NCBI GenBank assembly: GCA_009268125.1
Contig: WBOU01000004.1
Coordinates: 1 to 64,000 of the forward strand
Reading direction: 5' to 3'
DNA: 64,000 bases
Source: Chloroflexia bacterium SDU3-3
Lineage (GTDB): Bacteria; Chloroflexota; Chloroflexia; Chloroflexales; Roseiflexaceae
Shown here: piece after piece, positions 1-64,000 of the stretch
Position numbering within the stretch: the first letter of the stretch is position 1
Layout: every line of letters starts with the position of its first letter
Translations under genes and position numbers: made by a program
The notes under the pieces: model-generated
The model's input: the letters and a program-made list of their open reading frames with translations, nothing else
What the model was told of the DNA's origin: nothing
Database searches by the model: none

Positions 1-434
1 CCCCTGGCACCCGAGGGTGCAAATTGTCGAGCCAGAAACTCTGTAGCTGTTGGGTCTGCCGCGAGGGCGAGACCTTCAGATGGTCGCGGGTGTTGATTGA
101 GCAACTTCGCTAGTCTACCACAGTCAGCCGTTCTTGTCAAATCGACTGGCGGTGGGTCCGACGGGCGTTTGGTCGCTCGTGAGCAACCGGCGTAGCATAC
201 CACCGTTGGTCGTTTGTGTCAAACGGGCCATTCGGCTCGGTGCGCGGCGCTGTTTGGTTGTTCGGGTTCCGGGCGGCACCGCCGCTCGCAACGAGGCGTA
301 CTATAGCACTCCACCGCGATGCTGTCAAATCGGCGTAAGGCGGGCCTTTTATCATCTCTACCGATCTGCGACAATCTAGGCTATGCTTAAAGCACGTTTG
401 GCCGAGACTTTCGCTTTTTGAAACCCGAACGGCG
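1..434. other. leading region without a supported gene
   Basis: The short open frames here lie on both strands, have no recognisable protein similarity and no convincing ribosome binding site. GC content is lower than in the neighbouring genes. I see no repeat of the families found elsewhere in the window. It probably holds the promoter of the glycosyltransferase that starts at 435. Confidence 0.4.
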
Positions 435-3462
<3,028 letters not shown>

Positions 3463-3473
<11 letters not shown>

Positions 3474-4290
3474 GCAGAAACTCCTCCACCGACTGCTCGG
3501 GCGTGATCGCGCCCGCCAGAACGGCATCGTTGTAGGTGCGCTTCCAGGTCGCGAGCATGGGGGTGGCGGTGCGGAACTCGGCAAAGATGATGCGGGCCAC
3601 ACCCCCGCAGGCCAGCATGCCCGAGTCGACAAAGTCGGCGGCGGCGCGCTCGCGGTCGTAGGGCAAGCGCTGGATCTCGGCGTGCCAGCGCTCGCCCAGC
3701 CAGGTCATGCGGGCGTAGGAGGCCCGCGCGTCGCCATCGAAGGGCATGCCGACCGCGCCGCAGTTCACCACCAGCGTGTCATCCAGGCTGCGGATGAGCG
3801 GGCGGTGGGTGTGGCCGCACACAAACAGCGGCGGCGGCGGCGCGATCTGCTGGCGCAGCACCTCGTCGGGCGTGTCCACCAGGATGTTGGCGCGGTCGTG
3901 CAGCATGGAGGCGTGCACCACGCGCACCTCGCCGCCGTCGGGAGCCTCCAGCCGAATGATGGTCGGCATGGCCGCCAGCACGCCCGCGTCGCCCAGCTGG
4001 GCCGCTGTCCAGCGCACGTGCGCACGGACCGCCTCGGTTAGGTCCTGGGCGGGCGCAGGGTTGGCCGCGATGTCGATCACATACTGCTCGTGGTTGCCGC
4101 GCAGCACCTGCCAGCCATCCTGGCGCTGGCGCTCCAGCACGAAGGCCAGACACTCGCGCGAGCGCGGCCCGCGGTTGACGATATCGCCCGCCACCACCAC
4201 CGCATCGGGGTGCCAGCGCGCGATATCATCGGCCACGGCGCGCAGCGCGGCCAGGTTGGCGTGGATATCGGAGAGAACCGCAAGTTTCAC
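3463..4290 (-). CDS. calcineurin-like metallophosphoesterase (YfcE/MJ0936-like)
   Basis: 275 residues with all motifs of a binuclear metallophosphoesterase: DIHAN at residues 8-12, GDIVNRGPRS near 39, GNHE near 68, VVHAS in the middle and CGHTHRP near 160. GTG start at 4290 with AAGGA upstream. It is expected to be a cytosolic phosphodiesterase or phosphatase; the natural substrate is unknown. The gene is divergent from uvsE, with a TATACT box on the minus strand (4398-4403), and co-transcribed with the EamA gene. Confidence 0.85.
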
Positions 4291-4406
4291 AGCTAGTCCT
4301 TGTATTCAGCATGAGGAAGGGTAGAATCGCGCACGGCTGGCGGCGGTGCCAGGGGCAACACGGGGCCATCACACGGGGGAGCATTGCCATGTCAATAGTA
4401 TAGCAC

Positions 4407-4435
4407 TTGCCCCTAGCAGCAAAGCGGCGTATACT
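4407..4435 (+). promoter_or_regulatory. sigma70-type promoter of uvsE
   Basis: TTGCCC at 4407-4412, a 17-base spacer and TATACT at 4430-4435. It is correctly placed 35 bases before the uvsE start codon. Confidence 0.6.
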
Positions 4436-4469
4436 AAAACGTGTACCGGAATCGTGTAAGGACACGCCT

Positions 4470-5399
4470 ATGTTCCGCCTCGGCATCGGCCCGCGAATCC
4501 TCGGCAGGGCCGCGCTGCGCCGCCAGACCGAGCCGCGCGAGGGCGAGCCAGGCCCGCAGGCCAGCCAGCAGCTGCAGCTGCGCGACGCGCTGCGCTACCT
4601 GGGCGGGCTAGGCGTAGGCGGCTACCGCCTGCCCGACACGCTGGCCGCGCCCGACGGCACGCAGCCGGATGCCGCGCTCGGGGCCGCGCTGGGCGCGCAG
4701 GCCCGCACGTGCGGCATCCGGCTCTCCTTCCACCCCGGCCTGCACACCGCGCTGGCCGCCCCCGACGCTGCCGTGGCCCAGGCCGCCCTGGCCGAGGTCG
4801 AGCGCTGCGCCGCACTGCTCGACGCCCTGGCCGCCGCCGACGGCGTGATCGTGCTGCACGTGGGCGGGGCGCAGGGCGGCCACGAGGCGGCGCTGGCGCG
4901 CTTCGCCGCCCGCCATGCCGCGCTGTCGGCGCGGGCGAGGCACTACGTGGCCGTCGAGGCCGACGACCACAGCTTCGACATCGCCGCGCTGCTGTGGCTG
5001 GCCCGCACCTGCCGCGTACCGCTGATCTTCGACAGCCTCCACTTCCAGCTGCACAACCCGCAGCGGCTGCGGCTCGACGAGGCGCTGGGGCTAGCCCTCG
5101 CCACCTGGCCCGCGGGCAGGCGGCCCAAGATCCACCTGAGCACCCAGCGCACCGAGGCCCACCTGCGCCCTGGCCGGGGCGGGCGGGGCGACCAGATCAT
5201 CCCGCCCCGGCGCGGCCAGCACGCCGATTTCCTCAACCCCTTCGAGGTGGCCGCGCTGCTGCGGCAGGCCCACGGCCTCGGCCAGTTCGACATCATGATC
5301 GAGGCCAAGGCCGCCGACCTGGCCCTGCTGCGCCTACGCGACGATCTGCGCACACTGGCCCCCGACGTGGCCGCGCTGGAAGAGCCGCCCCATGTTTGA
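4470..5399 (+). CDS. uvsE: UV damage endonuclease UvsE-like (UVDE, TIM barrel)
   Basis: 309-residue protein that aligns by eye to UvsE/UVDE along its whole length: SFHPGLHTAL (the HPG metal-site motif, usually HPGQ), VAVEADDHSF (usually LENDD), PLIFDSLHF (usually FDxHH), KIHLS near 225, HADFLNPF and DIMIEAKAADLALLRLR at the C-terminus. These residues bind the three-metal centre that nicks DNA 5' of UV photoproducts. Differences from the classical motifs (HPGL for HPGQ, EADD for ENDD, H-F for HH) suggest a divergent member. AAGGA lies before the ATG at 4470. It overlaps the following gene by 8 bases. Confidence 0.8.
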   Translation: MFRLGIGPRILGRAALRRQTEPREGEPGPQASQQLQLRDALRYLGGLGVGGYRLPDTLAAPDGTQPDAALGAALGAQARTCGIRLSFHPGLHTALAAPDAAVAQAALAEVERCAALLDALAAADGVIVLHVGGAQGGHEAALARFAARHAALSARARHYVAVEADDHSFDIAALLWLARTCRVPLIFDSLHFQLHNPQRLRLDEALGLALATWPAGRRPKIHLSTQRTEAHLRPGRGGRGDQIIPPRRGQHADFLNPFEVAALLRQAHGLGQFDIMIEAKAADLALLRLRDDLRTLAPDVAALEEPPHV

Positions 5400-5919
5400 G
5401 CACCCGCCATCCACCCCCGCGCTAGTGGCCATCCTGCCGCGCCGCGCCGACCTCGCGCTGGCGCGCGACGCGGGCTGGTACCGCATCCCCCTGCGCCGCA
5501 CCCCCACTGGCGCTGGCGCGGCCATCCTGGCCTTCTACTTGCCCGCGTGCTTCGGCCCAATGCGCTGGTCGGTGCGCTGGGCCGCCGAGGTGCGCGGCAT
5601 TCGCACCTGCACCAGGGCCGAGCTGCTGCCCGGCCAGCCGCGCCACCCCCGCGCCGCTGAGCTATACCTGCGCTACGACATCGGCCCGCTGCTGCCCCTG
5701 CCAGCACCCATCCCCAGCGCCAGGCTGCGCCGCATCAGCTTCATACCCACCACGCTGGGCCAGCTGCTGCGCGCCGCCGATGTGCGCGAGCTCTGGCACC
5801 CCGAGGACGCCGCCGCCGCCGAGGTCTGGGGCGCGGGTCTGGCGGGCCGCAGCATCCACACTGCCCAAGAGAAGGAAAAAAGTAGCCCGCCTCACCACGC
5901 CACACCTTCTCTACGGTAG
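5392..5919 (+). CDS. uncharacterised protein resembling the N-terminal domain of DUF559-type nuclease proteins
   Basis: 175 residues. The first 130 (ALVAILPRRADLALARD, GWYRIPLRR, then FIPTTLGQLLRAADVREL) resemble a domain I know as the N-terminal part of some DUF559/endonuclease-like proteins. Here no nuclease domain follows; the protein ends in a low-complexity tail just before a repeat array. It begins inside the end of uvsE (8-base overlap), so the two are probably translated together and might share a DNA repair role. The last 25 residues look unconserved, so the natural 3' end may have been replaced when the repeat arrived. Function unknown. Confidence 0.6.
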   Translation: MFEHPPSTPALVAILPRRADLALARDAGWYRIPLRRTPTGAGAAILAFYLPACFGPMRWSVRWAAEVRGIRTCTRAELLPGQPRHPRAAELYLRYDIGPLLPLPAPIPSARLRRISFIPTTLGQLLRAADVRELWHPEDAAAAEVWGAGLAGRSIHTAQEKEKSSPPHHATPSLR

Positions 5920-5944
5920 AGATCATGACCCGTGCGCCAGCGCA

Positions 5945-6218
5945 GCACCTTCGCCGGATGGGATGGGCCGTTTGCGTCACGCCGGAAGCCGTTTGCGTCA
6001 CGCCGGAAGCCGTTTGCAGCACACCGGAACCCAATTGCAGCACACCGGAACCCAATTGCAGCACACCGGAACCCAATTGCAGCACCCCGGAACCCAATTG
6101 CGTCACCCCGGAACCCAATTGCAGCACACCGGAACCCAATTGCAGCACCCCGGAACCCAATTGCGTCACCCCGGAACCCAATTGCAGCACACCGGCCTCG
6201 ACCATCCAGCGAAGGTGC
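5945..6218. repeat. 21-bp tandem repeat array (11 units) between inverted arms
   Basis: Eleven 21-bp units run from 5967 to 6197 (core CCCAATTGC-RKCAC-MCCGGAA). Most differ only by AGCACA/AGCACC/GTCACC variants; the first three begin GCCGTTTGC. The array is bracketed by inverted arms: GCACCTTCGCCGGATGG at 5945-5961 and its complement with one mismatch at 6202-6218. The 65 bases to the right (6204-6270) match, in reverse orientation, the left flank of the similar array at 41 kb. Because 21 is a multiple of three and the unit has no stop, several reading frames stay open through it; I treat these as non-coding. Confidence 0.9.
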
Positions 6219-6289
6219 ACCCATATGCCTACTGGCCATGATCTGCACCGCAGCGGGAAGGCCTCGCCAAATGCAGGCAGATCGATTTT

Positions 6290-6392
6290 CCTTGGTGCCT
6301 TTGTACCTTTGTGGTAAACAGTTCTCTCCCTTCGCGTCTTCGCGCCTTCGTGGTATTCGTTTTCTTTCGTTGCCTTGGTGGCAAAACGATTG
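6290..6392. repeat. dispersed intergenic repeat, CCACGAAGACGCGAAGG family
   Basis: Minus-orientation copy (CTTCGCGTCTTCGCGCC and TTCGTGGTATTCG followed by CCTTGGTGGCAAA). The same sequence family occurs at least seven more times in the window, always between genes. Confidence 0.8.
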
Positions 6393-6417
6393 GCATCGCA
6401 CCGCCTAACAGCGAGGT

Positions 6418-6446
6418 TTGACGCCTACTACACACCATGCTAGGAT
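6418..6446 (+). promoter_or_regulatory. promoter of the thiamine operon
   Basis: TTGACG at 6418-6423, 17-base spacer, TAGGAT at 6441-6446. Transcription would begin near 6453, giving a 20-base leader, too short for a TPP riboswitch; none is visible. Confidence 0.6.
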
Positions 6447-6472
6447 ACAGAAACACAGCAAAGGGAAGACCT

Positions 6473-6763
6473 ATGGCCACGATCACTGTGAGCTTGAAAG
6501 TTCTGCCGGGCGGCCTTGTCGGCAAGGCCGAGGTGTACGCCGCCGTGGACCGCGCGATCGCCGTGGTGCAGGCATCCGGCCTGGTCCACCTGGTCGGCCC
6601 CAGCGAGACCACCATCGAGGGCGAGTACGACGAGGTGATGGCCGTGGTCAAGCAGGCCCAGCTGGCCGCGCTGGATGCCGCGCCGCGCATCTTCACCCAG
6701 ATCGGCGTGGACTGGAACCCCCAGGGCACCAGCATCGACGAAAAGCTAGAGAAGTACCGCTAG
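6473..6763 (+). CDS. thiamine-binding protein (MTH1187/YkoF-type, DUF77)
   Basis: 96-residue protein matching the small thiamine-binding family: ATITVSLKVLP at the N-terminus, IAVVQASGL in the middle, GPSETTIEGEYDEVM and the C-terminal KLEKYR. These proteins bind thiamine or HMP-like compounds as tetramers of ferredoxin-like subunits in the cytosol. The ATG at 6473 is chosen because GGGAAG precedes it. It is followed after 3 bases by thiamine pyrophosphokinase, so the pair probably handles salvage of imported thiamine. Confidence 0.85.
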   Translation: MATITVSLKVLPGGLVGKAEVYAAVDRAIAVVQASGLVHLVGPSETTIEGEYDEVMAVVKQAQLAALDAAPRIFTQIGVDWNPQGTSIDEKLEKYR

Positions 6764-6766
6764 GCT

Positions 6767-7441
6767 ATGCACACCATCATCGTCGCCAACGCGCCCGACC
6801 TCGATCTGACGCCCTACCTCGACATGGTGCGCAGCGCCGACTACCTGATCGGGGCCGACGGCGGCGGGCAGACCCTGCTGCGCGCGGGCGTGCTGCCCCA
6901 GGTGGTGATCGGCGACCTCGACTCGCTCGACCAGGCCAGCGAGGCCGAGCTGACCGCCCGCAAGGTCGACCTGCGCCGCTACGCCCGCGAGAAGGACGAG
7001 ACCGACCTTGAGCTGGCGCTGCTGCACGCCGCCACCATCGGGTCGGACCAGATCGACGTGCTGGGCGCGCTCGGCGGGCGCTGGGACCACACCCTGGCCA
7101 ACATCGGGCTGCTGGCCCACCCCGCCCTGGCCGGGCGCAGGGTGCGGCTGCTGGCCCCGCGCCAGATGCTCTACCTGGTGCCGCCCCACACCCGCGTGGA
7201 GTTCGGCGGCGCGCAGGGCGACACCATCTCGCTGCTGCCGCTCAGCCCCGCCGTGCACAACGTGACCACCTATGGTATGCTCTACCCGCTGGCCCAGGCC
7301 ACGCTCTACGCCAACCAGGCGCGCGGCATCAGCAACGTGCTGATCGAGCCGCCGGGCGGCGTGGCCACCGGCGAGGGCGCGCTGATCGTGGTGCAGCACA
7401 GCGACGGCGGCGCGCACCAGTGGAACGCGCAACGCGGGTAG
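6767..7441 (+). CDS. thiN: thiamine pyrophosphokinase
   Basis: 224 residues. Transfers pyrophosphate from ATP to thiamine to make the cofactor TPP. Motifs in order: GADGGG 29-34, GDLDSL 49-54 (metal and ATP binding aspartates), KDETDLE 76-82, and GGRWDHTLAN 103-112, all diagnostic of the TPK catalytic domain. The C-terminal half (from about 150) is the beta-rich thiamine-binding domain. It starts 3 bases after the thiamine-binding protein gene. Confidence 0.93.
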   Translation: MHTIIVANAPDLDLTPYLDMVRSADYLIGADGGGQTLLRAGVLPQVVIGDLDSLDQASEAELTARKVDLRRYAREKDETDLELALLHAATIGSDQIDVLGALGGRWDHTLANIGLLAHPALAGRRVRLLAPRQMLYLVPPHTRVEFGGAQGDTISLLPLSPAVHNVTTYGMLYPLAQATLYANQARGISNVLIEPPGGVATGEGALIVVQHSDGGAHQWNAQRG

Positions 7442-7451
7442 GAGAGAGGGC

Positions 7452-7916
7452 ATGACACAAGCGCCAAGGTCAGGTCAACCCGACCAGAAAAAGAAGAAGC
7501 CGCAGAAGCAAGGCTCGTGGCTCGGCACGATCATCTTCCTGGTGTTTGTGCTGGCCCGCCCGGCCATGTCGCTGTTCAAGAACATCCAGGGCATGGGCAG
7601 CAATGTCCCGCTCATCCTGGGCGGCATCGCCGCGCTGGTGGGGGTGGGCGTGGTGGCCGCGCTGGTGGTGCGGCGGATCAACGCATCCAGCCCCACCGCG
7701 CCCGACATCGCGCAGTACACCGCGCGATCCAGCTACCCCACGCCCAGCGCGCCGCGCTACCCGACGGCGCAGCGGCTGCCGCCGCCCAGCCCCATGCCCA
7801 GGCCGCCAACATTTGAGCCGCTGGTCTCGCGGCCTGTACTGCTGGTGGGCGCGGCGGGGCTGGTGCTGCTCGGGCTGCTGGCTATCATCCTCCTCACCCC
7901 ACAGGCAGGCATATGA
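7452..7916 (+). CDS. small membrane protein, unknown
   Basis: 154 residues. A Lys-rich start (residues 12-18), then hydrophobic segments at about 22-38, 55-73 and 128-148 separated by a Pro/Ser/Thr-rich stretch (80-120). No domain recognised. GGAGAGAGG precedes the ATG, and the stop overlaps the next start by ATGA, so it is in the same operon as thiN and the methyltransferase. Confidence 0.65.
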   Translation: MTQAPRSGQPDQKKKKPQKQGSWLGTIIFLVFVLARPAMSLFKNIQGMGSNVPLILGGIAALVGVGVVAALVVRRINASSPTAPDIAQYTARSSYPTPSAPRYPTAQRLPPPSPMPRPPTFEPLVSRPVLLVGAAGLVLLGLLAIILLTPQAGI

Positions 7917-8668
7917 GCGAATTCGACGCCTTCGCGCGCTTCTACGACGCTGACTACGGCAGCTTTTTGGACGACCTGCCCTTCTACCGCGCGCTGGCGC
8001 GGCGCACCGGAGGCCCGGCCATCGAGCTGATGTGCGGCAGCGGGCGGCTGCTGGCCCCGCTGGCGCAGGAGGGCGTGGCTATCACCGGCGTCGACATCTC
8101 GCCCGCGCTGCTCACCACGGCGCGGCGCAGGCTGGAGGCGCTGGGCCTGGGCAAGAAGGTGACGCTGGAGATCGGCGACGTGCGCCAGCCGCTGCCCGGC
8201 GGCCCGTACAACCTGGCCTTCGTGGCGATCAACTCGTTCATGCACCTGGGCAGCAGCGAGGACCAGCTGGCCGCGCTCGCCAGCGTGGCGCAGGCGCTGG
8301 ACACCGGCGGCGTGCTGGCGCTCGACCTGTTCAACCCCGACCCGCGCGAGCTGCTGCGGCAGAACGGCGAGCTGGTGCTCGACAAGGATTTTGTGATGGA
8401 GGACGGCACGCCGGTGCAGAAGTTCGTGTCGCAGAGCGTGGATATGGCCGAGCAGATCAGCCATGTGACCTTCATCTACGACGAGCTGGTGGATGGCTTC
8501 GTGCGGCGCACCACGCTGCCCTTCGACATGCGCTGGCTCTACCGCTTCGAGCTAGAGCACCTGCTGGCCCGCTGCGGGCTGGAGCTAGAGGCGCTGTACG
8601 GCAGCTACGAGCTAGACGACTACGACCAGAGCAGCCCGCTGATGCTGGCCGTGGCGGTAAAGCCTTGA
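7913..8668 (+). CDS. class I SAM-dependent methyltransferase
   Basis: 251 residues. N-terminus 'FARFYDADYG', then motif I IELMCGSGR (about 37-45), motif II 'ITGVDISPALL', and a 'PLPGGPYNLAFVAINSFMHL' motif IV region, as in small-molecule methyltransferases of the Methyltransf_25/31 group. The substrate is unknown. The start overlaps the stop of the membrane protein gene by four bases. Transcription may end before the strong tmRNA promoter, which begins at the stop codon of this gene. Confidence 0.82.
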   Translation: MSEFDAFARFYDADYGSFLDDLPFYRALARRTGGPAIELMCGSGRLLAPLAQEGVAITGVDISPALLTTARRRLEALGLGKKVTLEIGDVRQPLPGGPYNLAFVAINSFMHLGSSEDQLAALASVAQALDTGGVLALDLFNPDPRELLRQNGELVLDKDFVMEDGTPVQKFVSQSVDMAEQISHVTFIYDELVDGFVRRTTLPFDMRWLYRFELEHLLARCGLELEALYGSYELDDYDQSSPLMLAVAVKP

Positions 8669-8692
8669 CAGCCGATTCTGGCGTGGTATAAT
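8665..8692 (+). promoter_or_regulatory. consensus promoter of tmRNA
   Basis: TTGACA at 8665-8670 and TATAAT at 8687-8692 with a 16-base spacer: both hexamers are perfect sigma70 consensus. The start point would be about 10 bases before the tmRNA 5' end. Confidence 0.85.
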
Positions 8693-8710
8693 ATACTCCT
8701 TGCGACATTC

Positions 8711-9076
8711 GGGGATGCCTGGCTTCGACAGGGGACGATGTCGTAGGTTGCAAGCCGAGCCGCCCAGTCTCGTTAAAGGGGCAACGGCTTAACTGCCAAC
8801 AAGAACAACACTCGCGTTGCCGCTCCGGCATTCGCGATGGCTGCCTAATCTAGTGTAGCCCGTTCGCCCGCCCTCAGCCCGATGGGGCGGAGCGAACGCA
8901 GACAGTCGGGCTGCTCTCAGTGTATCGCCTGCTAAGCTGAGCTAAGATAAGCGGGATGGCTCAAAGGTCGCCTTGTTCGGGGTGTGGCCGCGAGCGACAT
9001 GAAACAACGGACTACGCTTGTAGACGCCTGCGTCTAAATCTTCTGGACGGGGGTTCGATTCCCCCCATCTCCACCA
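8711..9076 (+). ncRNA. ssrA: transfer-messenger RNA
   Basis: One-piece tmRNA of 366 bases. The 5' end GGGGATG pairs with CATCTCC near the 3' end, followed by discriminator A and an encoded CCA (9074-9076); the T-arm GGGGGTTCGATTCCCCC-like segment is intact. The tag reading frame is 8795-8848 and encodes ANKNNTRVAAPAFAMAA followed by TAA. The proteolysis signal ends in AMAA rather than the usual ALAA. The molecule rescues stalled ribosomes and tags the unfinished protein for degradation, together with SmpB (not in this window). Confidence 0.97.
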
Positions 9077-9080
9077 AACA

Positions 9081-9121
9081 GCGGGCAGCCCGGCCACCAC
9101 GGTCGGGCTGCCCGCCTTTTT
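9081..9121 (+). terminator. intrinsic terminator of tmRNA
   Basis: GCGGGCAGCCCG at 9081-9092 pairs with CGGGCTGCCCGC at 9104-9115, followed by a T-run. The hairpin ends five bases before the convergent HAD gene. Confidence 0.9.
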
Positions 9122-9125
9122 GCGC

Positions 9126-9830
9126 CTAGCGCACATGCTCGCGGTCGAAGCCCACCACCCGCAGCACTGGGGCGGGCGGCTTCTGCACACGGTAGCTGTG
9201 GTAGCCCATCAGCAGCGCGCTGGTGCATGTCTCCAGCTCATCGTCGAAATGCAGCATCAGGGCGCGGTCGCTGGACATGGCCAGCTGCCAGAGCAGCTGG
9301 AGCTTGGCAGGCACCCCGCCTGCGGCGCGCACACGGCTCTGGCGGATGGCCAGCTGGTGCTTGCGCAGGTAGTCCAGCAGCACCTCGGGCTGGCCGTGGG
9401 CGCTGCACACCCAGAACTGGCCCTCATCCTGATACTGGCGCAGCAGATCCTTGGCCACCGGGTGGAAGGCCTTGCTGGTGAGCGTGCGGTCGAAGTCGAA
9501 CACGGCCATGAACGGCAGGGCGTGCTGCCGCAGCAGCGCCAGCGCGTCGTGATCCTGAAACGCCGCCATGTGCTCGCCGCGCTCGAAGCCGGGGATGACG
9601 CGGCGAGCCTTCAGCACCTTGCGCATGCGCAGCGACATGAGCCGCATGTAGTCGGGCCAGCCCACCCCCAGCGTGGCGAACAGCGCCTCGGCGCGCTCGC
9701 GGTCGGCGGTGGCCTGCCGCATGATGTTTTTGAGGTAGATCATCTCGCGCCGCACCAGCAGCAGCTTGCCCAGACCCTTGGGGTTGAGCGACTGGATCTC
9801 CTCGTCGCTAAAATCGAGATATGGCTCCAT
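9126..9830 (-). CDS. HAD-superfamily phosphatase-like protein
   Basis: 234 residues. Motif I VFDFDRTLTSKAF puts nucleophile and acid aspartates at D112 and D114; motif II is probably WVCSAHGQ (S/T near 140), and LHFDDELETC near 195 gives the metal-binding Asp pair. The first 100 residues are helical with many Arg/Lys, which is unusual: the HAD core starts late. It converges on tmRNA. Substrate unknown; motif arrangement supports phosphatase chemistry. Confidence 0.72.
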   Translation of the reverse strand: MEPYLDFSDEEIQSLNPKGLGKLLLVRREMIYLKNIMRQATADRERAEALFATLGVGWPDYMRLMSLRMRKVLKARRVIPGFERGEHMAAFQDHDALALLRQHALPFMAVFDFDRTLTSKAFHPVAKDLLRQYQDEGQFWVCSAHGQPEVLLDYLRKHQLAIRQSRVRAAGGVPAKLQLLWQLAMSSDRALMLHFDDELETCTSALLMGYHSYRVQKPPAPVLRVVGFDREHVR

Positions 9831-9903
9831 CCTGCGTCCTCTGCGCTTGTGCTACGATACGGCGATATGGCGCTATTGTACCCAAGATCGGGAGGTGATC
9901 GTT

Positions 9904-10731
9904 ATGTACCCATCACGCGACCGCGCGGCCACGCTGGGGCGCGAGGCGGCAGAGATCCTGCGCCAGGGCGGCTATCGCAGCCCGGGCGGGGCGGATGTGG
10001 AGCTGCGCCCACTGATCGAGCGCGCCAGGGCGGCGACCGAATCGTACCCCGCCGAGCGCGCGCTGCCCGCCGCCCAGCCGGGGGATCACCCGACGAGCAT
10101 TCGGGTGGTGAACGAGAGCACGCTGGCGGCGGCGCAGGGGCTGGTGGCCAGCGGTAGGCGCTGCGCCGTGCTGAACTTCGCCTCGGCGCGCAACCCCGGC
10201 GGCGGCTGGCTGGGTGGTGCCCGCGCCCAGGAGGAGTCGCTGGCGCGGGCCTCGGCGCTGGTGCCCTGCATCGAGGGCGACCCGATGTACGAGCGCCACC
10301 GCCACATGAGCGACGCGCTCTACACCAGCAGCCTGATCTACTCGCCCGATGTGCCGGTGTTCCGCGACGCGGCGGGCTTGCTGCTCGACACACCGTATCT
10401 GGTGGACTTCATCACCGCGCCCGCCGTGAACGCCGGGGTGGTGCTGGATCGCGCGCCCCAGCGCGGGCCGGAGATAGCGGCGGCCATGCGCGAGCGGGTG
10501 GGCCGCGTGCTGGCGGTGGCCGCAGCCCACGGCTGCCCGGCCCTGGTGCTGGGGGCATGGGGCTGCGGGGTGTTCCGCAACGACCCGGCGGCGGTGGCGA
10601 ACATGTTCGCCCAGGCGCTGGCCGGGCCGTTCCGGGGCGCGTTCGCCCAGGTGGTGTTCGCCGTGCTCGACTCCTCGGCGGAGCGGCGCTTCATCGGGCC
10701 GTTCGAGCGGGCGTTTGGAGGGCAACGTTAA
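9904..10731 (+). CDS. bacterial-type poly(ADP-ribose) glycohydrolase (TIGR02452 family)
   Basis: 275 residues with a macrodomain fold. The PARG signature is intact: NPGGG at 97-101, seven residues, then QEE at 109-111, whose second Glu is catalytic, followed by SLARASAL. The N-terminal helix region (TLGREAAEILRQGGY) is typical of this family. It should remove poly(ADP-ribose) or ADP-ribose from proteins in the cytosol. Start ATG at 9904, with GGGAGGTGATC upstream, an exceptionally strong ribosome binding site. The TAA stop is the first three bases of a dispersed TAACCACGAAG repeat. No PARP-like transferase is visible in the window. Confidence 0.9.
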   Translation: MYPSRDRAATLGREAAEILRQGGYRSPGGADVELRPLIERARAATESYPAERALPAAQPGDHPTSIRVVNESTLAAAQGLVASGRRCAVLNFASARNPGGGWLGGARAQEESLARASALVPCIEGDPMYERHRHMSDALYTSSLIYSPDVPVFRDAAGLLLDTPYLVDFITAPAVNAGVVLDRAPQRGPEIAAAMRERVGRVLAVAAAHGCPALVLGAWGCGVFRNDPAAVANMFAQALAGPFRGAFAQVVFAVLDSSAERRFIGPFERAFGGQR

Positions 10732-10836
10732 CCACGAAGACGCGAAGGCGCGAAGGCGAAGACCTTTTTACCACCAAGACTCCAAGATTTTGAACATGGG
10801 CAACCCTAGCCACGAAGGTGCGACGATACGAAGGTT
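10729..10836. repeat. dispersed intergenic repeat, CCACGAAGACGCGAAGG family
   Basis: Plus-orientation copy beginning with the stop codon of the PARG gene (TAACCACGAAGACGCG), followed by ACCACCAAGACTCCAAGA and CCACGAAGGTGCGAC-like segments. It fills the whole gap to the DUF2000 gene. Confidence 0.8.
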
Positions 10837-10846
10837 TGAAAAACCG

Positions 10847-11260
10847 CTACCGTAGCAGCGGCAGGCTGCCGGTGAGCTTGTTGATGGCTTTCTTGGGGCC
10901 ATGGATGGCGAGGCCGAGGAAGAACAGCTCCTCCAGCGGCATGGTGGCGATCTTGGCCGCGTACTCCTCGTAGAGGCCGCTGGACTGGGCGGCGTTGCTA
11001 AAGCCGATCACCAGCACATCCTCGGCGGCGGCGGCGCGACGCTGGATCTGGGTGAGCGCCTCGCGCGGGGCCTGCAGGATGGGCAGCACCACCTGGGCCA
11101 TGCCTGTGTGGGGCTGGCCCGCGCTATCCACCACATCGGGGCGCAGGCAGTCCTCCATGCGCTGGCCGAGCGTGACGCCCAGGTAGGCCACGGTGTTGGC
11201 CACAATCCCCACCGGCAGCTCGCTATCCACCACGATCACTGACTTGGTCTCGCCTGACAT
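10847..11260 (-). CDS. DUF2000 family protein
   Basis: 137 residues. The N-terminal VIVVDSELPVGIVANTVAYL and the following LGVTLGQRM are characteristic of DUF2000, whose fold resembles peptidyl-tRNA hydrolase II. No biochemical role is established for the family. ATG at 11260 with GGAG upstream. It is divergent from a GntR/FCD regulator with only 68 bases between, so that regulator is the obvious candidate to control it. Confidence 0.82.
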   Translation of the reverse strand: MSGETKSVIVVDSELPVGIVANTVAYLGVTLGQRMEDCLRPDVVDSAGQPHTGMAQVVLPILQAPREALTQIQRRAAAAEDVLVIGFSNAAQSSGLYEEYAAKIATMPLEELFFLGLAIHGPKKAINKLTGSLPLLR

Positions 11261-11287
11261 GGTTGCTTCTCCTGCTATATGTTAAAA

Positions 11288-11299
11288 TTGTATCCAATC
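11288..11299. promoter_or_regulatory. possible GntR operator
   Basis: The divergent gap holds ATTGTATCCAAT, an imperfect palindrome (ATTG-N4-CAAT). FadR-type regulators often bind short AT-rich palindromes of this kind. Weak evidence from position and symmetry only. Confidence 0.3.
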
Positions 11300-11328
11300 C
11301 AAACCTATTGTAGAAAAGAGCACCCGAT

Positions 11329-11997
11329 ATGTCAATCTTCGCATCGCAGAACGCGCCCGCCACTGCCGCCGAGCGCATCGCCGCCGCCATTCGGCAGGAG
11401 ATCGAGGGCGGCATGATCGGCGTGGGCGAGCCGCTGCGCCAGGAGGAGATCGCGGCGCGCTTCGCGGCCAGCCGCATCCCTGTGCGCGAGGCGCTGCGCC
11501 TGCTGGAGGCCGAGGGTCTGGTGAAGATCTACCCCAGCAGAGGCGCGTATGTCACCATCCCCGCCCCCGAGAGCATCCGCGAGCTGTACGAGATCCGCGC
11601 CCTGCTGGAGTGCGAGGCGCTGCGGCTGGCCCTGCCAAACCACATCCCCTACGACATGCGCCAGGCCGAGCAGCGCGTGGCCCTGCTAGATGAGGCCGAG
11701 GACAGCGCGACCTGGAGCCAGCTGGACGAGGAGCTGCACGCCATCCTCTACCAGCCCGCCCAGCGCCCGCAGCTGCTGGAGCTGATCGCCGCGCTGCGAC
11801 GGCGCGTAAACCACTTCTACTACCTGGCCCACCGCCCCAGCGACTACCGCGCAGGCTGCCAGGCCGAGCACCGCGCCCTGCTGGCCGCCTGCCGCTCGGG
11901 CGACGCCGCCCAGGCCACGCAGGCACTGGCCGAGCACCTGCGCCACGCGGGCGAGGTGGTGGCCAGATACAGCGCCCAGGTGCGTATCCCGCGCTAG
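11329..11997 (+). CDS. GntR-family transcriptional regulator, FCD type
   Basis: 222 residues. A winged helix at about 8-75 (ERIAAAIRQEIEGGMIG, EEIAARFAASRIPVREALR, GLVKIYPSRGAYV) is followed by an all-helical FCD ligand domain (80-215). DEELHAILY and CQAEHRALLAAC supply the usual acidic and His metal/ligand residues. It is likely a metabolite-responsive repressor. It is divergent from DUF2000. Confidence 0.9.
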   Translation: MSIFASQNAPATAAERIAAAIRQEIEGGMIGVGEPLRQEEIAARFAASRIPVREALRLLEAEGLVKIYPSRGAYVTIPAPESIRELYEIRALLECEALRLALPNHIPYDMRQAEQRVALLDEAEDSATWSQLDEELHAILYQPAQRPQLLELIAALRRRVNHFYYLAHRPSDYRAGCQAEHRALLAACRSGDAAQATQALAEHLRHAGEVVARYSAQVRIPR

Positions 11998-12021
11998 CAT
12001 GCTATACTTGCCTCGCCTCAC

Positions 12022-12095
12022 GGGGCCGTAGCTCAACGGAAGAACAATTGCCTTGCTCAGGCGAAAGGGTGAAGGTTCGAGTCCTTCCAGCCCCT
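12022..12095 (+). tRNA. tRNA-like gene, anticodon reads GCU (odd)
   Basis: Acceptor GGGGCCG pairs with CAGCCCC (one C-A mismatch), D-stem GCTC/GAAC (one C-A mismatch) with a 7-base loop, anticodon stem TTGCC/GGCGA, loop TTGCTCA, and T-arm GAAGG-TTCGAGT-CCTTC. The anticodon would be GCT at 12055-12057, that of serine, but the variable loop is short (6 bases) whereas bacterial tRNA-Ser has a long arm, and base 37 is C. It may be a decaying or reassigned tRNA. No CCA is encoded. A TATACT box at 12003-12008 may drive the array. Confidence 0.6.
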
Positions 12096-12101
12096 CCCGC
12101 T

Positions 12102-12173
12102 GGGACGGTAGCTCAAAGGAAGAGCGGCGGGTTCATAACCCGAGGGGTGGGGGTTCGAGTCCCCCGCGTCCCG
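12102..12173 (+). tRNA. tRNA with CAU anticodon (Met type)
   Basis: Acceptor GGGACGG/GCGTCCC (last pair G-G), D-stem GCTC/GAGC with loop AAAGGAA, anticodon CAT at 12134-12136, T-arm GGGGG-TTCGAGT-CCCCC. Three G-C pairs close the anticodon stem as in initiator tRNA, but bases 1 and 72 pair, unlike an initiator. Elongator Met or Ile2 are alternatives. No CCA encoded. Confidence 0.8.
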
Positions 12174-12189
12174 CCCAATCGACACATAC

Positions 12190-12262
12190 GGGGCTATAGC
12201 TCAAAGGAAGAGCAGCGCTCTGCAAAAGCGTATGGGTGGAGGTTCAAGTCCTCCTAGCCCCT
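12190..12262 (+). tRNA. tRNA-Cys (GCA)
   Basis: Acceptor GGGGCTA/TAGCCCC, D-stem GCTC/GAGC with loop AAAGGAA, anticodon stem GCGCT/AGCGT, loop CTGCAAA with GCA at 12222-12224, T-arm GGAGG-TTCAAGT-CCTCC. All stems pair. No CCA encoded. Confidence 0.88.
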
Positions 12263-12308
12263 CCCTCGCGGGAGCCTAGCGATCATCCCGCCCTAAGGTA
12301 GTATCTAG

Positions 12309-12380
12309 GGGGCTGTAGTTCAAGGGAAGAACGCCACCATGTCAAGGTGGAGCGTGGAGGTTCAAGTCCTTCCGGCCCCT
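12309..12380 (+). tRNA. tRNA-Asp (GTC)
   Basis: Acceptor GGGGCTG/CGGCCCC, D-stem GTTC/GAAC with loop AAGGGAA, anticodon stem CCACC/GGTGG, loop ATGTCAA with GTC at 12341-12343, T-arm GGAGG-TTCAAGT-CCTTC (one G-T pair). No CCA encoded. Confidence 0.88.
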
Positions 12381-12442
12381 CCCCCTGGGGACCGCGCCCA
12401 GGCAAAAGGCGCAGCCATACCAGCACGAGCGAGCGAGCGACG

Positions 12443-13822
12443 ATGACCTACCCCTTCAGCCAGGATGAGCTAGCGACATGCCTGCGGGTGCTGCAGGCCG
12501 TGGCCGACGACCCGGCCATGATCAACGAGCACGAGCGCTTCAAGGCCCTGGTGGCCAAGATCCACCAGGTGGGCAAGCGCCAGCAGCGCGCCGCCCGCGC
12601 CGCCGAGCGCACCGCGCAGGACAGCGCCGCGCTGGGCACGGCCCAGATGCGCAGGCACCAGCTTCAGCTCGGGCCGCCCGCGCTGCCCGCGCCGCAGCCG
12701 AGCCAGCCCGCCACGCTGCACGCCGCGCGCCCCTGCTACTGCTGCAAGCGCCCGTTCACCCAGGTGCACTTCTTCTACCATATGCTCTGCCCCGAGTGCG
12801 CGGCGCTGAACTACGCCAAGCGCCACCAGCGCGCCGACCTCGCGGGCCGGGTCGCGCTGGTCACCGGCGGGCGGGTGAAGATCGGCTACGAGGTGGCGCT
12901 GCGGCTACTGCGCGACGGCGCGCGGGTGATCGTGACCACGCGCTTCCCGCAGAGCGCGGCGATGCGCTTCGCCGCCGAGGCCGACTTCGAGGCATGGGCC
13001 GGGCGGCTGCAGATCTACGCGCTCGACCTGCGCCACATCCCCACCGTCGAGGCCTTCGCGCGCCACCTGGCCGCCAGCGAGCCAGCGCTCGACATCCTGA
13101 TCAACAACGCCGCGCAGACGATCAAGCGCCCCGCCGGGTTCTACCGCCACCTGCTGGAGCAGGAGGGCAAGCCAGCGCCCGCGCATGTCGCGCCGCTGCT
13201 GCCCGCCGCGCCCATGCCCAGCGCGCCGCTGCTGGAGGCCACGCCGGGCTACCAGGGCGCGCTGCCCGCCCTGCGCGACTACTTCCCCGAGGGCCTGCTG
13301 GACCTGGATGGGCAGCAGGTAGACCACACGCCCACCAACAGCTGGGTGCTGCGGCTCGACCAGGTGGGCACGGTGGAGCTGCTAGAGGTGCAGCTGGTCA
13401 ACGCCATCGCGCCGTTCGTGCTGGCCGCCCAGCTCAAGCCGCTGATGCTGCGCTCGCCGCACGCCCGCCGCTTCGTGGTGCATGTCTCGGCCATGGAGGG
13501 CCAGTTCAGCCGCGCGAGCAAGACGGTCTACCACCCCCACACCAACATGGCCAAGGCCGCGCTGAACATGCTCACCCGCACATCCGCCGCCGACTATGCC
13601 CAGGACGGCATCTACATGAACAGCGTGGACACCGGCTGGGTGACGGACGAGAACCCCGCCGAGAAGCGCGACCGCATCATCGAGCGCAGCGGCTTCACCC
13701 CGCCGCTGGACAATATCGACGGCATGGCCCGCATCTACGACCCGATCGCCCAGGGCGTGGGCAGCGCCGAGACGCCGCTCTACGGCCACTTTCTCAAGGA
13801 CTTCCGCCCCTTCCCCTGGTAG
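12443..13822 (+). CDS. SDR-family oxidoreductase with N-terminal Cys-rich segment
   Basis: 459 residues. A helical, charged N-terminus (1-75) is followed by a zinc-ribbon-like CYCC...CPEC (residues about 94-117), then an SDR domain from about 132: LVTGGRVKIGYEVA for NAD(P) binding, LDILINNAA near 215. The usual catalytic YxxxK is altered: the segment reads YHPHTNMAK, so the residue four before the Lys is Thr and the nearest Tyr is eight before it. A long insert (about 235-310) precedes this. I recall proteins of this architecture with the HPHTNMAK sequence, so the change is probably ancestral rather than damage. Enzyme activity is uncertain. The gene follows the tRNA array directly. Confidence 0.75.
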   Translation: MTYPFSQDELATCLRVLQAVADDPAMINEHERFKALVAKIHQVGKRQQRAARAAERTAQDSAALGTAQMRRHQLQLGPPALPAPQPSQPATLHAARPCYCCKRPFTQVHFFYHMLCPECAALNYAKRHQRADLAGRVALVTGGRVKIGYEVALRLLRDGARVIVTTRFPQSAAMRFAAEADFEAWAGRLQIYALDLRHIPTVEAFARHLAASEPALDILINNAAQTIKRPAGFYRHLLEQEGKPAPAHVAPLLPAAPMPSAPLLEATPGYQGALPALRDYFPEGLLDLDGQQVDHTPTNSWVLRLDQVGTVELLEVQLVNAIAPFVLAAQLKPLMLRSPHARRFVVHVSAMEGQFSRASKTVYHPHTNMAKAALNMLTRTSAADYAQDGIYMNSVDTGWVTDENPAEKRDRIIERSGFTPPLDNIDGMARIYDPIAQGVGSAETPLYGHFLKDFRPFPW

Positions 13823-13850
13823 CCCTGTGACCCTAGCTGACACAGGGCCA
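13823..13850. promoter_or_regulatory. palindrome site 1, upstream of STM4015
   Basis: TGTGACC-CTAGC-TGACACA at 13826-13844 matches the 19-bp TGTGACA-N5-TGTCACA motif at 12 of 14 arm positions, with the same five-base centre spacing, 47 bases before the STM4015 start. Outer bases GCCCTGTG/CACAGGGC (13823-13849) also form a hairpin, so it could instead be a weak terminator of the SDR gene. Confidence 0.5.
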
Positions 13851-13890
13851 TGCTAGATTTTGGCCGTCATTCAGCCAAGGAGCAACACAC

Positions 13891-14829
13891 ATGGGAATCT
13901 ACGAGCACCCCGACACGATCGACGGCATCCGCATCACCGCCTGGGATGCGGAGAAGCCAGACCTGACCGGCGAGGCCTACTCGATCGCACTCGACTACGA
14001 CGATGGAGTGCGCGGCGCGACCTGGGTAGACACCTTCGCCGGGCTGCTAGAGGCCGTGCCCGGCGAGCAGATCCAGGGCATGGTGGTGGGCTGCTGGGAG
14101 GAGGCCTACGACGCCAATGGCGCAGCGGAGGCGATCGTGGAGGCGCTGGTGAGCGCCAGCGAGCAGCTGCCCAACCTGCGCGCCCTGTTTTTCGGCGACA
14201 TCACCGGCGAGGAGTGCGAGATCTCGTGGATCCAGCAGACCGACATCTCGCCGCTGTTTGGCGCGTTCCCGAAGCTGGAGTACCTGCGGGTGCGCGGCGG
14301 CGGCGGCCTGGCGGTAGGCAGCATCCGCCACGCCAGCCTGAAGACGCTGATCGTGGAGGCGGGCGGCCTGCCCAGCGCAGTGGTGCGGGCCTGCTGCGCC
14401 GCCGACCTGCCCGCGCTGGAGCACCTGGAGATCTGGCTGGGCACCGCCGAGTACGGCGGCGACGCCACGCCCGAAGATGTGGCCCCGCTGCTGGCCGGGC
14501 AGGGCTTCCCCAGCCTGCGCTACCTGGGCCTGCGCGACAGCGAGATCGTGGACCAGATCGCCCCGCTGGTGGCCAGCGCGCCGATTGTCGAGCGCATCCA
14601 GGTGCTGGATCTCTCGCTGGGCACGCTCACCGACGCGGGTGCGCAGGCCCTGCTCGAAAGCCCCGCCGTGGCCAAACTGCAGAAGCTCGACCTGCACCAC
14701 CACTACTGCTCGGATGCGATGATGGAGCGGCTGGCCAAGCTCGGGCCGGAGGTCGACCTGGACGATCAAGAAGAGACCGACGACGACGGCGACGGCGATG
14801 TGTGGCGCTACGTGGCGGTAAGCGAGTAG
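13891..14829 (+). CDS. STM4015 family LRR-like protein, copy 1
   Basis: 312 residues. Recognised as the STM4015 family: EQIQGMVVGCWEEAYD, LPNLRALFFGDITGEECEISWI near 95-115, then leucine-rich strands (LEYLRVRGG, LKTLIVEAGGL, LEHLEIWLGT, LRYLGLRDSEI, IQVLDLSLGTLTDAGAQAL, LQKLDLHHHYCSD). An acidic tail precedes a conserved WRYVAVSE end. It is the non-enzymatic member of the STM4011-STM4015 set and may be the substrate or scaffold for the ATP-grasp and radical SAM partners; that is inference. AAGGAG precedes the ATG. A second copy follows after 20 bases. Confidence 0.85.
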   Translation: MGIYEHPDTIDGIRITAWDAEKPDLTGEAYSIALDYDDGVRGATWVDTFAGLLEAVPGEQIQGMVVGCWEEAYDANGAAEAIVEALVSASEQLPNLRALFFGDITGEECEISWIQQTDISPLFGAFPKLEYLRVRGGGGLAVGSIRHASLKTLIVEAGGLPSAVVRACCAADLPALEHLEIWLGTAEYGGDATPEDVAPLLAGQGFPSLRYLGLRDSEIVDQIAPLVASAPIVERIQVLDLSLGTLTDAGAQALLESPAVAKLQKLDLHHHYCSDAMMERLAKLGPEVDLDDQEETDDDGDGDVWRYVAVSE

Positions 14830-14849
14830 CGAGAGCCAAGGAGGGGCCA

Positions 14850-15782
14850 GTGACCATCTACGAGCACGCAGACACTATCGACGGGCTGCCCGTCACCGAG
14901 TGGAACCCCGACGAGCCAGGCTGCGATGGTGTGGCCTACGCCATCCGCATCGACTACGACCAAGCCGAGGAAGGCCTCACCTGGGTCGATGTCTTCGCCA
15001 GCTTGCTCGACAGCGTGCCAAACGAGCAGATCCAGGGCATGGTGGTGGGATGCTGGGAAGAGGCTTTCGATAACGGCGCTTCCGAGGCCATAGTCGAGGC
15101 GTTGGTGAGCGCCAGCGAGCGTCTGCCCAACCTGCGCGCCCTGTTTTTCGGCGACATCACCGGCGAGGAGTGCGAGATCTCGTGGATCCAGCAGACCGAC
15201 ATCTCGCCGCTGTTTGGCGCGCTCCCGAAGCTGGAGTACCTGCGGGTGCGCGGCGGCGGCGGCCTGGCGGTGGGCAGCATCCGCCACGCCAGCCTGAAGA
15301 CGCTGATCGTGGAGACGGGCGGGCTGCCGGGCGATGTGGCGCGAGCCTGCTGCGCCGCCGACATGCCCGCGCTGGAGCACCTAGAGCTATGGCTGGGCAC
15401 CGAGCGCTACGGCGGCACCAGCGCGCCCGAGGATGTGGCCCCGCTGCTGGCAGGCCAGGGCTTCCCCAAGCTGCGCTACCTGGGCCTGCGCGACAGCGAG
15501 ATCGTGGACCAGATCGCCCCGCTGGTGGCCAGCGCGCCGATCACCCAGCGCATCCAGGTGCTGGATCTCTCGCTCGGCACGCTCACCGACGCGGGCGCGC
15601 AGGCCTTGCTGGAAAGCCCCGTCATCGCCAAGCTGCAGAAGCTCGATCTGCACCACCACTACTGCTCCGACGCGATGATGGAGCAGCTGTCCAAGCTCGG
15701 GCCGCAGGTGGATGTCAGCGATCAGCAGAAGCCCTACAACCACAGCGGCGAGCTGTGGCGCTACGTGGCGGTAAGCGAATGA
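14850..15782 (+). CDS. STM4015 family LRR-like protein, copy 2
   Basis: 310 residues with a GTG start, AAGGAGG (14838-14844) upstream. It differs from copy 1 mainly in the first 75 residues and the acidic region before the WRYVAVSE end. The middle is almost identical; 99 bases (15123-15221) match copy 1 (14167-14265) without a difference, which points to a recent duplication or gene conversion. The LRR-like strands and the HHHYCSDAMME segment are retained. The stop overlaps the STM4014 start. Confidence 0.85.
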   Translation: MTIYEHADTIDGLPVTEWNPDEPGCDGVAYAIRIDYDQAEEGLTWVDVFASLLDSVPNEQIQGMVVGCWEEAFDNGASEAIVEALVSASERLPNLRALFFGDITGEECEISWIQQTDISPLFGALPKLEYLRVRGGGGLAVGSIRHASLKTLIVETGGLPGDVARACCAADMPALEHLELWLGTERYGGTSAPEDVAPLLAGQGFPKLRYLGLRDSEIVDQIAPLVASAPITQRIQVLDLSLGTLTDAGAQALLESPVIAKLQKLDLHHHYCSDAMMEQLSKLGPQVDVSDQQKPYNHSGELWRYVAVSE

Positions 15783-16927
15783 AGGTGGTGGTCGTCGGCA
15801 ACCCCGGCAGCAGGCGGGTGGAGCTGCTCCAGGCCGCGCTGGCCGGGCTGGGCATGCCGCCCGCCGCGCTGGTGAGCTACGCCGACCTGCTGCAGGGTCG
15901 CGCCGAGCTGGCCCAGCACATGTGCGCAGGCGACCTGCTGCGCATCGAGTCGCCGGGGAAGGATGACGAGGTCGAGCGGCTGCTGCTGGCCGCAGGCGCG
16001 CGGGCCGCCGCCGAGGAGGGCGCGTTCGCGCATATGGACGCCCGGCAGCTGGCCGCGCTGGCCCACGAGAAGGGCGAGATCCTGCTGCCCCGCCAGTGGT
16101 ACCACGGCCTGCTGGCCGCGCTGGCCCTGCTGAAGCGCCAGATCGCAGCGTGCCCGCCCCACCGCGCCATGGCCGACCCCGACGACATCGCCGCCATGTT
16201 CGACAAGCCCGAGAGCCACCGCCGCATGCTGGCCGCCCAGGTGGCCGTGCCCCGCACCCTGGGCACGCCGCGCTGCTACGACGAGCTGTCCGAGGCCATG
16301 GCCCGCGAGCGCTGCCCCCGCGTGTTTGTGAAGTTGGCCCACGGCTCCAGCGCGTCGGGCGTGGTGGCCTACCAGGTGGGCGGCGGGCAGCACATGGCCA
16401 CCACCACGGTGGAGATGCAGCGCGGCGGCGATGGCGCGATCCGCCTGTTCAACAGCCGCCGCATCCGCAGCTACCGCGACCAGCGCGAGATCGCGGCGCT
16501 GATCGACGCGCTGTGCCGCCACCGCGCCCACGTGGAGCAGTGGCTGCCCAAGGCGGGCATGGCGGGCATGGCCTTCGACATGCGCGTGCTGGTGGTGGCA
16601 GGCCAGGCCCGCCACACGGTGGCCCGCATGAGCCGCAGCCCCATGACCAACCTGCACCTGCTGAACAGCCGGGGCGACGCGGGCGCGGTGGCTGAGCGCA
16701 TGGGCGGCGCGGCCTGGGCCGCCGCCATGGCCGCCTGCCAGCGGGCGGCGGCCTGCTTCCCGCGCAGCCTGCACGCCGGGGTCGACCTGCTGATCGCGCC
16801 CGACTTCCGCCGCCACGCCGTGCTGGAGATCAACGCGTTTGGCGACCTGCTGCCCGGCATCACCCACCAGGGGCACGACACCTACACCGCCGAGCTGCTG
16901 GCCGCGCTGGGGGAGGAGAGCCGCTAA
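15779..16927 (+). CDS. STM4014 family ATP-grasp protein
   Basis: 382 residues. N-terminal MKVVVVGNPGSRRVELLQ, then the ATP-grasp region: FDKPESHRRMLAAQ near 140, VFVKLAHGSSASGVVAY near 185, FDMRVLVVAG near 262, and VLEINAFGDLLPG near the end, where Glu-x-Asn binds magnesium. The family is expected to ligate a carboxylate to an amine using ATP. ATG overlaps the TGA of copy 2 (15779-15782), so the three genes are one operon. Its TAA stop is the first three bases of a TAACCACGAAGG dispersed repeat, so its original 3' end may have been altered. Confidence 0.87.
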   Translation: MKVVVVGNPGSRRVELLQAALAGLGMPPAALVSYADLLQGRAELAQHMCAGDLLRIESPGKDDEVERLLLAAGARAAAEEGAFAHMDARQLAALAHEKGEILLPRQWYHGLLAALALLKRQIAACPPHRAMADPDDIAAMFDKPESHRRMLAAQVAVPRTLGTPRCYDELSEAMARERCPRVFVKLAHGSSASGVVAYQVGGGQHMATTTVEMQRGGDGAIRLFNSRRIRSYRDQREIAALIDALCRHRAHVEQWLPKAGMAGMAFDMRVLVVAGQARHTVARMSRSPMTNLHLLNSRGDAGAVAERMGGAAWAAAMAACQRAAACFPRSLHAGVDLLIAPDFRRHAVLEINAFGDLLPGITHQGHDTYTAELLAALGEESR

Positions 16928-17090
16928 CCACGAAGGCGCGAAGGGCAGAACGATGTACCACCAAGGCTCCAAGACGCCAAGAAGGGGAAACCGTTAACCA
17001 CGAAGACGCGAAGGCACGAAGGGGATGAAAGAAGCGATTCATCACTAAGACGCGAAAGATTTTTACCACCAAGACACCAAGGAAACAAAC
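16925..17090. repeat. dispersed intergenic repeat, CCACGAAGACGCGAAGG family (two units)
   Basis: Begins with the STM4014 stop codon. Two tandem units: CCACGAAGGCGCGAAGG then ACCACCAAGGCTCCAAGA, and a second CCACGAAGACGCGAAGG with ACCACCAAGACACCAAGG. Confidence 0.8.
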
Positions 17091-17103
17091 GGTAATAGAA
17101 AAT

Positions 17104-17400
17104 GGCGATGGGCCAGCCCTCCCCACCCGGCCCATGCGGCGAAGGTGCCGCAGAAGTTTTGATGGCCATATGCACGAACACCAGCAGCCAGGAAATGGCA
17201 CTGGAACGCCTAAAATTGGGGGTTCGAAGGGGGCATCGTCCCCTCGCGGGGTTCATAGGGGCCAGCCCCTATGAACCCCGCGTAGGGCACACACAACCAA
17301 TCACGAGGAACCATTATCATCGAAGCGCCAACGGTCGGCCCGACCGGGCAACGCTGCAAGCATTGCCTACGGTCGACCTATCTCGACCCCACCCGAAAAG
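17104..17400. repeat. palindromic dispersed element, GGCCATATGCACGAACACCAG family, copy 1
   Basis: Contains GATGGGCC...GGCCCATGCGGCGAAGG (the arms that flank the 21-bp arrays elsewhere, here without an array), then GGCCATATGCACGAACACCA, then a strong hairpin (GGGGTTCATAGGGGC at 17256-17270 with its complement just after) and a segment AAGCATTGCCTACGGT shared with the 41.6 and 41.8 kb copies. It fills the gap between STM4014 and the EVE-like gene. Confidence 0.75.
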
Positions 17401-17429
17401 CACACAGCGCTATGCGCAAGGAGGCCCAC

Positions 17430-17987
17430 ATGAGCGTGCGACTGCTGAGCGACCCACACGGGCTATTCTACGATATCTTCGACATGTTCGAGTCGGCACT
17501 GGATGGTGAGCAGTGGACCGACCGCTGGCCATGCGGCGCAAACCGCAAGATCGCCGTGGGCGACACGGCCTTTATCGTGGTGGCGGGCGAGCAGGGCAGC
17601 CCGGCGATCTTCGCCCGCGCCCAGGTCATCGCTGCCGACGAGCGCGACCAGGTGCGGCTGCTCGACCCGGATAGCGCCGACCTGAGCGAGGCCTACTGCC
17701 GCAACGTGCTGGGGGCCGACCCGCAGATCCTGTTTGTGCGCATCGTGGTCGACAGCGTGGTGAACCCCTTCGCCGCCGACGCCGAGGGCGAGGATCTGGA
17801 GGAGCTGCTGGCCCTGGCCGAGCTGGACCAGCCCGCATGCGTGGGCACCGACCTGCCCGCCATGGCGCTCTCCGGCGAGGCGCTGCCGGAGGCCTGCGCC
17901 GCCCTGGTGCAGGAGCGCTGGGAGGGCCAGATCATCGCGCGCGAGCCGCACGGCAAGGCCACCCGGCTGCCCACCAAGGAGGAGTAG
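17430..17987 (+). CDS. EVE/PUA-like domain protein, unknown
   Basis: 185 residues. 'WPCGANRKIAVGDTAFIVVAGEQ', 'PAIFARAQVIAAD' and a following beta-rich section resemble EVE/PUA-like domains, which bind modified bases in nucleic acids; the C-terminal third is acidic then basic and unassigned. The ATG at 17430 has AAGGAGG upstream and is preferred over an in-frame ATG six codons earlier. It stands between the two halves of the STM401x cluster. The domain assignment is by pattern only. Confidence 0.55.
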   Translation: MSVRLLSDPHGLFYDIFDMFESALDGEQWTDRWPCGANRKIAVGDTAFIVVAGEQGSPAIFARAQVIAADERDQVRLLDPDSADLSEAYCRNVLGADPQILFVRIVVDSVVNPFAADAEGEDLEELLALAELDQPACVGTDLPAMALSGEALPEACAALVQERWEGQIIAREPHGKATRLPTKEE

Positions 17988-18291
17988 CGGGCAGAACTCA
18001 CTCAATGATCACGATGCAACCCCACAGTTATAGGGGCGGATTTTATGTCCGCCCACAGTGCATTGTATGCATCGGATGCCACACGATGAGTCAATGCACC
18101 CAATAAACCATAGCGGGCGGGCACGAGATCCGCCCCTACGGCATTGTGGAATGCAGCAATATCGATGGATTAGGCTCGACCCAATTTCCATTCCTGATCC
18201 CTGCCCTTATTCATGATGCCCCAAATAGCACCGCACCCGCACATCCGTACTATAATACAGGGGTACAGCCAATCTTTTAAGGAGGCACCCC
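17988..18291. other. intergenic region with an inverted repeat pair and a promoter
   Basis: Two inverted arms, TAGGGGCGGATTTTATGTCC at 18031-18050 and a diverged complement within 18115-18138, each also able to fold on itself (GGGCGGA/TCCGCCC). They lie about 60 bases apart and look like the ends of a small non-autonomous element. A TATAAT box at 18251-18256 and AAGGAGG at 18279-18285 belong to the following CMD gene. No coding sequence seen. Confidence 0.6.
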
Positions 18292-18615
18292 ATGTCGCAG
18301 CCAAAACCCGCCATCAGCAACGCCTTCCAGCTCTTCCTCAGCGAGGCACCCGCGCACGCCCAGGCCTGGATGGCCGCCGTGCACGGCCTCGACGAGGCCA
18401 GCGCGCTCGACAAGAAGACTGAGGAACTGGCCTACATCGCCGTGCTGGCCGCGCTGCGGATGGAGTCGGGCATCCCCTTCCACGTGCAGAGCGCCAAGCA
18501 GGCCGGGGCCTCGCGCGGCGAGGTGGTGAGCGCGGTGCTGCTGGGCCTACCCGCCGCAGGCAACGGCGTCACCCAGTCGCTACCCGCCGCGCTGGCCGCG
18601 TACGACGCGGAGTAG
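18292..18615 (+). CDS. carboxymuconolactone decarboxylase (AhpD-like) family protein without the CxxC
   Basis: 107 residues with the all-helical CMD fold: LDKKTEELAYIAVLAALRM, then FHVQSAKQAGASRGEVVSAVLL. In AhpD-type proteins the first segment ends in CxxC before a conserved His; here those positions read M-E-S-G and the His is kept. It therefore cannot act as a disulfide-based peroxidase partner. Role unknown. Strong AAGGAGG before the ATG and TATAAT at 18251. Confidence 0.78.
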   Translation: MSQPKPAISNAFQLFLSEAPAHAQAWMAAVHGLDEASALDKKTEELAYIAVLAALRMESGIPFHVQSAKQAGASRGEVVSAVLLGLPAAGNGVTQSLPAALAAYDAE

Positions 18616-18638
18616 GCACCGCAGAAAACCACCCCGCC

Positions 18639-18657
18639 TGTGACACAACCTGTCACC
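18639..18657. promoter_or_regulatory. palindrome site 2, upstream of the methyltransferase-STM4013 operon
   Basis: TGTGACA-CAACC-TGTCACC: 13 of 14 arm bases fit TGTGACA-N5-TGTCACA. It ends 57 bases before the methyltransferase ATG at 18715. Confidence 0.6.
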
Positions 18658-18714
18658 GCCGCGCGGTACGATAGGGCCATCACGAGCACATACAGACATG
18701 GAGCAAGAGACGCG

Positions 18715-19353
18715 ATGACATCCCTACGCGAGCGGTGGACAAGCTACATCGACCGGCAGCACCAGCAGCCGAGCGGGCCAGTCGGGCGGGTGATCGGCGA
18801 GCGCATGGTGCGGCAGCACGCCCCCGAGAACGCCTGGGCCATGCGGCTGCTGCAGATCGGCGCGGGCGACCGCGTGCTGGATCTGGGCTGCGGGCCGGGC
18901 CTGGGGCTGGCGCTGGCGCTGCAGTGCAGCCTGTGCGAGCACATCGTGGGGCTGGATCTCTCCCCCACGATGCTGCGCTCCTCGGCGCGGCGCAACCGCG
19001 CGGCCCTGGCCGAGGGGCGGCTGGCGCTGATGCGCGGCGACCTGGCCTCGCTGCCGCTGCGCGACGCGCAGTTCGACAAGGTGCTGAGCATCCACACGCT
19101 CTACTTCTGGCCCGAGCCCATGGCGGTGTTCCAGCGGATCATCGGGCTGCTGGCCCCTGGCGGGCGCAGCGCCACCATCTTCGCCACGGCCCGCACCGAG
19201 CCGACGGGCGAGCGCACCTACTGGCCGCTGCACGCCCAGGCCGCCGCGCTGGCGGAGGAACTGGGCCGCACGCCCGGGGTGCGCGCCCAGCTGGCCACCG
19301 GCCCCGACTCGCGCCAGTTCAACAACCTGGCGATCGTGCTAGAGAGGCGGTGA
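18715..19353 (+). CDS. class I SAM-dependent methyltransferase
   Basis: 212 residues. Motif I VLDLGCGPGLGLALAL near 56-71, motif II HIVGLDLSPTML, motif IV VLSIHTLYFWPEP near 122, and LLAPGGRSA: a Methyltransf_11 domain resembling those acting on small molecules or quinones. The ATG at 18715 is chosen (GGAGCAAGAG upstream); an earlier in-frame ATG is possible. Four bases separate its stop from STM4013, so it is likely part of the STM401x pathway here. Confidence 0.8.
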   Translation: MTSLRERWTSYIDRQHQQPSGPVGRVIGERMVRQHAPENAWAMRLLQIGAGDRVLDLGCGPGLGLALALQCSLCEHIVGLDLSPTMLRSSARRNRAALAEGRLALMRGDLASLPLRDAQFDKVLSIHTLYFWPEPMAVFQRIIGLLAPGGRSATIFATARTEPTGERTYWPLHAQAAALAEELGRTPGVRAQLATGPDSRQFNNLAIVLERR

Positions 19354-19357
19354 GCCA

Positions 19358-20164
19358 ATGGACGCAAACAAGCTCGTGGGCAGCCACGACATCGTGCTGA
19401 TCACCCTCGACACCCTGCGCTACGATGTGGCCGCAGCCGAGCTGCGCGAGGGTCGCACGCCCAACCTGGCCACGCTGCTGCCCGCAGGCGGCTGGGAGAA
19501 GCGCCACACGCCCGGCAGCTTCACCTACGCCGCACACCAGGCCTTCTTCGCGGGCTTCCTGCCCACGCCCGCCGCGCCGGGGCGGCACCCGCGCCTGTTC
19601 GCCGCGCGCTTCGCCGGCAGCGAGACCACGGCGGAGGGTACCTTCGTCTTTGACGAGGCCGACATGGTGAGCGGGCTGGCCACACAGGGCTACCACACTA
19701 TCTGCGTGGGCGGGGTGGGCTTCTTCAACAAGCAGAACGCGCTGAGCAGCGTGCTGCCCGGCCTGTTCGCCGAGAGCCACTGGTCGCCCGCGCTGGGCGT
19801 GACCGCGCCCGACTCGACGGCCAGCCAGGTGCGGGTGGCGCTCGACGCGCTGGCCCGCCAGCCGAGGGGGCGGCGGGTGTTCCTGTTCATCAACGTGTCG
19901 GCACTGCACCAGCCCAACCGCATGTACCTGCCCGGCGCGCAGGAGGACAGCCTAGAGAGCCACGCCGCCGCCCTGGCCTATGTGGACAGCCAGCTGCCGC
20001 CGCTGGTAGAGGCGCTGCGGCGGCGCGGCCCCTCGCTCTGGGTGATCTGCGCCGACCACGGCACGGCCTACGGCGAGGATGGCTACACCGGCCACCGGAT
20101 CAACCACCCGGTGGTATGGGAGGTGCCCTACGCCGAGTTCGTGCTGCCGGAGGTGCGCGCATGA
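19358..20164 (+). CDS. STM4013/SEN3800 family hydrolase (alkaline phosphatase superfamily)
   Basis: 268 residues. IVLITLDTLRYD at 12-23 supplies the first metal Asp, and CADHGTAYGEDGYTGHRINH near 230-250 supplies the Asp-His and distal His of the alkaline phosphatase/sulfatase superfamily. The Cys-x-Pro-x-Arg sulfatase signature is absent, so it is not a formylglycine sulfatase; SFTYAAHQAF occupies the nucleophile region and may provide Thr or Ser. It is the recognised third member of the STM4011-4015 set. The stop overlaps the STM4012 start (ATGA). Confidence 0.87.
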   Translation: MDANKLVGSHDIVLITLDTLRYDVAAAELREGRTPNLATLLPAGGWEKRHTPGSFTYAAHQAFFAGFLPTPAAPGRHPRLFAARFAGSETTAEGTFVFDEADMVSGLATQGYHTICVGGVGFFNKQNALSSVLPGLFAESHWSPALGVTAPDSTASQVRVALDALARQPRGRRVFLFINVSALHQPNRMYLPGAQEDSLESHAAALAYVDSQLPPLVEALRRRGPSLWVICADHGTAYGEDGYTGHRINHPVVWEVPYAEFVLPEVRA

Positions 20165-21480
20165 CCCGACCCATCGACGAGATCGAGCGCGTGCCCTACC
20201 GCTCCTACGCCTACGCCTACCCGCACAAGACGGCCTACCGCCGCTTCGAGCGGCCCATCCCGCTGCGCGATCTGTGGGCGCAGGAGCAGCGTGATGCCCT
20301 GTTTCTGTACATGCACATCCCCTTCTGCGAGATGCGCTGCGGCTTCTGCAACCTGTTCACCACCGTGAACCCGGCCATCGACATCGAGCGGGCCTACATG
20401 GACACGCTGGAGCGCCAGGCCGCCCAGGTGCGCGAGGCGCTGGGCCAGGCCCAGTTTGCGCGCTTCGCCATCGGCGGGGGCACCCCGACCTACCTGCCCC
20501 CCGCCGACCTGCACCGCCTGTTCGACATCGCCGAGCGCGGGTACCGCGTGCGCCCCCACGACATCCCGGTCTCGGTCGAGACCTCGCCCAAGACCGCCGA
20601 CGCCGAGCGGCTGGCCGTGCTGCGCGAGCGCGGGGCCGACCGCATCAGCATCGGCGTGCAGAGCTTTATCGAGCGCGAGGCCGCCGCCGCAGGCCGCCCG
20701 CAGAAAACCGCCGATGTGGAGCGAGCGCTCGACCGCATCCGCTCGTTCGGCTTCCCCACGCTGAATATCGACCTGATCTACGGCATCGACGGCCAGACCG
20801 TGGCGAGCTGGCTGGAGACGCTGCGCGCGGCCTTGCGCTACCAGCCCGAGCAGCTCTACCTCTACCCGCTGTATGTGCGCCCGCTCACCGGCCTTGGCCG
20901 CAGGCAGCGCGAGTGGGACGACGTGCGGCTGGCCTGCTACCGCGCCGGGCGCGACTTCCTGCGCGAGCATGGCTATGTGCAGCTCTCCATGCGCATGTTC
21001 CGCTCGCCCACAGCCCCGGCGGGCGAGGGGCCGGTCTACTGCTGCCAGCAGGATGGCATGGTCGGCCTGGGCTGCGGGGCCAGGTCGTACACCAGCGCCG
21101 CCCACTACTCCAGCGAGTACGCCGTGGGCGCGACGGGCGTGCGCGCCATCCTGGCCGACTACATTCGGCGCGACGACGCCTCATTCGCCAGCGCGCACTA
21201 CGGCTTCCTGATGGGCCAGGATAACTCGCGCCGCCGCTACGTCATCCAGTCGCTGCTGCAGGCCGAGGGGCTGGACATGGCGGCCTACCAGGCCCGCTTC
21301 GGCGGCGCGGCCACCGCGCACCTGCCCGAGCTGGCTGCGCTGGCCGAGCGCGGCATGGCCACGCTCTCGCCCGAGCGCATGCGGCTCACCGAGCGCGGCA
21401 TGGAGCTTTCCGACGCCATCGGGCCGTGGCTCTACGCCGAGTCTGTGCAGCGGCAGATGGAGGAGTTCGACCTCACATGA
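20161..21480 (+). CDS. STM4012 family radical SAM protein (HemN/HemW-like)
   Basis: 439 residues. The cluster-binding CX3CX2C is C56, C60, C63 (FCEMRCGFCN), followed by GGGTPTYLP (from 105), SVETSPKT and RISIGVQSF, the pattern of HemN/HemW-type radical SAM enzymes. A C-terminal winged-helix-like region starts near 350. It is not HemN itself; the family is named from Salmonella STM4012 and is uncharacterised. Substrate unknown; linked genes suggest a modified peptide, lipid or LRR protein. ATGA overlaps on both sides. Confidence 0.9.
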   Translation: MTRPIDEIERVPYRSYAYAYPHKTAYRRFERPIPLRDLWAQEQRDALFLYMHIPFCEMRCGFCNLFTTVNPAIDIERAYMDTLERQAAQVREALGQAQFARFAIGGGTPTYLPPADLHRLFDIAERGYRVRPHDIPVSVETSPKTADAERLAVLRERGADRISIGVQSFIEREAAAAGRPQKTADVERALDRIRSFGFPTLNIDLIYGIDGQTVASWLETLRAALRYQPEQLYLYPLYVRPLTGLGRRQREWDDVRLACYRAGRDFLREHGYVQLSMRMFRSPTAPAGEGPVYCCQQDGMVGLGCGARSYTSAAHYSSEYAVGATGVRAILADYIRRDDASFASAHYGFLMGQDNSRRRYVIQSLLQAEGLDMAAYQARFGGAATAHLPELAALAERGMATLSPERMRLTERGMELSDAIGPWLYAESVQRQMEEFDLT

Positions 21481-22370
21481 ATCTGAGCATCCTCTACCGT
21501 GGCCCGCTCTCAAGCTGCAACTACGGCTGCAGCTACTGCCCCTTCGCCAAACACACCGAGACCCGCGCCGAGCACGAGCGCGATAGGCAGGCGCTGGAGC
21601 GCTTCGTGGGCTGGGTGGGCGAGCGGGCGGGCGACACCATCTCGGTGTTCTTCACGCCCTGGGGCGAGGCCCTGAACCGCAGGCGCTACCAGATGGCCTT
21701 CGTGGCGCTGACGAACATGCCGCACGTGGCCAAGGTGGCCATTCAGACCAACCTCTCCTCGCGGCTCGACTGGCTGGAGCGATGCGACAAGGCGCGGGTG
21801 GGCATCTGGGCCACCTACCACCCCACGCAGGTGGCGCGGGCCAGCTTTGTGGGAAAGTGCCGCGAGCTGCTGCGGCGCGGCGTGCGGCTGAGCGTGGGCG
21901 TGGTGGGCATGAAGGAGCACGAGGCCGAGATCGAGGCCCTGCGGGCCGAGCTGCCGCCCGAGATCTACCTGTGGGTGAACGCCTACAAGCGCGAGCCGGG
22001 CTACTACAGCGCCGAGGATGTGCGCCGCCTCACCGCCGTCGACCCGCTCTTCCCCGTGAACAACCAGCGCCACCCCAGCGCTGGCCAGCCCTGCGACGCG
22101 GGCGAGACCGTGATCTCGGTCGACGGCGACGGCACCATGCGCCGCTGCCACTTCATCAAGCAGCCGATTGGCAACATCTACGACCCCGGCTTCGCCCAGG
22201 CGCTGCGCCCGCGCCCCTGCGCCAACGAGACCTGCGGCTGCCACATCGGCTACATCCACATGCCCCACCTGGGCCTCCAGCAGGTCTTCGGCGACGGCCT
22301 GCTGGAGCGGGTTCCCCATAACCCTATCTGGCTTGAACCAAACCACGAAGACACGAAGACGCGAAGGTAA
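21477..22370 (+). CDS. STM4011 family radical SAM protein
   Basis: 297 residues. CX3CX2C at C14, C18, C21 (CNYGCSYCP). The last third has further cysteines (QPCDAGE, RRCHF, RPCANETCGCH), suggesting an auxiliary Fe-S cluster as in SPASM-like enzymes. The last nine residues, NHEDTKTRR, and the TAA are encoded by the start of a dispersed CCACGAAGACACGAAG repeat, so the native C-terminus has been replaced. It closes the STM4013-4012-4011 operon. Confidence 0.88.
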   Translation: MNLSILYRGPLSSCNYGCSYCPFAKHTETRAEHERDRQALERFVGWVGERAGDTISVFFTPWGEALNRRRYQMAFVALTNMPHVAKVAIQTNLSSRLDWLERCDKARVGIWATYHPTQVARASFVGKCRELLRRGVRLSVGVVGMKEHEAEIEALRAELPPEIYLWVNAYKREPGYYSAEDVRRLTAVDPLFPVNNQRHPSAGQPCDAGETVISVDGDGTMRRCHFIKQPIGNIYDPGFAQALRPRPCANETCGCHIGYIHMPHLGLQQVFGDGLLERVPHNPIWLEPNHEDTKTRR

Positions 22371-22446
22371 AAAGAGCTCGCCTCAGCAAAAAAGAAGGCT
22401 CGAAGATTCTTAAGAATCTTCGAGCCTTCGCGTCTTCGTGGTTAAA
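22338..22446. repeat. dispersed repeat pair enclosing a 36-base perfect palindrome (bidirectional terminator)
   Basis: A plus copy of CCACGAAGACACGAAGAC (22341-) and a minus copy CCTTCGCGTCTTCGTGG face each other. Between them 22394-22429 is a perfect palindrome with GAAGGCTCGAAGATTCTT as its left half. It lies between the convergent STM4011 and DUF6745 genes and probably ends transcription of both. Confidence 0.8.
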
Positions 22447-22451
22447 AATCC

Positions 22452-23558
22452 CTACGTCTCCACGATAGGGTGGTAGTCGTTGGGGTTGTCGAAACCAGCG
22501 ATCCAGGCGGCGGCCTGGTGGCATGTGCGCATCGTCGGCGGCACGCGGATGAGGTACTGCCGCCCGGTGGAGGGGCACAGCACCGCCACGCACACCAGCG
22601 GCTCGTCGCCCTCCAGCTCCACGCGCAGCAGCCGCCGCTCGCCGCCCGGGTCGGTATCGGTATCGAGCGTGGTGGCCTCGGCCTCGGCCAGGAAGCGCTC
22701 GTAGCCCATGCGCTCCAGCAGCACGCGGCGCAGCTCGGCGTTCTGCTCGGCCAGCACCTCGGCGGCGGTGATCGTCTCGGGCTGGAAGGCCACGCGCGGC
22801 TCGATCGGCACGCCGCGCCAGCGCAGCTGCGCCCCGCGCGCGGCCACAGGCAGCCAGCCGATCTGTGTGCCCGCGATGTCCAGCCACGAGGTGATGGTCA
22901 GCTCGGCGGGCAGGTCGCTCAGGGCCTCGCAGCCGCTCACATCCAGCTGCGAAAGCTCGCGCAGCCAGGGCGGCAGGGTGGTCAGGCGCAGGCAGCCCCG
23001 CGCATTCAGCCGCCCCACCCGCACGGCGGCCTGCTGCGGCCAGCGCGCCAGCCGCGTGCAGCCCGCGATGTCCAAAAAGTAGACATCCAGCCCCTCGGGC
23101 AGCTGCTCTAGCGCGGTGCAGTCGCGCAGGATGAGCGAGCCGACCTTCAGCCCCTCGGGCAGCTCGGTGAGGCTGGCGCTGCCCTCAAGGTCGAGGCGGT
23201 AGCCCACGCGCAGGCTGGCGGGCAGCCTACGCAGCGTGGTGCTGCGCGCCACCAGCTCGTAGCACTGCAGGCCCTCGGGCAGGGCCTCCAGCGCGGTGCA
23301 GCCGCTCACATTGAGGCGGCGCACCTTCAGCCCGGGCGGCAGAGCGCGCAGGCTGGTGCAGCCGCTCACATCCAGGCTATCGGCGGCGAGGTCGGCGGGC
23401 AGCTCGGTGCGGGTGGGGTTATTGGCCAGCGAAAGATGGCCCTTCACCACCAGCCCGGCCAGCTCGCTCGCCGGGCGCTGGTTCAGCAGCTTCTGGGCGT
23501 CCTCGGCGCGCATGGGCTGGCCGGGCGTGAACGCAGGCTCGTGGTTCTTCTTGCTCAC
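22452..23558 (-). CDS. LRR-like protein with C-terminal DUF6745-like domain
   Basis: About 368 residues from a GTG at 23558; an ATG at 23513 is an alternative start. Residues 50-245 are a run of short repeats (LDVSGCTSLRALP, LNVSGCTALEALPEGL, LDIAGCTRLARWP), each a 20-22 residue leucine-rich unit like those of effector LRRs. The last 110 residues (NAELRRVLLERMGYERFL, then LVCVAVLCPSTGRQYLIRVPP) resemble DUF6745. It starts 8 bases after the 98-aa gene, and the pair sits under palindrome site 3. No enzyme motif is seen; it probably binds a partner. Confidence 0.72.
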   Translation of the reverse strand: MSKKNHEPAFTPGQPMRAEDAQKLLNQRPASELAGLVVKGHLSLANNPTRTELPADLAADSLDVSGCTSLRALPPGLKVRRLNVSGCTALEALPEGLQCYELVARSTTLRRLPASLRVGYRLDLEGSASLTELPEGLKVGSLILRDCTALEQLPEGLDVYFLDIAGCTRLARWPQQAAVRVGRLNARGCLRLTTLPPWLRELSQLDVSGCEALSDLPAELTITSWLDIAGTQIGWLPVAARGAQLRWRGVPIEPRVAFQPETITAAEVLAEQNAELRRVLLERMGYERFLAEAEATTLDTDTDPGGERRLLRVELEGDEPLVCVAVLCPSTGRQYLIRVPPTMRTCHQAAAWIAGFDNPNDYHPIVET

Positions 23559-23566
23559 GGGCGCGC

Positions 23567-23863
23567 CTAGTCCACGATCCGGCGGATGGCGGTGGGCGTG
23601 TACTCGCGCTGCATCCAGACACGGTAGAGGCCGCGGCCCAGGGTGATCGGCTTGTGCTCCTCGTGGATGACCGTCGCGCTCTCGGCGGTGACATGCAGGA
23701 ACAGCATGCCGCCGTGCTCCCACAGCTGGGCGCTGCGCGGATCTTGGATGCGGTGGCTGTGGCCAGTGATCTCGCCGTAGGCCAGAACGGTATTGGGCTG
23801 AAGCTTCGCGCCCTCGGGGATCGCGGGGGCGGCTGCGATCATCACATCACCATGTCGCCACAT
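23567..23863 (-). CDS. 98-aa conserved protein of the DUF6745 pair
   Basis: 98 residues, no membrane segment. GDVMIAAAPAIP, LAYGEITGHSHRIQDP, ATVIHEEHKPITL and GLYRVWMQREYTP are conserved-looking blocks rich in His and Glu, suggesting a small beta-barrel (cupin-like) that may bind metal. I recall this protein next to DUF6745 genes in other bacteria, but know no function. AAGGAGG before the ATG. Confidence 0.7.
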   Translation of the reverse strand: MWRHGDVMIAAAPAIPEGAKLQPNTVLAYGEITGHSHRIQDPRSAQLWEHGGMLFLHVTAESATVIHEEHKPITLGRGLYRVWMQREYTPTAIRRIVD

Positions 23864-24262
23864 AGGGGCCTCCTTGACGTTCGTCTCGTGTCGTTACAGG
23901 TCGAGCATAGCACACACATGTGACAGCTGCTGTCACAGATCAATCCAGTGAAATCTGGCATTGGGGTGCGGTGTAGTGCGAGGGCAAACCAAGGCTGGAT
24001 GATCGTATTGTACCATGATATGGTCGGAAACAGATTCAGGGGCATGTTGGGAACAGGGCCTATGCGACACACTGGCGATCTCTACCATCAAGGCTCCAGG
24101 GCACCAAGGAACAAAGGGGGACGCATACCACAAAGACACGAAGAAAAGTGCTTACCCCGGGGCGTATCGTGCTGGGGGCGAACGTCGGCAATGCTTCTTG
24201 CCCATTCGCCCAGCCCAGTGGTTTTAGAGATGCATAGGCCCTCAACTGCGGAAACCGGCGCG
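23864..24262. other. intergenic region with palindrome site 3 and a repeat
   Basis: Holds palindrome site 3 (23919-23937) and a degenerate copy of the CCACGAAGACACGAAG repeat (24086-24150, ACCAAGGAAC and CCACAAAGACACGAAG). The rest shows no gene. It separates the 98-aa/DUF6745 pair from the end of the SWIM gene. Confidence 0.6.
23919..23937. promoter_or_regulatory. palindrome site 3, upstream of the 98-aa/DUF6745 pair
   Basis: TGTGACA-GCTGC-TGTCACA, perfect in both seven-base arms, preceded by ACA as at site 4. It lies 56 bases upstream of the ATG at 23863. Confidence 0.7.
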
Positions 24263-26266
24263 CTAGACCTGGGCCACAGCGTCGGCGGCGAGCGCGGCCA
24301 CGCGGGCCAGGGCCAGGGCGGCGCGGGCGGCAGGCGCGGCATCCCAGCGGATGCGGTGTGCCTTCTCGTCGAGCAGGGCGGCCAGCAGCTCGGCGGGGGC
24401 CAGGGCGTGGCGAAAGCCCAGCTGGCTGCCCTGCTGGACCAAGGCGCGCCAGCGCTGGGCCATGCGCGCGTCGGCGCGGGCTAGACCCACCACCAGCAGC
24501 TCGCCCAGCGCCTCGTCCACCTGCTCCCAGTAGTCGGCCAGCGGGTCGCGGGTGTGGGGCTGGGATGCGGGGCTAGGGCCGAGCGCGGCCATGCTGGGGA
24601 TGTCGGGGGCAACCCAGGGCAGCAGAGCGCTGCGCATCGGGCCATCCTGAAACACCAGGGCGGTGGGCGCGAACACGGGGCCGCCGGGGCCAAGCCGCGC
24701 GCGCCCGGCCACAAAGCGCAGCGCGTCGGGCTGATCGCGCAGCCTGGCCAGCAGCTGCTCGGCCCCGCCGCGCCCGCGCGCGGTGTAGGGGTGGATCAGG
24801 GCCGCCGCCGCGCCCGCGCTGTCCACCAGCGTGGCCTGCACCTCCTGGGTGGCTGGGTTAAAGCTGGCATCGCGGCAGCCCGCCACCGCGCACACAAACA
24901 GGCCATCGGCCAGCACGCGCGGGCGCAGCGCCGCAGGCGGCAGCGCGGCCAGCCGCGCCGACAGCTCGGCGAAGTCCTCGGCCAGCAGCGGGGCGTGCAG
25001 GCGCTCCCAGGTGTAGTGCTGCGGGCTGACCGCGATCTGGCCAGCCGGGGCGTAGCTGCCGTTGGGCTGCCTGCGCCCGCCGCGCACCAGCGCCTGCCCC
25101 CCGCCGAAGGCCGCCAGGCTTGCGCCGCGCGTCACGGTCTGCTGGGCCAGCTGCCACAGCGCGGGCGGCTGCTTGGCCGGGTCGGTGGGGTCATCCCAGC
25201 TGCGCGGGATGGCGATCATCGCGCCAGTCGCGGCATCCTGCATATAGGCCACCAGCTCCACCCCGCCGCGTCGGAAGCGCGCCGAGCAGCCCAGCCCGAT
25301 CAGATGGGCCGAGCGCAGCGCGGTCTCGTGGTCGCTGGCCGAGCCGCGGATGAACAGCTGCGGCACCGCGCCGGTGCCAGCGCGGATGGCGTCGGCCCGC
25401 AGGCACAGCTCGCCCACCAGCGCGGCGGCCTCGCCGGGGCTGAAGCGGGCATCGTGGCGCTCGTAGGCTGCGTGCAGCAGCGCCAGCTCGGCCAGCGTGT
25501 CGGCGGGCCAGATCAGGCCCTGCTCGCGACAGCGCAGATCCAAGCGGCGCAGACGCTCGACCAGCGGCTGGGGCGCGGCGCTCAGGCCGCACGCGGCCAG
25601 CTCGGCCAGGGCCGCGTCGAGCGCGTCCAGCAGCGGCAACGGGGCCTCGCCCGCGCTAGGCGCGGTCTCCACCACCCCGCTGGCGGCGGCGGCATCCAGC
25701 AGGCGGAAGGCCCACACCGCCAGGGCCGCATGGCGGCAGGGCGCAGCCTCGGCGCAGTCGCAGTGGGTGTAGCGCAGGTCGCCGGGCACCAGAAAGCGCA
25801 CCGTGCAGGCCAGCGAGTGGATGGTGGCGCTCGGCTTGGCGCTGCGCACCAGCTCCACCACGTGCCCCGCCTCATAGGCGTGCCTGGCCCACGTGAGCGC
25901 GGCCCGCGAGAGCTGCGCGCCGATCTCCACATCCGCGATCTGGCCAGGATCCCAAGGGCCGCTGGGCGCGGCGAGCGCACCCGCCTGCTGGACGTGCTGC
26001 TGCTGGTAGGCCAGCGCCGAGCGCAGCAGGTGGCGGCAGATCCCGCTGGACGCGCAGCTGCAGCGCCCGCCGCCTAGCGTCACGCCACCCGGCAGATCGC
26101 ACGCCACCCCATCCGACCAGCGCACCGTCACATTCTGCTCGGCATCCTCTTCCAGCTCGTAGCTCAGGTCGCCCGACTGCAGCTCCTGCAGGGCGCGCTT
26201 CAGCAGACCGCGGTTGGCCAGCAGCGCCATATCGTCGTGGGTGAGCGCAAGAAGGTCGGCGCGCAT
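24263..26266 (-). CDS. SWIM zinc finger protein (YehQ-like), two CxCxnCxH motifs
   Basis: 667 residues. The SWIM motif is C69-x-C71...C77-x-H79 (CSCASSGICRH). A second, CDCAEAAPCRH at 169-179, has exactly the same spacing, which is unusual. The remainder is Ala/Leu-rich, with an 'LLPWVAPDIPSMAALGP' segment near 570 and no enzyme motif. E. coli YehQ is the analogous SWIM protein next to MoxR, VWA and DUF5682 genes. It starts one base after the VWA gene stop and ends the operon. SWIM domains bind DNA or proteins through zinc. Confidence 0.85.
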   Translation of the reverse strand: MRADLLALTHDDMALLANRGLLKRALQELQSGDLSYELEEDAEQNVTVRWSDGVACDLPGGVTLGGGRCSCASSGICRHLLRSALAYQQQHVQQAGALAAPSGPWDPGQIADVEIGAQLSRAALTWARHAYEAGHVVELVRSAKPSATIHSLACTVRFLVPGDLRYTHCDCAEAAPCRHAALAVWAFRLLDAAAASGVVETAPSAGEAPLPLLDALDAALAELAACGLSAAPQPLVERLRRLDLRCREQGLIWPADTLAELALLHAAYERHDARFSPGEAAALVGELCLRADAIRAGTGAVPQLFIRGSASDHETALRSAHLIGLGCSARFRRGGVELVAYMQDAATGAMIAIPRSWDDPTDPAKQPPALWQLAQQTVTRGASLAAFGGGQALVRGGRRQPNGSYAPAGQIAVSPQHYTWERLHAPLLAEDFAELSARLAALPPAALRPRVLADGLFVCAVAGCRDASFNPATQEVQATLVDSAGAAAALIHPYTARGRGGAEQLLARLRDQPDALRFVAGRARLGPGGPVFAPTALVFQDGPMRSALLPWVAPDIPSMAALGPSPASQPHTRDPLADYWEQVDEALGELLVVGLARADARMAQRWRALVQQGSQLGFRHALAPAELLAALLDEKAHRIRWDAAPAARAALALARVAALAADAVAQV

Positions 26267-26267
26267 G

Positions 26268-27389
26268 CTAGGCCACCTTCTGCGCGACCCACGCGGCCAG
26301 CTCGCCGGGGGTCATCGCGCCCACATGCGCGCCCAGCTTCACCAGCTGGGCGGCCACGCCGTGGTCGTAGCGGGGGCTGGCGTCGCTCTCCAGCGCGGCC
26401 AGCCCCAGCAGTGTCACGCCGCTCTCGGTCAGATATTTCACCGCGCTGTAGAGCTGCTGCACCGGCGCGCCCTCCTCGAAATCGCTGATCAGCACCACGA
26501 TAGTGCGGCGCGGGTTTTCCACCAGCTGGGCCGCGTAGCGCACCGCCTGCCCGATGTCGGTGCCGCCGCCCAGCTGCACCTTCATCAGTGTCTCCACCGG
26601 GTCGGTGCAGTGCTCGGTCACATCCACCACCGAGGTATCGAACAGCACCAGGTGGGTGCGCAGCGCCTGGATGCCGAAGAAGATCGCCGCCGTCACCGCC
26701 GCGTGGATGACGCTGCCCGCCATGCTGCCCGACTCATCCACCAGGATGATCAGCTGCCAGCGGTCGACCTGGCGTCGCACGCGCGAGAAGAAGTAGGGCT
26801 GGCCGATCACGATCTGCTGGCGCTGCGGGTCGTAGTTGGCCAGGTTGCGGCGGATGGTGGTGCGGGCGTCGAAATTGCGCGCCACCCGCAGGAACGAGCG
26901 GCGGCGGCGGTCGACCGCGCCGCTGAAGGGCGTGCGGATCTCGCGGGCCAGCTGCTCCATCAGCTGCTGCACCACGGCGTTCACCAGGCGGCGGGCCTGG
27001 GCCAGCACCTCCTGGTTCATCAGGTGCTTGGTGCGCAGCACGGCCTTCAGCAGCGTCTGGTTCGGCTGGGCGCGCTTTAGCAGCTCGGGGTTGGTCACCA
27101 TCTCCTCAAGCTGGTAGCGGTCAAGCGCGTCGCGCTCGATCCGCTCGATGGTGCGGCGCGGGAACAGCTCGTGCACCATATTGATCCAGTCGGGCACCGT
27201 CAGCTGCGAGGCATCCAGCGAGCCGTGCCCCGCGCGGGTGTTGCGATCTGCACCATACTCGCGGTCGTAGAGGTAGCCCAGCGCGGTGTCGCGGCCCTGC
27301 CACTCGCCCTGCAGCCCGCCCAGCGCCTGCTCGCTGCTCTCGCCCAGCACCAGCCGCCAGCGCTGCCGCCGCTCCTGCTCGCTATCCAT
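26268..27389 (-). CDS. VWA domain protein (YehP-like)
   Basis: 373 residues. The C-terminal VWA domain (from about 210) has a complete MIDAS: D218-x-S220-x-S222 (ILVDESGSMAGS), LGGGTD with the Thr, and ISDFEEGA with the Asp. The N-terminal 200 residues are helical and basic. The start overlaps the DUF5682 stop by 8 bases. VWA proteins of this group act with MoxR ATPases as chaperone-like or metal-insertion machines; the E. coli equivalents are YehP and YehL. Confidence 0.9.
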   Translation of the reverse strand: MDSEQERRQRWRLVLGESSEQALGGLQGEWQGRDTALGYLYDREYGADRNTRAGHGSLDASQLTVPDWINMVHELFPRRTIERIERDALDRYQLEEMVTNPELLKRAQPNQTLLKAVLRTKHLMNQEVLAQARRLVNAVVQQLMEQLAREIRTPFSGAVDRRRRSFLRVARNFDARTTIRRNLANYDPQRQQIVIGQPYFFSRVRRQVDRWQLIILVDESGSMAGSVIHAAVTAAIFFGIQALRTHLVLFDTSVVDVTEHCTDPVETLMKVQLGGGTDIGQAVRYAAQLVENPRRTIVVLISDFEEGAPVQQLYSAVKYLTESGVTLLGLAALESDASPRYDHGVAAQLVKLGAHVGAMTPGELAAWVAQKVA

Positions 27390-29682
27390 GCTCGCCTCCG
27401 CGTATGCCAAACCGCGCCATCATGGCCAGCAGCCTGCGCTCGGCGGCGTGGGCGCGGGCGGCGGTGGTGATGTCAACATCCAAGTGGGTCAGCTCCCAGC
27501 TGTCGGCGTCGCCCACCAGGGTCTGGGCGATCTGGGCCTTCTCGCGCGGGGTGAAGAACGAGAAGGCCAGCCGCAGGGCGGGCAGCGCGTGCAGGAACTC
27601 CTCGCCGTCGAAGTCCATCAGCAGCGCGTCGATGCCCGCCAGCAGCTCGGCGTGGCGCTGCACGGTCTCGCGGGCCAGCGCAAACAGGCCGGCCAGGAAA
27701 TCGCCCAGCACATCCGGCGCGGCGAAGGCCCGCATGTCGGCGCGCACCTGGTCGATCGGGGCCTCGCCCAGCGCCCACATGGCCCCGGTGGCCGCGCCGC
27801 GCGCCAGGCTGGCGTGCGAGGTCGAGGCGGCCACCTGCCGCAGCGTGGCCACCAGATCGGCGCGGCTGAGGCCCAGCGCGTGCTCGCAGGACTCGAAGCT
27901 GCGCAGCAGCACCTGGAACCCGGCCACCAGCTCGCGGTCCTGGCCCTGGGGGCGGCCCAGCACAGCCAGCTGCCACAGCGAGCGCTCGAAGATCTCGGCC
28001 AGCAGGCCGCCGATACGGGCGCTGCCCACCGCACCTAGCGTATGGTCGTAGCGATAGAGGTAGAGCACGTGGCCCAGCGCGGCGGTCAGGCTGAAGAAGT
28101 CGCCATCCTGCCCCACCAGCCCAGAGAGCAGCGCGATCAGCTCGGCGGTGCGCTCGCCCAGGCCCATCAGGCAGGCATCCAGCAGGGCCAGCGCGGCCTG
28201 GGCGGCGCTGCGCTCGATCCCGCCCGCCCGCTCGATCAAGCGCGCCCAGGCGGCCTCGGCCAGCGTGGTGCCGTAGATAGCCGACTCGATGCAGTTGGCG
28301 TCGAAATCGGGCGTCCAGACGATCTGCCAGTCCTCCCAGATGGTCACCAGATCGTCGCGGGCCACAAAGTCGGTGCCGCCCGCACGCGAAAAGCCGCTCA
28401 CCCCGATCACCCGCAGCTGGTGCAGCACGCGGCTGCGCGCCAGATCAGCGGGCTGCTCCAGGTCGAGCTGCACCCTGCGCTGCTGCTCGCCCGGCGTCAG
28501 GCCGTGCTCGCGCAGCTGGCGCTCGATGTCGCCCACCAGCGGCGGCAGGGCCACGCCATCGGCCAGCCTGCCGCGCTGGTCGCCGCGCAGGATCTCGCGC
28601 AGGGCATCGAGGAAGGGGTTGCGGTGGCCCGGCTCGGCGGCCTCTTTGATCAGGGCGCTGATGATACCATCGATCAGATCCTGCCGCCAGACCTCGGCGT
28701 GGCCGCGCAGGTCGGCCAGGGCGCGGGCGCTGGTCTCCACCGCGATCAGGTCCGCCGTGCTGGCGATCTGGCCACGGCGGCGCAGGGCCACGGCGGCGCT
28801 GGCCAGCAGCGTGCGGTAGGTGCCGCGCTCGCCGCGCTGCCGGTCGCCCCAGATCTGGCGGTAGAAGCCGGGGCTGGGCATGCCCGCCTCGTAGCCGCTC
28901 AGGCTGTCGAGCCGCAGCTCGGTGTAGGGCGTCAGCGCGATGCCGCGCTCGTCGGGGGTGGGGGAAGGCGCGGTATCGGGCGGGGCGGCGGCCTCCAGCG
29001 GCGCGAGGCCGTGCAGCTGGGCGTAGAGCGCGTAGCTGTGAAAGCCGCCCGTGATCACCAGCAGCGGCCCGGCCAGCTCGGCGCGGGCGGCACGGATCTG
29101 CTGGGCCATGAAGGCCTCGCGCCGCAGATCCTCGGCGGATGGCCCACCGCTGGCGCGGATGTGGTAGCACAGCCGGTGGACACGCTCGAACAGCTGGGCG
29201 GGCGTCAGCGCGGGGTCGATCTCGGCCAGGGTGTCCCACAGGGCGTCGAAATCATCCACGCCCGCGCGGGCGCAGAGCGCGGGGATGTAGGGGTTCTCGC
29301 GCAGCTCGGCGTCGGCGTAGCGGTGGGCCGCCACATCGGGCGCGGCCATGTCGGCCCAGGGCATGTCGATAAAGCGCAGCGCCGCGCCCAGCTCGCGCCC
29401 GGCCCGCAGCGCCTCCCACTCGGGCGAGTGCTCGCAGAAGGGGTAGAACGCACCGCGCCGCACCCCACCCAGCTGCACATAGCTGTAGATCGCGATCGGC
29501 AGGGTGTGCGGCAGCGCCAGCTCACCCATCCGGTCGTTGAAATCGGATGGCCCCTCGATCAGGATGGCGGCGGGGCGCAGCGCGACAATCACCTCCCGCA
29601 CCGCGCGGGCGCACGCGGGGCTGTGGTGCCGCACCGGCAAAAACACCATGTCGCCAGCGGTGGAGAAGATGCCAGGGTGCAT
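27382..29682 (-). CDS. DUF5682 family protein (YehM-like)
   Basis: 766 residues. The N-terminus VFLPVRHHSPACARAV and ILIEGPSDFNDRMGELA are the hallmark of DUF5682 (as in E. coli YehM). YSYVQLGGVRRGAFYPFCEHSPEWEAL and LLVITGGFHSYAL follow. The fold of the first 260 residues resembles TraB/ChaN-like His-Glu proteins; that is inference. Start ATG at 29682, one base after the stop of the membrane protein. No known function; always linked to MoxR/VWA/SWIM genes. Confidence 0.88.
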   Translation of the reverse strand: MHPGIFSTAGDMVFLPVRHHSPACARAVREVIVALRPAAILIEGPSDFNDRMGELALPHTLPIAIYSYVQLGGVRRGAFYPFCEHSPEWEALRAGRELGAALRFIDMPWADMAAPDVAAHRYADAELRENPYIPALCARAGVDDFDALWDTLAEIDPALTPAQLFERVHRLCYHIRASGGPSAEDLRREAFMAQQIRAARAELAGPLLVITGGFHSYALYAQLHGLAPLEAAAPPDTAPSPTPDERGIALTPYTELRLDSLSGYEAGMPSPGFYRQIWGDRQRGERGTYRTLLASAAVALRRRGQIASTADLIAVETSARALADLRGHAEVWRQDLIDGIISALIKEAAEPGHRNPFLDALREILRGDQRGRLADGVALPPLVGDIERQLREHGLTPGEQQRRVQLDLEQPADLARSRVLHQLRVIGVSGFSRAGGTDFVARDDLVTIWEDWQIVWTPDFDANCIESAIYGTTLAEAAWARLIERAGGIERSAAQAALALLDACLMGLGERTAELIALLSGLVGQDGDFFSLTAALGHVLYLYRYDHTLGAVGSARIGGLLAEIFERSLWQLAVLGRPQGQDRELVAGFQVLLRSFESCEHALGLSRADLVATLRQVAASTSHASLARGAATGAMWALGEAPIDQVRADMRAFAAPDVLGDFLAGLFALARETVQRHAELLAGIDALLMDFDGEEFLHALPALRLAFSFFTPREKAQIAQTLVGDADSWELTHLDVDITTAARAHAAERRLLAMMARFGIRGGEHG

Positions 29683-29683
29683 G

Positions 29684-30034
29684 CTAGGCGTCCACAGGGG
29701 CAGGGCGGCGGAACAGCGCCAGCAGAAGGAGAACCCAGCCGACACAGTTGACCGCCATGATCGCCAGGCCAAACAGGCCAATCACCCACGAGGCAGTGGT
29801 AATATCCGAGCGCGCTGCGACCGAGGCAATCAGCACGCCGCTGAACGACCCGGCCAGCCCAGCCAGCAGGAAGATGCCAAAGGCCACCGCCGTCAGCTGG
29901 TAGCGTCGATCTTGACCCATGCGCGTCAGCGAGAGCACCAGGCCGATGATCCAGATCACCAGCAGCGGTACGGTCGACACCAGCTGCGAGAAAAAGGTCG
30001 TGAGCATGGAGAAGTCATCATATCCGTTTGACAT
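29684..30034 (-). CDS. small membrane protein of the MoxR/VWA cluster
   Basis: 116 residues with three hydrophobic segments (about 19-38, 46-70, 80-106). No recognised domain. It is one base upstream of the DUF5682 gene, so it is co-translated with it. It may tether the soluble partners to the membrane; that is speculation. A 500-base repeat interval separates it from the MoxR gene. Confidence 0.7.
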   Translation of the reverse strand: MSNGYDDFSMLTTFFSQLVSTVPLLVIWIIGLVLSLTRMGQDRRYQLTAVAFGIFLLAGLAGSFSGVLIASVAARSDITTASWVIGLFGLAIMAVNCVGWVLLLLALFRRPAPVDA

Positions 30035-30535
30035 CCGTCATTCCTCTCTCGTTATTGATGTTCGGCCATTGGTTAATCGTCGCTGTTCTGCCACACTGCA
30101 AGCCGGACCCGCCATGGTGCAAGGCTATGCGCTCTTGCTGCGGACCTCTCGCATCTTGGCGACACTACGCCACCCTACCCACCCGGCCCATGCGGCGAAG
30201 GCGCTGCTTATGTTTTGATGGCCATATGCACGAACACCAGCCGCCAGTATTCGGCATAGGAACGCTGCAAATTGGGGTTCCAAGGGGCGATGCCCCTGGC
30301 GGGGTTCCGGGGGCTGGCCCCCGGACGCCGCCCGCGCAGGGCATCCAGCCAGTAAGCGCAAGCACCCTTCATCTCCCGTCGGTCGGCCAAACGCCGCCCG
30401 CGCAGGCCATCCACCCAGTAAGCGCAAGCACCCTTCATCATCGAAGCCCCAACCAGTCCCGTCGGTCGGCCAAACGCGGAAGCACCCCAAAAGTAACGCC
30501 AGGAGAGGCCCTATATCATGGGCAAGCGCCGCGCT
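30035..30535. repeat. palindromic dispersed element, GGCCATATGCACGAACACCAG family, copy 2
   Basis: GGCCCATGCGGCGAAGG and GGCCATATGCACGAACACCA at 30185-30240, then a GC hairpin (CCGGGGGCTGGCCCCCGG), then two tandem 66-base units starting CGCCGCCCGCGCAGG at 30326 and 30392, with AAGCGCAAGCACCCTTCATC inside. It has inserted between the MoxR gene and the membrane protein gene, which would otherwise be one operon. Confidence 0.75.
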
Positions 30536-31642
30536 CTAGATCTCCTGGCGGGCCTCATAGAACGCGCGCCAGGCCGCGCCCTTGCGCTCCTTCACCACGT
30601 GGGTGAGGTAGTGCTGGAGCTTCTCGCGATCCTCGGGCGTGTCCTTCAGCGCCGAGCCAAGCAGGCTGTGCATCAGGTGGCTAGGGGCCACCTTCCCGCC
30701 CGCGTAGTAGTAGGCGTGGACACAGGCCGCGTAGCCCACCGACACCGCCTCGGCGGTGCTCATCACCGAGCTAAGCGGGTCGATGCCCTTGCCCTCGGCG
30801 GTCTTGCCGCTGCGCAGCTCGTGGAAGGTGGTGACCAGCAGCTCGGCCAGGTCGGGCGGCAGCGCCACCGGCACCCCCGAGCGCTGCAGCAGCCGCTCGG
30901 TCTCGCGCTGCACCAGCCGCATCTCCTGGCGGATGTCCTGGATGGGCGGGATCGTCTCGAAATTAAAGCGGCGCTTGAGCGCGGCGCTCATCTCGTTCAC
31001 GCCACGGTCGCGGGTGTTGGCGGTGGCGATGATGTTGAAGCCAACCGTGGCGAACAGCACGCGGCCCGCGTCCTCGCGCTCGGGCACCGCCATCACGCGG
31101 TCGCTGAGGATGGAGAGCAGGGTATCCTGGATCTCCAGCGGGCAGCGGGTGATCTCCTCGAAGCGCACCACCTTGCCCTCGCTCATGCCCCGGTAGAGCG
31201 GCGCGGGCACCAGCGAGCGCTCATTTGGCCCCTCGGCCAGCAGCAGCGCGTAGTTCCACGAGTACTTGATCGCATCCTCGGTGGTGCCCGCGCTGCCCTG
31301 GATGATCAATGTGGAGTCGCCCGAGATCGCGGCGGCCAGCAGCTCGCTCAGGTAGCTCTTGGCGGTGCCCGGCTCGCCGATCAGCATCAGGCCACGGTTG
31401 GTGGCCAGCGACACCACGCAGCGCTCGACCAGGCTGCGGCTGCCCACAAACTTGGGCGAGATGCCCAGGCGCTCGTCGCCCAGCACGAACGACAGCACCG
31501 AGCGCGGCGTCAGCCGCCAGCCCTGGGGGCGGGGCGCGCCGCGCTCGGCGGCGGCCAGGCGGGCCATCTCATCGGCGTAGAGCGACTCGGCGGGCGGGCG
31601 CTGGATGTGGGACATGGGGTCGGCGTTGGAAGCGTGTGTCAT
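30536..31642 (-). CDS. MoxR-type AAA+ ATPase (YehL-like)
   Basis: 368 residues. Walker A GEPGTAKS at 89-96, Walker B VVRFEEI at 158-164, sensor-1 [10 protein letters not shown] near 195, and a C-terminal lid with [17 protein letters not shown]. These ATPases remodel or load partner complexes and work with the VWA protein. The ATG follows the stop of the preceding DUF4132 gene directly. Equivalent to E. coli YehL. Confidence 0.92.
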
Positions 31643-33166
31643 CTATCCCTCATAGTGGTGGCGCGGGTTGCGAAACAGATCGTGCCAGTCGCACAGCACC
31701 TCGCTGATCAGCGCGGGCGGCACCTGGCCCATCGGGATGCGCCGTGGCAGCACGCCGGACTCAAGATCGGGCACGCCGCCCGCCACAAAGTAGCCTTCCG
31801 AGCAGCGCTGCGAGCTTTCGTAGTGCTGCTCGGGGCAGATCTGGCACACCACCACAGCGGTGATGCCAGGGCCGGCGAAGCTACGGGTCATCACGATCTG
31901 CGAAAACGCATCGTAGGTCTGGTAGGCGCTGTGCCGCCAGCCCTTGGATGCGGTGGAGATCGAGACCCCGGCGCGCAGCTTGCCCTCGGGCAGGCCGGGG
32001 ATGCTGGTCTCGCTGGCCTGGGCAGCGCTGATCGTGTAGATCGTGCGCGCCGCCTGGGGGAACAGCGGCAGGATGTCGAAATCGTGCTGCAGCTCATCCC
32101 ACTGCCTGCGGCGCGCGGGCGTGGCATCGACCGGGTGCGGGATGCCGACGGCGGCGTAGGCGTCGAGCATGGCCGGCCCATAGCTCTCGCTGGTCAGGCT
32201 GCCGTCGCCCGCCAGACAGAACACCTCGATCGGCTGTCCAGCATCATCGTAGCCAGCCCACAGCACCTGGCGTGCCAGCGGCTCCAGCAGCGGGTGGCCC
32301 AGGAAGATCCGCCGCCAGTCGCCCGCCGCCCAGCGCCGCCCCTCCACCATGGCGCTCTCCAGCCGACGCGACTGCGTACGGATCTCGTGGTTCACCTCGC
32401 GCCGCAGGGTGCGCCATGCCTCCTGCGCGGCGGCGATCTGCTCGGGCGGCAGGCCGGGGGCGCTGCGCGGCATGGCGCGGTAGTGGCGGCCATCCTGCTC
32501 CACCAGGGCCGGGGCCAGATCGGGGTCGAGCACCAGACGGAAGCGGCGCGCGCCTAGGGCCAGCTGCAGCTCGCCCGTGTCGACGCCGAAGCGCGGCACG
32601 ATCATGTCCTCAAGCTGCTGGCGCGAGACACCGCGCGCGGCGGCGATCCGATCCATGTGCTCGCCAGCGCTGGAGCGCAGCGAGCGGAACTCATCCTGCG
32701 CGGCCAGCAGGTTCAGCTGGCGCAGCGCGGCATCGCTGCCGATGGTGGCGATCGCGCCCATGCCCATCCGCACCCATGCGTACTTGCTGGCACCGCGCCA
32801 CAGGTAGAGCTTTTTGGCCAGCTCGGCGGCCAGCGCGCCATCGCCCAGCAGCCCCAGCGCGCCAAACACCCACTGGCCCGGCGTGCGGCTGCCCTCCCAC
32901 TGGGCTAGCAGGCGCAGCAGCCAGGCGCGCAGCGTGTGGGGGTCGGCGTGCGCCCGCAGCAGCGCCGCCACCTGCGGCAGCCGGAGGTCGCCGCGCTGAA
33001 GCGCGCCCAGCAGGCGCACCACCGAGCCCAGCTGCTGGCCGCCCAGCACCAGCGCGGGCAGCTCCTCGGGGTGCAGCCAGCGCAGCCGCCCGATCGGCGC
33101 GGCGCTGGCGAGCAGATCGTGCAGCTCCTGCGCCGCATCGCGGGTCTCGAAGGCTCTCTCGGTCAT
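31643..33166 (-). CDS. DUF4132 family protein, paralogue A
   Basis: 507 residues. The DUF4132 domain runs from about 185: GVSRQQLEDMIVPRFGVDTGELQLALG, then RRLESAMVEGRRWAAGDWRRIF, HPLLEPLARQVLWAGYD, VGIPHPVDATP. The N-terminal 180 residues are HEAT-like helices. WGR, often present in E. coli YehI/MolR relatives, is absent. It is one of three paralogues here and is directly followed by moxR, suggesting that the ATPase acts on DUF4132 proteins. Confidence 0.86.
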   Translation of the reverse strand: MTERAFETRDAAQELHDLLASAAPIGRLRWLHPEELPALVLGGQQLGSVVRLLGALQRGDLRLPQVAALLRAHADPHTLRAWLLRLLAQWEGSRTPGQWVFGALGLLGDGALAAELAKKLYLWRGASKYAWVRMGMGAIATIGSDAALRQLNLLAAQDEFRSLRSSAGEHMDRIAAARGVSRQQLEDMIVPRFGVDTGELQLALGARRFRLVLDPDLAPALVEQDGRHYRAMPRSAPGLPPEQIAAAQEAWRTLRREVNHEIRTQSRRLESAMVEGRRWAAGDWRRIFLGHPLLEPLARQVLWAGYDDAGQPIEVFCLAGDGSLTSESYGPAMLDAYAAVGIPHPVDATPARRRQWDELQHDFDILPLFPQAARTIYTISAAQASETSIPGLPEGKLRAGVSISTASKGWRHSAYQTYDAFSQIVMTRSFAGPGITAVVVCQICPEQHYESSQRCSEGYFVAGGVPDLESGVLPRRIPMGQVPPALISEVLCDWHDLFRNPRHHYEG

Positions 33167-33217
33167 AGCGTCAATCCTCTTCCCAATCGTGAGCAGCGTG
33201 CGGCCCGCCCGGCCCCG

Positions 33218-34441
33218 CTATCCAGCACGAAGCCTCGTATCCTCGACCAGCAGCCCCAGGTGGCACAGCACCTCGTTCATCAAGCGGGGCGGAACCTGAT
33301 CGGGCGTCACAGGTAGCCCGGCGCGCTCGAAGCTGTAGCGCAGCAGCTGAACCACACCCACCTGGGCCTGCATCTCCACCAGTGCGCCCACGTCCATATG
33401 CGGCAGGGCATAGCGCACCTGCAGGATGGGATACCGCACATCCCAACCCAGGGCGCGCAGCGCCGCGCACAGCGGTTCGGCCTGAAAGCGCAGCGTCGCT
33501 AGCAGCGCGGTCAGCTCGGCAGGGCTGCGGCGCACAGTCGGGGCCGGGCGGCGCAGCTGGGGGAACAGCGGCTGGTAGGGAAAATCATCCAGCAGCTCGA
33601 CCCAGGCCGCCAGGCGCTCCGGCGGGATGTCCGCCGGGTGCGGCACGCCCACCGTGGCGTACTCGCCCACGCGCGCGGCACCGTAGGTCTCGCTGGTCAG
33701 ACTGCCATCTTCCTGTACGATAAAGGCCTCGATCAGGTTGCCGACCTGGTCGTATCCAGCCCACAGCACGTGGCGGCACAGCCAGGCCAGCAGCGGGTGG
33801 GGCAGCATCTCGCCAAGGAAGAACTGGGCATCCCAGCGATCCCCGCCGAGCATGGCAAGCTCTAGACGCCGCCGCTGGGCGCGCAGTTTGTGGCCCAGCA
33901 GCAGCTTGGCGCGCCGCAGCAGCTGGCGCTGCTCGTGGTCAAGATCGTGGGGGGCACCGGTGTGCATGCGCCCGCCCCTGCCGCGCAGCAGCGGCCTGTG
34001 CCCCAGGCCGATGGTCAGCGCGTACACGTGCCCGCGCGCGCCCACAAAGCGGATGTCGCCATCCAGGCCGCAGTTCGGCAGGCAGTCCAGCTCGAAGCGC
34101 TGGCGATCGACCCCGCGCGCCGCCGCGATCTGGTCGATCAGCGTGTGGGCGCTCTGGCGCTGCGAGGCCATGGGGGCCAGGTAGGCCGCATCGCACAGCG
34201 CGCCCACAAAGGCCGCCGACCCCGCCAGCGAAGGGCTGATATGCTCGCCGCGCTCGCCGTGCAGCATCCGGTAGAACTGGCGCTCGATCTGCGGGTAGTC
34301 ATCGCCATCCAGCAGGGCGTTCGCATCGACGAAACGAGAGAGGCCGTAGACCATCTGGCGCGGGATGCGCAGGACACCCGTGGAATCGGGGCCGACGGCT
34401 GGCGCCCTGCCGGTGACGCGCTCCCAGAATGCCCTGATCAT
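33218..34441 (-). CDS. DUF4132 family protein, paralogue B
   Basis: 407 residues from the ATG at 34441 (GAGGTGAG upstream). Same landmarks: GVDRQRFELDCLPNCGLDGDI, RRRLELAMLGGDRWDAQFF, HPLLAWLCRHVLWAGYDQ, TVGVPHPADIPPERLAAW. Its N-terminal helical part is shorter than in the other two. It is 51 bases upstream of paralogue A. Confidence 0.84.
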   Translation of the reverse strand: MIRAFWERVTGRAPAVGPDSTGVLRIPRQMVYGLSRFVDANALLDGDDYPQIERQFYRMLHGERGEHISPSLAGSAAFVGALCDAAYLAPMASQRQSAHTLIDQIAAARGVDRQRFELDCLPNCGLDGDIRFVGARGHVYALTIGLGHRPLLRGRGGRMHTGAPHDLDHEQRQLLRRAKLLLGHKLRAQRRRLELAMLGGDRWDAQFFLGEMLPHPLLAWLCRHVLWAGYDQVGNLIEAFIVQEDGSLTSETYGAARVGEYATVGVPHPADIPPERLAAWVELLDDFPYQPLFPQLRRPAPTVRRSPAELTALLATLRFQAEPLCAALRALGWDVRYPILQVRYALPHMDVGALVEMQAQVGVVQLLRYSFERAGLPVTPDQVPPRLMNEVLCHLGLLVEDTRLRAG

Positions 34442-34907
34442 GTGCTCACCTCGGCGCAGGCTGGCACGTTCCATACAGCATTCGTCCCCATGCAGATTCT
34501 CCCAGTATCGCTCACCAGCCCAGCTCGCGCTAGAGCCGAATCTGAGGCTTCTCTGACAATTGCGTCAGGTGCCACAGCGCCTCGCACAGCCCGCCCTGGA
34601 AGATCGGCGACCGCAGCACGTCGGGCGGAAGAGCGCCGCCGCGCCCATGGGTGATCTATAGCGAGAGCTGGGTGACCTACTCATCTCCAGCGCCCATGGG
34701 CAGAAAGGTAGCGATAGAACCGATAGGGCAGATTCTTCAGCCCAATGCTCGGCGTGGCCTGGCCAGCGTCAGGGTCGATAGCGTGGTGTGGATCCTCGCT
34801 CATCGCTCGCTCAGCGTCATCTCCGGCTGGCTGCGGGTACCCGGCTATTGTGCCACCGATCGCCAGGCTGCGCCTCAGCCTACAGCCTGGGTTTCGTCCA
34901 AAACATG
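34442..34907. other. gap with a decayed coding sequence
   Basis: Apart from the DUF4132 remnant (next entry), this 466-base stretch shows no intact gene on either strand and none of the repeat families. Confidence 0.5.
34530..34652 (-). pseudogene. remnant of a fourth DUF4132 gene (C-terminal end)
   Basis: Read on the minus strand down to a TAG at 34530-34532, the sequence gives LPPDVLRSPIFQGGLCEALW and then HLTQLSEK. This matches the C-terminal pattern of paralogues A (VPPALISEVLCDWHDLF) and B (VPPRLMNEVLCHLGLL). An in-frame stop lies shortly upstream, so only the end survives. It marks loss of a fourth copy between B and C. Confidence 0.5.
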
Positions 34908-37694
34908 TTAGGTGTGGCCATACTCCATCACGGCGGCAAGCTCTTCCATCATCTCCACCACCGCGTCCTTGGGCACATAGCCGAGCGGAATATGGCTAAA
35001 CATATCGAGGCCATAGCTCGGCTCGCAGAGGCTCGGCATAAAGGTCAAGAAGGCCAGCCGCTGATCCTCGGCCTCCGCCGTACCCAGATGCACGCCAGGA
35101 TCATACTTGACGATAGCAGTGATGTCCATCTGCGGCAGCGACAGCGGCTTTATGTGGTAGTTAAACCACGTGCCGTCGCCCGGCGCGCCGCGCAGCCAGC
35201 CGCGCTGCTCCAGGCCCCGCTGCAGATCGGCGGCGGGGATGGCGACCCGGCCAAACAGATTCAGATCGCCGCGACCGCGCTGGGCGCGGGTAAAGCGGTC
35301 GTGGGGGCGGGTAAGCTGGGGGAAGGGCGAGAAGATCTGGTAGTCGGCCAGCAGCGACCCCCAGGCCGCGCGCTCGCCCTTGGACAAGGCCAGCGGGTGC
35401 GGGATGCCCACGCTGGGGTAGGCCGCCAGATCGATGGGGCGGTCGCTGCTATCGGCATATGCCCCATCCTGATCGACGCGGAAGGTCGCGGCCAGCTGGC
35501 CCTGGGCATCGTAGGCCGCCCACACCAGGCGCTGCACCAGGTGGCCCAGCAGCGGGTGGCGCACCAGCGCCTGCGCGAAGGCCTCGCGACCCCAGCGGCG
35601 CTCGTCGACCATGGCCTCCTCCAGGCGCACCGCCTGGGCCTTGGACACAGCCGCCACCTGCTCGCGCAGCTGCCGCCACTGGGCCATGGCCGTGGCCGCC
35701 AGGGTGGCATCATCCCTGGCGTTGGGGCGCGGCAGGGTCGCCAGCACGCGGCCTCGGTCGTCGCGCAGGGCGGGCCGCATGGTGGCCCGCAGCATGAAGC
35801 GGAACTGGCGCGGCCCGTAGTCGAACACGCGCCCGCCGCCCGCATCCAGCCCGCAGTCGGGCACGATCCGATCTTCCAGATCGGCACGGGTCAGCCCGCG
35901 CTCGCTGGCGATCGCATCCATATGCTGCGAGGCGCGCTTGCGCGTGCCCAGAAACTTCACCGTCTTCGCGATGCTGCTCAGCTGCCTAAGCGCGGCATCG
36001 CTGCCGATCATACGCAGGCAGTCGACGCCCAGCCAGGCGCGGGCGTGCTGGCTCTGGGCGGGCCACTCGTGCACCAGCGGGCCGAGCCGCGCGGGCACAC
36101 CGTCGCCGCCCAGCTGCACCAGCACGCCGATGCCCCACTTGTCCTTGTTCGGCCCGCGCGCCGCCAGCCAGTCCTCGAAGATCGCCCACGCGAAGGCCGC
36201 GCACGATGCGGGCGAGGCGTGCTGGCGCAGCAGCTCCACCAGGGGCGGGCGCGCACCCATGGGGCTGGACTGGATGGCGGCCACCACCGCCGACACGTGC
36301 TCGGGGGCGAGCCGATGGCCGCCCACCACCAGCGGCGGCAGATCGGGCATCTTCAGCCAGGCCACTGGCCGCAGGCGGGGGGCGGACGCCGCCGCAGCGG
36401 CCAGCCAGGCGGGCGTGTCGCGCTGGCCCATGGGCGGCAGATCGCAGGCATCGGCCAGCGCCTGCTCGCGGATGCGCTGGGCCTGGGCTGGCGGCAGCGC
36501 GCCCAGCTGGGCCGCCACCAGCGCCCCGTGGCCGCGCCGCGCGTAGCGCCGCAGCCGATCCATCGCCGCCGCAGCCAGCTCGTGGTCGGCAGCGGCCAGC
36601 GGCGCGAGGCCGGCGATGGCCTGCTCCACATGCGCATCCAGCCACTCGCGGGCCATGCTGATCAGCTGGGGATCCTGCTCCAGCTCCAGCATGATCCGCG
36701 CTGTCTCGGGGCAGATCACCAGCGGCAGCGCGCCGGCCATATCCAGAAAGCAGCTACGGCCCCAGCCATCGCTATTCAGCTGCTTCATGCCGCTGTAGAT
36801 GCCCGCAAGATCCTCGCCCGCTGTCGCGGCCAGCCAGAGCCGCGCATTGAACCCGCCGCGCAGCACGATGCCCAAGCGCTGCCGCTGGCGCATGATCTGC
36901 TCTGGCCCACCCAGGCCCAGCAGCAGCGCCTCAAGCACCCAGCCCTCGCTCCAGCTCTCGGTGGCGGCAATATTGTCGGGTAGGCGCTCCAGCACCTCAC
37001 ACAGCACGTCCTCGCTGCCGCCAAACAGCGCCGCAAGGTAGAAGACCATGGGAATAGGGTCGGTGCGCTCGTACAACGACACCGCTGCGCGCGGCCTGGG
37101 GAAATCGGCGAGCAGCAGGTGCGGGCGGATCTGCTGACCGATGGCGCGCCGCTCCACGAGGCTAAGGTAGGGGATAACATACTGGCCGAAGCCATTGACC
37201 ACACTTCGCACAACAACCGCATGCTCGTGGATGGTCTTGCCACGAAGCATATCGCTATCGATCAGCCACTGCACCAGCTCGGCAGGCGCGCAGAACGACT
37301 GCGCCGCCGCGATCATCCAGGGCATGGGCTGGTAGACAACCTGGGACAGCATGGCCAGCACATCCGCCGCGCCCAGATCGCCCGCAAGCGGGTGGGCAAT
37401 CAGCTGCTGATAGAGCGCGCTGCCATCGTAGCGCCGGTCGGAAAGCGCCGCGCCCACCAGCAGCCAGAAATGGGCCTCGCGAGGCGTGAGTGTGGCGGCC
37501 ACGCTGATCTTTTTGGCATACCAGAACGTGCCATACTTGGCATGCTTGACGATCGACTCTAGGGCCTGCTCGCGGTCGAAGGGCGGCGCGGGCGGGCGCG
37601 GCAGCGGCGGGGTGTTGCGCCAGGGGGCGCGAAACCAGTCGGTGGGCGCAAGCTCCAGCCGGATGCGATCATGGTCGGTCGCGGTTGCGGTCAT
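34908..37694 (-). CDS. DUF4132 family protein, paralogue C (long)
   Basis: 928 residues, the largest of the three. Residues 1-600 are Ala/Leu-rich helices of HEAT-like type. DUF4132 starts near 635: GLTRADLEDRIVPDCGLDAGGGRVFDYG, AVRLEEAMVDERRWGREAF, HPLLGHLVQRLVWAAYDA, SVGIPHPLALSKGERAAW. ATG at 37694 with GGGAAG nearby. Palindrome site 4 is 135 bases upstream, so this is likely the first gene of the DUF4132-MoxR transcript. E. coli YehI/MolR is the best known relative; early claims of molybdate regulation are unconfirmed. Confidence 0.87.
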   Translation of the reverse strand: MTATATDHDRIRLELAPTDWFRAPWRNTPPLPRPPAPPFDREQALESIVKHAKYGTFWYAKKISVAATLTPREAHFWLLVGAALSDRRYDGSALYQQLIAHPLAGDLGAADVLAMLSQVVYQPMPWMIAAAQSFCAPAELVQWLIDSDMLRGKTIHEHAVVVRSVVNGFGQYVIPYLSLVERRAIGQQIRPHLLLADFPRPRAAVSLYERTDPIPMVFYLAALFGGSEDVLCEVLERLPDNIAATESWSEGWVLEALLLGLGGPEQIMRQRQRLGIVLRGGFNARLWLAATAGEDLAGIYSGMKQLNSDGWGRSCFLDMAGALPLVICPETARIMLELEQDPQLISMAREWLDAHVEQAIAGLAPLAAADHELAAAAMDRLRRYARRGHGALVAAQLGALPPAQAQRIREQALADACDLPPMGQRDTPAWLAAAAASAPRLRPVAWLKMPDLPPLVVGGHRLAPEHVSAVVAAIQSSPMGARPPLVELLRQHASPASCAAFAWAIFEDWLAARGPNKDKWGIGVLVQLGGDGVPARLGPLVHEWPAQSQHARAWLGVDCLRMIGSDAALRQLSSIAKTVKFLGTRKRASQHMDAIASERGLTRADLEDRIVPDCGLDAGGGRVFDYGPRQFRFMLRATMRPALRDDRGRVLATLPRPNARDDATLAATAMAQWRQLREQVAAVSKAQAVRLEEAMVDERRWGREAFAQALVRHPLLGHLVQRLVWAAYDAQGQLAATFRVDQDGAYADSSDRPIDLAAYPSVGIPHPLALSKGERAAWGSLLADYQIFSPFPQLTRPHDRFTRAQRGRGDLNLFGRVAIPAADLQRGLEQRGWLRGAPGDGTWFNYHIKPLSLPQMDITAIVKYDPGVHLGTAEAEDQRLAFLTFMPSLCEPSYGLDMFSHIPLGYVPKDAVVEMMEELAAVMEYGHT

Positions 37695-37828
37695 CTTCCC
37701 AGTGCCTTTCGCGCATTCCAGCGGCACAGCGCGGCGCGGTATCGCGGCGGCGCTGCCACCGCCGCGATACCGACATTCCATTCCTATGGTGCTCGTGCGC
37801 TGTTTCTAGGAAGAGTATACCCCGCACA

Positions 37829-37847
37829 TGTGACAGAGTGTGTCACA
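37829..37847. promoter_or_regulatory. palindrome site 4, upstream of DUF4132-C
   Basis: TGTGACA-GAGTG-TGTCACA, perfect in both arms; symmetry extends to CATGTGACA/TGTCACATG. It lies between the DinB-like gene stop (37852) and the DUF4132-C start. Confidence 0.7.
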
Positions 37848-37851
37848 TGGC

Positions 37852-38694
37852 TCAGGCCATGATCGCCAGCAGGTGAAGGAGCTGCCTGCCCAGCTGCTCA
37901 TCGCCCGCCACCGTCAGGTACGGCGCGGCGTGCTCCGGCTCTAGGCCCTTGGTGAACAGACGCCAGGCCGTATCATCATCCAGCTCGGCGCGCGCGGCTG
38001 GTGCTGGCGAGGCTCCCCAGAACAGTCGCCACGCGCCATCGCGGCGGCCCAGGGTCCACTCGCCGCCCGCCTCGCCCGCTATCGCCACCGTCAGGTCGGT
38101 TCCATCTGGCGCGGTCAGATCGCGGTAGGTGTGGGGCAGCCCGCGCATGAAGGTGTCCAGCGCGGGGTAGAGCCAGCGGCGCTCGACCAGCAGCGGCGCG
38201 CCCACCGCCTCGCGGATGTGCTGCTGGTGGTGCCACTTCTCGGTGTACTCGCGGGCCACATCGAACCAGTTGGCCGACTCCCCCTCGCCCGCCCAGGCCA
38301 CGCCGATGGCGGCAGGTGCCATCGGGTCAAGCGCGGCCAGCAGCGCGTGGGCCTGCGGCGCGATCAGGTCGAGCATATCGAGCAGGATGGCGGGGCTGAG
38401 CCGCCGCGCGGCCACCACCCACTGCTCGTTCAGGCGGTTCAGCAGCGCCACCAGCTCGGCGTAGCTGGCGGGCGGCGGGCCGATAGGCGCGGGGCGGTAC
38501 CCGTCGCGCTGCGACGAGACCCTGCGAAGGTCGGTGTCCAGCATGTGGGCGACCACATCGTGCACATCCCAGTCCGGCACGGGCGTAGGCCAGAGCCAGC
38601 CCATGCGCGAGAGCGGGCGCAGCAGCTGCATCAGCTCGCCGTGCAGCTCGGGCAGCATATGGGCGATCAGAATCGGCTCAACCGGGCGAAGCAT
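37852..38694 (-). CDS. maleylpyruvate isomerase/DinB-like family protein
   Basis: 280 residues. WDVHDVVAHMLDTDLRRV near 43-60 and EYTEKWHHQQHIREAVG near 155-171 provide the His residues of the metal site in the DinB/mycothiol-dependent maleylpyruvate isomerase fold. The C-terminal 90 residues form a sterol-carrier-like domain found in the same proteins. AAAGGAG precedes the ATG at 38694. Thiol partner and substrate unknown. Confidence 0.78.
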   Translation of the reverse strand: MLRPVEPILIAHMLPELHGELMQLLRPLSRMGWLWPTPVPDWDVHDVVAHMLDTDLRRVSSQRDGYRPAPIGPPPASYAELVALLNRLNEQWVVAARRLSPAILLDMLDLIAPQAHALLAALDPMAPAAIGVAWAGEGESANWFDVAREYTEKWHHQQHIREAVGAPLLVERRWLYPALDTFMRGLPHTYRDLTAPDGTDLTVAIAGEAGGEWTLGRRDGAWRLFWGASPAPAARAELDDDTAWRLFTKGLEPEHAAPYLTVAGDEQLGRQLLHLLAIMA

Positions 38695-38745
38695 CTCCGC
38701 TCCTTTCAGGCGCGTGGGCGGGGCGGGCACCACGCCCACGCACGG

Positions 38746-39144
38746 TCATCGCGCGGCCAGAAAGCCGCTGAATAGCGACGTGCTGATGCCCGCCGTGCAG
38801 ACCGGCAGCCACATCACCAGAAAGATCAGGCGCGACTCGCTGACGAAGTAGGCGTAGCGCCCCGGCTCGCCCACCGCCAGCACGTAGATGCCCGCAATCG
38901 CAAACGACACCGCCGCGCCGATGGCGAAGCCGCCCAGCGCATCCACCCCAAAGTAGGCGACCGCCAGCCCCACCACCGCGCCAGCGCCAGCGCCCGCCAG
39001 CCCCACCAGCAGGCTGAAGGCAAACGCCTCGCCCGCCCGCGTGCCGCCAAACACCGCGATCGCAAAAAACAGCAGGCAGCTCGCCAGCGCGCACACGCCC
39101 AGCCCAAACCCGCCGCAGATCAGAACCCGCACGACCTTCTGCAT
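38746..39144 (-). CDS. small membrane protein, unknown
   Basis: 132 residues with four hydrophobic, Gly/Ala-rich segments (about 7-28, 36-60, 62-85, 103-128). Two ATG codons lie two codons apart; the second (39144) is preferred because GGAGG (39151-) touches the first and gives proper spacing only to the second. No domain recognised. Confidence 0.65.
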   Translation of the reverse strand: MQKVVRVLICGGFGLGVCALASCLLFFAIAVFGGTRAGEAFAFSLLVGLAGAGAGAVVGLAVAYFGVDALGGFAIGAAVSFAIAGIYVLAVGEPGRYAYFVSESRLIFLVMWLPVCTAGISTSLFSGFLAAR

Positions 39145-39256
39145 AGCCATCCTCCGATGCTTCAATGTGAGAGTATGATGATTTCCAGCCCAGAAAAAGA
39201 GAGGGGGAGGCACGCCACCAAGCCGCGCCCCGCTCGCAGGCGCTACCCGGGGCTGC

Positions 39257-40762
39257 CTACGCGCCCTCACAGAGTACCACACTGAACGAGAGCGGCGGCA
39301 GCGTGATCGTGGCGGCCTCGGCGGGCTGCGCGGGCGCGTCCACCCGCTCGATGCCCAGCGCGCCTGGCTGCGCGAAGCTGTTGACCAGCTTGGGGTCGCC
39401 GCCCGCCACGCGGTAGATGCCCGTGATGCGCTGGGGCGCACCGTTCTGCCAGCGCAGCTCCACCGGCAGGTCGGCATCCTGGCTGCGGTTCACCAGAAAC
39501 AGGGCGCTGCGCCCCGTCTCGGGGTCGTGGCTGGCCGAGGCATCCAGCAGCTCCACATCGCCAAACTGCCGCGTCTCGTAGGTCGGCGCACGCACGCCCA
39601 GGTCCAGCGCGTTGCCGCTGGCGTAGCGGCTGAACAGCTGGAAGGGGTAGAAGATCGACTGCTTGAGCAGGCCATCGGCGGTGGTGAGAATGGGCGCGAT
39701 GATGTTGACGATCTGGGCCACGCAGGCGATCTTCAGCACATCGGCGCGGCGCAGGAACACGCCCAGCCACTGCGCCACCACCAGCGCATCCTCCAGGTTG
39801 TAGATCTCCTCGATCAGGTGCGGGGCCTCCTGCCAGCCGTCGTACTCGATATCGGCCTTGTACCACACGTTCCACTCATCCCAGCACAGGTGCACATCGT
39901 GCTTCGAGCGCCGCGCCGCCTTGGCGTAGCGCATCGCCCCGGCCAGCGTGTCGATGTGGCACTCGAACTGGCGGGCCAGCGCCAGGTAGCTGGCGGTATC
40001 GCCCGCGTTGTTGTTGGCGTAGTAGTGCATGGAGAGGTAGTCGATCTGCTCCCAGCAGGTCTCCAGCACGGTGCGATCCCAGGCGGGGTAGCTGGCGATC
40101 GTGCTGTTCGAGGAGCCACAGGCGATCAGCTTGATGCTGGGGTCGTGCATCTTCATCAGCTTGGCGGCCTCCAGCGCGGTGTGGGCGTAGTCGGCGGCCT
40201 CGCGGTGGCCGATCTGCCATGGGCCGTCCATCTCGTTGCCCAGGCACCAGTACTTCACGCCCCACGGCTCGGCCTGGCCATTCCTGGCCCGCATGTCGGC
40301 GTAGTAGCTGCCCACGGGCGCGTTGCAGTACTCCACTAGGTCGGCGGCGGACTGGATGCTGCCGGTGCCCAGGTTCACCGCCAGCATGGGCTGGGTGCCC
40401 AGCTTCTGGCAGAAGCGCATGAACTCGTGGGTGCCAAACTGGTTGGTCTCGATCGAGTGCCAGGCCAGCTCGCGGCGGCGCGGGCGCTCATCCCTCGGCC
40501 CCACGCCGTCGAGCCAGCGGTAGCCGCTCACGAAGTTGCCGCCCGGGTAGCGGATGATCCGGTAGTTCAGCTCGCGCAGGGCATCGAGCACATCAGTGCG
40601 CAGGCCGTCCTCGTCGGCGTGGGGCGAGCGCGGGTCGTAGATGCCCTCGTAGATGCAGCGGCCCATGTGCTCGGCAAACCCGCCGAACAGCAGCGGCGAG
40701 ATCGGGGCGATCACGCGGTCGAAGTCGATAGAGACGCGGGCGGACTGGGGGGTGGCGTTCAT
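39257..40762 (-). CDS. abfA: alpha-L-arabinofuranosidase, GH51
   Basis: 501 residues, the usual length for GH51. Start [20 protein letters not shown] and [13 protein letters not shown] are family signatures. The acid/base is E177 in [11 protein letters not shown] and the nucleophile E296 in CWDEWNVWY, matching E175/E294 of characterised enzymes. No signal peptide, so it is an intracellular enzyme that releases arabinose from imported oligosaccharides. The secreted GH2-AbfB protein at 48.7-51.4 kb could provide such oligosaccharides. Confidence 0.95.
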
Positions 40763-40857
40763 AGCTCTGGCTCCTCTGTCTGCGTGCGCAGCGGTGCAGC
40801 ACGCGCACCTCTGTTATACACGAGCGGGGGGAAGCTGAAAAGCGGCAGTTCGGGGGG

Positions 40858-40970
40858 AGTTTTTCACCGCCAAAACGCCAAGAAAACACCGGAACGAATA
40901 CCACGAGGACGCGAAGGAGAGAGCGCGATTCACCACCAAGACACCAAGACTCCAAGGAGAAAAACGCGCT
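40858..40970. repeat. dispersed intergenic repeat, CCACGAAGACGCGAAGG family
   Basis: ACCGCCAAAACGCCAAGA, ACCACGAGGACGCGAAGG and ACCACCAAGACACCAAGA in plus orientation, upstream of the GH51 gene. Confidence 0.8.
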
Positions 40971-41030
40971 GCCTGCGCTGGGCAAGGCCTTCCCGCTACG
41001 GTCAGGATCATGGCCAGCAGGCAGAGGGGC

Positions 41031-41311
41031 GCACCTTCGCTGGATGGGCCAAGCCAACACGACGCAATCCCCTTCCGACGCGACACAATCCCCTTCCGCC
41101 GCGACGCAATCCCCTTCCGACGTGACACAATCCCCTTCCGACGTGACACAATCCCCTTCCGGCGTGACCCAATTGGCTTCCGGCGTGACGCAACTGGCTC
41201 CCGGCGTGACGCAACTGGCTCCCGGCGTGACGCAACTGGCTCCCGGCGTGACGCAATCCCCTTCCGGCGTGACGCAGAACTCTACCCACCCGGCCCATGC
41301 GGCGAAGGTGC
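41031..41311. repeat. second 21-bp tandem repeat array (10 units) between inverted arms
   Basis: Ten 21-base units at 41061-41270 (GACGCAATCCCCTTCCGACGT and variants with CAACTGGCTCCC). The left arm GCACCTTCGCTGGATGGGCC (41031-41050) is complementary at 18 of 20 bases to the right arm at 41292-41311. The left flank (40985-41030) matches the inverted flank of the 6-kb array. Unit sequence differs from the 6-kb array but length is the same. Confidence 0.9.
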
Positions 41312-41858
41312 CACTCATGCAAACTGGCCATATGCACGAACACCAGCCGCTAGCTTGCAGCACGGGAACGCCCAAAATTGGGGGTTCGAAGGGGGCATCG
41401 CCCCATCGCGGGGTCGCTAGGGGCTGGCCCCTAGCCGCCGCCCGCGCAGGGCATTCACCCAGCGCAAAAGAGCAACCGCTATCGTGAATGGCACATTGGT
41501 GCCCGGTCGACCTAGGGGCTGACCCCTAGCCGCCGCCCGCGCAGGGCATCCACCCAGCGCAAAAGAGGAACCGTCATCATCGAAGCCGCAACCGGTCGCC
41601 CCAACCGTGCAACGCTCCAAGCATTGCCTACGGTTGAAGCGCCCCCAAAACGACGCGGAAACAGCCCCAAACACCAGGCGAGGGCTGGCCCCTAGCCGCC
41701 GCCCGCGCAGGGCATCCACCCAGCAACCACGAGCAACCCTCCCCATCGAAGCCGCTGCCGGTCGCCCCAACCGTGCAACCCTCCAAGCATTGCCTACGGT
41801 TGGAGCGACGCGGAAACGATGCGGAAACAGCCCCAGAAGTGGCACCAAGTACGAATTG
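41312..41858. repeat. palindromic dispersed element, GGCCATATGCACGAACACCAG family, copies 3 and fragments
   Basis: GGCCATATGCACGAACACCA at 41327, hairpins of the CTAGGGGCTGGCCCCTAG type, three copies of CGCCGCCCGCGCAGGGCAT (near 41438, 41531, 41698) and two of AAGCATTGCCTACGGTT (near 41617 and 41784). No gene seen. It directly adjoins the end of the ptuB gene. Confidence 0.75.
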
Positions 41859-42617
41859 CTACACCTGCGGCAGATTCTGGCTCTGTCTGTATGCCTCGAA
41901 ACAGGCTTGCCACAGCGCCGGATACTGCTCACGCAGATCGCAGAAGGGCGCGACGAGATAGCCAGTGCCCTCGAAGCACCATCCAAGCAGCCCGTGGTCG
42001 TCCTCTTCCAATAGCTCGCCGATGATAGCGTACGACTGCTGCTCAGGTGCCTCCAACATCTGCTGAACCACACGACAAAGGCGCAGAAAGGTCTTCCTAT
42101 AGCCACGCGCTAGAGCCTCGCGCCGATCAAGATGAAAAATGCTAGTGGTATGCTCGCCCTTGATGAAAGGCTCGCCCGTAGCGCTATAGCGAGGGGCAAT
42201 GTTGCCTGTAACCGGATCAAAGTCGAGAAAGTCCCAAGGATTCTCAGCCGAAATGTCGATCAGGCCAGGAGCGCCATCAATCAGCGGGAAAGTATTGGAC
42301 TTGAGCCGATTACACTCGGCGCAGCCAAGCAGCATGTTGGGCCATGAAAACATGCGCTGCGGATAGTCAGCCTTGGGCCAAAAATGCTCGATGTCAGTGC
42401 CATGCGAATCACCGCAGTACATACAGCGCTCGCGCGGCCCCGCCATAGAGCAAAGCACACGTAATGCCTCTTTTAGCGGCTTGGTGCGGCGCGCAGTCTG
42501 CCATGTATGCTCAATATCTAAAGTTCTCTGCTGATGGCTCGCATCTGCTCTCGCTTGCCGCTCATCCAATGATCTCGACGAACCCTCCGATAGAGCTATG
42601 CGAAAAACACGGCGCAT
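41859..42617 (-). CDS. ptuB: Septu defence system HNH nuclease
   Basis: 252 residues. HNH region: zinc knuckle C65-x2-C68 (CMYCG), DIEHFWPK at 75-82 with the catalytic His, and C99-x2-C102 (CAECNRLK), as in the TIGR02646/PtuB nuclease family. It starts 2 bases after ptuA. With PtuA it forms the Septu anti-phage complex, in which the ATPase controls nuclease activity against infecting phage. GC content is visibly lower than in neighbouring genes, consistent with horizontal transfer. Confidence 0.85.
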   Translation of the reverse strand: MRRVFRIALSEGSSRSLDERQARADASHQQRTLDIEHTWQTARRTKPLKEALRVLCSMAGPRERCMYCGDSHGTDIEHFWPKADYPQRMFSWPNMLLGCAECNRLKSNTFPLIDGAPGLIDISAENPWDFLDFDPVTGNIAPRYSATGEPFIKGEHTTSIFHLDRREALARGYRKTFLRLCRVVQQMLEAPEQQSYAIIGELLEEDDHGLLGWCFEGTGYLVAPFCDLREQYPALWQACFEAYRQSQNLPQV

Positions 42618-42619
42618 CG

Positions 42620-43912
42620 CTATAGCTCCTCATCAGTCTGCGCAAACAGCGCAAGCTGCTCGATATCACGGCGCTCATCGGCGGTCAGCTTTGCGCCAGC
42701 CCGCTGCTTGGCCTGGAGGCGCGCATAGTCGCTGCGGGCCTGCACCGCCCGTGGCGAGCGCGTGTTCTCTAGGCCAAACGCCGAGGTGAGCAGAATCGTA
42801 TCGGGCCGCGATGCGATGACTTTTTGGTAGTCATCCTCACTCAGCGCCATGGGCTGCTGATCACCCCCAGGCTCGGGCAGAACAAACAGGCCATTCGGAT
42901 CGGCAGCCTGGCAGATAATCGGGCTATGGGTGCTCACCAAAAACTGAATGTGGGGAAAACGCTGCTTGAGCCAAAAGCCTATCTCACGCTGCCACTCGGG
43001 GTGGAGATGCGCATCGATCTCGTCTATCAGCACCACACCACTGCGATTAATGATCACATTTCCTTCCGAGTCATGCGCAAAAAGGCCCTGCGTGCCATAT
43101 GTATCAATCAGATGTCGCAGGATATCAGTCAGGAGTGCGAGCATCGCACGGTATCCATCGCTCATATCTTCCCACACTACTTGGATACCATGCCGATCCT
43201 CTAGCCACAACCCATCCGAATCAACCCGATCAATCCGCAATTGATTGGGCAGCAGCGAATCATTAAAAAGCTCAAGGAGCATATCAAGCTGCTCTTGATC
43301 GACTCGCCTTCCCTCAAGCGCCTTATAGCGCAGCTCGCGCAGCCATTGGGTGGCCTGCTGGAGCGACGCCGCCTCTTGAAACATGGTGGCAAATCGTTGC
43401 GTTCTGGGGGCCATCATCAATTGAGTTGCTTCTGATGACGCACCAAACACTCGACGAAATGGCCCATAGCCGCAGGAAAACCAGCCCGGTGCGTCGACCG
43501 CCCAGATGCTTCGTTCCGAAGGCAGCAAAGATTTTCTCTTCGCGGGTATCTCTATAATCGTTTCTCTCGACGTATTCCGCAGCAGCAGATTCGCACTGAA
43601 GCGCGAGACTGGCGTCTTCCCCGTGCTAACAAAGGTATCATCCTGCGCAACACGGCTGATCTCTAGCGTAATGCTGCCTTTCTCATCTGGCGACCCATGC
43701 CGCACCCACTGATTGAGATTTGGCTGAAGCGCCCGCGCGGTATCGCGGCCTGTCAGCCCCATCGCGATGGCCTTGAGGAGCGTGCTTTTCCCTGCGCCAT
43801 TATCGCCCGTAAACACCGTCCAGCCAGCGTAGCTGCCATCTGGTCGGGCAAGGGTGAAATCAAGATGCTCAAAGCCTCGAATATGATCAAGGATCACTCG
43901 GTGCAGGTACAT
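42620..43912 (-). CDS. ptuA: Septu defence system ATPase
   Basis: 430 residues of the ABC/SMC-like AAA_21 type. Walker A GDNGAGKS at 36-43, signature-like SDGYRAML at 251-258, Walker B LIDEIDAHLHPEW from 295, and STHSP at 327-331. No reverse transcriptase is nearby, so this is stand-alone Septu rather than a retron-linked form. TAGGAG lies five bases before the ATG. Codon use is less GC-biased than in most genes here. Confidence 0.87.
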   Translation of the reverse strand: MYLHRVILDHIRGFEHLDFTLARPDGSYAGWTVFTGDNGAGKSTLLKAIAMGLTGRDTARALQPNLNQWVRHGSPDEKGSITLEISRVAQDDTFVSTGKTPVSRFSANLLLRNTSRETIIEIPAKRKSLLPSERSIWAVDAPGWFSCGYGPFRRVFGASSEATQLMMAPRTQRFATMFQEAASLQQATQWLRELRYKALEGRRVDQEQLDMLLELFNDSLLPNQLRIDRVDSDGLWLEDRHGIQVVWEDMSDGYRAMLALLTDILRHLIDTYGTQGLFAHDSEGNVIINRSGVVLIDEIDAHLHPEWQREIGFWLKQRFPHIQFLVSTHSPIICQAADPNGLFVLPEPGGDQQPMALSEDDYQKVIASRPDTILLTSAFGLENTRSPRAVQARSDYARLQAKQRAGAKLTADERRDIEQLALFAQTDEEL

Positions 43913-44029
43913 ACACGCTCCTACTGCTCATCGATATGTTTGATATGTTGTCAGAAAAAGAGCACCCTTACTGCCCTCTCGATCAAAACAACACAACTAC
44001 TGTCTTCACATATACTGTATTGCGTGCTC

Positions 44030-44059
44030 ATTATATGGCGGACTATTTTCGCCAGTCAA
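44030..44059 (-). promoter_or_regulatory. promoter of ptuAB
   Basis: On the minus strand TTGACT (44059-44054), an 18-base spacer and TATAAT (44035-44030). Predicted leader of about 110 bases before ptuA, AT-rich with no clear structure. Confidence 0.7.
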
Positions 44060-44085
44060 CACAAAAGGGCCGCGCCTCGATCACA

Positions 44086-44192
44086 GGGCCTATGTGTTCT
44101 TTTCGCGTCTTGATATGGTGGGGGCAAATCGTTTTCCCCTTCGCCTCTTCCTGGCATCCCCCTCTGTAGCCTTGGAGCCTTGGTGGTTAAAC
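44086..44192. repeat. dispersed intergenic repeat, CCACGAAGACGCGAAGG family
   Basis: Minus-orientation, diverged: CTTTTCGCGTCTTGATATGG, CCCTTCGCCTCTTCCTGG, CCTTGGAGCCTTGGTGGTTAA. Confidence 0.65.
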
Positions 44193-44220
44193 ATCTTCGC
44201 GGCCCTGCCCCGCCCGCCCG

Positions 44221-44236
44221 TGCTATAATCCCCGCA
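44221..44236 (+). promoter_or_regulatory. extended -10 promoter placing the mnmE start codon at +1
   Basis: TGC-TATAAT with TATAAT at 44224-44229, only six bases before the ATG. No -35 element and no Shine-Dalgarno sequence are seen, so mnmE mRNA is predicted to be leaderless. Confidence 0.55.
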
Positions 44237-45609
44237 TGCTCTACGACGACACTATCGCAGCCATCGCCACCCCGCCTGGCGAGGGCGGCATCGGCATCAT
44301 CCGCCTGAGCGGCAGGGGCGCGATGCCCATCCTGCAGGCCATGTTCGCGCCTACCCGCCCTGGCCGCTGGCGCAGCTACCAGATGCGCCACGGCCACGTG
44401 GTGGCCGCCGACGGCGAGCGCGTGGATGAGGCCCTGGCCGTGTTCATGCGCGGCCCGCGCAGCTTCACCGCCGAGGATGTGGCCGAGATCTCGTGCCACG
44501 GCGGGCCGCTGGTGCTGGCCCGCGCCCTGGGGCTGGCGCTGGCCCACGGCGCGCGGCTGGCCGAGCCGGGCGAGTTCACCATGCGCGCCTTCACCAACGG
44601 CAGGATCGACCTGACCCGCGCCGAGGCCACGCTCGATGTCATCCAGGCCAAGACCGACGCGGCCCTGCGCTTGGCCCAGGCCCAGCTGGGCGGCTGGCTC
44701 TCCGCCGAGCTGGCCGCCATCCGCGAGGAGCTGCTGGCCCCGCTGGCCTACGTCACCGCGCTGATCGACTTCCCCGAGGACGAGGTGGAGGCCCACGAGG
44801 TCGAGCGGCCCGTGCGCGCCGCCCTGGCCCGGCTCGACGCGCTGCTGGCCACCGCCGACCAGGGCGTGATCTACCGCCAGGGCGCGCGCGCCGCGCTGAT
44901 CGGGCGGCCCAACGCGGGCAAGTCCAGCCTGCTCAACGCGCTGCTGCGCACCGAGCGCGCCATCGTCACCCCCATCCCCGGCACCACCCGCGACACCCTG
45001 GAGGAGACCGCCAACGTGCGCGGCATCCCTGTGGTGCTGGTGGATACGGCGGGCATCACCGAGACGCTCGACCCGGTGGAGCAGATCGGGGTGGGCCGCA
45101 GCCGCGCCGCGCTGGCCAGCGCCGAGCTGGTGCTGCTGGTGCTAGATGCCACCGCCGACATAGGCGAGGACGAGCGCCAGATCGCGGTGCTGGCCGAGGG
45201 CAAGCAGGCCGTGGTGGTGCTGAACAAGCGCGACCTGCTGGGCGGCGATGCCCCGAGCGAGCGCGTGGCCCAGGCCCAGGCCCTGCTGCCCGCCGCGCCG
45301 CTGGTGCACATCTCGGCCACCACGGGCGAGGGGCTGGATGCGCTGCGCGACGCCGTGGCCAGCCAGCTGCTGGGCGGTATCTCGCTGGGCGAGGGGCGGC
45401 TGATCACCAGCCCGCGCCACCGCGACGCGCTGGGCCGCGCCGCCCAGCTGCTGCGCGACGCCCTGCGCGGCCACCAGCGCGGCATCAGCCCCGACCTGCT
45501 GTCCATCGACCTGACGGCGGCGCTGGCCGCCATCGGCGAGGTGACGGGCGAGGCCGTGGGCGACGACCTGCTGGCCGCGATCTTTAGCCGGTTCTGCATT
45601 GGGAAGTAG
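44236..45609 (+). CDS. mnmE: tRNA modification GTPase MnmE
   Basis: 457 residues, full length. With MnmG it forms the 5-carboxymethylaminomethyl modification at wobble uridine 34 of tRNAs. N-terminal formyl-THF-binding domain (DTIAAIATPPGEGGIGIIRLSG), helical domain, then the G domain: G1 GRPNAGKS at 223-230, G2 TTRDT, G3 DTAGI, G4 NKRD, and the C-terminal CIGK with the catalytic Cys at 454. No mnmG is next to it in this window. Confidence 0.97.
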   Translation: MLYDDTIAAIATPPGEGGIGIIRLSGRGAMPILQAMFAPTRPGRWRSYQMRHGHVVAADGERVDEALAVFMRGPRSFTAEDVAEISCHGGPLVLARALGLALAHGARLAEPGEFTMRAFTNGRIDLTRAEATLDVIQAKTDAALRLAQAQLGGWLSAELAAIREELLAPLAYVTALIDFPEDEVEAHEVERPVRAALARLDALLATADQGVIYRQGARAALIGRPNAGKSSLLNALLRTERAIVTPIPGTTRDTLEETANVRGIPVVLVDTAGITETLDPVEQIGVGRSRAALASAELVLLVLDATADIGEDERQIAVLAEGKQAVVVLNKRDLLGGDAPSERVAQAQALLPAAPLVHISATTGEGLDALRDAVASQLLGGISLGEGRLITSPRHRDALGRAAQLLRDALRGHQRGISPDLLSIDLTAALAAIGEVTGEAVGDDLLAAIFSRFCIGK

Positions 45610-45739
45610 CGGCCCCGCACGCTCGGCAGCCGCCTGGGCTGGGGCTAGGCGCTCTACGCTTTGCGCCGGGGCGAACGGGCCACGCTGGAAGCCGCGCCGA
45701 CATTCGCCCCAGCGCGGCAGCCCCCGCAAGATCGGTTGC

Positions 45740-45824
45740 GGTCTCCCTTTGTGTCTTCGCGCCTTCGTGGTATTCGTTTCTTTTCGTCCCTTGGTGTCTT
45801 GGAGTCTTGGTGGTAAAAACGCTC
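45740..45824. repeat. dispersed intergenic repeat, CCACGAAGACGCGAAGG family
   Basis: Minus-orientation copy: TGTCTTCGCGCCTTCGTGGT followed by CCTTGGTGTCTTGGAGTCTT. Confidence 0.8.
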
Positions 45825-45887
45825 TGCCGAGCGAGAACGCATCGTCCCTACCGCCTGGGGTGGGGACGTAGCACAAGGAGACCGCCG

Positions 45888-47150
45888 ATGAACCTGCGAC
45901 CGCTGGGCATCCTCGCGCTCGCGCTGCTGAGCTTTCTGGTGGCGCAGGGCACGGGCATCCGCCTGTTCTTCCACCTGTTCTACATGATGCTGGCGCTGCT
46001 GGCGATCTCGGCGGTGTGGGCCTGGGTCAACCTGCGCGGCCTGCGCGTGCAGCGCGAGACCTTCACCAGCCGCACCCAGGTGGGCGGCGTGGCCCAGGAG
46101 CGCATCTCGGTGCAGAACCTCTGGCCCATCCCCAAGCTCTGGATCGAGCTGCGCGACCACTCGGACATGCCGCTGCACGCTCCGGGCTTCGTGGCCTACC
46201 TGCCGCCCCGCGAGCGCCGCCGCTGGACGGCCAAGACGCCCTGCACCATGCGCGGCAAGTTCACGCTCGGCCCCACCACCCTGGTCAGCGGCGACCCCTT
46301 CGGCATCTTCCAGTTCGCCCGCAGCTTCGACGCCACCAGCGAGGTGCTGGTCTACCCCCGCACCACGCCGCTGCCCGAGTTCAGCATGCCCAGCGCCGAG
46401 CTGCCCGGCGGCCAGGATGTGAAGAGCCGCGCCTACCACGTGACGCCCAACGTCGCCTCCATCCGCGAGTACCAGCCCGGCGATAGCTTCAACCGCATCC
46501 ACTGGCGCAGCACCGCCCGCACCGGCAGGATGATGGTCAAGGAGTTCGAGCTAGACCCCACCGCCGAGATCTATGTGGTGCTCGACATGCAGGAGCGCGT
46601 GCACCAGGCCCTGGCCGGGCAGCGCCGCAGGGGCGAGGGCGAGCCGCGCATCAGCGAGTCGACCGAGGAGTACGCCGTGCAGGCCGCCGCCTCGATCATG
46701 CGCCACCTGATCGAGAAGAATCGCACCGTGGGGCTGGTGGCCTGGGGCCAGCACCGCGAGGTGATCCCCGCCGAGCGCGAGTCGCGCCAGATCTTCAAGA
46801 TGCTGGAGGCGCTGGCGGTGCTGCGCGCCCACGGCGTCCAGCCGCTGGCCGAGGTGCTGGCGGCAGAGAGCGCCCGCTTTGGCCGCAACTGCACGCTGGT
46901 GATCGTCACGCCCTCGCTCGATGAGCGCTGGGTGGCCAGCCTGCAGCAGCTGCGCTACCGTGGCGTGCGCGCGGTGGTGGTGCTGGTCGACCCGCAGTCC
47001 TTCGGCGGCTGGCGCGATACCCTGGCGGTGCAACAGCGCCTGGCCGAGCTGCGGACGCCCACCTACCTCTACCGCTACGGCCAGCGCCTGGAGGATGCGC
47101 TCTCCACGCCCGAGCTGTTCCGCGAGCCGGTGGCGGCGGGCCGTGCCTAA
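45888..47150 (+). CDS. DUF58 domain protein
   Basis: 420 residues. Two N-terminal membrane segments (about 4-38), a beta-rich extracytoplasmic-like section, then the DUF58 motif RIHWRSTARTGRMMVKEFE near 205 and a VWA-like C-terminal half (IYVVLDMQE, TLVIVTPS). DUF58 proteins usually work with MoxR ATPases and transglutaminase-like proteins in peptidoglycan or surface functions; those partners are not adjacent here. AAGGAG precedes the ATG at 45888. Confidence 0.88.
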   Translation: MNLRPLGILALALLSFLVAQGTGIRLFFHLFYMMLALLAISAVWAWVNLRGLRVQRETFTSRTQVGGVAQERISVQNLWPIPKLWIELRDHSDMPLHAPGFVAYLPPRERRRWTAKTPCTMRGKFTLGPTTLVSGDPFGIFQFARSFDATSEVLVYPRTTPLPEFSMPSAELPGGQDVKSRAYHVTPNVASIREYQPGDSFNRIHWRSTARTGRMMVKEFELDPTAEIYVVLDMQERVHQALAGQRRRGEGEPRISESTEEYAVQAAASIMRHLIEKNRTVGLVAWGQHREVIPAERESRQIFKMLEALAVLRAHGVQPLAEVLAAESARFGRNCTLVIVTPSLDERWVASLQQLRYRGVRAVVVLVDPQSFGGWRDTLAVQQRLAELRTPTYLYRYGQRLEDALSTPELFREPVAAGRA

Positions 47151-47659
47151 GCGCTGCCTCGAAGTCCCCGCTCAGCGCAAATACACGCCTCACTTCCACC
47201 GTGCGCCTTCTCGCCCATCGGAAGGCCTTTCAGGGCTGCCGCTGAACGTTCTTACCGTGCATGTTTGGAACCTTCGAGGGGGGCGCATCCATTCTTCACG
47301 CCCGCGTTTGGAACCTTCGAGGGGGGTGTGAAGAACCTTCGAGGGGGGCGCATCCATTCTTCACGCCCGCGTTTGGAACCTTCGAGGGGGGTGTGAAGAA
47401 CCTTCGAGGGGGGCGCATCCATTCCAAACACGCGCGCTTGGAACCTTCGAGAGGGGCACACCATTGCCCGCGCGCTGGGAAGCAAACCAGACCCCAATGC
47501 GCAGCGGTCAGCTCCGAATACCAGCAGCCCGAGCCGAACGATCAGGCCCGCATGCCACCCGCGCAGGCTTCGCAGCGGGCGGCGGCGCAGTAGCCACCCG
47601 CGCCCAGGCGATGCAAACCAGCACGCGGGCGCTTTCAGCACAAGAAAAAGGAAACCCCG
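47151..47659. other. intergenic region dominated by a 65-bp tandem repeat
   Basis: No gene seen. The repeat (47261-47460) is listed separately. AAAGGA at 47646-47651 serves the methyltransferase that follows. Confidence 0.6.
47261..47460. repeat. 65-bp tandem repeat with GGAACCTTCGAGGGGGG
   Basis: GGAACCTTCGAGG starts at 47267, 47310, 47375 and 47440; the last two intervals are exactly 65 bases and the first lacks 22. Each unit carries the GAACCTTCGAGGGGGG core twice plus GTGTGAAGAA and TTCTTCACGCC, which can pair. Confidence 0.85.
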
Positions 47660-48607
47660 ATGGAGATCGAGCAGGTCTGGCAGGTCTACGCCGCACAGGG
47701 CTACCCCGCGCTGCGGTTGATCGCCCCCAGCACAGCATCCGCCCAGCTCTACTACGCACTGATTGCCTTCGCCCACGACGACATAGCCGCCGCGCAGCAG
47801 GCCGCCCAGGCCGCCGCCGCATCCCAGCCCGACAGCCGGGTATTCGCCGAGGCCGCCATCTACCTGGGGCGCGTGGCCCAGCAGGGCAGACAGCAGGTCT
47901 ATGTCGATGGCGGGGCCTTCACCGCCTTCATCACCAGCGGCGGGAATGTGCCGCTGTATGTGGAGACAAGCCGGCTGCTGCGGCAGATCTACGAGCAGCA
48001 CGACCAGCTGCGGCTGCTGGATGTGGGGGCAGGCAACGGCCACGCGCTCATCCCCGCGTTGGTGCCACAGGTCGCCCATGTGGGCGTGGTCGAACCATCG
48101 GCGGCGCTCTCCGCCGAGCTGGGGGCCAAGCTCGAACAGCGCGGCGTAGCCCACACCATCTACCCCAGCACGCTGCAGGACTTCGCGCGCCAGCACGGCC
48201 AGCGCTGGGATCTCATCCAGGCCACCTACAGCCTGCAGTCTATCCCGCCCGCCGAGCGCGGCCCCATGCTGCGCTGGCTGCGGCAGCACACCGACCGGCT
48301 GCTGATCGCCGAGTTCGACGCACCTGCCGTGCGCAACTTCTTCGAGCCTAGCTATGTGCGCTATGTGCTGGAGCGCTACGAGCAGGGCCTGGCCGAGTAC
48401 GCCAGCGACCACGGGCTGGTGAGCCAGGGCTTCCTGATGCCGGTGATGTTTGGCTACTTCGACCGCAGCGCCCTGCGCACCAACTACGAGCAGCCGATTG
48501 CAGCCTGGGCCGATGATCTGCGGGCGGCGGGCTTTGGCGCGATTGACGCGCACGCCATCTACCCATACTGGTGGGGCGCGGCCACGCTGCTGGATGCGCG
48601 CGCCTAG
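47660..48607 (+). CDS. class I SAM-dependent methyltransferase with N-terminal extension
   Basis: 315 residues. Residues 1-100 are helical and may be a TPR-like or dimerisation region. Motif I LLDVGAGNGHALIPALV near 122-138, motif II VGVVEPSAALSAELG, motif IV LIQATYSLQSIPPAER. The C-terminal third includes YVLERYEQGLAEYAS. Substrate unknown. It converges on the GH2 gene with a terminator between. Confidence 0.78.
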   Translation: MEIEQVWQVYAAQGYPALRLIAPSTASAQLYYALIAFAHDDIAAAQQAAQAAAASQPDSRVFAEAAIYLGRVAQQGRQQVYVDGGAFTAFITSGGNVPLYVETSRLLRQIYEQHDQLRLLDVGAGNGHALIPALVPQVAHVGVVEPSAALSAELGAKLEQRGVAHTIYPSTLQDFARQHGQRWDLIQATYSLQSIPPAERGPMLRWLRQHTDRLLIAEFDAPAVRNFFEPSYVRYVLERYEQGLAEYASDHGLVSQGFLMPVMFGYFDRSALRTNYEQPIAAWADDLRAAGFGAIDAHAIYPYWWGAATLLDARA

Positions 48608-48612
48608 CCCAC

Positions 48613-48667
48613 GAGCAATGCCACGGCCCCGACGAGCATTCGCCAGGGCCGTGGCATGCTTGCTCGG
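48613..48667. terminator. bidirectional terminator between methyltransferase and GH2 genes
   Basis: TGCCACGGCCC (48619-48629) pairs with GGGCCGTGGCA (48646-48656); GAGCAA and TTGCTC extend the stem. Confidence 0.75.
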
Positions 48668-48682
48668 CTGTGTGCTGGGTAG

Positions 48683-51436
48683 CTAGGGTGCCCAGGGCGC
48701 AACCACCGCCCACGTCACATCGGCCACAAACGAGGCGGTGCTATCCCACGCGTTGGGGCCGCCGTTGCTGGCGATCCACAGCTCGGCGTTGCGGTGGCGA
48801 ATGTAGCGATTGGGGTAGTTGTACGATTCCAGCGAGACACCCGCGCCAGCCAATCCCGGCTGAGCGCAGAAGGTCGCATCCTGATCGAAGGTGGCGCTGC
48901 CATCGCGGGCATCCTTGCGGATGCGGTAGCCACTGTGGCGCAGGTACTGGCCAGGGTAGTTGCGCGACTCGAACGAGTAGCAGCTGGCGTCGGCAAGCCC
49001 CACCACCACCTTGAAGGTCGCATCCTGCTTCAGCAGCCCATCGCTGCCGCTCTCCACCACCTCGGTATAGCCCAGCGCATCCTTGTGGCGGATGGAGCGG
49101 TTGGTCAGCCCTGCCGTCGTCACCTGCAGCGACTGGTATGCGCCGCTGGCTAGGCTCGCACCGCTGCGCCACCACGCGGGTGCGGCGGCCCAGGTGGCAT
49201 CGGCGCGGAACCCGGCGGTGTCGGCGAAGGCATCCAGCCAGACCTCGGCATTGCGGTGGCGCACATAGTAGCCCGGCAGGTTCTTCGACTCAAGCGAGAA
49301 GCCGGGCGCGCTGCCCAGCCCAGGCCGTGCGCAGAAGGTCGCATCCTGGTCGAAAAGCGCCGAGCCATCGCGGGCATCCTTGCGGATGCGGTAGTTCCAG
49401 TGGCGCAGGTACTGGCCGGGGTAATTGCGCGACTCGAACGAGTAGCAGCTGGCGTCGGCAAGCCCCGCCACCACTTTGAAGGTCGCATCCTGCTTCAGCA
49501 GCCCATCGCTGCTGCCCGCCACCACCGCCGTGCTGGCCACGCCATCCTGATGCCGCACATAGCGGTCGGTATAGCCCGCCGTTGTCACCTGCAGCGAGAG
49601 CAAGGCACCCGGCAGCAGCGTGCCGAACTGCCGCGAGGCGCTGATCAGGCTCTGGTGCGCGGCCTTCACCGCGCTGGCATCCACCTTCATCACCGCGCGG
49701 TCGTAGGTGAGCATGCCGTTCACCTCATTTTCCACATCCGTGATCTCGGTGTAGACGGCGGCGCTCAGGCCGGGCTTCTGCATCAGCGACTGGAGCTGCT
49801 GCACCATGGCCACATAGCGGCTGGTCAGCGCCGCGCCATCGCTCACCATCTCGTAGCCGAAGCCGTTGCCCGCGCTCCACTCGTGGCCCGCCACGCGCAG
49901 GCCCAGGCCGCCGAACTCGCCCAGCACCGCCACGCGCGTGGCCGACGGCGTGGGCGAGCCAGGCCCCACATACACATGCCAGTCGGCCATGTCGCCGTTG
50001 CCGCCATCTACCGCGCCGCAGCAGTTGATTCCGCTCATATTGTCCACCAGTCGGCTGGGATCCATGCCTTTGGCCACATCCGCCATGCGGGCCTGGTCGA
50101 ACTGGCCCCAGCCCTCGTTCTCGATCACCCAGGTGATCACGGCGGGCGAGCTGCGGTGCTCGTCGATGATCTCGCGTAGCTCGCGCTCGAACTCCTGCTT
50201 GGCGCTGTCGGATGGGGCCACCGTGTTCATGGAGGGCATGTCCTGCCACACCAAAATGCCCAGCTTGTCGGCCCAGTAGTACCAGCGCTGCGGCTCGACC
50301 TTGATATGCTTGCGCAGCATATTGTAGCCAAGATCTTTATCCTTCTGGATGTCGAACTTGAGCGCCTCATCGGTGGGCGCGGTGTAGATCCCGTCGGGCC
50401 AGTAGCCCTGGTCGAGCGTGCCGACCTGGAACACAAAGCTGCCGTTCAGCACAGGGCGCAGCACGCCGCCCACCGTGGCCAGCCCGATCGAGCGCATGCC
50501 AAAGTAGCTGCCCACCTGATCGACGGTGGAGCCGCCGCCCACCAGCTTCACATCCACATCGTAGAGGAAGGGATCCTCGGGCGACCAGAGGTGCGGGCTG
50601 GGCACGGGGATGCGTAGCTCGGCCCCCACCGCGCCGCTGGCGCTGCCCACCGGCAGGCCCCCAGCCGAGGCCGTGGCCTGCACGGTCTGCCCGGCGATGC
50701 CCTCGCCCCGCACCACCAGCCGCAGCGTCTGGCCCGCGATATCCGGGGTCATGTCCAGCCGCGTGATGTGGGCCGCCGCCACTGGCTCCAGCCACACCGT
50801 CTGCCAGATCCCCGAGGCGGGCGTATACCAGATGCCGCTGGGGCTATTGCGCTGCTTGCCCAAGGGCTGCCCGCCGCTGTCGGTGGGGTCATACACACCC
50901 ACGATCAGCTCGTTGCTCCCCCCCGCCATAAGCGCGGCGGTGATGTCGAAGCTGAAGGCATCGAAGCCGCCCTGGTGTGCGCCGATGCTCTGGCCGTTCA
51001 CATACACGCTGGCCTGCCAATCGACCGCGCCGAAATTCAGCAGCACGCGCTGGCCCGCCCACGCGGCGGGCAGGGTGAAGGTGCGGCGATACCACATCCG
51101 ATCGTGGTGCCGCATGATGCCCGACAGCGCCGACTCGATTGGGAAGGGCACCAGCACGCGCTCGGCCAACGTCTGGCCGAAGGGAGGGGTCTGGCTAGCG
51201 GTGGCCGTGGCGAACTGCCACTCGCCATTTAGGCTCTGCCACGCGCCGCGCGTCATCTGCGGGCGCGGATACTCGGGCAGCGGGTTGGAAGCCGAGACCT
51301 GCGCGGTCCACGGCGTGGCCAGCGGGGGAACCTTGGGCACCATAGCCGCCTGCGCCGCACCCAGCGGCAGCAGCGCCGCAAACATGAGGCAGGCCAGCAG
51401 CGCCAGAGCAGCGCGTTTCTGGAAGATCGGGGCCAT
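48683..51436 (-). CDS. secreted glycoside hydrolase family 2 protein with two AbfB domains
   Basis: 917 residues. A signal peptide (KRAALALLACLMFAALLP, cleaved near AQAA) shows export. The GH2 core follows: sugar-binding domain (WYRRTFTLPAAWAGQ, FGAVDWQASVYVNGQ), Ig-like domain, and TIM barrel with RKHIKVEPQRWYYWADKLG, acid/base Glu in WVIENEGW and probable nucleophile Glu in AVLGEFGGLG. The last 290 residues are two tandem AbfB (CBM42, arabinose-binding) domains, about 135 residues each, nearly identical (DGLLKQDATFKVV, YSFESRNYPGQYLRH in both). It likely acts on an arabinose-decorated polysaccharide; exact sugar unknown. ATG at 51436 with AAAGGAG upstream. Confidence 0.9.
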   Translation of the reverse strand: MAPIFQKRAALALLACLMFAALLPLGAAQAAMVPKVPPLATPWTAQVSASNPLPEYPRPQMTRGAWQSLNGEWQFATATASQTPPFGQTLAERVLVPFPIESALSGIMRHHDRMWYRRTFTLPAAWAGQRVLLNFGAVDWQASVYVNGQSIGAHQGGFDAFSFDITAALMAGGSNELIVGVYDPTDSGGQPLGKQRNSPSGIWYTPASGIWQTVWLEPVAAAHITRLDMTPDIAGQTLRLVVRGEGIAGQTVQATASAGGLPVGSASGAVGAELRIPVPSPHLWSPEDPFLYDVDVKLVGGGSTVDQVGSYFGMRSIGLATVGGVLRPVLNGSFVFQVGTLDQGYWPDGIYTAPTDEALKFDIQKDKDLGYNMLRKHIKVEPQRWYYWADKLGILVWQDMPSMNTVAPSDSAKQEFERELREIIDEHRSSPAVITWVIENEGWGQFDQARMADVAKGMDPSRLVDNMSGINCCGAVDGGNGDMADWHVYVGPGSPTPSATRVAVLGEFGGLGLRVAGHEWSAGNGFGYEMVSDGAALTSRYVAMVQQLQSLMQKPGLSAAVYTEITDVENEVNGMLTYDRAVMKVDASAVKAAHQSLISASRQFGTLLPGALLSLQVTTAGYTDRYVRHQDGVASTAVVAGSSDGLLKQDATFKVVAGLADASCYSFESRNYPGQYLRHWNYRIRKDARDGSALFDQDATFCARPGLGSAPGFSLESKNLPGYYVRHRNAEVWLDAFADTAGFRADATWAAAPAWWRSGASLASGAYQSLQVTTAGLTNRSIRHKDALGYTEVVESGSDGLLKQDATFKVVVGLADASCYSFESRNYPGQYLRHSGYRIRKDARDGSATFDQDATFCAQPGLAGAGVSLESYNYPNRYIRHRNAELWIASNGGPNAWDSTASFVADVTWAVVAPWAP

Positions 51437-51850
51437 GGGCGAACTCCTTTGTCCTATGGATGAGGGTCGTTCGGCGACCGGCAGCCCGGCAGCATGAGGA
51501 AGCGCACGGACAGCATACCGTTTGGCTATGCGAAAGAGCGCCTGCCACCGTAAAGCCCATGTACTACCGATCAGGGAGCGCGTCAAATACAGCATTGCGC
51601 TGCTCAGAATCAGCGATTGTTAGGCCGAGTACCATATTTAGCTGGGTACATCCTTGTCACAAGTGATGACAAGCCGATCACAGTTCCGCCGCGCGCCATG
51701 TCCTATCAGCCGATTGCATCCCGCATAATGCATTGGCAGCCGCGCGACGCATCGGCTATACTGAGGGTGAGCAGACCACCCCACGGCAGCCCTTCGCGCA
51801 ACCTAATCCTGGACAAGCACCCGCCCAACGCAGTCAGGAGTGCGAATTCC
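51437..51850. other. divergent intergenic region
   Basis: About 410 bases between the GH2 and HAMP-STAS genes, read in opposite directions from it. No gene or known repeat is seen. CTTGTCA-N7-TGACAAG near 51654-51674 is an imperfect palindrome that does not fit the TGTGACA-N5-TGTCACA spacing. Confidence 0.45.
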
Positions 51851-53149
51851 ATGAGCAGCCAGACCCGCTACCAGGGCGCAATGCCCACCGTCCCGCCCAC
51901 GCCCAGCGTTCGCCTGCGCGTGCAGACCAAGCTGATCATCAGCAACATGATCATCATCGTGCTGCTGGCGATCATCGGCCTGCTTGGCTGGCAGATCCTC
52001 AAGCGCACCAAAGAGAGCCTCAACCACATCACCGCCGAGCACCTGCAGGGGGCCATCCACCTCGCCAACGCGCAGAACGCGCTCTGGCAGCTGCGCTACG
52101 GGGTCTCGCAGTACCTGAGCGCCAATGCAGACGACCGCGCCAAGATTGCCGCGCAGAGCGAGCAGTGGTACACGCAGATCGATACATCGCTGGAGGCCTA
52201 CGCATCCACCGACCTGACCGACGAAGAGAAGATCGGCTACCAGGTCTGGCAGGAATACTATCAGAAGTATGCCGCCGCCCGCCCGCGCTGGTTCGAGCTG
52301 CAGGCCCAGGGCAAGGTCGAGGAGGCCGCCGCGTGGCGGGCCAAGACGATCTTCCCCGACGGGCAGAAGGCGGTCAGCGCGCTCGAGCTGCTGATCAGCC
52401 TGCAGCGCCGCGCCGCCGACGATGAGATCGACACGACCAAGAAGATGCTCCAGAGAACCTTCCTCGCTCTGCTGGTCATGATCGTGGTGGCCCTGCTGTG
52501 GAGCAGCTTCCAGGCGATCTACTTCATACGCGCGATCGGACGGCCAGTGCGCGCGCTCACCAATGGGGCGCGGGCGCTCAGCGCAGGCCAGCTCGACACG
52601 GTGGTGAAGGTGCCACCCGGCGACGAGTTCGGGCTGCTGGGCGACACCTTCAACCACATGGCCAGCGTGGTGAGCCAGCAGACCCAGCGGCTGGCCAGCC
52701 AGGTGCGCGAGGCCGAGCGGGCCCGCACCCTGGCCGAGCAGGCCCAGGCCGCCAGCGCCAGCCAGCTGGCCACCATCGAGCAGCAGCAGCACACCATCCG
52801 CGAGATGAGCGTGCCCATCCTGCCGCTCTCCAACAGCGTGATCATCCTGCCGCTGATCGGCGCGCTCGACCAGGGCCGCATCCAGAGCGTGCAGCAGATG
52901 GTGCTGGACGCCATCGCCCGCGCCGACACCCGCCACGTAATCATCGACATCACCGGCGTGCCCGTGATCGACACCCAGGTGGGCATCGCCTTCATCCAGA
53001 TCATCAAGAATGTGCGGCTGCTGGGGGCCGATGTGGTGATCACCGGCCTGCGCCCCGAGGTGGCGCAGACCATGGTGGCGCTCAATATCGACCTGCGCGG
53101 CATCCAGACCTACAGCACGCTGCAGAGCGGGCTTCAGGCCGTGATGTGA
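51851..53149 (+). CDS. membrane sensor with four-helix, HAMP and STAS domains (RsbR-like)
   Basis: 432 residues. Two membrane segments (28-50 and 204-226) bracket an extracytoplasmic helical sensor of the 4HB-MCP type. HAMP follows at 227-280, a coiled coil to 320, and a C-terminal STAS domain (320-432) with VIIDITGVPVIDTQVG, whose DT matches the phosphorylated Thr region of RsbR proteins. There is no methyl-accepting signalling domain and no kinase. It probably feeds a stressosome or partner-switch pathway. AGGAG before the ATG at 51851. Confidence 0.85.
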   Translation: MSSQTRYQGAMPTVPPTPSVRLRVQTKLIISNMIIIVLLAIIGLLGWQILKRTKESLNHITAEHLQGAIHLANAQNALWQLRYGVSQYLSANADDRAKIAAQSEQWYTQIDTSLEAYASTDLTDEEKIGYQVWQEYYQKYAAARPRWFELQAQGKVEEAAAWRAKTIFPDGQKAVSALELLISLQRRAADDEIDTTKKMLQRTFLALLVMIVVALLWSSFQAIYFIRAIGRPVRALTNGARALSAGQLDTVVKVPPGDEFGLLGDTFNHMASVVSQQTQRLASQVREAERARTLAEQAQAASASQLATIEQQQHTIREMSVPILPLSNSVIILPLIGALDQGRIQSVQQMVLDAIARADTRHVIIDITGVPVIDTQVGIAFIQIIKNVRLLGADVVITGLRPEVAQTMVALNIDLRGIQTYSTLQSGLQAVM

Positions 53150-53223
53150 GCATGCCCGCACTGGTGAACGGCCCAATCTTTTGGTATGGTTATAGGACAC
53201 GATCGCACACAAGGAGCCAGCCC

Positions 53224-53751
53224 ATGACCGTCTACCGACGCCATACCTACTGCTCGTTCTGCGGCACTGTCTACCCCGAGGGCATGGCCTGGCCACGCCG
53301 CTGCCCCACCTGCGCCAATACCACCTATGTCAACCCACTGCCGGTGGCCGTCACCCTGCTGCCGGTGGGCGGCGGGCTGCTGCTGGTGCGCCGCTCCATC
53401 CCGCCCAAGCTGGGCGAGCTGGCCCTGCCCGGCGGCTTCATCAACGCGGGCGAGTCGTGGCAGCACGCCTGCGCCCGCGAGCTCGCCGAGGAGACCGGCA
53501 TCGCCACCGACCCGGCCCAGATCCGCCCGCTCACCGTGCTGAGCGCCGACGACGGTATGCTTCTGGTCTTCGGGGTCGCGCCGCCCCTGCCCGGCGAGGC
53601 CCTGCCCACCCTGGCCCCCAACGACGAAGTGAGCGAGCTGGCCATCCTCAGCGCGCCAGCCGAGCTGGCCTTCCCGCTGCACACCCAGGCCGCCGCGCTC
53701 TACTTCCACCAGCTGCGCGAGCATGGCGAGGTGCGACCGCTAGAGGCATAG
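53224..53751 (+). CDS. Nudix hydrolase with N-terminal zinc ribbon
   Basis: 175 residues. Four cysteines (C10, C13, C27, C30) form a zinc ribbon as in NudC-like proteins. The Nudix box begins at G70 (GGFINAGESWQ) and contains the RELAEETG core with the metal-binding Glu residues. It may hydrolyse a nucleoside diphosphate derivative; without the SQPWPxPxS motif it is not NADH pyrophosphatase. AAGGAG before ATG. Confidence 0.88.
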   Translation: MTVYRRHTYCSFCGTVYPEGMAWPRRCPTCANTTYVNPLPVAVTLLPVGGGLLLVRRSIPPKLGELALPGGFINAGESWQHACARELAEETGIATDPAQIRPLTVLSADDGMLLVFGVAPPLPGEALPTLAPNDEVSELAILSAPAELAFPLHTQAAALYFHQLREHGEVRPLEA

Positions 53752-53822
53752 CCTGCGCTCTGTGGCACTCTATTTGCTTTCTAGCTCAGCCAGAAGCGAT
53801 GCTCTGTGCGGGAGGAAGCGCG

Positions 53823-55739
53823 ATGACCGAGCAAGATGTGGCGGTGCGGCGGGCGTTTGTGGTGCTCAACCCAGTGGCGGGAAGGACAACGCCCGATGCG
53901 GTGACGGCGGCGCTGGAGCAGGCATTCCCCGCGCAGGGCTGGGCCTACCAGATCTACCAGACCCAGCCCGAGGACGATGTGCGCAGCCAAGTGCGCCGCG
54001 CCCTCGACGAGGGCTGCGATATCGTGGTGGCCGCCGGCGGCGACGGCACGGTCTCGATGGTCGCCGATGCGCTGGTGGGCAGCGATGTGCCGCTGGGCAT
54101 CATCCCGGCGGGCAGCGCCAATGTGCTGGCGCTTGAGCTGGGCATCCCAGGCACCATCCCCGAGGCAGCGGCGCTGCTAGCGGGCGATCATACCCAGCGC
54201 CAGCTAGACATGATGAAGCTGGGCGAGCAGCACTTCATCCTGCAGATCGGGGTGGGACTGGATGCGCTGATGATCAAAGACACCGACCGCGAGGCCAAGC
54301 GCGCCCTGGGGCGCTGGGCCTACATGCGCACGCTGGCCCGCAACGTGTTCGGCTTCGAATCGCCGCGCTTCACGATCGTGGTGGATGGCAAGCGCCTGCG
54401 GCCACGGGCCGCCCAGGTGCTGGTGGCCAACGCCGGCACGCTGGGGGCCAAGCCGCTGACCTGGGGCGAGCACATCCAGCCGCACGACGGCCACCTCGAC
54501 CTATGTGTGGTGAAAGTGCGGACGCTAGTGGATTACCCCCGCGTGATCTACCAGTTCCTCAGCGGGCGACACCCCAACAGCACCAACATCGCCTACCAGA
54601 AGATCTTTCGCTCGGCGACTATCGCCAGCGACCGCCCGCTGCCCGTGCAGGCCGACGGCGAGATCATCGGCACCACGCCGATCACCGTCTCGGTGGTGCC
54701 CAAGGCCGTGCGCGTGGTGGTGCCGCACGCGGCGCAGGCCTCGCCGATCATCGGCATGATGCGGCGGGCCGGGCAGGCCCAACAGCAAGGGGAAGATGGC
54801 ATGACCCAGCAGGACGAGCAGGCGGCCCAGCAGACCCAGCACAGCATCGAGCAGGCCCTGCGCAGCATCCGCACGCCCGAGCAGGCCGACAAGGTGATCG
54901 ACGACCTTGAGCAGATGTCCAAGGGCGTGAGCGAGCACACCGTGGCCCAGCAGGTGCCCACACCCGAGAGCGCCAAGGCCGCCGCCGAGCAGGTGGAGCA
55001 GGCAGCCAAGGCACCTGCCGAGCAGCGCCCCCAGGCCGTGATCGGCGAGGTGGCCGCCCAGATCGCCGCCGCGCCCAGCCCGCAGGATCAGGAGGCGCTC
55101 TCCAAGGGGGTGCAGCAGGCCACCCAGCCTAGCGCCGATCACCCCGCCGCGCCCGCACACGAGCGGCAGCTGCTGCAGGATGCGCTGCTGCGGCGGCTTG
55201 GGCCGCTGCGCAAGCTCGATACCGCCGTGTTTCTTGCCATCAACAGCCTGCCGCACCCGCCGCTGGCCGACGCCTTCTTTATCGGCCTTACCACCGCATT
55301 CAACCGCGGCGACGCCTGGGCCGCAGGCCTGATCGCGGCATCGCTGCGCGACTCGCGCCAGCGCGAGGTGCTGCGCGAGGTGCTGCCCGCGCTCTGGCTC
55401 ACCGCCGCCACCGTGGAGGGGCCGATCAAGCAGGTGTTCCGCAGGCAGCGCCCGTTTATCTCGGTGGTGCGGGCGGTGGTGGTGGGGCGCAAGCCCGGCA
55501 ACTACTCGTTCCCCTCGGGGCATAGCGCGGCGGCGTTTGGCGGTGCCTATCTTCTGGCGCGCCACCACCCCAGGCTTGCGCCGCTGCTGTTTGGCCTAGC
55601 CGGGCTGGTCGGGTTCTCGCGGGTCTACCTGGGCGCGCACTACCCTGGCGATGTGGTGAGCGGCGCGGGGGTGGGCATGGCCCTGGCCGAGCTGTTCCGG
55701 CTGGTGGGGAAGGGTGTGAAGCGACAGATACGGCGCTAG
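53823..55739 (+). CDS. diacylglycerol kinase-like/PAP2 phosphatase fusion
   Basis: 638 residues. Residues 1-310 are a DAGK catalytic domain (VVLNPVAGR, GGDGT at 72-76, IIPAGSANVLALELG, GVGLDALMI, LTWGEHIQPHDGHLDLCVV). A Gln/Ala/Glu-rich linker (about 320-440) follows. The C-terminal part is a PAP2 domain with all three motifs: K536...RP544, PSGH 564-567, and S599-R600...H606...D610. Together it could phosphorylate one lipid and dephosphorylate another, for example cycling diacylglycerol or undecaprenol species. Cytosolic kinase and membrane-facing phosphatase in one chain. Confidence 0.88.
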   Translation: MTEQDVAVRRAFVVLNPVAGRTTPDAVTAALEQAFPAQGWAYQIYQTQPEDDVRSQVRRALDEGCDIVVAAGGDGTVSMVADALVGSDVPLGIIPAGSANVLALELGIPGTIPEAAALLAGDHTQRQLDMMKLGEQHFILQIGVGLDALMIKDTDREAKRALGRWAYMRTLARNVFGFESPRFTIVVDGKRLRPRAAQVLVANAGTLGAKPLTWGEHIQPHDGHLDLCVVKVRTLVDYPRVIYQFLSGRHPNSTNIAYQKIFRSATIASDRPLPVQADGEIIGTTPITVSVVPKAVRVVVPHAAQASPIIGMMRRAGQAQQQGEDGMTQQDEQAAQQTQHSIEQALRSIRTPEQADKVIDDLEQMSKGVSEHTVAQQVPTPESAKAAAEQVEQAAKAPAEQRPQAVIGEVAAQIAAAPSPQDQEALSKGVQQATQPSADHPAAPAHERQLLQDALLRRLGPLRKLDTAVFLAINSLPHPPLADAFFIGLTTAFNRGDAWAAGLIAASLRDSRQREVLREVLPALWLTAATVEGPIKQVFRRQRPFISVVRAVVVGRKPGNYSFPSGHSAAAFGGAYLLARHHPRLAPLLFGLAGLVGFSRVYLGAHYPGDVVSGAGVGMALAELFRLVGKGVKRQIRR

Positions 55740-55945
55740 GCTATAAACATAGTTAGGCATAAATTTAAGTAACACTCGGGCTTGGCATGGCAGGAACTCA
55801 TATATCGCTTGACACATCCTAGCTAGAAGAGCGTATGGCCAACCAAGCCCGTATCGATAAAAGGATATGCGGTTAGGTTCTAGTAATAAAACAAGCAGAG
55901 TGCTATACTAATGAGGCTGTCAACGTTTTCGTAGGTACGGTCTTC
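55740..55945. other. AT-rich promoter region of the LuxR gene
   Basis: Much lower GC than the rest. TATACT at about 55901-55906 is a possible -10 box. No repeat seen. Confidence 0.4.
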
Positions 55946-56626
55946 ATGACAACACATACATCAAACCAACGCTCATATCTTATTATTCTAGACCCTCACC
56001 AGCTGCTCCCTGGCGAACTCCGCACCCATCTCCAGACTAGCCGTCGCTGGAATGTCATCAACAACAAAACCAGGCATGATCCCAGCGCGGCGCTGCTGGT
56101 CGTCGCCGCACAGGAGACGCCATCGCTGCAGATGCACCGCTTCTTCACCTCGGTGGCATCCATCCCCATGGTGATCTTCGACACCGCACCAGCGCTCAAC
56201 CGGCAGATGAACGCCTTTCACGCCGGCGCCAATGGCTACATTATGCCCGGCATCACCATCCCCGAGCTACTGCCGCTGCTCGACATCGCGGTGCAGGGCG
56301 GCTTTGCCACATGCGTGCGCTCGCACCAGCTGGCCCAGTCCATGCTGCGCGGGCCACTCGAGTTCTCCAAGCGCGAGCAGGAGGTGGTGACGCTCTACTC
56401 GCTTGGGGCCAGCGAGAGCGCCGTGGCCGAGGAGCTAAACATCTCGATCAAGGCCGTGCAAGACACGCTGAGCCGAGCCTGCCGTAAGGTCGGCGTGAAC
56501 TCGCCGGTGTCGCTGGTGATGTGGTGGACCCGCTGGTCGCTGGCCGATCCCATCCCCTTTGCGGACGAAGAGGACGAAGAGGACGAGGTGCCCACGATCG
56601 CCACACCCTATGTGCTCAGCGCCTAG
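55946..56626 (+). CDS. LuxR/NarL-type transcriptional regulator with degenerate receiver
   Basis: 226 residues. The first 125 have receiver-like layout (YLIILDPHQLLPGEL, VIFDTAPALNRQMNAFHAGANGYIMPG) but lack the clear phospho-acceptor Asp at the end of the third strand (ALLVVAAQE). The GerE helix-turn-helix is at about 137-200 (FSKREQEVVTLYSLGASES, ELNISIKAVQDTLSRACRK). A short acidic tail follows. It probably acts without phosphorylation. No partner kinase is adjacent. Confidence 0.82.
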   Translation: MTTHTSNQRSYLIILDPHQLLPGELRTHLQTSRRWNVINNKTRHDPSAALLVVAAQETPSLQMHRFFTSVASIPMVIFDTAPALNRQMNAFHAGANGYIMPGITIPELLPLLDIAVQGGFATCVRSHQLAQSMLRGPLEFSKREQEVVTLYSLGASESAVAEELNISIKAVQDTLSRACRKVGVNSPVSLVMWWTRWSLADPIPFADEEDEEDEVPTIATPYVLSA

Positions 56627-56669
56627 CAGCACAAAGGGGGCGCGTGTGTACGCGCCCCCTTTGTGCTGC
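56626..56669. terminator. bidirectional terminator with 20-bp perfect stem
   Basis: GCAGCACAAAGGGGGCGCGT (56626-56645), loop GTGT, and its exact complement (56650-56669). It serves the LuxR gene and the convergent FAH gene. Confidence 0.9.
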
Positions 56670-56679
56670 CATCGGATGC

Positions 56680-57705
56680 CTAGCGGATCGGCGTGCGCAG
56701 CGCCCCCAGCCCACCGATCTCCAGCTCCACCTCGTCGCCGCGCTCAAGCCACGGCCCACGGCCCTCGGTCTGCTCCAGCAGCGAGCCGCCGCCCACCGCC
56801 CCGCTGAACAGCACATCGCCGGGGTATAGCGTGGCATCGCGCGATGCGCTGGCGATCATCTGCGCGAAGGTGAACGAGGCGTCGCGCATGTTCCCGCGCG
56901 AGACCTCCTGGCCGTTGACCCGCGCCACCATGGCCAGGTTATAGCGGCCATCGGGAAGCAGGCGCTCCTCGATCTCGTCGGGCGTGGCCAGCACCGGCCC
57001 CAGCGAGCTGGCAAAATCGCGGCTCTTGGATGGGCCATAGCCCGCCGCTAGCTCCAGCCGCTCCAGGTCGCGCGCGCACCAGCCGTTCATCACCATATAG
57101 CCCGCAATATGCTGCTCGGCCTCATCCTCGCCGATATCGCGGCCAGCGCGCCCGATCACGCAGGCCACGCCCAGCGCATAGTCAAGCGCCGCGGTCTGCG
57201 GCATGTCAAGCTCCTCGGCGGGGCCGAGGATGGCATTGGGGTTGCCAAAGGCAAACAGCGGCTGCTCATACCACTCGGGCAGCAGCCCGCCGTGGCGCAG
57301 GCTGGCCGCTGCCAGGGCATGCTCCTCAAACACATTGAACAGCCGCAGCGTGCCGAGGCGCGGCAGCGGGGCCAGCAGCCGCACCTCATCCAGCGGCAGC
57401 ACCATCTCGGCCCCGCCAATCGAGAGCGGCCCGCTCGACATGTCCTCCACCAGATCTGGCGCTTCCTGAAGCGCATCCGCCCCATAGATCCCCAGCTGAT
57501 CGAGCACCGCAGCGGCAATCTCGGCGGCCCCATCAACGCCCATACCGTCGGGCTGGCCCTGCAAGATGTCCAGCAGCGTCCAGTGCGGGCGCTCCAGATG
57601 CTCGAACACCAGCGGGGCGGCAGCAGAAAGATCGATCACGGCGCCGCCAAGCTGCACCCCCACGCGCGGACGGGGTGAAAGATAGCTAAAGGTCAAAAAT
57701 CGCAC
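56680..57705 (-). CDS. fumarylacetoacetate hydrolase family protein
   Basis: About 341 residues from a GTG at 57705, preferred because GGAGG lies five bases before it; the ATG at 57717 is the alternative. FAH-family motifs: LRLFNVFEEH, DYALGVACVIGRAGRDIGEDEAEQHIAGYMVMNGWCARDLE, SKSRDFASSLGPVLATPDE, and GDVLFSGAVGGGS. Metal-binding Glu/Asp residues lie in these blocks. It probably hydrolyses or decarboxylates a beta-diketo acid in aromatic or sugar-acid breakdown. It is paired with the alpha/beta hydrolase. Confidence 0.86.
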   Translation of the reverse strand: MRFLTFSYLSPRPRVGVQLGGAVIDLSAAAPLVFEHLERPHWTLLDILQGQPDGMGVDGAAEIAAAVLDQLGIYGADALQEAPDLVEDMSSGPLSIGGAEMVLPLDEVRLLAPLPRLGTLRLFNVFEEHALAAASLRHGGLLPEWYEQPLFAFGNPNAILGPAEELDMPQTAALDYALGVACVIGRAGRDIGEDEAEQHIAGYMVMNGWCARDLERLELAAGYGPSKSRDFASSLGPVLATPDEIEERLLPDGRYNLAMVARVNGQEVSRGNMRDASFTFAQMIASASRDATLYPGDVLFSGAVGGGSLLEQTEGRGPWLERGDEVELEIGGLGALRTPIR

Positions 57706-57735
57706 AGTATCCTCCATCGGCTCAGCCAGCGCGGG

Positions 57736-58563
57736 CTAGGCGGTCTCCTCCAAAAACGTGCGCAGCGCACGGTTAAAGGCCAGCGGCTGGTCGTCCATCG
57801 GGTTGTGGGCCGCGCCGCGCAGCTCCACATAGCGCGCGCCTGGAATGCTGGCCGCCAGGCGGCGCGAGAGCGCGGCGGGCACCAGTGGGTCGAGCGAGCC
57901 GCTCACCACCAGCGTCGGCACGCGCACCGCGCGGGCATAAGAAAGCAGCGGTGCGCGGATCAGGCTGCCCAGCAGCAGGTGCATCACATCCGGGTCGTAT
58001 CGTGAGGCGTATGAGAGCCGCCGCATCGTGGGCCAGAATGACCCGCCTCGGTGGATATGCGGCACCTGGCTGGCCAGCACGCGGGTATATTGGCAGAGGT
58101 GGATGGTGAGCCGCAGCGCCGCGTAGCCGTGTGTGGGCAGCAGGTAGGCTCGGGTGACAAAAGGCAGATCCTCGCCGTGCACAGCAGCATCCACCAGCAC
58201 CAACCGCCGCACCAGATCGGGGCGGGCATGCGCCAGCGCCAGCGCGATATCGCCACCCATCGAGTGCCCCAGCAGCGTCACCGGCTGACCGACCACGGCA
58301 TCGCAGAACTGTCCAACCCGCTCGGCCAGCTGCTCGATCGTGCGGCATGCGCCCAGGGCGGTGCCGCCGTGCCCCGGCAGGTCGGGCGCAAAGCTGCGGT
58401 GGTCGCGGGCAAGATCGCACATGGACGACCACCAGATCTCTTTAAACGCCGCCCAGCCATGCACCATCACCAGCGGCTCTCCATCGTCGCCCGCCGCCAC
58501 ATAGGCCATCTGCGCCACCTCATCATAGCGCGGCTGGGGGTCACCATACAGCTTTCCTATCAC
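57736..58563 (-). CDS. alpha/beta hydrolase
   Basis: 275 residues. VMVHGWAAFKEIWWS (oxyanion region), nucleophile elbow LLGHSMGGD with Ser near 102, Asp in VVSGSLDPLVP, His in ELRGAAHNPMD. GTG start at 58563 overlapping the TGA of the preceding gene. The pairing with an FAH-family enzyme suggests a degradation pathway for a cyclic or diketo compound. Confidence 0.85.
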   Translation of the reverse strand: MIGKLYGDPQPRYDEVAQMAYVAAGDDGEPLVMVHGWAAFKEIWWSSMCDLARDHRSFAPDLPGHGGTALGACRTIEQLAERVGQFCDAVVGQPVTLLGHSMGGDIALALAHARPDLVRRLVLVDAAVHGEDLPFVTRAYLLPTHGYAALRLTIHLCQYTRVLASQVPHIHRGGSFWPTMRRLSYASRYDPDVMHLLLGSLIRAPLLSYARAVRVPTLVVSGSLDPLVPAALSRRLAASIPGARYVELRGAAHNPMDDQPLAFNRALRTFLEETA

Positions 58564-59546
58564 AGGCCCAAGCTCCAGCCCTGGGGATCATCGCCCACCG
58601 CCAGCATCAGGCCACGCGCATCGGCGGGCACATCAAAGATCACCGGCACGCTCACCAGCTGCTGATTCCCAGGGATATGCTGCTCCATGCTAAAGATGCC
58701 TGCCTGCCCTGCCCCATAGGCGCTCAGATAGGCCGATGACGCGGCGGGGATAGGGTGGTAGCGCCTGCCGCTCCCATCGCTCAGGGTGATCAGCTTGGCA
58801 GGAAGCATGCCGCCAGCCGACCCATTGCCCACCGCCACCAGCGCCAGCACAAACCGCCCGCTCGGCTGCAGCGTGCCAATGCTGCCGCTCAGGCGCACCG
58901 CATCGCTGGGCCGCAGCAGGCTCACGCTCCACGCGCCCTGGTGCTGAAAGGTGCCAAAGGTGGCCGGGGTGGGGGTGGGCGCAAGCGCCAGGGTGGGGGT
59001 GGCCGGCGACAGCGTGGGCGGCACCGCGCTGGGCGGCTGAGCGGGGGTGGCGACACTCGCCACCCCGCCCAGGCCAGGCGATGCCGCCTCGCGCCAGGGG
59101 TGCGCCACCAGCAGCACGCCCACCAGCACCAGGGCCAGCGCCAGCAGCCCGCCGGTGAGCCAGCGCTGGCGCGGCGCGGGCTGGGCAGGCCCTGGCAGGG
59201 GCCGCAGGCGCACGGCGGGCCGTGGCTGGGCGGCAGGCGCGGGGGATGGCGGCGCAGGGTGCGCAGGGCGGGCCGCCAGCTCGCGCTCGGCTACGGCGGC
59301 GCGCAGCACTGCCAGGCTACGCTGTGCCACCTGGTTAGTAGGGTCAAGCTGTAGCGCATACCGCAGGGCGTTGCGCTGCTCCTCTAGAGTCTCGGCCACG
59401 CTGGCCAGCATCAGCCAGGCCTGCACGCTCTGATGCTGCGCGGTAATCGCCCGCAGCAGCGCGCGGGCTGCGGCCAGATCGCCGCGCTGGCGGGCGCGCT
59501 GGGCTGCCGCAAGAAGGGTGGGGGGGGCGTCGGTCTGCTCACGCAT
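58560..59546 (-). CDS. membrane-anchored protein with TPR start and DUF4352-like end
   Basis: 328 residues. Residues 10-85 are TPR-like (AAQRARQRGDLAAARALLRA, WLMLASVAETLEEQRNALRYAL). A Pro-rich linker is followed by one membrane segment (about 133-151), a Pro/Thr linker, then a beta-sandwich (about 200-328) with FVLALVAVGN and VFDVPADARGLML, like DUF4352. Same layout as the next gene upstream, so the two are paralogues. Confidence 0.72.
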   Translation of the reverse strand: MREQTDAPPTLLAAAQRARQRGDLAAARALLRAITAQHQSVQAWLMLASVAETLEEQRNALRYALQLDPTNQVAQRSLAVLRAAVAERELAARPAHPAPPSPAPAAQPRPAVRLRPLPGPAQPAPRQRWLTGGLLALALVLVGVLLVAHPWREAASPGLGGVASVATPAQPPSAVPPTLSPATPTLALAPTPTPATFGTFQHQGAWSVSLLRPSDAVRLSGSIGTLQPSGRFVLALVAVGNGSAGGMLPAKLITLSDGSGRRYHPIPAASSAYLSAYGAGQAGIFSMEQHIPGNQQLVSVPVIFDVPADARGLMLAVGDDPQGWSLGL

Positions 59547-59571
59547 GGGTTCCTGCCATTTCCGTCAGACA

Positions 59572-59609
59572 TGCGAAAGACGAAGGATGGTACGCCTTCG
59601 TCTTTCGCA
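59572..59609. terminator. hairpin between the two DUF4352-like genes
   Basis: TGCGAAAGACGAAGG (59572-59586) and CCTTCGTCTTTCGCA (59595-59609) form a perfect 15-bp stem with an 8-base loop. It may attenuate read-through between the paralogues. Confidence 0.7.
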
Positions 59610-59677
59610 GCTGGCCACTGTGCTATGGCCTCGCACGTTCACTTGTGGGCAGGTGGCCTGCGCCGCAGCGTCAGGCG

Positions 59678-60976
59678 CTAGGGCACGCTGTTCAGCACCA
59701 GGAAGCCCTGGCCCTGATTCGCCCGCGTGAACAGCACCAGGTTGGTCGCATCGGGGGCGACATCAAACACCAGCGCCACGCTGTACGACTCGCCGTCGGC
59801 GGGCAGCGTGTCCTCAAGGCTCTTATCGGCGTTGATGCCCGGCTGGACATACGCCCGCGACGCGGCGGTGTTCGCCGGGTAGACGCGGCCCTGCGCATCC
59901 TTCAGCACGAACAGATCGGCTGGGATCACCTGCTCGGTACCAGTCTTATTTGCAATAAACGCAAGGATTACCGCAAATCGCCCATTCTGCGCGTTCACCC
60001 CGCCAACCGAGCTGCCCAGCGAGGCGGCATAGGTGGCGTCGGGGTAGGTGTAGCCCCAGCCGTTGGCCTCAAGCGTGGTGCCAATGGCGACCTGTTCGGG
60101 GTTGGCGGTGGCCGGGTCGGCGTAGCTGCCGGGCTGCGGCTCGGCGGGCACTGGGGTCGGCTCTAGCGTGTCGGTGGGCGTCAGCATGTCGGTGCCCGAG
60201 ATCGCGCCGGTGCCGCCGATGCCGGTGGTATCGGTGGTGACCGAGGTGGCCGAGGGCAGGCCCGAGGCATCGGCGGTGGCGCTGGCCACCGGTGTGGGAA
60301 CACCAGCAGTGCCAGAATTACCCTTATTGAAGAACAGGCTGAAGATGAGAAAGCCGAGCAGCAGCACGACCGCAAAGCCGATCAGGAGGCGGGCCAAAGG
60401 TGTGATCTGGAAGGGGGCGCGGGTCATAGTGCCACTATCCTCATCTATCAGGGAGCGGGTGCGGGCGCTGCGGCGGGACTCGACGCGCTCGCGGGCGCTG
60501 CTGGAGGAGGAAGAGGCAAACGCCCCAGCGCTGGCGGACTCGTCGTCGCCCTGGTCGCCGTAGCCAGTCGGCTCGTTGCGCGGCGTGCCGCCCACCTTCT
60601 CGACCATATCGTAATCATCAAAAGCCGAGTCAAGCTCGGCGGCATAGAGATCTTCTTCGCTCAGATCCGCCGCAGCGGGCGGGGGCGGCGTGGCAACCGG
60701 CGTGGGGGCGGGCCTGCCGCTCACACTGTCGGGGTCAACCCCAAGCGCCTGAAGGCCCTTGCGCGCCATCTCGTTGCTGGGCTCAAGCGCAACCACATGT
60801 TCAAGGGCAGCGCGGCGTTCATCGGGGCCCTCGGCAACCCCAGCCAGCCACAGCCAAGCTTGGACATTGTCCGGGTCCTGGCGCGTGAGCAGGCTAAACA
60901 GGTTGCGTGCTTCTTCGCGATTCCCTTCGCGCGCGGCCTCGATTCCAAGCTGCAGAATCGTATCTGATTCCGCCAT
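59678..60976 (-). CDS. membrane-anchored protein with TPR start and DUF4352-like end, larger paralogue
   Basis: 432 residues. TPR-like repeats at 8-80 (GIEAAREGNREEARNLFSLL, WLWLAGVAEGPDERRAAL), an acidic and Ser-rich linker, a membrane segment near 195-217 (LLIGFAVVLLLGFLIFSLFF), a Thr/Pro-rich stalk, and a DUF4352-like domain (about 285-432: GRFAVILAFIANKTG, VFDVAPDATNLVLF). AGGAAGGA before the ATG. Promoter at 61091-61119. Function unknown; the outer domain may bind a ligand or cell-wall component. Confidence 0.74.
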   Translation of the reverse strand: MAESDTILQLGIEAAREGNREEARNLFSLLTRQDPDNVQAWLWLAGVAEGPDERRAALEHVVALEPSNEMARKGLQALGVDPDSVSGRPAPTPVATPPPPAAADLSEEDLYAAELDSAFDDYDMVEKVGGTPRNEPTGYGDQGDDESASAGAFASSSSSSARERVESRRSARTRSLIDEDSGTMTRAPFQITPLARLLIGFAVVLLLGFLIFSLFFNKGNSGTAGVPTPVASATADASGLPSATSVTTDTTGIGGTGAISGTDMLTPTDTLEPTPVPAEPQPGSYADPATANPEQVAIGTTLEANGWGYTYPDATYAASLGSSVGGVNAQNGRFAVILAFIANKTGTEQVIPADLFVLKDAQGRVYPANTAASRAYVQPGINADKSLEDTLPADGESYSVALVFDVAPDATNLVLFTRANQGQGFLVLNSVP

Positions 60977-61446
60977 GCGTGATTCCTTCCTGTTACGCCC
61001 GATGGGGCAAGGTAGAAACTAAGCCGATCTGGCGTTGCAATGCGGCAATTTTCCGCTGCCGCGATGCAGAAGCCACGGCAGGCTGCGGCTATTCTATCAC
61101 AGTGAAAATGGGCGGTCAACACCGGACTTTTGTCCTATCGCGCCCCTATCGCTTGTTTGGCCCTCGCCTCGTACGAAAGTGCAAAGAGTTTTATCCCGCC
61201 ATGCCCGCCACAATCACATGTGGGTGCCTTGCGGCTCTCTTGCCTATCGTCGTTTGGCTTAGCCATTATTTCTACGCATGGCAAAGCGCTCGCGCCATGC
61301 TCAGGTAAATATATCAAATATCATCTGCTCGCCACCTACGCCACCACTACCCAGAACGGGCGAGATCTGCTACTATGAGCACAAACTTCTTACGTTTTCA
61401 GATTAACTATATTTCTCACTACCAACTGTGGTGAAGGAGCAAACTT
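60977..61446. other. divergent intergenic region between DUF4352 and CBS genes
   Basis: Contains the minus-strand promoter at 61091-61119. Towards the CBS gene an AT-rich stretch and AAGGAG (61433-61438) are seen. No gene or repeat recognised. Confidence 0.5.
61091..61119 (-). promoter_or_regulatory. promoter of the DUF4352-like gene at 60976
   Basis: On the minus strand TTGACC (61119-61114), 17-base spacer, TAGAAT (61096-61091). Confidence 0.7.
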
Positions 61447-62838
61447 GTGTCGCAGACACCTGACAGCACCATTGATATCAAAACCACCATCCTCGATGCC
61501 ATCGGCAACACCCCGCTGGTGCAACTGGGCGCGGTGGCGCGCAACATCCAGCCCCGCCTGGTCGCCAAGGTCGAGTTTATGAACCCCGGCGGCAGCGTGA
61601 AAGACCGCATCGGCATCGCCATGATCGAGGCCGCCGAGCGCGATGGGCTGATCAAACCCGGCGGCACGATCGTGGAGGCCACCAGCGGCAACACCGGCGT
61701 AGGCCTGGCGATCGCCGCCGCGATCAAGGGCTACAAGAGCATCTTCGTGATGCCCGACAAGATGAGCGAGGAGAAGATCCGCCAGCTGCGCGCCTTCGGG
61801 GCGCGCGTGGTGATCACGCCCACCGCAGTCGAGCCAGACGACCCCCGATCGTACTACTCGGTCTCGCGGCGGCTGGCCGAGGAGACCCCTAACGCCATCC
61901 TGGCGGGCCAGTACTGGAACGCATCCAACCCCGAGGCCCACTACCGCAGCACTGGCCCCGAGCTGTGGAAGCAGACCGGCGGCAGGATCAAGGCGTTTAT
62001 CGCTGGCATGGGCACTGGCGGCACGATCAGCGGCACCGGGCGCTACCTGAAAGAGCAGAACCCCGACATCAAGGTGGTAGGCATCGATCCCTACGGCTCG
62101 CTGCTGCACCGCTACTTCTACACCCGCGAGCTTGGCGACACCCACGGCTACAAGGTAGAGGGCGTGGGCGAGGATTTTCTGCCCAGCACGCTCGACTTCA
62201 GCGTGATCGATGACGTGGTGCAGGTGGGCGACCGCGAGGCCTTCACCATGACGCGGCGGCTGGTGCGCGAGGAAGGGCTGTTCTGCGGCGGCTCGTGCGG
62301 GATGGCGGTGGCCGGGGCGATCAAATGGCTGCGCAGCGAGCAGGCCGCCCACCTGACCGAGGATGATGTGGTGGTGGTGCTGCTGCCCGACAGCGGCGCA
62401 CGCTACCTCTCGAAGATCTTCGACGACACCTGGATGCGCGAGAACGGCTTCCTTGAGCTGTCCACCGTGGCCGATCTGCTCGCCGCACGCCAGGGCCAGC
62501 TGATCAGCGCCAGCGAGGACACCACCGTCGAGGCCGCCATCCGCCAGATGAAGACCCACGGTATCTCGCAGCTGCCCGTGCTGGATGCCCAGGGCCACCT
62601 GCACGGTATCATCGGCGAGAGCGACCTGCTCGACTACCTGCTAGGCGGCGGGGCCATGAGCCACACCATCACCGACCTGCACGCCCACGAGGTCGCCACC
62701 GTCGATCTGGCCACCCCAATCGAGGATCTGACCAGCATCTTCGGGCGCGGGCAGGCCGCCGTGGCGGTAGAGGATGGCCGGGTGGTCGGCATCGTCACCA
62801 AGATCGACGTGATCGACTTCCTGGCCCAGCGACGCTAG
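61447..62838 (+). CDS. cbs: cystathionine beta-synthase
   Basis: 463 residues. PLP-dependent fold-type II core: GGSVKDRIG with the Schiff-base K52, EATSGNTGVGLA, and AGMGTGGTISGTG for phosphate binding. Two CBS domains form residues 335-463 (DLLAARQGQLISASEDTTVEA, IGESDLLDYLL, GIVTKIDVIDFL). It makes cystathionine from serine and homocysteine, or cysteine from O-acetylserine in some members; the C-terminal CBS pair favours the former. GTG start with AAGGAG upstream. No metB/C-like gene follows. Confidence 0.92.
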   Translation: MSQTPDSTIDIKTTILDAIGNTPLVQLGAVARNIQPRLVAKVEFMNPGGSVKDRIGIAMIEAAERDGLIKPGGTIVEATSGNTGVGLAIAAAIKGYKSIFVMPDKMSEEKIRQLRAFGARVVITPTAVEPDDPRSYYSVSRRLAEETPNAILAGQYWNASNPEAHYRSTGPELWKQTGGRIKAFIAGMGTGGTISGTGRYLKEQNPDIKVVGIDPYGSLLHRYFYTRELGDTHGYKVEGVGEDFLPSTLDFSVIDDVVQVGDREAFTMTRRLVREEGLFCGGSCGMAVAGAIKWLRSEQAAHLTEDDVVVVLLPDSGARYLSKIFDDTWMRENGFLELSTVADLLAARQGQLISASEDTTVEAAIRQMKTHGISQLPVLDAQGHLHGIIGESDLLDYLLGGGAMSHTITDLHAHEVATVDLATPIEDLTSIFGRGQAAVAVEDGRVVGIVTKIDVIDFLAQRR

Positions 62839-62847
62839 CGGCCCAGC

Positions 62848-62881
62848 AAAAAGGGCTGCTTGGCATCGCCAAGCAGCCCTT
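62848..62881. terminator. bidirectional terminator between cbs and the STAS gene
   Basis: AAGGGCTGCTTGGC (62851-62864), loop ATC, GCCAAGCAGCCCTT (62868-62881), with an A-run on the left that serves the minus-strand gene. Confidence 0.85.
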
Positions 62882-62898
62882 CGCTATGCGGCGCGGCG

Positions 62899-63726
62899 CT
62901 ACAGCGGCTTGATCGCCAGCCCGGTCTGCTCAAGCGCATACGAGATGCTCGACTGCAGGTTCGACATAGTGGTCAGGTTGGAAAGATCGACCCCGAGGTG
63001 CGTGATCGTCTGCGCGATCTCGGCCCCGATCCCGCAGAGGATGATCTGCGACCCCAGCAGGTTGGCCGCCTTGGTCGTCATCAGCAGCAGGTTGGCCGTG
63101 CTGGTATCCATCAGCGGCACGCCGGTGATATCGATGATCACAATCTCGGCCTGGTGCTCGGCAATGCCCTCCAGCAGGCGCTCGTTGATCTCGCCCGCGC
63201 GGTGGCTGTCGATCGAGCCGACCAGCGGCAGCACCAGAATACCCTCGGACACTGGCATGATCGGGGTGGAAAGCTCGCGGATGGCGCTGCGCAGCGCGTC
63301 CTCGGCCTGGCGCTGGGTGTCCACCGTGCTGAAGAAGGCCTGCTCCATCTGTGTCCGCTGGCGATCGATCTCGGCCTGCTCCTCCTTCAGCAGCGCCCCG
63401 ATCAGCGACGCAAAGCCATCCAGCACATGGCGCACCAGCACCACGCGGTCGGTCACCGGGTCGATCTTCGCCGCCTGCTCAACCGCCGCCTGCTGCGCGG
63501 CCAGCACCGACTCCAGGCTCATGCCCTGGCGGCCAAGCTCGCCACCCAGCTGTGCGGCCTTGGCAAGCCCCCCGTCAGCATCCACCAAGATCTTGGAAAG
63601 CGACGCCGCGATGCCTGGCAGCTTAAACGACGCGAGCGTACCGCGGTTGCTCAGCGCCTTGCTGCTGAGCGCTGCTTTGATCGCCTGCTCAAATGGCTCA
63701 CGGAGCTGATCATGTGGTGTTTCCAC
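62899..63726 (-). CDS. RsbR-like STAS domain protein
   Basis: 275 residues, GTG start with GGGAG upstream. The N-terminal 145 residues are helical (sensor). The STAS domain (about 150-265) carries VIIDITGVPLMDTSTANLLL, whose DTS is the RsbR phosphorylation site, and GSQIILCGIGAEIAQTITHLG. Similar STAS end to the HAMP-STAS protein at 51.9 kb. Likely a stressosome component; no RsbT-like kinase is visible in the window. It follows the 85-aa gene by 5 bases. Confidence 0.85.
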   Translation of the reverse strand: METPHDQLREPFEQAIKAALSSKALSNRGTLASFKLPGIAASLSKILVDADGGLAKAAQLGGELGRQGMSLESVLAAQQAAVEQAAKIDPVTDRVVLVRHVLDGFASLIGALLKEEQAEIDRQRTQMEQAFFSTVDTQRQAEDALRSAIRELSTPIMPVSEGILVLPLVGSIDSHRAGEINERLLEGIAEHQAEIVIIDITGVPLMDTSTANLLLMTTKAANLLGSQIILCGIGAEIAQTITHLGVDLSNLTTMSNLQSSISYALEQTGLAIKPL

Positions 63727-63731
63727 GTGGG

Positions 63732-63989
63732 CTACTCCCCGCGCGCAAGAAGCGCACCATATATCGCCGCTTCATTTGCCTGCCCCTGGGTCTGTTCTTG
63801 AAAACAGTCCTCTAGCCCAAGCCATGCATCCAGCCGCTTCAGCTCGGTAACGTGCCATGGCGCAAACAGCTCGCGGATCTGCGCCGCCGATCGGCTGTAG
63901 GTCTCAGCGCCAAGCCCGCGCAGCCGCTCTTTTGCATCGCTGTAGGTCGCCGGATCCTCTTTAATACTCTCAAGAAAGCTGACCGCCAT
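63732..63989 (-). CDS. small protein or end of a longer gene at the window edge
   Basis: 85 residues from an ATG at 63989, but the frame is open to the window end, so the true start may lie outside. Helical and charged (LKRLDAWLGLEDCFQEQT). Not recognised. It is co-transcribed with the RsbR-like gene. Confidence 0.5.
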   Translation of the reverse strand: MAVSFLESIKEDPATYSDAKERLRGLGAETYSRSAAQIRELFAPWHVTELKRLDAWLGLEDCFQEQTQGQANEAAIYGALLARGE

Positions 63990-64000
63990 CTGGCTGCCAG

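Follow-up and report, generated by a model that had tools for sequence, protein, structure and literature searches.

NCBIfam profile searches showed all five STM4011–STM4015 families (NF038073, STM4011; NF006067, STM4012; NF038075, STM4013; NF038074, STM4014; NF038076, STM4015) to be present and intact in the window, by which we mean the whole 64,000-nucleotide stretch of DNA that was analyzed. Six genes are involved, as STM4015 occurs twice, and all are on the plus strand. The first STM4015 gene (copy a, 13891..14829; 366 bits, cut-off 275) encodes a leucine-rich repeat (LRR) protein of 312 residues with a solved homologue (2ra8, E 5e-89). The second (copy b, 14850..15782; 359 bits, cut-off 275) encodes a protein with 80% identity to copy a. 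Both sequences end in the C-terminal tail RYVAVSE (14806..14826 in copy a and 15759..15779 in copy b, plus strand), of which the terminal Glu, E312 in copy a, is our proposed attachment site. Copy b is followed by STM4014 (15779..16927; 420 bits, cut-off 175), an ATP-grasp ligase with a predicted LysX/ArgX/RimK-like fold. Further downstream are STM4013 (19358..20164; 425 bits, cut-off 250), assigned to the alkaline-phosphatase (AP) superfamily of hydrolases by PDB profile matches and conservation, STM4012 (20161..21480; 628 bits, cut-off 380), a HemN-like radical SAM enzyme with the motif C56-x3-C60-x2-C63, and STM4011 (21477..22370; 406 bits, cut-off 200), a radical SAM enzyme with the motif C14-x3-C18-x2-C21.

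Stop and start overlap at three junctions (STM4015 copy b/STM4014, STM4013/STM4012 and STM4012/STM4011). The catalytic residues expected of each enzyme are kept in the window proteins, namely the radical SAM Cys triads, the ATP-grasp Lys, Asp, Glu and Asn, and the AP-type Asp, Thr and His. With all six genes scoring above the NCBIfam cut-offs, the original prediction, made from the DNA alone, was correct in calling the set complete; its statements that the system is undescribed and that it comprises two radical SAM proteins and an ATP-grasp protein also held. The window genes are clear members of NCBIfam families whose catalogue entries state no function. No functional study of STM4011–STM4015 was found in the open-access literature, where STM4013 and STM4015 are each mentioned once, in a list, and neither was any report there in which radical SAM, ATP-grasp and leucine-rich repeats come together with RiPPs or a gene cluster.

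Just past STM4011, on the minus strand, are two genes that the original prediction did not mention and that belong to an extended set. One (22452..23558) encodes an LRR protein with a DUF6745 domain (PF20530, E 5e-25), an accessory partner of the set. The other (23567..23863) encodes a 98-residue all-beta protein, which has invariant GHxH, HxEH and QREY motifs and is always adjacent to DUF6745.

A private insertion between STM4014 and STM4013

STM4014 and STM4013 are separated in the window by dispersed repeats of the AACCACGAAGACGCGAAGG type, one of which repeat analysis placed at the left side of the insertion (16926..17014, plus strand), and by three plus-strand genes. Repeats of this type number seven in the window versus none expected; other copies lie near 10730, 22341–22443 and 40899. 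The three genes encode a 191-residue ORF product of no known family in NCBIfam or Pfam (17412..17987), a carboxymuconolactone decarboxylase (CMD)-family protein (18292..18615; PF02627, E 6e-13) and a class I SAM-dependent methyltransferase (18640..19353; PF08241, E 2e-18). That the set is split by repeats and three genes, and that the methyltransferase gene lies four bases from STM4013, had both been described accurately beforehand: its stop is at 19353 and STM4013 starts at 19358 on the same strand. The further claim that the methyltransferase is an added part of the set did not survive a check of gene neighborhoods, the kind of evidence that the prediction itself had named as able to refute it.

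For that check, profiles made from the window proteins were used to scan a sample consisting of the window, 80 loci from bacterial genomes and 12 loci from plasmid records. STM4013 was present in 93 loci, window included, and all five families in 70. The methyltransferase, the CMD gene and the 191-residue ORF were not found beside the set in any of the other 92 STM4013 loci; a single weak methyltransferase match, in one other locus, lay 4 kb away. Because these three genes adjoin the set in this window only, they are a private insertion in this locus and stand outside the system. A related Chloroflexota genome has STM4014 immediately preceding STM4013. The closeness and shared strand of the methyltransferase and STM4013 would fit a genuine tailoring role, with the CMD protein, in the system. 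However, that role is very improbable given the 92 loci lacking the gene beside the set, the repeats at the edge of the insertion, and the location of its closest relatives (53–57% identity), which sit elsewhere in related genomes, without a CMD neighbor and away from the set. The adjacency is one of chance.

Distribution of the set and its recurring partners

The set was found in Chloroflexota, Actinomycetota, Myxococcota, Planctomycetota, Cyanobacteria, Deinococcota, Bacillota, Bacteroidota and Pseudomonadota, the last including Salmonella. The Salmonella-type set had no match in any of 5,426 E. coli genomes. STM4014 was present in all 30 set-bearing genomes searched, in two of them on a different contig from STM4013.

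The DUF6745 gene and that of the ~100-residue protein were linked to 37 of the 70 complete sets; neither occurred there without the other, and their arrangement took several forms. Among 301 Chloroflexota genomes searched, the 98-residue protein occurred in 8/8 genomes with a true STM4013 versus 5/293 others (hypergeometric p 8e-13 by genome, a value that counts related genomes which are not independent); counted by genus, the figures were 3/3 versus 5/176 (p 6e-5). In six of the 8 set-bearing Chloroflexota genomes, all of one genus, the pair is present yet located away from the set. DUF6745 and the 98-residue protein are real partners of the set, and the latter is an accessory one, because only 17 of the 30 set-bearing genomes of various phyla have it (it is absent, for example, from the myxobacteria tested). 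The AlphaFold2 model of the 98-residue protein (pLDDT 88) had no clear match in the PDB (best VIA Z 3.3), and no mention of DUF6745 was found in the open-access literature.

In 15 other loci, from myxobacteria, planctomycetes and betaproteobacteria among others, STM4013 is coupled with a gene for a HAD-family hydrolase, which mostly overlaps or touches the STM4013 start. This points to phosphate chemistry as a likely theme of the system. Neither the pairing of DUF6745 with the 98-residue protein, nor the association with a HAD hydrolase, nor the rule of a C-terminal Glu described below was stated anywhere in the literature and catalogues searched.

The STM4015 tail and a candidate tethered chemistry

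Comparison of the STM4015 proteins revealed that the C-terminal residue is exactly Glu in 108 of 111 copies. Each of the 75 STM4015 loci has at least one copy ending in Glu, and the three copies that end otherwise are extra ones, found in loci with a Glu-ending copy. The final Glu is preceded by the consensus R-[YF]-x-A-[VLI]-x and, before that, by an acidic linker in which Asp and Glu make up 32% of the residues, versus 15% in the body of the protein. The linker varies in length and sequence, yet E312 is among the 16 most informative columns. The Arg and Tyr of the tail have been lost in some lineages in which the Glu is retained, such as Salmonella (MNAMYTE) and Bacteroides (YYPMITE). In 2ra8, the solved homologue from Bacteroides, the protein finishes in the same way ahead of an expression tag, whose presence we deduced from the chain length. 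Among full-length STM4015 copies that are not linked to the set, most retain the tail, the exception being one near-full-length copy without it, and remote LRR proteins do not have it.

In the locus set, no comparable C-terminal constraint was found in STM4014, STM4013 or STM4011. Other C-termini are constrained without having a linker: the 98-residue protein ends in Asp in 38/38 members, DUF6745 proteins end in Thr in 35/38, and STM4012 ends mostly in Arg or Lys. A fixed C-terminus is thus, on its own, no proof of ligation.

The fold of STM4014 was predicted with confidence (AlphaFold2 pLDDT 95.2; the alignments for structure prediction were made with the plasmid-record rows left out). In a Foldseek search, the first match of the model was ArgX bound to LysW (1.9e-12), and the graspetide ligase PsnB also ranked high. 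The top eight matches in VIA-align were all ArgX, LysX or RimK (Z 22.3–23.5, 262–276 residues, rmsd 2.9–3.2), followed by glutathione synthetase at Z 21.8, so that the margin over other ATP-grasp enzymes is less than 2. Profile comparisons gave a similar ranking. A profile of 45 STM4014 members searched against solved structures had RimK and LysX in the lead (E 3e-4 to 1.5e-3), with weaker matches to both (E 0.02) when a second alignment was used. HHalign gave a probability of 95% for LysX/RimK versus 76% for D-Ala-D-Ala ligase (Ddl), a comparison that covers these enzymes, as no ATPgrasp_ST proteins to compare were found in Chloroflexota genomes. In the same alignment, SPMTNLH of STM4014 fell on the motif HWITN of LysX, and the E-x-N that binds Mg was aligned too. 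We did not place STM4014 in the RimK family itself (PF08443/TIGR00768) because its members match ATPgrasp_ST and YheC/D (35 and 29 of the 45) more often than RimK (7, weakly) in Pfam; the window protein also has no match to the NCBIfam rimK_fam model. We do propose that STM4014 works like LysX/RimK. The original prediction had named STM4015 as a possible substrate. This role is likely: STM4014 has a predicted LysX/ArgX/RimK-like fold and STM4015 ends in an invariant Glu, and both features point to that one residue.

The other three enzymes could be related to solved or characterized proteins to differing degrees. STM4012 matched HemN (1olt, E 4e-55) and NocN (9p2u, E 1e-36) among PDB profiles. 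Beyond its radical SAM triad, STM4011 carries five conserved Cys within a C-terminal Fe-S region that is SPASM-like; the SPASM model PF13186 matched 17 of 33 members weakly (best E 7e-4) and did not match the window protein at E 0.1. Like the SPASM maturases (SkfB, PqqE and relatives), STM4011 combines CxxxCxxC with SPASM-like C-terminal Cys, but its similarity to SkfB is weak (E 0.018) and its substrate would be tethered to a protein. STM4013 has the metal ligands of the AP superfamily and Thr (T56) at the nucleophile position, a Thr found there in 98% of members; we take the individual metal-ligand and nucleophile residues to be those expected from knowledge of the superfamily. For STM4013, we considered and rejected a formylglycine sulfatase that the radical SAM enzymes would mature, because the nucleophile position holds this Thr, not the Cys or Ser of C/S-x-P/A-S-R. 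A defense system was rejected as well, as PADLOC returned no relevant match and a weak one to the radical SAM domain of STM4012 alone.

RimK adds amino acids to the C-terminal Glu of ribosomal protein S6. Common to that system and the STM set are an ATP-grasp fold and, as the putative acceptor in the latter, a Glu at a C-terminus; the STM set differs in the greater length of STM4014, which contains inserted segments, in that an LRR protein would be the acceptor, and in the radical SAM enzymes encoded alongside. The resemblance extends to the amino-group carrier proteins, in which LysW is bonded to an amine through the gamma-carboxylate of its C-terminal Glu and the group so attached is processed by enzymes (PMC9303977). 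In the LysW/LysX (ArgX) systems, including the Streptomyces AmCP (Vzb22, DADH) pathway, the ligase has the predicted fold of STM4014 and supplies the closest solved structures; its protein partner resembles STM4015 in that an acidic stretch leads up to an invariant Glu at the C-terminus. A comparison is possible within one genome, as the organism studied here also encodes LysX next to a LysW ending in EDWGE. In the solved structure 3vpb, the Glu of LysW reaches the ATP site. The partner proteins themselves are different, LysW being a zinc-ribbon protein of ~55 residues with the tail EDWGE and STM4015 an LRR protein of ~310 residues with the tail RYxAVxE. The accompanying enzymes also differ: radical SAM enzymes and a phosphoesterase in the STM set, LysZ/LysY/LysJ/LysK in the Lys system. 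The pearlins (3-thiaglutamate, TglA/TglB) are likewise made at the C-terminal end of a carrier polypeptide, and one of their pathways has a radical SAM methyltransferase (PMC9303977). Pearlin pathways differ in using a tRNA-dependent ligase and a short peptide, where the STM set has an ATP-grasp enzyme and an LRR protein.

A carrier model and its alternatives

Our main reading is that STM4011–STM4015 may form a system for protein-tethered biosynthesis or modification with STM4015 as a LysW-like carrier, to which we give about an even chance (roughly 0.5). In such a system the LRR protein STM4015 would be the carrier, and STM4014 would activate its C-terminal Glu and join it to an amine-bearing building block. 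The tethered group would then be worked on by STM4011 (SPASM-like), STM4012 (HemN-like) and the phosphoesterase STM4013, with lineage-dependent additions, either the HAD phosphatase or DUF6745 and the 98-residue protein. The analysis shows the gene content, the co-occurrence, the conserved tail and, as a confident prediction, the fold of STM4014; from these we infer the ligation to Glu and its site, the building block, the order of the steps and what the radical SAM enzymes and the phosphoesterase do to the tethered group. A more specific version, which we advance tentatively as the less probable of the two, is that STM4015 is a new class of carrier, reaching from Chloroflexota to Salmonella, an LRR scaffold whose Glu is loaded by an ATP-grasp enzyme and on which the group is rebuilt by the two radical SAM enzymes to a new small molecule or cofactor.

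No LysK-like releasing hydrolase was found in the set. This would suit a simpler function in which STM4014 permanently extends STM4015 at its terminal Glu by one or more amino acids and nothing is released, and RimK, which is among the nearest solved folds, acts on just such a residue. We consider simple tagging unlikely, however, as it leaves unexplained the two radical SAM enzymes and the phosphoesterase that accompany STM4014 and STM4015 in the 70 complete sets. Alternatively, the LRR protein could be an oversized leader and RYxAVxE a RiPP-like core, altered by the radical SAM enzymes (e.g., at Tyr) and then cut off. SPASM-like regions, such as that of STM4011, are typical of peptide-modifying radical SAM enzymes, and the tail Tyr at position -6 is 80% conserved. 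Nevertheless, Tyr and Arg are replaced in the sole copies of several lineages (by Phe in three loci, Ser or Asn in Methylobacterium, and Asn in Salmonella), Glu alone being constant, and no peptidase is among the recurring neighbors of the set. This leaves a processed core with a low probability. A crosslink between Glu and Tyr like that in PQQ is also unlikely, because the Tyr has been replaced in several lineages.

The tail may instead be a docking tag on a scaffold that holds the enzymes while STM4014 makes a free small molecule. LRR domains are usually protein-binding, as this role would need, and other members of the set have fixed C-termini too, without known ligation. Docking motifs usually tolerate residues placed after them, whereas in 97% of the STM4015 copies nothing follows the Glu, which is the sole near-invariant position of the tail, and we thus regard docking as improbable. 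Far less probable still is a graspetide-like closure of side-chain ester or amide rings within STM4015. PsnB was among the best Foldseek matches of STM4014, but the last 12 residues of STM4015 hold no conserved Ser, Thr or Lys (Lys 0–3%, Ser at most 28%), and for want of a conserved nucleophile in the tail this reading was rejected.

With the carrier model, a widespread gene set known by locus numbers alone gains a precise prediction of the residue, the enzyme and the partner genes. If the model is correct, an LRR carrier and radical chemistry would join the short list of carrier-protein pathways.

Surroundings of the set in the window

Four consecutive tRNA genes (Ser, Met, Cys and Asp; 12022-12383) were found upstream of the STM4011-STM4015 set, and a microbial-type PARG (ADP-ribose glycohydrolase-like) protein was identified at 9892-10728 (PF10021, E = 2e-43). 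A SWIM zinc-finger protein adjoins a VWA/CoxE-like protein on the minus strand (24263-27407). The set of Deinococcus taeanensis (comparison locus L060) likewise has a VWA gene in its vicinity, a recurrence that is possibly due to chance. Tandem repeat arrays with units of 21 bp, 166 bp and 65 bp were located at 5972-6195, 41061-41276, 41516-41835 and 47268-47481, and the GC content falls to 55% in 42001-44000.

The genes for a DUF6745 protein and a 98-residue protein form a strict two-gene module (22452-23863, minus strand), which was also present in comparison loci L060, L061, L065, L066, L068, L071, L072, L095 and L121. The GHxH, HxEH and QREY motifs of the 98-residue protein are invariant and its terminal Asp is fixed; the protein matched no known family and had no clear fold match. 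The DUF6745 protein lacks its LRR part in Actinomycetota.

STM4013 homologues and plasmid and phage records

STM4013 homologues (46-49% identity) occur without the remaining set members in Streptomyces albidoflavus (L063, 8989-9783) and in an unannotated Kitasatospora record (L067). The former is grouped with a radical SAM protein, a thymidylate-kinase-like protein and a NUDIX hydrolase, and this grouping is a second context for the STM4013 family.

The Salmonella plasmid record pCFSAN003307 (L064) carries the set together with glnA, typA and ompL, and AFYI01000005.1, filed as phage, also contains STM4013; in both cases the DNA is probably chromosomal and the record mislabelled or misassembled.

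LysW-type carrier and STM4015 copies without terminal Glu

In the window's own genome, LysX adjoins a LysW-type carrier with an EDWGE end (G000:C22:33161-33976, locus L240). In three comparison loci (L104:4684-5793, L089:14157-15614 and L097:13579-14868) an additional STM4015 copy has lost its terminal Glu, the proposed attachment site, and each locus retains another copy ending in Glu. These Glu-less copies are useful natural controls.
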